From: a virus | Length of the DNA stretch: 26,946 bases | Virus record (IMG/VR): IMGVR_UViG_3300035204_001654 | Coordinates: 1-26,946 of that record | Reading direction: 5' to 3' (one strand) | Shown here: piece after piece, positions 1-26,946 of the stretch | How the letters are laid out: each line of letters opens with the position of its first letter | How positions within the stretch are numbered: position 1 is the first letter of the stretch | Made by a program: the position numbers and the translations under genes | The notes under the pieces: model-generated | The model's input: the letters and a program-made list of their open reading frames with translations, nothing else | What the model was told of the DNA's origin: nothing | The model's database searches: none

Positions 1-658
1 TGCATTTATAGGCAATGGTCACCCCTTTATCACCGGGGATGTCATTGAACTTTTTAATAACTCCTTCGCTTCCGTAATGAGTGCATTTTTTGTTAATGTT
101 TTTTACGTTGTCCCCCACCTTGAGAGAGCCACCGTATTCAGCGTCAGCGACTTTGCGGTAAAGCTCTGAGTAATCTTTTGATTTGCTTTTCTTTTCTTCA
201 CTTTCATCCGATGATGCGTGTAGTTTTTCGTTGTGCGCGGGATGATTGGAAACGGGCGTAACTGAGTGATCTACTTCTCTAAGCTCTACAGCGCAATGCT
301 TTATGTCTTCCATTGTCCTGTCGGAAGTGTGCTTAGTTACGGTTTCTGTAGGATTTCTGTCTGGGTCCCACTGCGGGTCAGCAGCAATAGAATCTACTTC
401 GGACAATTCGGGAAGAACTGTGAGTAGGCGATTTTGATTGTCGAAGTGCGTAAATTCATCTTTGCCTTCGTTGCCCCAGTCGTACCCCAAATCATTTAAA
501 TACTTTTTGATTTGTTCCTCGCTGGAAAAAAGAACTCTCACATAACCTCCCTCTTCTTTTCTTGCAAATAGCGCGAATCCTTCTGAAGTGGGGAATGGCT
601 TGTGTAGTACATCCTTTTCTTTCATTTCTTTAATTTGTCCTGTGAAGTCAATGTTCAT
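1..658 (-). CDS. Hypothetical phage protein, 3' end outside window
   Basis: An open frame of 219 codons reads leftward from the ATG at 658-656 (protein begins MNIDFTGQIKEMKEKDV) and runs off the left edge without a stop, so the C-terminus is missing. I do not recognise the family. The N-terminal third looks globular. A hydrophilic Ser/Glu/Lys-rich linker lies around residues 148-163. The last visible part (about 178-219) contains VGDNVKNINKKCTHYGSEG, which resembles a small KOW/SH3-like beta module (GD-V plus a YGSEG turn) that I associate with phage proteins, but this is a weak impression. It starts 6 bases after the stop of the upstream gene, so the two are probably co-transcribed. No stop occurs in 219 codons of AT-rich DNA, which supports real coding. 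Confidence 0.75.
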   Translation of the reverse strand, partial: MNIDFTGQIKEMKEKDVLHKPFPTSEGFALFARKEEGGYVRVLFSSEEQIKKYLNDLGYDWGNEGKDEFTHFDNQNRLLTVLPELSEVDSIAADPQWDPDRNPTETVTKHTSDRTMEDIKHCAVELREVDHSVTPVSNHPAHNEKLHASSDESEEKKSKSKDYSELYRKVADAEYGGSLKVGDNVKNINKKCTHYGSEGVIKKFNDIPGDKGVTIAYKC

Positions 659-664
659 AATTAT

Positions 665-1183
665 TTATTCCCATGTTAATTGTATAGGCTTATATTCCAA
701 GTATAAATCTTCTATAGATTCATATTCGTGATTTAGATCATTTTTGTCTATTTCTTTTTGAGCTTTTTCAATGTCGTCATCATTAGGAACCCAAGACTCT
801 GATATGTCGATAAAGCCTGACGCTCTTTTAGATTTACTGTCTTCTTCTAGCTCTAATTCGGTAGCCTTAGCTTCGTTAGAGCTGTTTTGACTTGTTATCA
901 TTTTGTCGCCAGATTTTAGTCTCATAAACATATTTACTCTTGCCATAGCATAGAGGTTGATATCTTCTGCTTGAGAAAGTTTTCCTAACCTTGCGCCATG
1001 ACAATATACCTTCTTTAGGTCTGTTGATGTTAGGGAGATTTTGTGGTCGCTCCTAAAGGCTTTAGACAGAGAGGCAAAATACTTTACGAGCTTGGATGAA
1101 AACTCAACGTTTCCGTCCTGCTCGTCTTTTTTTTGCTCTCTAGGAGTTTCGTTATTTAATCCTTCTATGTCTAAATTTTTCAT
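665..1183 (-). CDS. Hypothetical acidic protein
   Basis: This 172-residue protein has no family I recognise. I place the start at the internal ATG 1183-1181 rather than the ATG at 1216, because AGGGAAGAG sits 7 bases upstream of it as a good ribosome binding site, and the extra 11 residues would cover that site. The sequence is highly charged. Its N-terminus is rich in Asn, Glu and Lys. A helical middle (about 25-85) has one Cys-His pair (VYCHGARLG). The C-terminal half is acidic and low-complexity, ending in LEYKPIQLTWE. There is no signal peptide or membrane segment. It lies between a C39-like lipoprotein and a partial unknown gene, downstream of the portal region, so a virion or assembly role is possible but not shown. 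Confidence 0.72.
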   Translation of the reverse strand: MKNLDIEGLNNETPREQKKDEQDGNVEFSSKLVKYFASLSKAFRSDHKISLTSTDLKKVYCHGARLGKLSQAEDINLYAMARVNMFMRLKSGDKMITSQNSSNEAKATELELEEDSKSKRASGFIDISESWVPNDDDIEKAQKEIDKNDLNHEYESIEDLYLEYKPIQLTWE

Positions 1184-1210
1184 GAAAAAACTCTTCCCTA
1201 CAATATATAA

Positions 1211-1223
1211 ATACACTTTTTTT
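1211..1223 (-). promoter_or_regulatory. Candidate phage promoter motif, A-tract plus GTGTAT
   Basis: Read on the minus strand this is AAAAAAAGTGTAT, in the 80-base gap upstream of the gene starting at 1183, with 27 bases between the motif and the ATG. It matches three similar sites (1777-1790, 3961-3975, 16092-16106) that share an A-tract, two variable bases and GTGTAWT. It is the only one of the four with room for a normal leader and Shine-Dalgarno site. The regulatory function is inferred from recurrence and position only. Confidence 0.3.
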
Positions 1224-1263
1224 AATGAAATTGATTCAATAAAAATTAATAAATATTGGGTCC

Positions 1264-1767
1264 TTATTCTTTAATGAGATATATTTCTTTAATAATAGTT
1301 TCTTTTCCAAAAAAAGTTTTTATATTTTCATCCACAGGGAAGCACACCCAGTGATAATTTAGACTGTTTTTTTTCTTTACTAAAACCAAAGCCGTATCGT
1401 TGTCCTTGTTAAGTTCTTCAAAGCTCTTTGTACTGACGATCTTAAACCCGTGTTTCTTTAAAATACTTTTCAATTCTGATGGGAATGTTATTTTTCTACC
1501 TTCCATACTGAATACAGAAGCAATTTCCCGAAGCAACTTAGAACAAGAGGGGTCACTTTGAATGATGTGGCTTAGTCTTTCCTCGCTGATGTAGATTCCA
1601 AACTGGAGAAAAACTTTATGAAGTGCTGCTGGACCACAACTTTGTATGTGATAGGGATCTAAATTTTTAGCCCTTTGCTCTTTTGTGTAATCCGAGGTTC
1701 TTAAACTTTGAAATACCCCACACCCCGACATCAGAAAAGCCAGAAGAAAGGTTGGGAGTAATCTCAT
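1264..1767 (-). CDS. C39-peptidase-like lipoprotein
   Basis: This is a 167-residue predicted lipoprotein. Residues 1-16 form a signal peptide with a hydrophobic core and a lipobox LMSGC, so Cys16 would be lipidated and the protein anchored to a membrane. The mature part carries QSCGPAALHKVFLQFG (Cys44), the typical start of the papain-like C39 peptidase fold. It is followed by SEERLSHII, then NYHWVCFPVDE, where His139 and Asp146 could complete a Cys-His-Asp triad. The C39 family includes bacteriocin-leader peptidases. As a free-standing lipoprotein it could instead process a cell-envelope protein or use an inactive C39 fold for binding. It is expressed with late or structural-side genes and is preceded by the A-tract/GTGTAAT motif, with no strong Shine-Dalgarno. 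The domain call is fairly secure; the role is open (envelope remodelling, superinfection exclusion, lysis). Confidence 0.7.
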   Translation of the reverse strand: MRLLPTFLLAFLMSGCGVFQSLRTSDYTKEQRAKNLDPYHIQSCGPAALHKVFLQFGIYISEERLSHIIQSDPSCSKLLREIASVFSMEGRKITFPSELKSILKKHGFKIVSTKSFEELNKDNDTALVLVKKKNSLNYHWVCFPVDENIKTFFGKETIIKEIYLIKE

Positions 1768-1776
1768 ACATAATTG

Positions 1777-1790
1777 ATTACACCTTTTTT
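1777..1790 (-). promoter_or_regulatory. Candidate phage promoter or leader motif (GTGTAAT)
   Basis: On the minus strand this reads AAAAAAGGTGTAAT and ends 9 bases before the ATG (1767) of the C39-like lipoprotein gene. It is nearly identical to the sites at 3961-3975 and 16092-16106. If GTGTAAT acts as a -10 element, transcription would begin at or next to the start codon. Alternatively the GGTG inside it could act as a weak ribosome binding site. Confidence 0.35.
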
Positions 1791-1792
1791 AA

Positions 1793-2788
1793 TTAATTTT
1801 GATTTTCTAAAATTTTTAAGAGCTCTATTTCTTTTTGCACGATTTCAAATTGAGCTAATTTAAGATCTTTTAACTCTTTGATTATTGCACTCCTAGTTTT
1901 GTCTGAAGACAAATTAGGGTCGTCATGACTAGTTGGTGAATCTAAGGAGGGAATATAGATTTGGTTTTCGTCAATTATACCAGATTTTAAATAATTTATA
2001 AATAGTTGAGGGTATCTACATTCATGGATATTTTTAAATTGTATTATCTTGTGGATTCCTTCATGAGTTATGTTCCTTTCAAGGTTGACGTATTTTAATA
2101 AGAGAGATTTTTGCTTTTTCTTTTCTATAGATTCAGGCAACAAGACGTTTTGATTTGAAATAAATTTTTCAATGTCTAAATCCAGTGTTTTGCAGTCGCC
2201 TTGGAAATATTTAAACGCTTCAGCTCTATAAGCGAGAATCTTAAAATAAATTTCTAAATTTACATCTTTGTATAAACTCAAGAATTCTTCTTCATCATTT
2301 AAAAGGTTTTCTTTTGTGGCAGATAAATAAGAAATATAATCTCCCATTCCGCATAAATCTAAATCGAATAACCCAACAGATTCAAAAAAATTCCTATGAG
2401 CAGCCATGCTTCCCCAAGATGTAGATTCTCCTATTTTTACCAATTTATGATTATCCAATAATCTAGAGACTTCTTCAGTCCAACCGTCTTGTTTGATAAC
2501 CGTATCACAATCCATCCAAATGAGCTTTGTATATTCTGGTGGAACTTTTGAAGCTAACACATTAATTGCGTTTTCTCTAATCCACATAGGAAAATAAACT
2601 CTTTCAGAAAAATAATTATCATTACAGAATTTTTTTACCGCTGGAGAACTTCCTTCTGGAAATATTTCAATAATGTAGAAGGGTACACCTTGTTTTTCTA
2701 GACTTTCTTTAAATTTTAGAAACCCCTCCAATCTTAATGGGTTCGAATCAAACCCCAAAAAAGGAGAAATTACAGCAATGTCGTTCAT
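1793..2788 (-). CDS. Glycosyltransferase, GT-A fold, with C-terminal coiled coil
   Basis: This 331-residue protein looks like a GT-A nucleotide-sugar transferase. It opens with a beta strand, IAVISPFLGFD, and has KLIWMDCDTVI at about 89-98, where Asp93-x-Asp95 is the metal/nucleotide-sugar DxD motif. WGSMAAHRNFFESVGLFD follows, typical of the acceptor side in these folds. A downstream helical region (about 190-270) and a charged C-terminal helix (about 298-331) that may form a coiled coil follow. It starts one base after the tubulin-like gene stop, so it is translationally linked to it and to the Calx-beta poly-Thr gene upstream. That neighbourhood, far from the main glycan island, suggests it modifies a virion protein, though its donor and acceptor are unknown. 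Confidence 0.7.
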   Translation of the reverse strand: MNDIAVISPFLGFDSNPLRLEGFLKFKESLEKQGVPFYIIEIFPEGSSPAVKKFCNDNYFSERVYFPMWIRENAINVLASKVPPEYTKLIWMDCDTVIKQDGWTEEVSRLLDNHKLVKIGESTSWGSMAAHRNFFESVGLFDLDLCGMGDYISYLSATKENLLNDEEEFLSLYKDVNLEIYFKILAYRAEAFKYFQGDCKTLDLDIEKFISNQNVLLPESIEKKKQKSLLLKYVNLERNITHEGIHKIIQFKNIHECRYPQLFINYLKSGIIDENQIYIPSLDSPTSHDDPNLSSDKTRSAIIKELKDLKLAQFEIVQKEIELLKILENQN

Positions 2789-2789
2789 T

Positions 2790-3953
2790 TTAGCGTGGTC
2801 TATTCCGGGAAAGAATCTGTGGGTTTGACATATCTAATCCACCTATAGCAATAAAAAGATTCATGCTAGGCTTATCGCCACTGTAAATTCCACTATGAAG
2901 CGTACTACCTCTTTTCATGGTTCTATTCAAGTGTTCGAGTGCGTGATCCATGTTGGACTGAGAAAGTTCGTTTAAAATTTCTTCACTTGCTATTGTAATA
3001 ACTCCAGCTACGCTAGCTGTAGAAATATCCGTGAATCCTGCTAACAGGCTATTTTTGACATTATCTCTAATTATTCTAGAAAGCGCCACTGGGTCATCCC
3101 ACTGCTTTACTGGAGAAACCCCAAAAGCAACTATACCAGAATCAAGTATGGTCTGATAATCACTCTTATCGAACGAAGAGTAACTACTATCCTTGTTTGA
3201 AGTTAAATTAAACAAGTGAAATAATCCAGCCATGCTAGAGTTTGCTGTGCCCCAAAAATTAGAAATAGAAAGATTTGGATATAGTTGGCTTATCCTTTCG
3301 TTATCTAAAACGATGAGAGGAGATACAAGACCTTTGTTTTTTAAATTGATTGCTTCATGAAGAGCTTTGTTTGCGTTGGCTCTGACCTTGGCTCCTTCAG
3401 AATTTCTAGGTAATGTTAAAATTACCCCTACTTTCTGAGGCCCTCGTTTCAAAGTGGTGCTTAATTCATGAGCGGTTTGAACCAGTGGGTCTAACATTCC
3501 GCCTCCAGATCCTCCGCCTCCTCCAGCGCATACAAAAATTCTATCCCACTCTTCCCCAAAAGAATAGCGCATAAAATCTAATACGTCTTCTTTGTTCTCT
3601 TGAAATTTTATTTTTGCCAACTCTGGCTGTTTGCCCGCACCACCTTCACCTATGCAAAGTTTTTTTTCTACTTCAATTGAGTTTAAATCTTGCTCAGCGG
3701 TATTTACGACCGCCACCCTGTTATAACCCAGTTTATTGAAAGTCTGAGCGATTCTGCTTCCCCCTTGTCCTGCTCCAATAAAACAAAACTTGAAAGAAAC
3801 GTCTAGGTTATCTTCTATTTTGTTTTTATACAGCTTGTCGTCAGCAATCTCTTCTATTTGAGGGACAACTAAGTCTTCCGGTAAAGAAATATCTATATTG
3901 TCATAACCAAATGTCTGCGGTTGGTTTTCATTTTGCTCTTCATTTTCGTTCAT
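2790..3953 (-). CDS. FtsZ/tubulin-family GTPase
   Basis: This 387-residue protein belongs to the FtsZ/tubulin superfamily of polymerising GTPases. All key loops are visible: FIGAGQGGSRIAQTF (58-72, T1), NTAEQDL (84-90, T3-like), VCAGGGGGSGGGMLDPL (141-157, the tubulin signature T4), ILTLPRNSEG (178-187, T5), LIVLDNERI (213-221) and FDKSDYQTIL (261-270, T7). Asp262 and Asp265 align with FtsZ Asp209/Asp212, which drive GTP hydrolysis across the subunit interface. The first 50 residues form an acidic, Asn/Gln/Glu-rich extension. The C-terminal tail is short and basic (SRNRPR), without an obvious FtsA/ZipA-binding peptide. The frame stays open up to 4127, but the start at 3953 is preferred because it lies just outside the upstream gene and follows a GTGTAAT motif. 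It would form filaments in the infected cell. It looks closer to FtsZ than to PhuZ or TubZ by T7 and T4 sequence, but that needs a tree. Confidence 0.85.
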   Translation of the reverse strand: MNENEEQNENQPQTFGYDNIDISLPEDLVVPQIEEIADDKLYKNKIEDNLDVSFKFCFIGAGQGGSRIAQTFNKLGYNRVAVVNTAEQDLNSIEVEKKLCIGEGGAGKQPELAKIKFQENKEDVLDFMRYSFGEEWDRIFVCAGGGGGSGGGMLDPLVQTAHELSTTLKRGPQKVGVILTLPRNSEGAKVRANANKALHEAINLKNKGLVSPLIVLDNERISQLYPNLSISNFWGTANSSMAGLFHLFNLTSNKDSSYSSFDKSDYQTILDSGIVAFGVSPVKQWDDPVALSRIIRDNVKNSLLAGFTDISTASVAGVITIASEEILNELSQSNMDHALEHLNRTMKRGSTLHSGIYSGDKPSMNLFIAIGGLDMSNPQILSRNRPR

Positions 3954-3960
3954 AATATTT

Positions 3961-3975
3961 ATTACACTATTTTTT
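3961..3975 (-). promoter_or_regulatory. Candidate phage promoter or leader motif (GTGTAAT)
   Basis: The minus-strand sequence AAAAAATAGTGTAAT ends 7 bases before the ATG of the tubulin-like gene, in the 25-base gap after the Calx-beta gene. No Shine-Dalgarno sequence is visible between motif and ATG. Position and similarity to the sites at 1777-1790 and 16092-16106 suggest an independent promoter for the tubulin-like gene; function is inferred. Confidence 0.35.
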
Positions 3976-3978
3976 AGT

Positions 3979-6900
3979 TTAGCAACCAAGGGCGCTGCAA
4001 CACTCTGAACAATCGAGATAAGGGCCGGGGTAATACAGGCTGCCCACTGCTGTTCCGCCTTGTCCGGTTGCTGTAACTGTGCCGCAATAAAGTACTGCGC
4101 TGTTGTTATCCTCCCAGCCAACAACATCTCCTATACTCACTGGACCCATGTTGAATTGATCATCGATTACAACAGTTCCCGAAACGCCATCGCAATGGGT
4201 TACGTGATAGTTATTTCCTCCGGGTGCTCCGGTAGTCGTTGTTGTCGTATCATCATTTAAAATCGTAACTATGTGTGGATTTGTACTAGATATTGTCGCA
4301 GCGCCGTGTTCCGATTGTGGGTTAGTTAGGAGTATCTTAAAGGTTTCGTCCAATTCGACAGTTGTATCTCCAGTAATTACTACATCTATAGTCTCAGATT
4401 GTGATCCGTCAGCGAAATTCAAGGTGGTTGTGCTAATTCCGATGTAGTCGGTACCAGCTGTTGCGGTGTCATCGACTGTTTCATAATCTACTGAAGCCGT
4501 ACCCCACCCGTCGTCTCTTATAACTGTTACCGTATGAATCTGTGTCCCAGTATCTCCTTCTACCGTTACCTCTGATGACCACGAATCCCAAGAGAAACGT
4601 ACAGAATCATCATTTGTAATCGTTACTGTATGCACGCTAGTGCCTAATGCTACAGCGCCATATTGCGAAGTTTCGTTACTCAGAGTTACTGTAAATTCCT
4701 CGCTATCCTCATTAGTAGCATCATCTAAAATTACTACAGATATATCCATGGAGCCTACTCCGTCAGCAAAATTCAAGGTGCCGCTTGTAGCGGTGTAATC
4801 TGTTCCAGAGAATGCCGTGTTTGGCCACGCCCCGTTTGCCGTAACATAATTTACTGAAGCCGTACCATTTGTGTCGCTTCTGGTAACTGCTATCGTATGT
4901 GTAGTATTTGCTTCCGCCACAGAAGAAGTCGCTACAGAGAATCCTATTGTAGAAGTATCATCATTCGTAATCGTAACTACGTGTGGATTAGTTCCGGTTA
5001 TAGATGCTACGCCCACGGTTTGGGTTGGGTTCGATAAAGTGATATTAAAGGTTTCGTTATCTTCATTACCGGTATCTCCAGCAATTGTTATGGATATGGT
5101 TTGAGAAGTTACTCCTGCTGCGAAAGTTAAAGTTCCACTTGCAGTAGTATAATCTACCCCAGAGCTTGCTGTAATATCAGCCGTAACATAATCTACTGTA
5201 GCTGTACCATTGGTATTACCTGTTCTATTTACTGTTACTGTATGAGTAGATGTTCCGGCGTTTCCTTCCGCTATCGAAGAGGTCGCCAATGCAAATTCTA
5301 AATTAGTAGGCGCAGCGGTGGTAGTTGTCGTCGCAGCGGCGGTAGTTGTTGTAGTCGTAGTTGTAGTAGTCGTAGTTGTAGTAGTCGTCGTAGTTGTAGT
5401 GGTCGTGGTTGTAGTAGTCGTAGTTGTAGTAGTCGTAGTTGTAGTACAAGCGTGTTCCGTCATGGTTCCGCTCATATCGGATGACCCATTGCCCCAATTA
5501 GCGTCCCAAGGATATTCATCGTTGTATGAATGGGACTTATACCAAGTGCTATTACAATCACAGTCAGTCGGACTTGACCATTGAGCAAAACACCACACTC
5601 CCTGACTTGGCCCCCAGTGATAAGTAAAGAACAAGTACATTAACTCTGCTGAATTTGCTGCATTATTACTCCAAACGTATTTACCTTCGCACATATGGCC
5701 TGTTGGGGTCCAAGTGGTATTAAAGAACGAATGAGCAGCGAAGCCTGAAATACACAAATCAGAAACTGGCGATGCAGTTGTGGTAGTCGTAGTCGTAGTT
5801 GTGGTCGTTGAAAGATTACACGTAGCACCGCACGTAGGTCTACCGCTGCCGTCGTCATATCCGTATGCAATAATATAATTCGCCGGGAATGTGTCTGACG
5901 GATTTGCCGGACAGCGGATTGGGCCACCAGTGGAAGAATAAGCAACGACTGACAAATAATAAGTCCCCGCCGACAGCACTCCTGAAATTTGAGATCCATA
6001 TCCATCACTATCATAGCCAGCCCCTTGATTAGGATAGTCATCATTAGAATCAACCAAAACACCACTATGAGTATGAAGACACATCCAAATGTCGAAATTA
6101 TGCATTCCTCCGTATGGACCCGGAACACCATACTCATCGCAATTATTCGTAGCTAGTATATTCCCGGCTGCGTCAATTTCCACACCTGCGTCCATCGTAT
6201 TAAAAACATGCATCTTACCAGCGCCTTGCCCAGCTACGACTGTAAACTCAAATACGGTAGCTATGTTCCAGACTGCTTGCGACTGGATTCCAGTAGTTTG
6301 CCAAGTATCTGTTACTGGGCCATTGGGTAAAGCAGTAAACGGAAGAGAAGAAACATTTGAGTTGCAATCCGCGCCGGGGAATGGCGTTGTAGTTGGGGCC
6401 GGTGTTGTACATTGGTTTGAGGTAACAGTTAATGTTCCTCCCCACCCACTGTTTCCGGCTGTTTCGGCGGTCCACGATCCTACCTCGTATGGAACGACAA
6501 CGTTGTCGGTAGAACTGTAAGCCCATTGCCAAACACCTCCGTTATCCCAAGTTACGACCCATTGACTGGTTGCGTTAACCCATTGAATTTTTGCACTTCC
6601 GTCAGCTTTCCAATATTGAACTTTTCCATCGTTCCAAGATACTTGCCTGACGTATGTATCATTAATAATGTCTGCGTTACTTGGGGTTACTGAGTTGGTT
6701 GCTCCAGTTATACAAACTTCTAGCACGGGACCATAACCCGGAGGATCCGATTGACCGTCTGCAAAATAATAAGTAATGGTTACATAAGTGCTAGCATCTG
6801 TATACAGTGATTCCCCTTTGGGGACTACAATTGGAATTTTTGAGTGAGAGCTTCCAGAGCCTACGTACGCGATTAAGTCTCCTCCTCCGTTAACACCAGT

Positions 6901-7062
6901 GCCTAATTTATTGCCTGATCCAGAAGACACCAAAACGTCACAGACGACAATACTCTTTCCGGCTGGACAGGAAATTAACAGGCCGTCATTATTAGATAGC
7001 CAAGTAGGATCTCTGCTTATTACCGAGCCGGGGTCTTTTCTGCCTGTGTATTTATAGCTCAT
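3979..7062 (-). CDS. Large Calx-beta protein with poly-threonine linkers, probable virion fibre or decoration protein
   Basis: This 1027-residue secreted-style modular protein has no signal peptide. It contains: an N-terminal beta-rich domain (about 1-225); a short Thr/Pro linker; a second domain (about 235-415) ending in a Cys-containing stretch; an 11-Thr linker (419-429); a Cys/Trp-rich domain (about 433-539); a run of 35 Thr (540-574) followed by AAATTTTTAA; three Calx-beta repeats (about 588-701, 704-819, 822-938), each ending in VTI(T/L)NDD; a six-Thr linker; and a Cys-rich C-terminal domain ending in CSECCSALGC. Calx-beta domains are calcium-binding adhesion modules. Thr-rich linkers are typical of extended, O-glycosylated stalks. 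Lying directly after the portal gene, it is probably a virion surface fibre or head decoration that contacts host or surface polymers. The exact virion location is not shown. Confidence 0.8.
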   Translation of the reverse strand: MSYKYTGRKDPGSVISRDPTWLSNNDGLLISCPAGKSIVVCDVLVSSGSGNKLGTGVNGGGDLIAYVGSGSSHSKIPIVVPKGESLYTDASTYVTITYYFADGQSDPPGYGPVLEVCITGATNSVTPSNADIINDTYVRQVSWNDGKVQYWKADGSAKIQWVNATSQWVVTWDNGGVWQWAYSSTDNVVVPYEVGSWTAETAGNSGWGGTLTVTSNQCTTPAPTTTPFPGADCNSNVSSLPFTALPNGPVTDTWQTTGIQSQAVWNIATVFEFTVVAGQGAGKMHVFNTMDAGVEIDAAGNILATNNCDEYGVPGPYGGMHNFDIWMCLHTHSGVLVDSNDDYPNQGAGYDSDGYGSQISGVLSAGTYYLSVVAYSSTGGPIRCPANPSDTFPANYIIAYGYDDGSGRPTCGATCNLSTTTTTTTTTTTASPVSDLCISGFAAHSFFNTTWTPTGHMCEGKYVWSNNAANSAELMYLFFTYHWGPSQGVWCFAQWSSPTDCDCNSTWYKSHSYNDEYPWDANWGNGSSDMSGTMTEHACTTTTTTTTTTTTTTTTTTTTTTTTTTTTTTTTTTTAAATTTTTAAPTNLEFALATSSIAEGNAGTSTHTVTVNRTGNTNGTATVDYVTADITASSGVDYTTASGTLTFAAGVTSQTISITIAGDTGNEDNETFNITLSNPTQTVGVASITGTNPHVVTITNDDTSTIGFSVATSSVAEANTTHTIAVTRSDTNGTASVNYVTANGAWPNTAFSGTDYTATSGTLNFADGVGSMDISVVILDDATNEDSEEFTVTLSNETSQYGAVALGTSVHTVTITNDDSVRFSWDSWSSEVTVEGDTGTQIHTVTVIRDDGWGTASVDYETVDDTATAGTDYIGISTTTLNFADGSQSETIDVVITGDTTVELDETFKILLTNPQSEHGAATISSTNPHIVTILNDDTTTTTTGAPGGNNYHVTHCDGVSGTVVIDDQFNMGPVSIGDVVGWEDNNSAVLYCGTVTATGQGGTAVGSLYYPGPYLDCSECCSALGC
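5311..5445 (-). repeat. Imperfect Thr-codon microsatellite
   Basis: About 135 bases of imperfect trinucleotide/hexanucleotide repeat (mostly ACT, ACA, ACG, ACC on the coding strand) encode 35 consecutive Thr (5341-5445), then Ala3, Thr5 and Ala2. Codons are mixed in a semi-regular ACT-ACG / ACT-ACA alternation. Slippage or unequal recombination could change linker length without breaking the frame. Confidence 0.9.
5776..5808 (-). repeat. Second short poly-Thr codon tract
   Basis: Eleven consecutive Thr codons (residues 419-429 of the Calx-beta protein) with the same mixed ACT/ACG/ACC/ACA composition as the longer tract at 5341-5445. It separates two Cys-containing domains. Confidence 0.85.
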
Positions 7063-7063
7063 T

Positions 7064-9109
7064 TTACTTTTCTGTTATGCTGTGAAACAGTATGCTTGCC
7101 ATGAAAGTATCTAGCTGATGCTTGACGGCTATGCTTTCCACTTGTTTAACTTGTTCTGCGTTTTGGTCTACTGGTTTTTCGCAATACTTTGCTACGGACT
7201 CATTCCATTTGTTAGAAGCTTCGTTAGCTATAATTATATGGCTAATAGTTTGCGCTATTTCTTTTTGGTTTTTAGTTAATCTTGTTTTTTTGTGTCGTTT
7301 CCTGAGTTCTTTTTGCACTTCTTTTTCTAGCTCTTGAGACTTTATTATATTAGCTTTTACGTTTTCGAAACTAAAAATTTGCTTGGCCGCCACTCTTTCT
7401 TTTGTTTGAGGTTTCCCTTCTGTTCCCGACGGTCTTCCAACATTTGGAGAGGTAGTTTGACTTTTCTTTGCGGTTTTCTTTGCAGCTTTCTTGGTAGTTT
7501 TTTGGGGTGGTGTAACAGGCTTTTGCAATTCCGGATGAGCAATTTCTTGAGGAACCCAATCTTCCATTGCTGGGTTTTCTACGGGTGATCCACCAACGAG
7601 AGGAAAGTAGAGTCCTTCATCTCGATCATTTATAAATTTCCTTTGCGAATCTATTGAGTCATCTTTGTTCGGAAGCCTGTTAGAGTTCAGTGCCTCAAAA
7701 AGCTCCTCGGGGGTTAATAACCCTAATTCAGCCATGCGAGTATATACTCTATATTTTTCCGTATTATCTCTTAAGTGTATTTCATCAAAGCGAGGAGTGG
7801 GGTAATTTTTGAACCCAAGCGTTTTTGAAACTCTTTTGATTTCAGGAATAAGAAAATCGTTTAGAAAAGTTTGTCTGGCTTGTCGGAGTCTAGCTATGAA
7901 TACTTCTATTTTTCCTTGTTGGTTTGCAAATTTTTCTCCTCCGGCACCCACACCAGTAAGCATGTTGTTAAGTCCAGCATTGATATCAGAATTTACAACT
8001 TCATATTTTTTGGGGTCTAAAATATCACCGACTTGAGGTATTACAAATTTTGCATCCGTTGTATAGTCAGCTATAAGAACTCTCCCCACTGATTGGTTCT
8101 CGAAAAGAGCTTGCATCTTAATCAAGTTTTCTTGGTTTATCCCCCCCTTCTCTGGCTCTGCACCCATGGTTACAAGAAGAATCGCTTGTTGTACGGTTCT
8201 GGTTATAGCCATGTCCATTTTTTTAAGTTCTGCTTTATGGTTTATATCTTCTAACACTGGGTAACCCATGGGAACCGCAAACGGCTCGTAGTCTTGCTTT
8301 TTGTAGAATACCGCATCAAATCTATCTCCATCCAAGACCATGAGGACAGAGCTAGAAAAGGGGTTTCCTTTAATTTTCTTTTTTGTGTCAGCGTCAAGCG
8401 CATCAAATATCTCTTTGTCTTCCGTTGTCTTGGGGTTTCTTACTCTTTCTAGTTCGTAGTCCGTAAGAACTTTGTGATATTTTCTAGCCTGACTAAAATT
8501 TAATGAGCCAGAGATTTGTATGTCTGCTGGATTTAAGATTACATATCTAAATGGAATTTTAACAGCTTTTGCTTTGGCCCCAAAGGTTTGACTTATTTTT
8601 TTAACGTCAGACGGTTGAAGCTTAGCATCAAACCTATACAAAAAAACGTTTCCAGACCTGTAGTACTCCCTAAAGAATCTGTCCTGCAAGTCCCAAATAT
8701 TTATCTTCTTAAAAAGAGATTCGAAGAATTTTTGAGATTTCTTGCTGCCCCCCTCAAAGTATATGTCGCTTGAAGAAAATTCTGTCATTAAATCCACAGT
8801 GTTTCTAAACACGGAAAAATTATAATAAGCTTTTTGACACAAAATTATCGCATCCCTAATCGAAATACCACTTTGCCCTGAGCCCGTATAGGTTTTAAAC
8901 GGAATAAGCCCTGATTCAATGTTCGTAAATTTATCGGTTCTTTCTATATTTCCTGACTTGTTTCTTCTATAAGAAGTCCTACTGGGCGGGGTAGACGCAG
9001 AAGATTCGAAAGCCATTAGGGGCTCCGTTAAAGCTTTTTTAGTAGACTTTCTCGGCTTTCTTGGCTTTTTTGGTGCTGCGCCATTAGCGGTTTCTTTTTT
9101 TTCGTTCAT
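7064..9109 (-). CDS. Portal protein
   Basis: This 681-residue protein fits a phage portal: the dodecameric ring at one head vertex through which DNA is packaged and to which the tail attaches. Supporting features are its position directly after the large terminase, its length, and portal-like stretches: FREYYRSGNVFLYRFDAKL, a beta segment with VILNPADIQI, a helical stem ending in RLRQARQTFLNDFLIPEI, and LGFKNYPTPRFDEIHL. A Lys/Pro-rich N-terminal tail (about 1-28) precedes the fold. The C-terminus beyond about 520 is an added region with a Pro/Lys linker (TTKKAAKKTAKK) and a helical end (about 585-681). The start has no strong Shine-Dalgarno; the next gene begins one base after its stop. Confidence 0.8.
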   Translation of the reverse strand: MNEKKETANGAAPKKPRKPRKSTKKALTEPLMAFESSASTPPSRTSYRRNKSGNIERTDKFTNIESGLIPFKTYTGSGQSGISIRDAIILCQKAYYNFSVFRNTVDLMTEFSSSDIYFEGGSKKSQKFFESLFKKINIWDLQDRFFREYYRSGNVFLYRFDAKLQPSDVKKISQTFGAKAKAVKIPFRYVILNPADIQISGSLNFSQARKYHKVLTDYELERVRNPKTTEDKEIFDALDADTKKKIKGNPFSSSVLMVLDGDRFDAVFYKKQDYEPFAVPMGYPVLEDINHKAELKKMDMAITRTVQQAILLVTMGAEPEKGGINQENLIKMQALFENQSVGRVLIADYTTDAKFVIPQVGDILDPKKYEVVNSDINAGLNNMLTGVGAGGEKFANQQGKIEVFIARLRQARQTFLNDFLIPEIKRVSKTLGFKNYPTPRFDEIHLRDNTEKYRVYTRMAELGLLTPEELFEALNSNRLPNKDDSIDSQRKFINDRDEGLYFPLVGGSPVENPAMEDWVPQEIAHPELQKPVTPPQKTTKKAAKKTAKKSQTTSPNVGRPSGTEGKPQTKERVAAKQIFSFENVKANIIKSQELEKEVQKELRKRHKKTRLTKNQKEIAQTISHIIIANEASNKWNESVAKYCEKPVDQNAEQVKQVESIAVKHQLDTFMASILFHSITEK

Positions 9110-9155
9110 TTTAGGTTTTTTTAGCTTATTTTTTTTAATTAAATCCTATTCTACA

Positions 9156-10982
9156 TTACACCATTCTTGGCACAAAAGTAGCAGCTCCTTCATCAAGTTT
9201 ATAATTTTGCATGTCAAAGTAACATTTTACTGCCCAATTCGCAAGTAGCAAGCCTGTATAATTATCTTTTCTGGCTCTAGTTGCGCTGGTATTTCTTTTT
9301 AAATGCTGGGGGAGATCAAACGTTTGTGTCCCTCTAGCTGTTGTTTTTACCTCTACCAAAGCGCATTGTTTTTTTACTTGATATACTAAATTATCTTGAG
9401 TTTCTATAAACATTCCTAAATTTTCTTCATTAATTTGCTTTAAATTAATCTTGTACGTGCTTTGTTTATCGAATTCAGAGCCGTTTGCTGAAGTCCTTGA
9501 CGCAAACCATATTTTTTTATAGTCAATATTAGCCTGTAAAAGCTCGTTAGCCTTCCTTATCCAATCGCTTGAAAAAACCTGATTAAAAACTATTTGTTTA
9601 TTTTCTTTATTATAGGCTCTTTTTAAATCTCTGATTTGTTTAATATAATCTACCCCCTCTTTATTAGAATCAAATTCAATTGTTTTTAAATTAATTTTAT
9701 TATCTATAAAGAGTTTGGAGTTGTTCGCTGCCTCAAGGAACATGTCTGCTCCAGCGTTGTCTATACATATTAAAGCTGGATCAAAGTTATCTAATACATA
9801 GTTAAGGTATTGAACGTGTTTATTTAAATTACCTAATCCTGCATAATTATGAACTAATGTAGCCATTTCTTTTTCTTCGTCTACCTCCATTATTGACATG
9901 GCAAAATAGTCAGCGCTTGGACTATCGCTCATATTAGGGTCGATGCCTACTACATATTTTTTATCTTGCCTTCCTTTTATAAGAGTCGTTGGTTCTTCCC
10001 CATCTGGAATAGTGCAAGCATGCATTTTTATCGCGCTAAAATAACTATCGCTTCCATCAGTAAACATGGCACAATACTCCCGCTGGAAAGAGGCGTTCGA
10101 AGTTCCTCCGTCTTGAGCAGCCTCGATTACAGTTTGGTCAATCATGTGTTCTGGCAAAGCTTCATACCCCATCTGTGAAATGAAATAAGAAGAGTCTGAT
10201 CGCTCTTCTTTATAAATATGGTTACCCCAGTCTTTATAAGTCTTGTATAAATTTTCAAACGTATAAGAAGCAGAGGATAAAGCTATCATTTTCGAATCAT
10301 TTTCAAACACCATTCTATCCTCCTCTTCCATATGTCCTGACTCGATTAGCTTGTCTTCCATTTCCCTAATTTCTATGCGTTCTTTCATGTTTTGCGGAGC
10401 AACCAAGAATGGCATAAGAACCGTGTTAATTAAATCTTCAGGTAACAAAAGATACTCATCCAATAAAAGTACGTTTGCGCGAAAGCCACGAATTTTTTCT
10501 CCATTAAGAGGGATAGCTGTAATCGTTCCTCCATTGATAGACCATTCAAATTGATCATTACGTTTTACTTTAGATCCAAAACATTGAGCTAATAACTCCG
10601 CACCTTTTGACTCTACTAATTTTTCTAAGTTACTAAATATAAATCTCGCCGTACGAAAAGTAGGTCCAGCAACAAGAATTTTAGTTCCCGGATTAAAGAT
10701 GCATTGCAAAAAACAAAAAACAGAAGCTATAAAAGTTTTACCACAACCACGACCCCAGACACACATGCTAAAGTTTCTATTCATCATGCCTCTAAGAGTT
10801 ACTTCTTGGAAGGGGGCTAGCTTAATGCCTGAGATTAGCTCTGTCGTAAAACCTAGATTGGCGTGTAAAAATTTTGCCAGAGTTATCTTGGCTTCTTTGT
10901 CTGACATAAAGCCTTCGATTTCCATCATCTTTTCATTGATGTTTTCAGGCTTAACCTCGTATTTTTCAGGACAGTACCACAT
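9156..10982 (-). CDS. terL: Terminase large subunit
   Basis: This 608-residue DNA-packaging motor has an N-terminal ATPase and a C-terminal RuvC-like nuclease. The ATPase shows a Walker A-type VWGRGCGKTFIASVF (75-89) and Walker B VLLLDEY (171-177, Asp175-Glu176). IALSSASYTFENLY (about 233-246) fits the coupling motif. The nuclease shows KYVVGIDPNMSD (Asp348) and LICIDNAGAD (Asp408), with further acidic residues near the C-terminus. The start codon overlaps the upstream ERCC4 gene stop by one base (TAATG), and GAAGG lies upstream as ribosome binding site. It would dock on the portal encoded next. The length and motif set match phage large terminases of the T4-like or large myovirus type. Confidence 0.92.
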   Translation of the reverse strand: MWYCPEKYEVKPENINEKMMEIEGFMSDKEAKITLAKFLHANLGFTTELISGIKLAPFQEVTLRGMMNRNFSMCVWGRGCGKTFIASVFCFLQCIFNPGTKILVAGPTFRTARFIFSNLEKLVESKGAELLAQCFGSKVKRNDQFEWSINGGTITAIPLNGEKIRGFRANVLLLDEYLLLPEDLINTVLMPFLVAPQNMKERIEIREMEDKLIESGHMEEEDRMVFENDSKMIALSSASYTFENLYKTYKDWGNHIYKEERSDSSYFISQMGYEALPEHMIDQTVIEAAQDGGTSNASFQREYCAMFTDGSDSYFSAIKMHACTIPDGEEPTTLIKGRQDKKYVVGIDPNMSDSPSADYFAMSIMEVDEEKEMATLVHNYAGLGNLNKHVQYLNYVLDNFDPALICIDNAGADMFLEAANNSKLFIDNKINLKTIEFDSNKEGVDYIKQIRDLKRAYNKENKQIVFNQVFSSDWIRKANELLQANIDYKKIWFASRTSANGSEFDKQSTYKINLKQINEENLGMFIETQDNLVYQVKKQCALVEVKTTARGTQTFDLPQHLKRNTSATRARKDNYTGLLLANWAVKCYFDMQNYKLDEGAATFVPRMV

Positions 10983-11941
10983 TATAAAACCTTCGTATCA
11001 TACGCGTATTGGAGGTCTATTTTTTTGTATGCGCATCCACTAAAAAATATTTTTTTAATAACCCTTTCTGCTTCCTTTCTTCCTCCTACAAACAGAAATT
11101 GAATATGTGGATATTTTTGTATTAGCTCTCTTACGTTATGGAATATGTATTCAGGAGTTGCTTTTATTTTTTTTGATATATGAGGTAAATATTTAAAACT
11201 GACCGCGTGAGACAAGGTATCTTCCACCAAAATAACTAGATTGATTTTTTCGTCTTTTGCCCTCATTATCTCTTTTTCAAATCTATCTAAATTTTTGACG
11301 CTCATGGTAGATATAAAGTCAGCTAAAGATTTTCGCTCTATATAACAATTACATGTTAGCTTAGGCTCACTAAAAGTATAGTCCCCTACGGACAAAGTTG
11401 TAGATCTAGTGCGATAATCTTCAAACTTTAAGGGTAATTGCTCTCTAGTATCTATATGTATGGAGTATTGTGGTTTAGCATACTCCTTGCCTTCAGCTAT
11501 TTCTGTGGGTAATTGGTATTTATTTTCAAACCCCATTTCTTCACAGACCTTGTAGTATCCATCTAAAATTTTTCTTAGGTATTGAATGGGAGGAGAAAGA
11601 ATCGTTCTAAGTTCTACTTGAGTTGGGGTGTAAATAAGGCCTTTGTCGTTTTTTCTTTTGAGTAAAATATTTTTACAATAAGTTTTAGCTTTTTCTTCTT
11701 CAACCGATTTTAACCAGAGCCTGAGATTTGTTCTGGAGTTAAAGTCTGTAGAAAAATATTGTTCTAAAGTTTTGTATTTAATTATGTTATTGTCGTGAAG
11801 ATCATGCCTTGGAAAATATTTTTGGTAATACCCTACTACCCTTAAGTCATGAGCTTTAAGGTGTGCGTGCAATTGTCTATGCGTTTCAAATTCTTTTTGA
11901 CATGCTTGACAAGTTGGTTCTGGAACAATGACCTTACTCAT
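10982..11941 (-). CDS. C2H2 zinc finger plus ERCC4-type nuclease
   Basis: The 319-residue protein has two parts. Residues 11-31 form a C-x2-C-x12-H-x3-H zinc finger (Cys11, Cys14, His27, His31), followed by YYQKYFPRHDLHD and a helical region. Residues 158-319 match the ERCC4/XPF-Mus81 nuclease fold: IHIDTREQLPL (Asp164, Glu167), LSVGDYTF (Asp187) and IERKSLADF, which is the family ERKxxxD-like motif (Glu202-Arg203-Lys204). XPF-type nucleases cut branched DNA. Here, directly upstream of and overlapping terL, it may resolve branched replicative DNA before packaging, the job done by endonuclease VII in T4. A selfish homing-type nuclease is an alternative. GGGGAGAAG upstream of the ATG is a strong ribosome binding site. 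Confidence 0.82.
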   Translation of the reverse strand: MSKVIVPEPTCQACQKEFETHRQLHAHLKAHDLRVVGYYQKYFPRHDLHDNNIIKYKTLEQYFSTDFNSRTNLRLWLKSVEEEKAKTYCKNILLKRKNDKGLIYTPTQVELRTILSPPIQYLRKILDGYYKVCEEMGFENKYQLPTEIAEGKEYAKPQYSIHIDTREQLPLKFEDYRTRSTTLSVGDYTFSEPKLTCNCYIERKSLADFISTMSVKNLDRFEKEIMRAKDEKINLVILVEDTLSHAVSFKYLPHISKKIKATPEYIFHNVRELIQKYPHIQFLFVGGRKEAERVIKKIFFSGCAYKKIDLQYAYDTKVL

Positions 11942-13031
11942 CTAAAACTTCTCCCCTGCTTATGCCTATGATCCTACATTTAATTTCGTCCATGCCGCTT
12001 AAGTTTTCTATTTCATCTGCTACAGCCTTCTTTCTTATGTTGGCTAGCTGTATTAATTTCTTTCTACTTTCTTCTTCTTTCCAGAGCTGAACCAAGTTTA
12101 GTACGCTGGCATTTTCTTTTATCTGGTTCTTAAGTTTGTCGCTTCTTTTTTGTTTTAAATCGCTTAAGAGTTTTTGTTGTCGGTTTATGCATTGATTATA
12201 TTCTGTTTGAGCAGAGCTAATAGCGTCTACTAATGACATGGCTATTCTGCGACCCTCCGTATCTTCTGCGGCGTTATCTAGTAAATCCTGAAGTCTTTCT
12301 ATTCTTCTTTGAATGCTTGCGGCGATAATTACTTCAGTGCACATTACGATATATTGATCTACTTCTTCTTGAGACAAGTCTGGTTTATCATGGGTATACC
12401 TAACGAAACTACTTTCGAAAAGCTCTCTATCTGTTTGAGAGGAGTAAGTGTTTATCTGATGAGAGAACCTAAAGGTGCTTAAGTAATTAATTAAAGCATC
12501 TATATTTTTTTTAACAGAACTTGTAATCTTGCTTTTATCAATTGCATTATTAACGTATCTATTAACTGTGTTTACTGTTTTATGAAAAGTTTCTGGAGGC
12601 CTGTAAGCTTCGTTTGGTACTTCGTTTGGATTCTCGTATGGTTGTAAATCTAGAGTTTTTATATATTCATTAACCGTCCTAACTTCTTGGTGAAGATTTG
12701 TAAGTTCATTGTTGGCAAATACAACGCACGCTATTTCTCTCCCGTTCATCATAGAAGCATTGTTTTCTACGAATTGCTTTTGTTCTGCTGTTAAGCTTAT
12801 TTTTTCTTTAGCTTGATATTCGTGCGCCCCATGAGCTTTTATTTTCCTTGTTGCAAGAAATGCTTTTATTTCTCTTCCCTCTTTACTTCTCCCGTCCAGC
12901 TCTGGTCTGTCGGGGTAAGCTATTCTTATTAGCTCCAGTAAAGCAGGAGGATTTTCTAGTCTAGAATTCCATTCCTCAAGGATTTTTTCCTTTTGCTCTT
13001 CGCTTAAAGAGTTATGTTGAGGCGAGCTCAT
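11934..13031 (-). CDS. Unknown helical protein, possible small terminase or DNA-binding packaging factor
   Basis: I do not recognise this 365-residue protein. It is almost entirely alpha-helical and charged. The N-terminus (about 6-60) has PPALLELIRIAYPDRPELDG followed by KEGREIKAFLATRKIKAHG, which could be a helix-turn-helix. A second such segment follows (LTAEQKQFVENN to EIACVVFANNEL, about 80-115). The C-terminal half (about 230-340) is rich in coiled-coil-like heptads. It overlaps the ERCC4 gene by 8 bases and the SET gene by 20 bases, and is two genes upstream of terL, where a small terminase is often found. DNA recognition plus oligomerisation would fit such a role, but no defining motif is visible. 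AGGAAG abuts the ATG. Confidence 0.55.
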   Translation of the reverse strand: MSSPQHNSLSEEQKEKILEEWNSRLENPPALLELIRIAYPDRPELDGRSKEGREIKAFLATRKIKAHGAHEYQAKEKISLTAEQKQFVENNASMMNGREIACVVFANNELTNLHQEVRTVNEYIKTLDLQPYENPNEVPNEAYRPPETFHKTVNTVNRYVNNAIDKSKITSSVKKNIDALINYLSTFRFSHQINTYSSQTDRELFESSFVRYTHDKPDLSQEEVDQYIVMCTEVIIAASIQRRIERLQDLLDNAAEDTEGRRIAMSLVDAISSAQTEYNQCINRQQKLLSDLKQKRSDKLKNQIKENASVLNLVQLWKEEESRKKLIQLANIRKKAVADEIENLSGMDEIKCRIIGISRGEVLDE

Positions 13032-13638
13032 CTTCCTTTTTTTCTTCTTTTTCTTCTTTTTTTAGTTCGACTTGTTCCTCTTTTTCCTTTTGTTTTCTTT
13101 TTTTTTCCTGCGACTTCTCAGCTTCTCCCCAAGGGATCCAATATTCGTCTCCATAGTCCATATAAAGCTCTTCCCCGGGGCTGATGTTCCGTATTGCTAT
13201 TATCAAAAACATTGGTTCGTTCGGTACTGGCCACATATAACAATTGTATCCCGCTTCAAGAATGTTTTTCATTTTTTCTTCTTCGTTCCAGCTTTCGTCA
13301 TATTCTAATCTATCGGCGTGATTTCTGGCGTCATTTATAAATCCCCCTAGACCCATTTCTTTTTTACAAAGCGCTGGGTGGCAATCTATCCACGTACCTG
13401 AAGCTTGGTGCTGCGCGCCGTATATACACACGGGCTTCTTGAAGCCACTACTCATAGTGTAGCTATATCTTTGCAATACCTGTTTATACTCTTCTTCCCC
13501 CTCGAAGGTTTCTCCTTTGTATTCGCATATAGGCGATCCCGCCCCTATCTCAGCCCCAGTAAATATCCCAACCCCCGCTCCTTGTCGCAGCGATGGGTTA
13601 AAATATAGTCCATTAGCAAGTTTATCGTTTATTTTCAT
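13012..13638 (-). CDS. SET-domain lysine methyltransferase
   Basis: The 208-residue protein is a compact SET domain with a highly charged tail. Visible SET features: GAGVGIFTGAEIGAGSPICEY (20-40, SAM-binding entry; quoted residues include the GxG-type turn), WIDCHPALCK, GLGGFINDARNHADR (97-110, the usual RFxNHS motif with Asp in place of His), YNCYMW (131-136) and ISPGEELYMDYGDEYW (152-167) with the catalytic Tyr162. Residues 174-208 are a Lys/Glu-rich extension. SET enzymes methylate protein lysines using SAM. It overlaps the sigma factor stop (ATGA) and a packaging-side gene, so the target may be a phage structural protein, the host RNA polymerase or a nucleoid protein; the target is unknown. 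GAGGT lies about 9 bases before the ATG. Confidence 0.85.
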   Translation of the reverse strand: MKINDKLANGLYFNPSLRQGAGVGIFTGAEIGAGSPICEYKGETFEGEEEYKQVLQRYSYTMSSGFKKPVCIYGAQHQASGTWIDCHPALCKKEMGLGGFINDARNHADRLEYDESWNEEEKMKNILEAGYNCYMWPVPNEPMFLIIAIRNISPGEELYMDYGDEYWIPWGEAEKSQEKKRKQKEKEEQVELKKEEKEEKKEDELAST

Positions 13639-14345
13639 AAGTAATCTACCTCATCTTTTCTTAAGCATTTTTTAACTTTCTCTATTATTTTTTTTCTAAT
13701 GTTTTTAATTTGTTTGTACCCCGGAGATCTATTTTCTTCGTTGGATTTAAAACCCATGGATTTTGCTACTTCTTCTTCTGTTTTATTTTTTATAAATAAA
13801 CCCTCGTAAACAGTCCATTCATTAGGCTTTAAGGTTTCTTTCATTTCTTTATGTAAATTTTGCGCATATTTTTGAAGACTTATCCCATCCTCAAAAGATA
13901 CGGGATTTACTTCATGTACGTGATCTTCTAGCGCTAGCGGAATTTTAATTTCATATGCCGATTTTTTAGTTTTTTCCCACTTAGTATATAGCGGGCATGA
14001 GGCGCATTGAGTTTCATATATATCACATCCATTGTTCGGTCTAGACGCTTCACATTTTAAGCATGGTCTACTAAAATTTCCATAATTATTCCTTATTAGG
14101 TTCTTTATTTGGTTTGAAATTATCCTATTGACCCACGGACCAAGGGGCTTGGATGGGTCGTATAGATGCCATTTTTCGTGTATATGTATTCTTATTATCT
14201 GAGAAACATCATCGTAGTCCATCCAATGTAGGGATGTTAAATTCCATTTCCCCCTTCTTTTAATTATTTCTTGATTAATAAAACCTATAGATTCTTCAAA
14301 CGTGGGTTTCTTAGTTGAGTCTTTCTTCTTTTCATGTTTGGGCAT
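13635..14345 (-). CDS. Phage RNA polymerase sigma factor with zinc-finger-like insert
   Basis: The 236-residue protein resembles a small phage late sigma factor (T4 gp55-like role). Residues about 40-92 look like region 2: MDYDDVSQIIRIHIHEKW, then PLGPWVNRIISNQIKNLIRN, the -10 binding and core-binding helices. Residues 95-117 hold five cysteines (95, 98, 107, 114, 117) in C-x2-C, single C and C-x2-C arrangement, suggesting a bound zinc. Residues about 165-230 look like region 4: LKPNEWTVYEGLFIKNKTEEEVAKSMGF, then a basic helix. It would redirect host RNA polymerase to phage promoters, possibly the A-tract/GTGTAAT sites in this window. It overlaps the zinc-ribbon gene by 14 bases and the SET gene by 4. 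Confidence 0.75.
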   Translation of the reverse strand: MPKHEKKKDSTKKPTFEESIGFINQEIIKRRGKWNLTSLHWMDYDDVSQIIRIHIHEKWHLYDPSKPLGPWVNRIISNQIKNLIRNNYGNFSRPCLKCEASRPNNGCDIYETQCASCPLYTKWEKTKKSAYEIKIPLALEDHVHEVNPVSFEDGISLQKYAQNLHKEMKETLKPNEWTVYEGLFIKNKTEEEVAKSMGFKSNEENRSPGYKQIKNIRKKIIEKVKKCLRKDEVDYL

Positions 14346-14706
14346 CTTGTTCTGGGCGATTATTGTCCCTGAGTGTTCCGGCCTCTTTTTTGTATTGTTC
14401 TAGCATCTCCTCCTTGGAGGGGGTCGGAAGATTATCGGGCAATTTGTTTCCGCTCACTTTTTCTAAGGTTCCTATAAGAGACCCAAAAGAATCTCCCTTC
14501 GTCTTATTGGTTTCTGGGTCAAAATCAAAATCTAACCCAGATATCATTGGAGTTACCACCTTCTCCTCTACCTCGCTGACTTCTTCATCTTCGTCGTGAG
14601 CATGTGACAAAGCATCAAGCGATTTTCCACAGTGGGCACAAAATTTAGGTTGATTTCTTGCCGAAAACTCCAACTTTGCCCCACAGCTAAAACAATATTT
14701 CTTCAT
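14332..14706 (-). CDS. Zinc-ribbon protein
   Basis: The 124-residue protein begins with a zinc ribbon: YCFSCGAKLEF and FCAHCGKSL give two C-x2-C pairs (Cys5, Cys8, Cys22, Cys25). The rest (about 30-124) is acidic and likely disordered, with a repeated Glu/Asp cluster, then LDFDFDPETN and a short helix SKEEMLEQYKKEAG. Zinc ribbons of this sort occur in phage and host transcription-linked proteins, and it is the first gene of the block that runs into the sigma factor, with a 14-base overlap. It may be a transcription accessory protein, but no function is certain. TATAAT lies 9 bases before the ATG at 14716-14721 (minus strand), with no clear Shine-Dalgarno. Confidence 0.7.
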   Translation of the reverse strand: MKKYCFSCGAKLEFSARNQPKFCAHCGKSLDALSHAHDEDEEVSEVEEKVVTPMISGLDFDFDPETNKTKGDSFGSLIGTLEKVSGNKLPDNLPTPSKEEMLEQYKKEAGTLRDNNRPEQDAQT

Positions 14707-14785
14707 GTATTATCTATTATATCATAATTTCATTTTTTTTAAAAATAAATATAGGCTTCGTTGTGTAATTAAAATTGAGGCAAAA
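14707..14785. promoter_or_regulatory. Divergent intergenic promoter region
   Basis: This 79-base, very AT-rich gap lies between the only two divergent genes in the window. On the minus strand it holds TATAAT (14721-14716), a good -10 box 9 bases before the zinc-ribbon ATG. On the plus strand it holds GTGTAAT (14763-14769) upstream of TTGAGGC, the ribosome binding site of the small plus-strand gene. The runs of T and A around 14731-14750 would ease DNA opening. Promoter roles are inferred from position. Confidence 0.4.
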
Positions 14786-14983
14786 ATGAAAAAAGAACTA
14801 AAAGAAATAATGTCTTTGAGCTTTCCTTTCTGTAAAAACAACAACGAACAACTTGCTTCGTATTTTCAAAAAATAAATTCCCTAGCGCATGACGCAGAAG
14901 TATATATAGAGAGGAATGGGTTAAATAAAGAAAATCACTGGACAAACAAACACCACAAAAATTACCACCAGTCTGGGTCTTAA
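14786..14983 (+). CDS. Small unknown protein, only plus-strand gene
   Basis: This 65-residue protein is the only gene on the plus strand. The ATG at 14786 is chosen because GAGG sits 6 bases upstream in a good Shine-Dalgarno context. The longer open frame from 14705 would start inside the divergent promoter and has low-complexity residues. The sequence is hydrophilic, with one Cys in SFPFCKNNNEQ, a helical middle (EQLASYFQKINSLAHDAEVYI split over about 24-43) and a His/Asn/Lys-rich tail (WTNKHHKNYHQSGS). I do not recognise it. It converges on and overlaps the stop of the next gene by four bases, so the two transcripts would be antisense to each other at the ends. It could be a small early or regulatory protein. 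Confidence 0.6.
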   Translation: MKKELKEIMSLSFPFCKNNNEQLASYFQKINSLAHDAEVYIERNGLNKENHWTNKHHKNYHQSGS

Positions 14984-15288
14984 AGATTTAAATAACTTAA
15001 ATATTCGCTTGGCGTTTGAAATTTGATTAAAATTTCTTTACCTAAGTCATCTGGAATTCCGTCCGCTAAGTTAAACCCCTCTTGTTCGGCCCACTCCCAC
15101 TTTTTTAAATCAACCTTAAAACAGCTTAGTATATTATGAATTTTCGTTTCTTCTATCACTAGACATATTAGCTTATCCCCATTAGAAATAAAGGCTACGT
15201 TCTCCAGCTGAGTTTCTATAATGGCAATAGGAGAATCCTCAGATAAAGCTTTAAGGTTTTTAAATTCTTTCATTAGAGCTGGATGCAT
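14980..15288 (-). CDS. Hypothetical small protein
   Basis: This 102-residue protein has no family I recognise. It looks like a small alpha/beta protein: a helix at the N-terminus, strands AIIETQLENVAFIS and KLICLVIEETKI, then WEWAEQEGFNLADGIPDDLG and a C-terminal helix. There is no signal peptide or metal cluster. GAGGAG upstream of the ATG, overlapping the PhoH stop region, is a strong ribosome binding site, and the gene begins one base after phoH, so it is translated with it. Its stop overlaps the convergent plus-strand gene. Confidence 0.7.
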   Translation of the reverse strand: MHPALMKEFKNLKALSEDSPIAIIETQLENVAFISNGDKLICLVIEETKIHNILSCFKVDLKKWEWAEQEGFNLADGIPDDLGKEILIKFQTPSEYLSYLNL

Positions 15289-15289
15289 T

Positions 15290-16081
15290 TTACTCCTCTT
15301 CTTCCTCAGCGAATTTATGAATTTTTTTAATTAAGAATTTAACTAATTCTGACCTCATTATGTCTTCTTCCGAAAACTCAAATGTATACACCCCCATATT
15401 AACGCTTTCTTCGTCGGAGAAAATTTGAGATAGACCCTCGAACCCTCCCTGAACGTTTTCGTTTTTTAAGTCAGTTTGCATTGGGTCAGCTAGAATAAAA
15501 CACCTACATCCTTCTCCCATCCTAGTAAGCACGGTTATAATTTCCTTTATGGAGCTATTTTGAGCTTCGTCAAGAATTACGCACTTGTACTTCCAATTCA
15601 TCCCTCTTGCGAAGTTCACAGGAAACATTGAAACCCTTCCTTCGTTTTCTAGTTTTTCCGCCTTGCTTTCAGTTAACAATTCGTCAAGCTTATCGAGAAA
15701 TGGCAAATTATAAAACCTTAGTTTTTCGTTTGCGTCCCCCGGAAGATATCCCAAGCTTTTATCAGAGCTTTCTACGGCAGACCGCAAATACATTATGTCG
15801 TCTGCAGCCTTCATGTTTAAGAGCTGAAGACCACAATATACAGAAAGTAGGGTTTTTGCTGTCCCAGCAGGACCATTAACGAAAACAATATTAGTGGAAG
15901 GATCTAAAGCTACTCTAAAAAATTCTTTTTGCTTTTCGGTCCAAGGAAATTGATTGAGCTTAATTCGTCTTTTGATGGGATTAGCGGTTATTTGAGTTTT
16001 TTTCGCATTTGATTCAGACAGGTCTTCGGCCAGTTTTCTCCCTCCACGAATTTTTACTTTTGAAGGATCATGTTCTTTCAT
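15290..16081 (-). CDS. phoH: PhoH-family ATPase
   Basis: The 263-residue protein is a PhoH-like P-loop ATPase. Walker A is NGPAGTAKTLLS (69-80) and Walker B is CVILDEAQN (167-175). YLRSAVESSDKSLGYLPGD (98-116) and LADPMQTDLKNENVQGG (about 197-213) are characteristic PhoH stretches. PhoH proteins are common in marine phages and are thought to act on RNA, often as the ATPase partner of an RNase; their phage role is not settled. The C-terminus is a Glu-rich tail. The start overlaps the WbqC-family gene by 14 bases, and an A-tract/GTGTAAT motif lies 10 bases upstream inside that gene, suggesting its own promoter. Confidence 0.88.
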   Translation of the reverse strand: MKEHDPSKVKIRGGRKLAEDLSESNAKKTQITANPIKRRIKLNQFPWTEKQKEFFRVALDPSTNIVFVNGPAGTAKTLLSVYCGLQLLNMKAADDIMYLRSAVESSDKSLGYLPGDANEKLRFYNLPFLDKLDELLTESKAEKLENEGRVSMFPVNFARGMNWKYKCVILDEAQNSSIKEIITVLTRMGEGCRCFILADPMQTDLKNENVQGGFEGLSQIFSDEESVNMGVYTFEFSEEDIMRSELVKFLIKKIHKFAEEEEE

Positions 16082-16745
16082 TCTGAAAAAGATTACACTC
16101 TTTTTTAAGTAATGGATAATAAGATCTTGTGTTCATCAAAGAATCAATAAAAGAATATTTGCTTTCATAAGAGACAAAGTGGCTTAAATTTATGCCATTT
16201 TTTAAAAAAATATTTTTATTCAAGTTGTTTTTATAAAGCGAGTAATAGGTTGTTGCCCCTTCTTTTTTGCATATATTTAAGATTTTACTTTCTACGGACC
16301 CCTTTATATTTCCATATTTAACAGAAGAAAATGAAAACTCTGTATCACAACCAAGTGCGCTACACACTCTGAAGACGCTGTAGGCAGAAAGGTGACAGAC
16401 ATTGTCTACAGGCAATTGAATTATGCTTTTTACAAGGTTAATAGCTGCGGGGTAATTATAGCAATCGTTATGCTCTAAGTGAACCATCTTAATAAAGTGC
16501 CTTTTCCACTTTTCGCCTTCTTTGATTTTAATTTCTTTTATTTGAGATCGTTCTCCATCGTCTAAGTTATTTATTGGCACTCTAAAGTAATAGTCTTTTG
16601 ATTTTACTTTTAATAATGTTTTGTTCACCCAGCTTTTGTTATTGTAAAATACATCGTCAAGAAAAATGACTTTGTCCATTTTCTGGACTAAATCATAGTA
16701 AGATTTAGGCGGAAAGAAGTTTGGTTGTAAAATAGCCAGTTTCAT
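16068..16745 (-). CDS. WbqC-family protein
   Basis: The 225-residue protein matches the WbqC family found in O-antigen and polysaccharide loci. The signature start is MKLAILQPNFFPPKSYYDLV followed by MDKVIFLDDVFYNNKSWVNK, and later WKRHFIKMVHLEHN and LSAYSVFRVCSALG. WbqC proteins are linked by context to amino-sugar or amino-acid decoration of surface glycans, but their reaction is not firmly known. Length is typical (about 200-240). GAGGAG upstream of the ATG is a strong ribosome binding site, and it starts just after the oxygenase gene. It closes the glycan island before PhoH. Confidence 0.8.
   Translation of the reverse strand: MKLAILQPNFFPPKSYYDLVQKMDKVIFLDDVFYNNKSWVNKTLLKVKSKDYYFRVPINNLDDGERSQIKEIKIKEGEKWKRHFIKMVHLEHNDCYNYPAAINLVKSIIQLPVDNVCHLSAYSVFRVCSALGCDTEFSFSSVKYGNIKGSVESKILNICKKEGATTYYSLYKNNLNKNIFLKNGINLSHFVSYESKYSFIDSLMNTRSYYPLLKKECNLFQNERT
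16092..16106 (-). promoter_or_regulatory. Candidate internal promoter motif (GTGTAAT)
   Basis: The minus-strand sequence AAAAAAGAGTGTAAT lies inside the 3' end of the WbqC-family gene and ends 10 bases before the phoH ATG. It is the third close copy of the motif seen before the lipoprotein and tubulin-like genes. It could let phoH and the genes after it be transcribed apart from the glycan island. Coding constraint does not explain it well, since the A-tract and GTGTAAT match intergenic copies, but it could be chance. Confidence 0.35.
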
Positions 16746-16747
16746 AG

Positions 16748-17722
16748 CTACTCCTCGACATCAAAGAAGAACAGATGAAAAAGTCTTGAGTCTCCTAGGT
16801 TCGACCCAAAATATTCAGAGGCAGCGTGAATTAATTGCGCGTCCCAAATAACAAGTCTATTGAAAACATTTCCGATAACATCTACGGTTTCAAATTTGGT
16901 TTTGTCATAAAACCCAGCACTGAATATTTCAAATGTTAAGTGTTCTTTTGATTTATTTCGTTCTTTAACGACCTCGTCATTAGGCGATTCCCTTAGACCG
17001 TTAACCTTGCTTTTGTAAAAAGTTGTACCACATTCGGGCGGAGCGTCTGGGGTTAAGTACACAACAGCCGCATAGGATTGAGGGTCAACGTGATAAACTA
17101 TAGCATCCTCAGAAGTGCAAAACTGGAAAACGCCATTAGCTCCATGCTTGTCCCAATTGGTAATTTTTTTCTGAAGTAAATTCTCCAAGGCCTTTTTAAT
17201 TTCCTTCGGTTTGAAGCTCTCTTCAGTTCTTTGCCCTTTGTGATATTCTATATGTGGGCTGTAAGAGCTTCTTGATAATGCAAATTCTCTAACGGCATGA
17301 GGATTTTCGTAGAAGTTGTCTACGACAATTGCATTTGTGTCAAACGTTTTGTTTATTTTAAAGTTCGCTTCTATTTCCCTCAACTGACTAGAAACAGGTT
17401 CTTCGATCTTTTTTGCGTTCCTCCATTCTTCGTCGTGTAAAATCTGCAGAAAAATATCTTCTTTGCTTTTTATTTTTTTCGGCACGTTTATAGAAAATCC
17501 AGAATTTAAGAATTTTTTGTTGTTTTTGTAAAACTCAAACACATCTTTTCTTTCACCCTTGTATACGCCAGAAAAAGAGATGTCTTCGCCAGCAAATAAT
17601 CTTACGTTTTTTACATCAACAGAGTCCGAAGCACACCACCCCTTCACAAGAGTGTTATTGTCTTCGGAAAAAGAAATTTCGTCAACGTGAATCTTAACGT
17701 CTTTAATTAGCGATCCGTGCAT
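16748..17722 (-). CDS. 2-oxoglutarate/Fe(II) oxygenase with N-terminal glycan-associated domain
   Basis: The 324-residue protein has two parts. Residues about 5-100 resemble the small beta-sandwich module attached to many glycosyltransferases (VKGWCASDSVDVKNVRLF, ERKDVFEFY, SGFSINVP). Residues about 130-324 look like a DUF6445/prolyl-hydroxylase-like dioxygenase: AIVVDNFYENPHAVREFA, then YHVDPQSYAAVVYLTPDAP with the iron pair His211-x-Asp213, and VIWDAQLIHAASEYFG with the distal His299. Such enzymes hydroxylate proteins or small molecules using 2-oxoglutarate and oxygen. In this island it may hydroxylate a sugar, a glycan-bearing residue or a virion protein. The start overlaps the rmlB 3' end by 20 bases and has no strong ribosome binding site, so coupling is likely. 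Confidence 0.72.
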   Translation of the reverse strand: MHGSLIKDVKIHVDEISFSEDNNTLVKGWCASDSVDVKNVRLFAGEDISFSGVYKGERKDVFEFYKNNKKFLNSGFSINVPKKIKSKEDIFLQILHDEEWRNAKKIEEPVSSQLREIEANFKINKTFDTNAIVVDNFYENPHAVREFALSRSSYSPHIEYHKGQRTEESFKPKEIKKALENLLQKKITNWDKHGANGVFQFCTSEDAIVYHVDPQSYAAVVYLTPDAPPECGTTFYKSKVNGLRESPNDEVVKERNKSKEHLTFEIFSAGFYDKTKFETVDVIGNVFNRLVIWDAQLIHAASEYFGSNLGDSRLFHLFFFDVEE

Positions 17723-18656
17723 AGTGTTTTATTGTTTTTTTGAGGCCACTTTTTAGTTTCATTGAAGGTTTCCATTTTAATTCTTTAGATATTTTTTTGT
17801 TATTAATTGCATACCTAAAGTCATGCCCCAATCTATCTTTTACGAAAGAAATATATTCATTAGGTTCCTTTTTTAATATTTTACAAATCTCATGAATTAT
17901 TTCTAAATTTGTTTTTTCACACTCTGCACCCACTAGATAAGTCTCCCCTATCTTACCCTTGGTAAGAACTTTCCATAAAGCTTTACAATGGTCCTCTACA
18001 TAAATCCAATCTCGTATATTGTCCCCTTTGCCGTAGACAGGTATCTTACATTCATTTAACAAAGAGTCTACAACTGTAGGTATAAATTTTTCCTTATGTT
18101 GATTTGGGCCGTAATTATTACTACAATTAGAAATGGTTATAGGTAGGCCATGAGTATGAAAATAAGACCTTGCTAGGAAATCCGAAGCAGCCTTCGAAGC
18201 GGAATATGGATTTCTTGGGTCATACGGAGTATCCTCCGAAAACTTTTCGTCTCCTCTATCTAGGTGACCATATACCTCGTCTGTAGATACGTGATGAAAT
18301 CGCTTTGTTTTGAATTTTAAGGCCGCTTTGAGCAGGTTGTGTGTCCCGAGTACATTTGCCAATAAAAATGCGTCAGCGTCCAATATAGAGTTATCTACGT
18401 GTGTCTCTGCAGCGAGATGGACTACGTGTGTTATGTCGTGCTTGTAAAATGTATCGTACACTTTTTGATAGCACGATAAGTCGTATTTCTCTAAAAGATA
18501 CTTTGGGTGTTTGTGGATTTTTTTCGTATTTTCCAAAGACCCAGCGTAAGAAAGACAATCTACGTTAATGAGTTTGTAAACTTGTTTTTTGTCTATAACA
18601 TGCTCTATAAAATTAGAGCCGATAAACCCACATCCTCCTGTTACTAGTAAGTTCAT
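17703..18656 (-). CDS. rmlB: dTDP-glucose 4,6-dehydratase
   Basis: The 317-residue protein is an extended short-chain dehydrogenase of the RmlB type. It shows the NAD-binding TGGCGFIGSNF (6-16), VHLAAETHVDNS (79-90), the catalytic Thr125-Asp126-Glu127 in STDEVYG, the Tyr151-x3-Lys155 pair in YSASKAASDF, NCSNNYGPNQ and DWIYVEDHCKA. The reaction turns dTDP-glucose into dTDP-4-keto-6-deoxyglucose, the branch point for rhamnose and 4-amino-4,6-dideoxy sugars. The frame is open to 18689, but the start at 18656 matches the family start and follows the methyltransferase stop by two bases. No RmlA, RmlC or RmlD is in the window; the two aminotransferases and acyltransferases instead point to an amino-sugar product. 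Confidence 0.92.
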   Translation of the reverse strand: MNLLVTGGCGFIGSNFIEHVIDKKQVYKLINVDCLSYAGSLENTKKIHKHPKYLLEKYDLSCYQKVYDTFYKHDITHVVHLAAETHVDNSILDADAFLLANVLGTHNLLKAALKFKTKRFHHVSTDEVYGHLDRGDEKFSEDTPYDPRNPYSASKAASDFLARSYFHTHGLPITISNCSNNYGPNQHKEKFIPTVVDSLLNECKIPVYGKGDNIRDWIYVEDHCKALWKVLTKGKIGETYLVGAECEKTNLEIIHEICKILKKEPNEYISFVKDRLGHDFRYAINNKKISKELKWKPSMKLKSGLKKTIKHYARIAN

Positions 18657-18658
18657 TT

Positions 18659-19327
18659 TTATTTCTCGCATTCTATAAGAGCGCAACAACCGTTGACTCC
18701 TGCTTTACACCCTGCCGTGTACCACTCTTTTTCTGGGGTATATAATCTGTATTTTCCTTTGATCACGGTTTTCATGTTTTCTATTGCCTCCGCCCCCTTT
18801 TCATGTCCTCCTTGTTCATTATAGTAATCATGGGTAATAAAACAAAATTTATCGGCCGCAAGTTCATAAATTCTCTGGCAATCTTCTAAAGAGATGCTAG
18901 CGTCATTAAATACAAAATCAATACCACTTAGCAAATCCTCACTCATTAGGAAGTCACTACTCCAAGTATTTGGATTTATGTTGATTCTTTCTGCCTCCTC
19001 ACAGTCAATTTTAAGAAACATATCTATCTCTGATATGTTGTCGTTTCCCCAGCTTACTTCGTCGCAAGTATGAATAACTGCCCCAACACCTTTTGTGGCG
19101 AAAGACATGGCGTAGGCTGTGTTTCCGACCCAAGTTCCTATCTCTAAGATTTTTTTAGGTTTTCTTTCTATACATAGCAATTGCAAAAATTTACAATCCG
19201 CCGAACCTGTTGTCCCGTTCCCTTGGCATGCCTCACTACACTTTAAATGTATTGGTAGCCAGCTATCAAACACTTCGTTTAATTCTTCTTCGTGTTTATC
19301 CAGCAGATTTTCTATTAGAGTTTTCAT
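18659..19327 (-). CDS. SAM-dependent methyltransferase, O-methyltransferase-like
   Basis: The 222-residue protein has a class I methyltransferase core: KILEIGTWVGNTAYAMSFAT (59-78) is the SAM-binding motif, HTCDEVSW is the acidic second strand, and IDFVFNDASISLEDC (about 135-149) is the strand-4 region. The N-terminus (about 1-50) is helical with several Cys (SEACQGNG, ADCKFL) and could cover the active site. HDYYNEQGGHEKGAEAI follows. It resembles sugar or small-molecule O-methyltransferases and class I enzymes that cluster in glycan loci. It starts one base after the preceding glycosyltransferase stop with no clear Shine-Dalgarno, so it is coupled. The acceptor is unknown; methylation of a sugar is the likely role. 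Confidence 0.72.
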   Translation of the reverse strand: MKTLIENLLDKHEEELNEVFDSWLPIHLKCSEACQGNGTTGSADCKFLQLLCIERKPKKILEIGTWVGNTAYAMSFATKGVGAVIHTCDEVSWGNDNISEIDMFLKIDCEEAERININPNTWSSDFLMSEDLLSGIDFVFNDASISLEDCQRIYELAADKFCFITHDYYNEQGGHEKGAEAIENMKTVIKGKYRLYTPEKEWYTAGCKAGVNGCCALIECEK

Positions 19328-19328
19328 T

Positions 19329-20024
19329 CTAATACTTTTTAATTAGCGATGGTTGCTCTCCGTAAGAAAAGAATTCATTTCCACGCCAATGGTTAACAAG
19401 GCCGGGTAAAATGGAAATTTTTATATTGTTTTGCATCCTCCATAAGACTTGCGGAAAAGAGATTTGATCTCGTGAGGAAAAACGACATATTATCTCCCAC
19501 CACATTAACCCCATTTGATGAGTGGCATTATTATTCTTTCTTACGAAGCAGGCTAACTCATATAAGCCTTGGTCTTCGGGGAATTTTATTGATTCAAGAT
19601 ATCTTCTCTGCTGGCCAATTAGGGGAGGGTGTTCCATCTTTAGTTCAACTACTTTTTGCATTTCGTCGTACACGCAATTTCTGTCAGAGTGTTTAAATAC
19701 GGCTATGTCGCTGTCTTTTAAATATTCTTCACAAATTACGTGGGGGTCTTTAATAACCGTCTGACCAGAGTCTACCCAAACATGAACATCATAATCCGGT
19801 AAAAATAAATTTGGTAATATTTTGTATATCTTTGCATTTCTTCTGTAAGACCATGTTAAGTCATATGTAAAATCGGGAGACACAATTTGATTCCATCCCA
19901 AAGAATCGTTATGCTTCCTATCTAGGAAAGCGAAATAGTCTACCTCGTATTCTCGCTCCCACATGCTTAGTGAGCGCAAATCACTTTCACTTCCGAAGAG
20001 ACTTGTTAATACTGCTATTTTCAT
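19329..20024 (-). CDS. Glycosyltransferase-like protein, DUF616/TOD1-type
   Basis: The 231-residue protein begins with a strand MKIAVLTSLFG and includes WSYRRNAKIYKILPNLFLPDYD, then VHVWVDSGQTVI (80-91). Asp85 sits in a DSG that replaces the usual DxD. These features match the DUF616 group of GT-A-like proteins as I know it (VWVDG/S plus a long helical segment with HxxR). YVNK-type acceptor motifs are not visible. The C-terminus has VLWRMQNNIKISILPGLVNHWRG, fitting the family's end region. The gene begins by an ATGA overlap with the acyltransferase stop. Donor, acceptor and even transferase activity are inferred from family. Confidence 0.62.
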   Translation of the reverse strand: MKIAVLTSLFGSESDLRSLSMWEREYEVDYFAFLDRKHNDSLGWNQIVSPDFTYDLTWSYRRNAKIYKILPNLFLPDYDVHVWVDSGQTVIKDPHVICEEYLKDSDIAVFKHSDRNCVYDEMQKVVELKMEHPPLIGQQRRYLESIKFPEDQGLYELACFVRKNNNATHQMGLMWWEIICRFSSRDQISFPQVLWRMQNNIKISILPGLVNHWRGNEFFSYGEQPSLIKKY

Positions 20025-20614
20025 TTCGCTGGCACACCCTTTACTGTTACTCCGTCTGGAACATTCTTTGTCACAACTGCCCCCGCGCCAACTGTAACAC
20101 TTTTTCCTACGCGAACATTAGGCAAAATCGTAGAATTTGTCCCTACGAAGGTATAGTCTCCTATGTTGCAGCCCCCTAATAATACAGCGCGAGGAGCTAT
20201 TTCGCAATACTTCCCCACGGTGCTATCGTGATGTATTTGAGCTCCAACGTTGAGGATTAATCCGTCTCCAGTTGACGCGTCGGGTTCGATTATTGCGTTC
20301 TCTAAAATTATGTTACCTTGTTTTATGTTGGCTAGTCGGCTTACGCTTGCTTTCTCTGATATTATATTTTGCATTGGTAGCCCGCTGTATCTTTCTCTTA
20401 TCTCTTCTCTAATCTTGGTCCCTGCAACCGCCACGGTCACACTATCGAACTCTTTTTCATTAACAAAATAAATTACTTCTTGGCCTAAGAAAGGGTGTCT
20501 ATCAGTTAGTGTCGTTTCATCGTGAAATTTAAAATCAAAATCAAAATCTACCAAAGTCCCGTAAATTTGTTTGGCAAAGCCCCCGCAACCAATTATTAAA
20601 ACTTTTTTATTCAA
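20021..20614 (-). CDS. NeuD/PglD-like sugar O- or N-acyltransferase
   Basis: The 197-residue enzyme has an N-terminal Rossmann-like domain (NKKVLIIGCGGFAKQIY) and a C-terminal left-handed beta-helix with hexapeptide repeats (ENAIIEPDASTGDGLILNVG, HHDSTVGKYCEI, IGDYTFVGTNSTI, VRVGKSVTVGAGAVV) ending in GVPAK. This is the PglD/NeuD layout, which transfers acetyl or another acyl group from CoA to an amino sugar. I place the start at a TTG (20614-20612), one base past the preceding stop, with GAGGG upstream; the ATG at 20665 would add 17 non-homologous residues and overlap the upstream gene by 50 bases. Together with RmlB and the aminotransferases it fits acylation of a 4-amino sugar. Confidence 0.82.
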   Translation of the reverse strand: MNKKVLIIGCGGFAKQIYGTLVDFDFDFKFHDETTLTDRHPFLGQEVIYFVNEKEFDSVTVAVAGTKIREEIRERYSGLPMQNIISEKASVSRLANIKQGNIILENAIIEPDASTGDGLILNVGAQIHHDSTVGKYCEIAPRAVLLGGCNIGDYTFVGTNSTILPNVRVGKSVTVGAGAVVTKNVPDGVTVKGVPAK

Positions 20615-20615
20615 T

Positions 20616-21716
20616 TTACATGCCCTCGGTGTGTATGTTAATGTCCATCCTGTTATAGTAGTCATCTATGTCACGCGCCATTTGTTTAGATGACGCAGAC
20701 AATTCTAGCGTTTGGTTAAAGTAATATTCTTCACCCTCCCAAGAAGAGGGGCAACATGCCGTCCAATGATACGGGTTCGGATTGGAGGCATTGCTAATGC
20801 CATGCTGCGTTCTCAAGTACGCGTGAAAACCTAAAAGCGATTCCTTGATTTTCGCACTTCCCATGACAATCGGATTAGTCAAATAAAAGTCGCACAATTT
20901 ACTAATCGTATCATAACTAGAAACACAACAATGCAACAAGTAAGTATTACGGAAATTTTTAAACTTATCAGATGACGTAAGTAAATAAGGAAGTATGTTC
21001 GTACCCGGTTCTAGCGCTCCAATATTTGTCGTCAATTCTTGCATGGCGATAGACATTCCGACTTGTAGTTTTTGGGAAGCACCAAGACTCCATAACTGTT
21101 TGTATCGTTTCGCAAATTCACTTGTCAATTCTTCTTTCATGAAAACTACCCCCGGATTATAAAAAGGGCATGCAAGTTTTTTCCCAGTTAGGTGATAATC
21201 GCTTGCCCACGAATTATCTGAGCATACAAATCGGGATGACGGATGTTTAAAGCTAAATGTATTACATAAATCTAATATCAAGGAATCGTAGCTCTCTTGA
21301 GTTTTGCAAACGTTTGTGCACCATTCGTACATGCAAGCAATGTCATACTTAAGTAGTTTTTCTATTTGGAGGTTGTTGGTCGCTACCATGTCGCAATCTA
21401 TAACCAATCTGTGTGTGCCCCTTCGATTGAGCTGTAATGAATATGATGCCGATCTAGATAACGAGCATGTTTCGGTTTCAATCTCTGGTTTTACATAATA
21501 TAAATCTATGTTTAAATCATTTAAGATCTTTGTCGTTTCTTCGTCTATGACTGAAGTGTAAATAAGATTTATTCTATATGGGAAATCCCAATTCCATCGG
21601 ATCGAACGTACTGTAATTAGTACTTGCTCCAATGTAGAATATCTTTTTCGATAAAACTCATGGTCAAAGCTACAGTCCAATACAATATTTATAAAATAAT
21701 TTGTTTCCTTATTCAT
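20616..21716 (-). CDS. Glycosyltransferase, GT-A fold
   Basis: The 366-residue protein has an N-terminal GT-A-like core: INIVLDCSFD, VRSIRWNWDFPYRINLIY (41-ish to 53), and HRLVIDCDMVATNN with Asp107-x-Asp109 as DxD. YMEWCTNV-like Cys/Trp residues follow, then YNPGVVFMKEEL, typical of the acceptor-side loop (here YNPGVV). The C-terminal third is rich in Cys, Trp and aromatic residues (HWTACCPSSWEGEEYYFNQ). The fold resembles GT8-type enzymes, but the family is not certain. It overlaps the next aminotransferase by ATGA. It may add the amino sugar to a lipid carrier or protein. Confidence 0.65.
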   Translation of the reverse strand: MNKETNYFINIVLDCSFDHEFYRKRYSTLEQVLITVRSIRWNWDFPYRINLIYTSVIDEETTKILNDLNIDLYYVKPEIETETCSLSRSASYSLQLNRRGTHRLVIDCDMVATNNLQIEKLLKYDIACMYEWCTNVCKTQESYDSLILDLCNTFSFKHPSSRFVCSDNSWASDYHLTGKKLACPFYNPGVVFMKEELTSEFAKRYKQLWSLGASQKLQVGMSIAMQELTTNIGALEPGTNILPYLLTSSDKFKNFRNTYLLHCCVSSYDTISKLCDFYLTNPIVMGSAKIKESLLGFHAYLRTQHGISNASNPNPYHWTACCPSSWEGEEYYFNQTLELSASSKQMARDIDDYYNRMDINIHTEGM

Positions 21717-22339
21717 TCTATCGTCCTACAATCTTTAAAGACGGGAAAGCTTGTTAAATCCCTGTATCCACCAACCTCCCCTTGGTCTTGTTTGTTTCGT
21801 GGGTAATTCTGAAATAAAGCTAACCCACGTATGGCTTGCTCGGGGGTCATGTACATGTTCCAACCAAGAGTTTCTATATTGTCCTCTTTGTAAAATTTTT
21901 CGCTTCTACCTTCGTACCTAGCTTTCCTAAACCAATCTAAAGCCTTTTCGTCGTCGGTCAATATCATTCCGCCTTTCCCTATCGGTAAAAGTTTTTTTAT
22001 GTGAAAAGATAAACACATAAAAGAATCTTTTATATACATTCCAGACGTTAATCTTTTCGCTGAATCATATATGGGGTAAGGTTTTAGTTTATAAATTCCA
22101 GACCAATGATTAGTTATATCTGTCTTATCAAAGATAACTTCTGCACCACTATGGATAACGCTCATAGGCACAGAAAGATATGTCTTACTCGGAATTGTAA
22201 TTTCTTTAGCTTCTAAATATTTGCAACACAAAAATAAAGCATTTGTACAGCTATCGACAGAAACAGCGTAAGGCGCTCCCGCGTAGCTTGCGATTTCTTC
22301 TTCGAACATTTTAACTGATTTATATGGGCTATGAATCAT
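21713..22339 (-). CDS. Short DegT/DnrJ-type aminotransferase (copy A)
   Basis: The 208-residue protein matches the first half of a PLP-dependent sugar aminotransferase (DegT/EryC1/StrS/WecE class): EEEIASYAGAPYAVSVDSCT, ITIPSKTYLSVPMSVIHSGA, PYPIYDSAKRLTSG with Asp92 for PLP, and SFHIKKLLPIGKGG, where Lys116 would form the Schiff base. It ends after NMYMTPEQAIRGLALFQN, which fits the family's mid region, so about 160-190 residues of the usual C-terminal domain are missing. The stop is overlapped by the next gene (ATGA), so no lost frame follows. It lies opposite copy B (24536-25135) and may be a heteromer with it. The reaction would be amination of a 4-keto-6-deoxy sugar nucleotide, if still active. 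Confidence 0.8.
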   Translation of the reverse strand: MIHSPYKSVKMFEEEIASYAGAPYAVSVDSCTNALFLCCKYLEAKEITIPSKTYLSVPMSVIHSGAEVIFDKTDITNHWSGIYKLKPYPIYDSAKRLTSGMYIKDSFMCLSFHIKKLLPIGKGGMILTDDEKALDWFRKARYEGRSEKFYKEDNIETLGWNMYMTPEQAIRGLALFQNYPRNKQDQGEVGGYRDLTSFPVFKDCRTIE

Positions 22340-22354
22340 AAGATCGGCATTTGG

Positions 22355-23311
22355 TTAAACATCTAAATAATCACTTTTCCAAAAGTCAATATCCAACCAT
22401 TCTTCCGCTAGTTTATGACAGCTTATGGAGGGTTGAATTGTGCCTATTTTTTTGGCCTCATTGTTTATCTTTTTTATTATATCTTCAAAAGAGTTGACCT
22501 TCAGAAAAATGTCAAAATTATAGAAATCATCAAACATTGGATCTTCATAGGAATAAATAGGTTCGTATTGACCACCTCGCCAAGCAACGAAACAATTTTC
22601 CCTCATAGCGTTGCATACTATGGTTTTTCTCCCCATCAACCCAAGTTCTGCCGCGGTAGTTATAGCGCCTCCCACTGTTAAATTTAAATTCAAAAAACAT
22701 TTATCATAGTAATTTTCCTTTAAGTAAGATTCGTCATGATAATCTTCTCTTTTCGCATGAGTCGTTGTTATCAACTCGTAAGGGACACTGTCTTTGATTC
22801 TTTGTATAGTTATCGCGCATTGAGGGGTGTGTTCACAGAAGCCTGAATGGTGATATATTTTATTCCCCAATTTGCTAGGCGTAAAATTAGAAAAACATTT
22901 CATCTTTGGAAAAACTTTTTTTACTTTAACGTGTTCTGGGATATAAAAGGGATGTTCGCCCATGCTTGCATATATATCATGATTTTTTTGTAATCGAAAA
23001 TTTCGTTTAGCATTTACTATGCATAAATTTTTAATATCGAAAGGATACATGAAGCTACAAAAGCTAACAAGATCGTGGGGACTAGCTGGAAATATTATTT
23101 TATACGAATCGGGAGAAATTTGGCAATGCTCCAAAAGCGTCTCAATGCCCCCACCACGCGTGTGATCAGCATCTATAAAGCCGGAGGTGCCGAAAAATAA
23201 AATATGACCGGCGTCACCAGAATAGCTTCTAAGATTATTCCTTTTTAGAAAGGACTCTTTGAAAGCCTCCATGTGTGGACTAACCCACGCTTGTTCGACT
23301 CTATCGCTCAT
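22355..23311 (-). CDS. Glycosyltransferase-like protein, GT-B type (copy A)
   Basis: The 318-residue protein is a paralogue of the protein at 23718-24539. Shared stretches include YKIIFPASPHD, LGNKIYHHSGF, NYYDKCFLNLNL, ELGLMGRKTI and KIGTIQPSISCHKLAEEWLD. The LMGR and ExG segments near the C-terminal domain recall GT-B donor-binding regions. No DxD is expected in GT-B. There is no signal peptide. Its start overlaps the GNAT stop (ATGA). With 15 bases to the aminotransferase copy A it belongs to the same transcript. Family placement is by eye and moderate; it could be another sugar-nucleotide enzyme. Confidence 0.6.
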   Translation of the reverse strand: MSDRVEQAWVSPHMEAFKESFLKRNNLRSYSGDAGHILFFGTSGFIDADHTRGGGIETLLEHCQISPDSYKIIFPASPHDLVSFCSFMYPFDIKNLCIVNAKRNFRLQKNHDIYASMGEHPFYIPEHVKVKKVFPKMKCFSNFTPSKLGNKIYHHSGFCEHTPQCAITIQRIKDSVPYELITTTHAKREDYHDESYLKENYYDKCFLNLNLTVGGAITTAAELGLMGRKTIVCNAMRENCFVAWRGGQYEPIYSYEDPMFDDFYNFDIFLKVNSFEDIIKKINNEAKKIGTIQPSISCHKLAEEWLDIDFWKSDYLDV

Positions 23312-23712
23312 ATCTCTAGAATATAATATTTCTTTTTAAACCCGGCTTTTTCAAAAGCCTTTATGCTTGCTTCATTATCAAGTTTAATTTTGGCGTGACA
23401 TTTTGGATGTCTTTTAATTAGCTCTTCTATCATGAAAGTACCTATTCCTCTTCCATGGTATGTAGGATTAGTGCATACCGCTATGTCTCCATCTATATGC
23501 CTAATGTAACCCACGGGTATAGGCTTTAGTCCGTCGCCGCCAAAGCCTAAGCAAATATAAAAATTGTCTTTATATTTTTCCATATATTTTACTTGTTGCT
23601 CTTGTGTTATATTAGGCATTTCGTCAATAAATCCGCCTTGAACTCTTTCGTCGTTCCTTAGCTTCCTTATGAATTCAAAATACTTGGGCTTATTTTTTAC
23701 AAAATGAAACAT
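23308..23712 (-). CDS. GNAT N-acetyltransferase
   Basis: The 134-residue protein is a compact GNAT. Motif A is clear: AVCTNPTYHGRGIGTFMIEELI (about 80-101) with the R/Q-x-x-G-x-G/A acetyl-CoA loop as HGRGIG. NEASIKAFEKAGFKKKYY near the C-terminus is the motif B end. It lacks a strong PseH- or WecD-specific signature, but its place between two paralogous glycosyltransferases and near RmlB and aminotransferases suggests it acetylates the amino group of a dideoxy sugar. GAAGGTGA lies before the ATG as ribosome binding site. It overlaps copy A of the transferase by ATGA. Confidence 0.82.
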   Translation of the reverse strand: MFHFVKNKPKYFEFIRKLRNDERVQGGFIDEMPNITQEQQVKYMEKYKDNFYICLGFGGDGLKPIPVGYIRHIDGDIAVCTNPTYHGRGIGTFMIEELIKRHPKCHAKIKLDNEASIKAFEKAGFKKKYYILEI

Positions 23713-23717
23713 AGTTG

Positions 23718-24539
23718 TTATTCACCTTCCCAGAAATCAGTGTCTAGCCATTCATCACCAACGTTATGGCAATCCATAGAAGGCTGAACTGTTCCTATTT
23801 TTTTACTTTCTTGATTAATTAAATAAATAATTTCTTCTTCGCTTGAGTAGTTTAAAACGCTGGGGTAGTCGTAATGATCTTTATTCATTATAGTCATTCT
23901 ACCCATTAACCCCATTTCTCTAACAGTTGTCATTCCGTGACCTTTTGATAAGTTTAAATTTAGAAAACATTTGTCGTAAAAATTTTCTTTTAAAAAATTT
24001 ATATCATGATAATCACCAAGATGTTGATGGCTTGTTGTTATAATTTCAAAATCTATACGTGCCTGAAGATCTATCACCTTGTCTGACCCAAGGTGGACAC
24101 CGTTATGCGGAATGAAATCGTTAAGGCTCCATCCGTTCGTAAATCCACTATAAATATAAATTTTATCTCCTAAAACGTTGGGTTTAAATAATGAATAATC
24201 TTTAAGCTCCATAGTAACATCTTTTACTCCAACATCATCAGGGATGATAGGTGTGGGTCCCCCTATCGGACAACTCCCCTCGGCTGGTTGTCGGCTAGAG
24301 CTAACAATAAATAATTTTTTCCTATTAGTTACTACATTAAAATCAGGAAAATCTTTGGGCGACGCAGGTATTACAATTTTGTATGAATTATGTCTTTGAA
24401 TAACTTCAGACTGAGCCCATCCTTCAAAAAACACGCAAGGTTTATTAACGTCATAATAATCTACGAGACCCCATCTAGAAAGAAATTTTGGTTTAAAAAA
24501 TTTAATCGAAGGACCAACTAAAGCTTGAGTTATTTTCAT
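23718..24539 (-). CDS. Glycosyltransferase-like protein, GT-B type (copy B)
   Basis: The 273-residue paralogue of copy A (22355-23311) has YKIVIPASPKDFPDF, LGDKIYIYSGFTNG, NFYDKCFLNLNLSKGHGMTT, REMGLMGRMTIMN and KIGTVQPSMDCHNVGDEWLD. The GHGMTTVREMGLMGR region gives the best case for a GT-B C-terminal domain (E-x-G-L-M-G-R). The two copies are clearly homologous but widely diverged at the N-terminus, so duplication is old. It starts by an ATGA overlap with aminotransferase copy B. Reaction and donor are unknown. Confidence 0.62.
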   Translation of the reverse strand: MKITQALVGPSIKFFKPKFLSRWGLVDYYDVNKPCVFFEGWAQSEVIQRHNSYKIVIPASPKDFPDFNVVTNRKKLFIVSSSRQPAEGSCPIGGPTPIIPDDVGVKDVTMELKDYSLFKPNVLGDKIYIYSGFTNGWSLNDFIPHNGVHLGSDKVIDLQARIDFEIITTSHQHLGDYHDINFLKENFYDKCFLNLNLSKGHGMTTVREMGLMGRMTIMNKDHYDYPSVLNYSSEEEIIYLINQESKKIGTVQPSMDCHNVGDEWLDTDFWEGE

Positions 24540-25135
24540 GGCTGATATATTTTAAATTTTGATAAATCTTGATATTCCTGCGTTACGTCTTTGTTTCGTT
24601 CCATGCCCCCTATAAGCAATAATCCCCTAGCGGCAGAATCAGGCGGCATATACATATTCCAACCAAGCATATCGAATTTATCCGTTAGATGTGACACTGG
24701 TCCTCGCCCGTGATATCTAGCTTTCTTTAACCATTCGTACGCTAGCTCATCGTCAGTTAATATGGCTCCCCCTTTACCAAGCTTAAGAATTTTTTTTGGC
24801 CCAGAAAAAGAAAGGCACATAAACTGCCCCTTCTTGTACATGTTTTTAGTAAACCTTAGCGCGCTATCCCAAATAGGTGTTGGAGCCAGTCTATAAGAAC
24901 CTGTTAAATTTTTTGAAGATTTTTTAAATTTAACTTTTCCTCCGGCATGAATAATTTGACAAGGCACAGACATATATGTGTGACTTGGTATTGTTATTTC
25001 TTTATCTTTTACGCCAAGGTATTTAAGGCAAAGAAAAAGAGCGTTAGAACAAGAATCGGTAGCGACAGCGTAAGGCGCGCCAGCGTACTGACATAAAGCC
25101 TGCTCAAAATCAGCTGTTACTCTATGAGGGTTCAT
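24536..25135 (-). CDS. Short DegT/DnrJ-type aminotransferase (copy B)
   Basis: The 199-residue paralogue of copy A begins FEQALCQYAGAPYAVATDSC and has ITIPSHTYMSVPCQIIHAGG, PTPIWDSALRFTKN with Asp90 and SFSGPKKILKLGKGG with Lys114 as PLP lysine. Like copy A it stops after MYMPPDSAARGLLLIGG and lacks the C-terminal domain of the usual 370-400 residue enzyme. The two copies share roughly half of their residues by eye. It overlaps the glycosyltransferase-like copy B (ATGA) and follows the next gene by ATGA. A dimer of shortened subunits, or a complex with copy A, could rebuild a working enzyme; a regulatory or inactive role is also possible. Confidence 0.8.
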   Translation of the reverse strand: MNPHRVTADFEQALCQYAGAPYAVATDSCSNALFLCLKYLGVKDKEITIPSHTYMSVPCQIIHAGGKVKFKKSSKNLTGSYRLAPTPIWDSALRFTKNMYKKGQFMCLSFSGPKKILKLGKGGAILTDDELAYEWLKKARYHGRGPVSHLTDKFDMLGWNMYMPPDSAARGLLLIGGMERNKDVTQEYQDLSKFKIYQP

Positions 25136-26037
25136 ATTATTATATCATATTTAATTCGGCCATCTGGATAATAGCTTTCGTGACAGAAATCCTTAAAGTC
25201 CCAATCATTAGCATATTTTTTCCACTGATTTGCGTAATGGTTGTCGTTCCCGCCAGCTACCTCACCAGCGAACTTTGCTTTCAAATATTCACTACGTGGC
25301 TGAATCAAGGGGTTAGTCCACGGCACCCCTCCAACGTTATATTCCTCTGATGTTAGCTCGTAGCACAATTCCTTTTTGTATCTAAGAGCTTGCTTCTCTA
25401 AAACTGATTCAAAAAACCTAGACATATCTAAATCCATCCAAATGGGAAGCCTTTTTTGAGCAATTTCTGTAAAGGGCTCTTCCGTCCACAATAAGAGCTC
25501 TTTGTTGTAAACAGCGTTTCTAAACCTAACTACATCTTCCGTTTCCATGACCATAACATTTCCCCCAGCATTCGTAACTCTATCATAGTCCGCGTGCCTT
25601 TCTGTCGTGGTGCCCTCAAAATAATTATTTAAAGCTCTTCGTAGATCCGATTGCCAACCAAGCAAAACCTTTTGCTGAGTAACTAAGCCTACTCGATCTA
25701 ATGTTTCGAAAAGGTTTATTTGATCTCTAACGGAAGTTGAAGATATTATAAGGTCTCCATCTGTAACGATCATATACTTTTCATTAAAATTTCTTTTAAA
25801 ATGCTCAAACGCTAAAAACCCAGCGCCTGTCATAAAATTTTCTTTTAGTTGTATATATCCTTTCACATTACGATTAGCCGTAACGATTTTTTCAATTTCA
25901 CCAGAATGAATACTCTTGCCTTCGTAAAAATAAATTTCAGGTTTTATGTACTCTATAGCACTAAAAGAATTTAAACATCTTTCTATAATAGTGGGACTAA
26001 ACCACCCACACATTAAAATTGGTATACTCTTTTGCAT
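25132..26037 (-). CDS. Glycosyltransferase, GT-A fold
   Basis: The 301-residue protein has an N-terminal IPILMCGWFSPTIIERCLNS (4-23) like GT2-type starts, and KYMIVTDGDLIISS (87-100) with the Asp93-x-Asp95 DxD. TNAGGNVMVMETEDVVRF and PIWMDLDMSRFFES follow and may hold the acceptor site. The C-terminal part is rich in Trp, Tyr and His (QWKKYANDWDFKDFCHESYY). It fits a sugar transferase working on UDP- or dTDP-sugars. Its start lies 9 bases after the preceding stop; its stop overlaps the aminotransferase start (ATGA). Family is not certain. Confidence 0.65.
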   Translation of the reverse strand: MQKSIPILMCGWFSPTIIERCLNSFSAIEYIKPEIYFYEGKSIHSGEIEKIVTANRNVKGYIQLKENFMTGAGFLAFEHFKRNFNEKYMIVTDGDLIISSTSVRDQINLFETLDRVGLVTQQKVLLGWQSDLRRALNNYFEGTTTERHADYDRVTNAGGNVMVMETEDVVRFRNAVYNKELLLWTEEPFTEIAQKRLPIWMDLDMSRFFESVLEKQALRYKKELCYELTSEEYNVGGVPWTNPLIQPRSEYLKAKFAGEVAGGNDNHYANQWKKYANDWDFKDFCHESYYPDGRIKYDIII

Positions 26038-26046
26038 ATTAAATTA

Positions 26047-26850
26047 TTATAACGATAAATTGCTAGTTGTATAAAATAAGGATTTTATTTCATCGGGTAA
26101 ATCAGAAATGTAGTTGGTGCGATTAAGCGTGCGCGCGAATTGATCTCCTTGTCCCTCTGGAACATCAGCTGTGGTGGGGTTACTCCTAAAGTGCAGTATT
26201 TTTGGTTTGTTATAATTTTCTTTAGGTATATAGTTTACGGAGCAAATATCCTCCTCGTGGTTTTCCCTTATTGTAAAGTGGGTATTGTCCGTGCCGTTAA
26301 TGAGGCTCATAACTTCACATAAAGCAGGAGTCTCTTTAAACTCTCTGTTAACCAACTTCATTCTTGCGCGCCATCTACGAATAAACTCTTTAGCCTTGTC
26401 GTTATGAGCGACAAACCAACACCCTATATAGTCTAGCGTTCCCGGTTCATTTCCTTGAGCTGGCTCTTGAGTGCATACTTGTATATCGCAACCGTAAAAT
26501 ATTTCTTCTGAAAAATCTTCAAGTATATATGTGTCTGCGTCGATCATCAATATGGGGTAATTTTCTTCTTTGCATATAGAAGATAGACCCTCCGTCTTGT
26601 GGTTGATCGCTAGTCTCCAGTTATCGGTCCATATTCCTTCTGATAGTATTTTTTCTTCTATAGTAGAGATGTATTCAATCTTGGGGTGAAAACTTAGAAG
26701 ATTTGTTCTTTGTTCGGGGGTCAAACCTAAATCGTTTATAATTATTTTTTTTAATTTTTTCTCAGGAAAATTTTCTCTCAAGGAGTAAAGAAATACCCTA
26801 GCAAAATCAATATACCCTTCGTTTATAGCTAAATAGAACGTCAGCTTCAT
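26047..26850 (-). CDS. Glycosyltransferase, nucleotide-sugar transferase-like
   Basis: The 267-residue protein begins MKLTFYLAINEGYIDFARVF and has PILMIDADTYILEDF (99-113) with Asp104-x-Asp106 as DxD, then GTLDYIGCWFVAHNDKAKEF, a common acceptor-side segment of GT-A enzymes (nucleotide-diphospho-sugar transferases of the GT77/GT8-like kind). HFRSN near the C-terminus may coordinate metal. GGA upstream of the ATG lies in the tail of the preceding gene, so the two are probably coupled. Donor and acceptor are unknown. Confidence 0.68.
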   Translation of the reverse strand: MKLTFYLAINEGYIDFARVFLYSLRENFPEKKLKKIIINDLGLTPEQRTNLLSFHPKIEYISTIEEKILSEGIWTDNWRLAINHKTEGLSSICKEENYPILMIDADTYILEDFSEEIFYGCDIQVCTQEPAQGNEPGTLDYIGCWFVAHNDKAKEFIRRWRARMKLVNREFKETPALCEVMSLINGTDNTHFTIRENHEEDICSVNYIPKENYNKPKILHFRSNPTTADVPEGQGDQFARTLNRTNYISDLPDEIKSLFYTTSNLSL

Positions 26851-26851
26851 T

Positions 26852-26946
26852 CTAAAATCCTAATTTAGTGTTGGGGCTAAATGGTACGTTATTTTTTTGT
26901 AGGTACTCATGTATAGCTGATTTATAGTTTTTGTTTTTAAGATCTT
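26852..26946 (-). CDS. Partial gene, C-terminal end only
   Basis: The right edge cuts a gene that reads leftward to a TAG at 26854-26852. About 31 C-terminal residues remain, including KSAIHEYLQKNNVPFSPNTK. This frame looks like a normal protein end, unlike the other two, one of which has an early stop. It ends one base before the next ATG, continuing the tight packing of the glycan island. Function cannot be judged. Confidence 0.5.
   Translation of the reverse strand, partial: DLKNKNYKSAIHEYLQKNNVPFSPNTKLGF

Follow-up and report, generated by a model that had tools for sequence, protein, structure and literature searches.

The DNA analysed here (26,946 nt of IMG/VR virus record IMGVR_UViG_3300035204_001654; the whole stretch is referred to as the window) carries on its minus strand a gene for a 387-residue GTPase of the tubulin/FtsZ superfamily, which we call Z (2790..3953, stop codon included; ATG at 3953, stop codon at 2790-2792). 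The mechanical open reading frame opens upstream at 4127, but it is with the 3953 ATG that the starts of homologues coincide. Upstream of Z on the same strand lie a fibre/adhesin-like gene with Calx-beta repeats (3979..7062; 1.7e-50), a putative portal gene (7064..9109), the gene of the terminase large subunit (9156..10982; Pfam Terminase_6N 3.4e-08, PHROG 1.9e-22), and a gene for an ERCC4-type nuclease with a C2H2-like finger (10982..11941; Pfam/PHROG and locus comparison). Downstream, one base from the Z stop codon, is a gene of 331 aa (1793..2788; minus strand) that appears glycosyltransferase-like by eye only and gave no match in Pfam and PHROG searches. The window further contains a phage gene with a SET domain (protein lysine methyltransferase-like; 13012-13638, Pfam E 1.5e-10), and at 16068-26850 a long run of sugar/surface-polymer genes that by eye look like epimerase, aminotransferase, acyltransferase, and glycosyltransferase genes, which is more than phages normally carry.

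Z is a tubulin/FtsZ-superfamily protein. It matches Pfam Tubulin PF00091 (E 4.9e-10, 40.4 bits, curated cut-off 33), as do all nine family members scanned (9/9), and a PDB sequence search returned TubZ (8.6e-17) and FtsZ (1.9e-11). The AlphaFold model is confident (pLDDT 84.9, pTM 0.83), contains the nucleotide and activation domains, and superimposes on TubZ over 328 aligned residues with an rmsd of 2.6; in the Foldseek/VIA alignment, the Z scores were 35.4 for TubZ, 34.4 for CetZ2, and at most 30.9 for FtsZ. The FtsZ model TIGR00065 was matched with 2.6e-15 and 56.6 bits, which is far under its equivalog cut-off of 295.2, and a PHROG search gave no family that names Z. The preliminary description had already proposed a superfamily GTPase with intact catalytic loops and had named a tree and a structure prediction as checks; both were run, and the fold, together with the Pfam and PDB matches and the conserved loops, keeps Z inside the superfamily.

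IMG/VR scans revealed at least 191 relatives of Z, and 84 of these were collected, window excluded; the viral Z sequences are 46-81% identical to the window protein. Conservation was counted over 84 sequences, namely the window protein and 83 full-length viral relatives, and 58 residues are invariant among them, including residues of the T1, T4, and T7 loops and both catalytic Asp residues. The T1 loop G60-A-G62-Q-G-G65 (3759..3776, minus strand) has G60, G62, Q63, and G65 in 84/84 sequences, and the same holds for G146, G147, G148, G150, and G152 of the glycine-rich T4 tubulin signature (residues 144-152; 3498..3524, minus strand), which aligns with GGGTGTG of FtsZ. In the T7 synergy loop F261-D262-K-S-D265 (3159..3173, minus strand), F261, D262, and D265 are likewise found in all 84 sequences and occupy the columns of FtsZ NVDFADV, so that the earlier alignment of Asp262 and Asp265 with the catalytic Asp pair of FtsZ was correct. 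The family is under strong purifying selection, with a median dN/dS of 0.022 (88 pairs) and a value of 0.09 between the window copy and its relative in locus L011. As the superfamily GTPase loops are intact in Z, GTP-driven polymerisation is likely.

Residues 1-50 (3804..3953, minus strand) form an acidic N-terminal extension with the motif D21-I-x-x-P25 ... P31, in which D21 is found in 81/84, P25 in 82/84, and P31 in 84/84 sequences. The acidity noticed in the window protein is a property of the whole family: the viral extensions have net charges of -17 to -4 and a median length of 49 aa. Residues 1-20 have low pLDDT in the AlphaFold model, and the N-terminus, acidic, disordered, and carrying a conserved motif, is likely the docking site. 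The basic C-terminal tail, also considered unusual before, is by contrast confined to the window copy; among the viral proteins, 3-30 residues (median 15) follow the last strand, and their sequence is not conserved. The C-terminal linker and peptide of FtsZ are absent from Z, and nothing like the E. coli DIPAFL was seen in the tails compared. The C-terminal helix H11 (and tail) that has been described for TubZ and PhuZ (PMC3678025) is absent as well, the model showing only a 4-residue helix at 379-382, and no long tail follows. Z also differs from FtsZl1 and FtsZl2, which possess a large C-terminal region with a coiled coil or of about 300 aa (PMC2875224), whereas in Z no more than about 30 aa follow the core.

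Relationship to known tubulins

Trees were built with TubZ references from plasmids, none of them from toxin-bearing plasmids or phages, and with CetZ and eukaryotic tubulin left out. In the larger tree, the viral Z proteins, including the one of locus L101, form one clade (99/98), to which chromosomal proteins from Phycisphaerae and Omnitrophota are joined at 99/98. TubZ stands next to this group with a modest support of 88-89 and forms several branches outside the Z family, the FtsZ clade (99/96) excludes Z, and PhuZ (100/100) is far apart. In a trimmed tree, FtsZ, TubZ, and PhuZ were again separate clades, with four TubZ at 99/94 without Z; there the order of the three was not fixed, the chromosomal branch was not firmly united with viral Z, and a sister position to Z was rejected neither for FtsZ (AU p 0.156) nor for PhuZ (p 0.625).

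It had been claimed that Z is more FtsZ-like than PhuZ or TubZ. This was right in setting Z apart from PhuZ, but as far as TubZ is concerned the claim as stated had to be abandoned, since TubZ is nearer in the PDB sequence search, in the Foldseek/VIA comparison of folds, and in the larger tree. The likeness to FtsZ is limited to two respects, the T7 D-x-x-D pair and the missing long H11. Z shares with FtsZ this pair, a short core that ends after the last strand, and the match to TIGR00065, but it lies outside the FtsZ clade and lacks the linker and the FtsA/ZipA-binding peptide. TubZ, the tubulin of type III plasmid/prophage partition, matches Z best in both sequence and structure and is, like Z, borne by mobile elements; it nevertheless constitutes a separate clade, several TubZ have Glu instead of Asp as the second T7 residue, and Z has neither H11 nor the long tail nor a TubR-like partner that we could find. 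PhuZ, the jumbo-phage tubulin, is likewise phage-encoded and of the same superfamily, but it is a very distant branch with a different T4 motif, and the PHROG PhuZ model phrog_4733 matched only 1/9 Z-family members (E 0.17).

None of the phage tubulin families described to date includes the Z family, whose carriers are uncultured viruses of bacteria. A tblastn search for isolate relatives in phages gave only gp138 of Bacillus phage G (27% over 44%) and weak faecal contigs. The top viral structure match is A0A6J5RW92 in BFVD (452 aa; E 1.3e-32, 26% identity), a protein of an uncultured Caudovirales phage that was deposited as 'FtsZ Cell division GTPase' and for which we found no study. We also found no report on the viral Z family in the open-access phage, tubulin, and FtsZ literature, which is no proof of novelty.

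The head gene block, with and without Z

The preliminary description placed Z between a fibre-like and a glycosyltransferase gene. This holds for the window, but these neighbours are not constant; over the 84 loci, it is the putative portal gene that is constant. Its family lies upstream of Z in 82/84 loci, mostly with nothing between, and in 58/82 loci portal gene and Z are separated by -8 to 26 nt. Where there are inserts, they are a fibre or other gene, as in the window, whose fibre gene is found in this position in its own lineage only; in L007 and L008 it is missing, and Z directly follows the portal gene. The position of the 331-aa gene is taken by other genes in other Z loci. The order of the block is ERCC4 nuclease, terminase, portal, Z, variable genes, a 165-aa, a 499-aa, and a 190-aa gene, and a putative capsid gene, with the portal and capsid labels being derived from weak profile matches (for the portal gene, PHROG) plus position. 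The 499-aa gene had no profile match, and from its size and place one may guess at a protease or scaffold. In L009, which represents another phage lineage and whose Z is 50% identical, tblastn to Salmonella phage Arash identifies the second gene upstream of Z as a portal gene, and the portal–Z association therefore crosses phage lineages; the portal relatives Arash and D69 have no annotated Z beside the portal gene. The association is lacking in L010, with a divergent Z in a phage with different neighbours, and in L101, which comes from a genome bin yet lies among phage DNA polymerase and Clp genes. Spearman correlations of distances were 0.42 for Z and portal, which is similar to the 0.46 for portal and terminase, and 0.07 for Z and the putative capsid gene.

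Z is not found in all phages that have this block. A terminase-anchored scan, which is unbiased towards Z, gave 46 loci that include the portal gene and at least 1.5 kb beyond, and 14/46 have Z whereas 32/46 lack it there. In several of the latter, the terminase gene, the portal gene, a gene termed g3, the 499-aa gene, and the capsid gene keep their order, from which Z is cleanly absent. No Z was found anywhere in ten such records, contigs of 174.5 kb and 97 kb included, by the same type of search (PF00091) that was positive in contigs with Z. An obligatory part of head assembly is thereby ruled out for this phage group; as the sister phages keep the block order without it, Z is a clade-specific addition. 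On the terminase tree, its presence and absence needs two changes, so that at least two gains or losses of Z are implied. Three long contigs with Z and two without have 23 gene families in common, and only Z and three other families are present in all three of the former and in neither of the latter.

A promoter of its own, which had been suspected for Z, is not supported: a sigma-70 scan showed nothing between the Z start and the fibre gene, and the whole region has 3 sites, with 3.8 expected by chance. An element consisting of an A-tract and GTGTAAT is located just 5' of several genes (3957-3974, 1773-1790, 1210-1223, and 16092-16105 in the window), and it is common to some close relatives just 5' of Z; in L007, L008, and L013, it falls inside the 3' end of the portal gene. 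It is possible that this is a phage promoter, and the pattern occurs 11 times in the window with 6.8 expected, which is not significant. In some loci (L048-L086, cluster 21), a gene for a ClpP-like head maturation protease is encoded near Z, downstream (PHROG 1.4e-47). A conserved predicted lipoprotein of ~72 aa (LVGCGSTRVVFVDT...), which may be an outer spanin or have another role in lysis, is encoded some 430 nt downstream of Z in L054 and in 20 further loci. It is the sole small gene after Z in the long contigs, and with an occurrence in only 21/84 loci we rejected it as a dedicated partner gene.

Possible roles of Z

We tentatively favour, with chances somewhat short of even, a GTP-driven Z filament that is made with the head proteins and that gathers or positions proheads or phage DNA for packaging. 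For FtsZ and TubZ, it is established that the T7 loop completes the GTPase site of the neighbouring subunit. Since nucleotide pocket and T7 pair are invariant, the same may apply to Z: GTP binding would drive head-to-tail protofilaments, and each T7 loop would complete the GTPase site of the subunit that comes next. From the linkage with the terminase and portal genes, one may expect the filament to be synthesised late, together with the head proteins, and the acidic N-terminal peptide could then engage the head, the portal/terminase, or a DNA-bound partner. Because sister phages make their heads from the same set of genes although they lack Z, it would be an add-on for greater efficiency. From gene order, function can be concluded only weakly, and co-transcription may reflect timing alone; the missing distance tracking between Z and the capsid gene and the retention of the head block in sister phages without Z count against a head role.

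The strongest competitor, which we nevertheless regard as unlikely, is that Z filaments have no specific link to heads and, by pushing, bring phage DNA or a replication compartment to a defined site in the cell. PhuZ positions in this way in jumbo phages (PMC7950403), it belongs to the same superfamily, and the genomes of phages with Z reach at least 158-162 kb; however, Z lies outside the fully supported PhuZ clade, is practically not recognised by phrog_4733, and lacks the long PhuZ C-terminal tail, and phiKZ PhuZ (gene 39) is encoded outside the head block. Less probable still is that Z partitions a plasmid-like phage genome in a carrier or lysogenic state, as does the TubZ by which phage c-st partitions its plasmid-prophage (PMC7950403). 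TubZ being the best match of Z would fit, but the plasmid TubZ loci examined carry a small gene directly upstream, where Z loci have the portal gene. A profile from these upstream proteins detected no TubR-like partner among 84 viral loci and in three long contigs, although a diverged partner could escape; beside Z there are two-copy repeats only and no iteron array as a centromere, and Z has neither H11 nor the long tail of TubZ.

Two further explanations are improbable to a similar degree. Phage inhibitors of FtsZ exist, and a superfamily member could copolymerise with or cap host FtsZ or another divisome filament, thereby blocking division and enlarging the cell. At an identity of about 20% and lacking the C-terminal peptide of FtsZ, however, Z appears unlikely to mix with host FtsZ, the intact GTPase site and invariant T7 loop fit a working polymer better than a poison, and the location in the head block suggests late expression. 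Z as a structural or scaffold component of prohead or virion, rather than a dynamic filament, would agree with its place between putative portal and capsid genes, but not with sister phages that have the same block without it, nor with the full conservation of the catalytic pair, which implies nucleotide turnover.

The well-described phage tubulins are of two kinds, TubZ, which serves partition, and PhuZ, which serves centring and the traffic of capsids. With a separate and common family that is linked to the head block, it would become testable whether cytoskeletal capsid transport arose repeatedly and outside nucleus-forming phages, and the related phage pairs with and without Z offer a ready natural comparison.

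Relatives on bacterial chromosomes

The nearest cellular kin of Z are uncharacterised chromosomal proteins of Phycisphaerae and Omnitrophota (L102-L118), with 32-38% identity over most of the length. PF00091 matches were found in 8/198 Phycisphaerae genomes and in 1/97 Omnitrophota genomes, each Z-like where examined, and most sampled genomes of both groups have no such match; Planctomycetes have been reported to lack FtsZ (PMC5147048). The chromosomal genes are flanked by housekeeping genes, for example for phosphoglycerate kinase, ribulose-phosphate epimerase, and signal peptidase. Unlike the acidic extensions of the viral proteins (-17 to -4), the N-tails have net charges of +4 to +85, and most are basic, with abundant Lys, Arg, and Ala as in histone H1, and up to ~240 aa long (an example is the L109 protein, encoded at 7749-9071), a composition that suggests DNA binding. 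These proteins are possibly nucleoid-bound tubulins in bacteria without FtsZ. This branch matters separately, as the few PF00091-positive Phycisphaerae and Omnitrophota genomes carry a Z-like protein, mostly with a DNA-binding-like tail.

Viral and cellular branches can be combined into one picture, which as a whole is rather doubtful: Z would represent a third class of phage tubulins, genetically tied to the portal and not to a DNA-binding adaptor or a phage nucleus, whose GTP-driven filaments organise head assembly and packaging, and the cellular kin with histone-like tails would be nucleoid-bound tubulins of bacteria otherwise without FtsZ.

A second Phycisphaerae paralogue (L241, L242, and L243) no longer has the glycines of T1 and T4 or other nucleotide loops but keeps the T7 FD..D, and it is possible that it is a pseudo-GTPase partner or cap. 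In the Phycisphaerae contigs L114 and L118, two Z-like genes are adjacent, in tandem.
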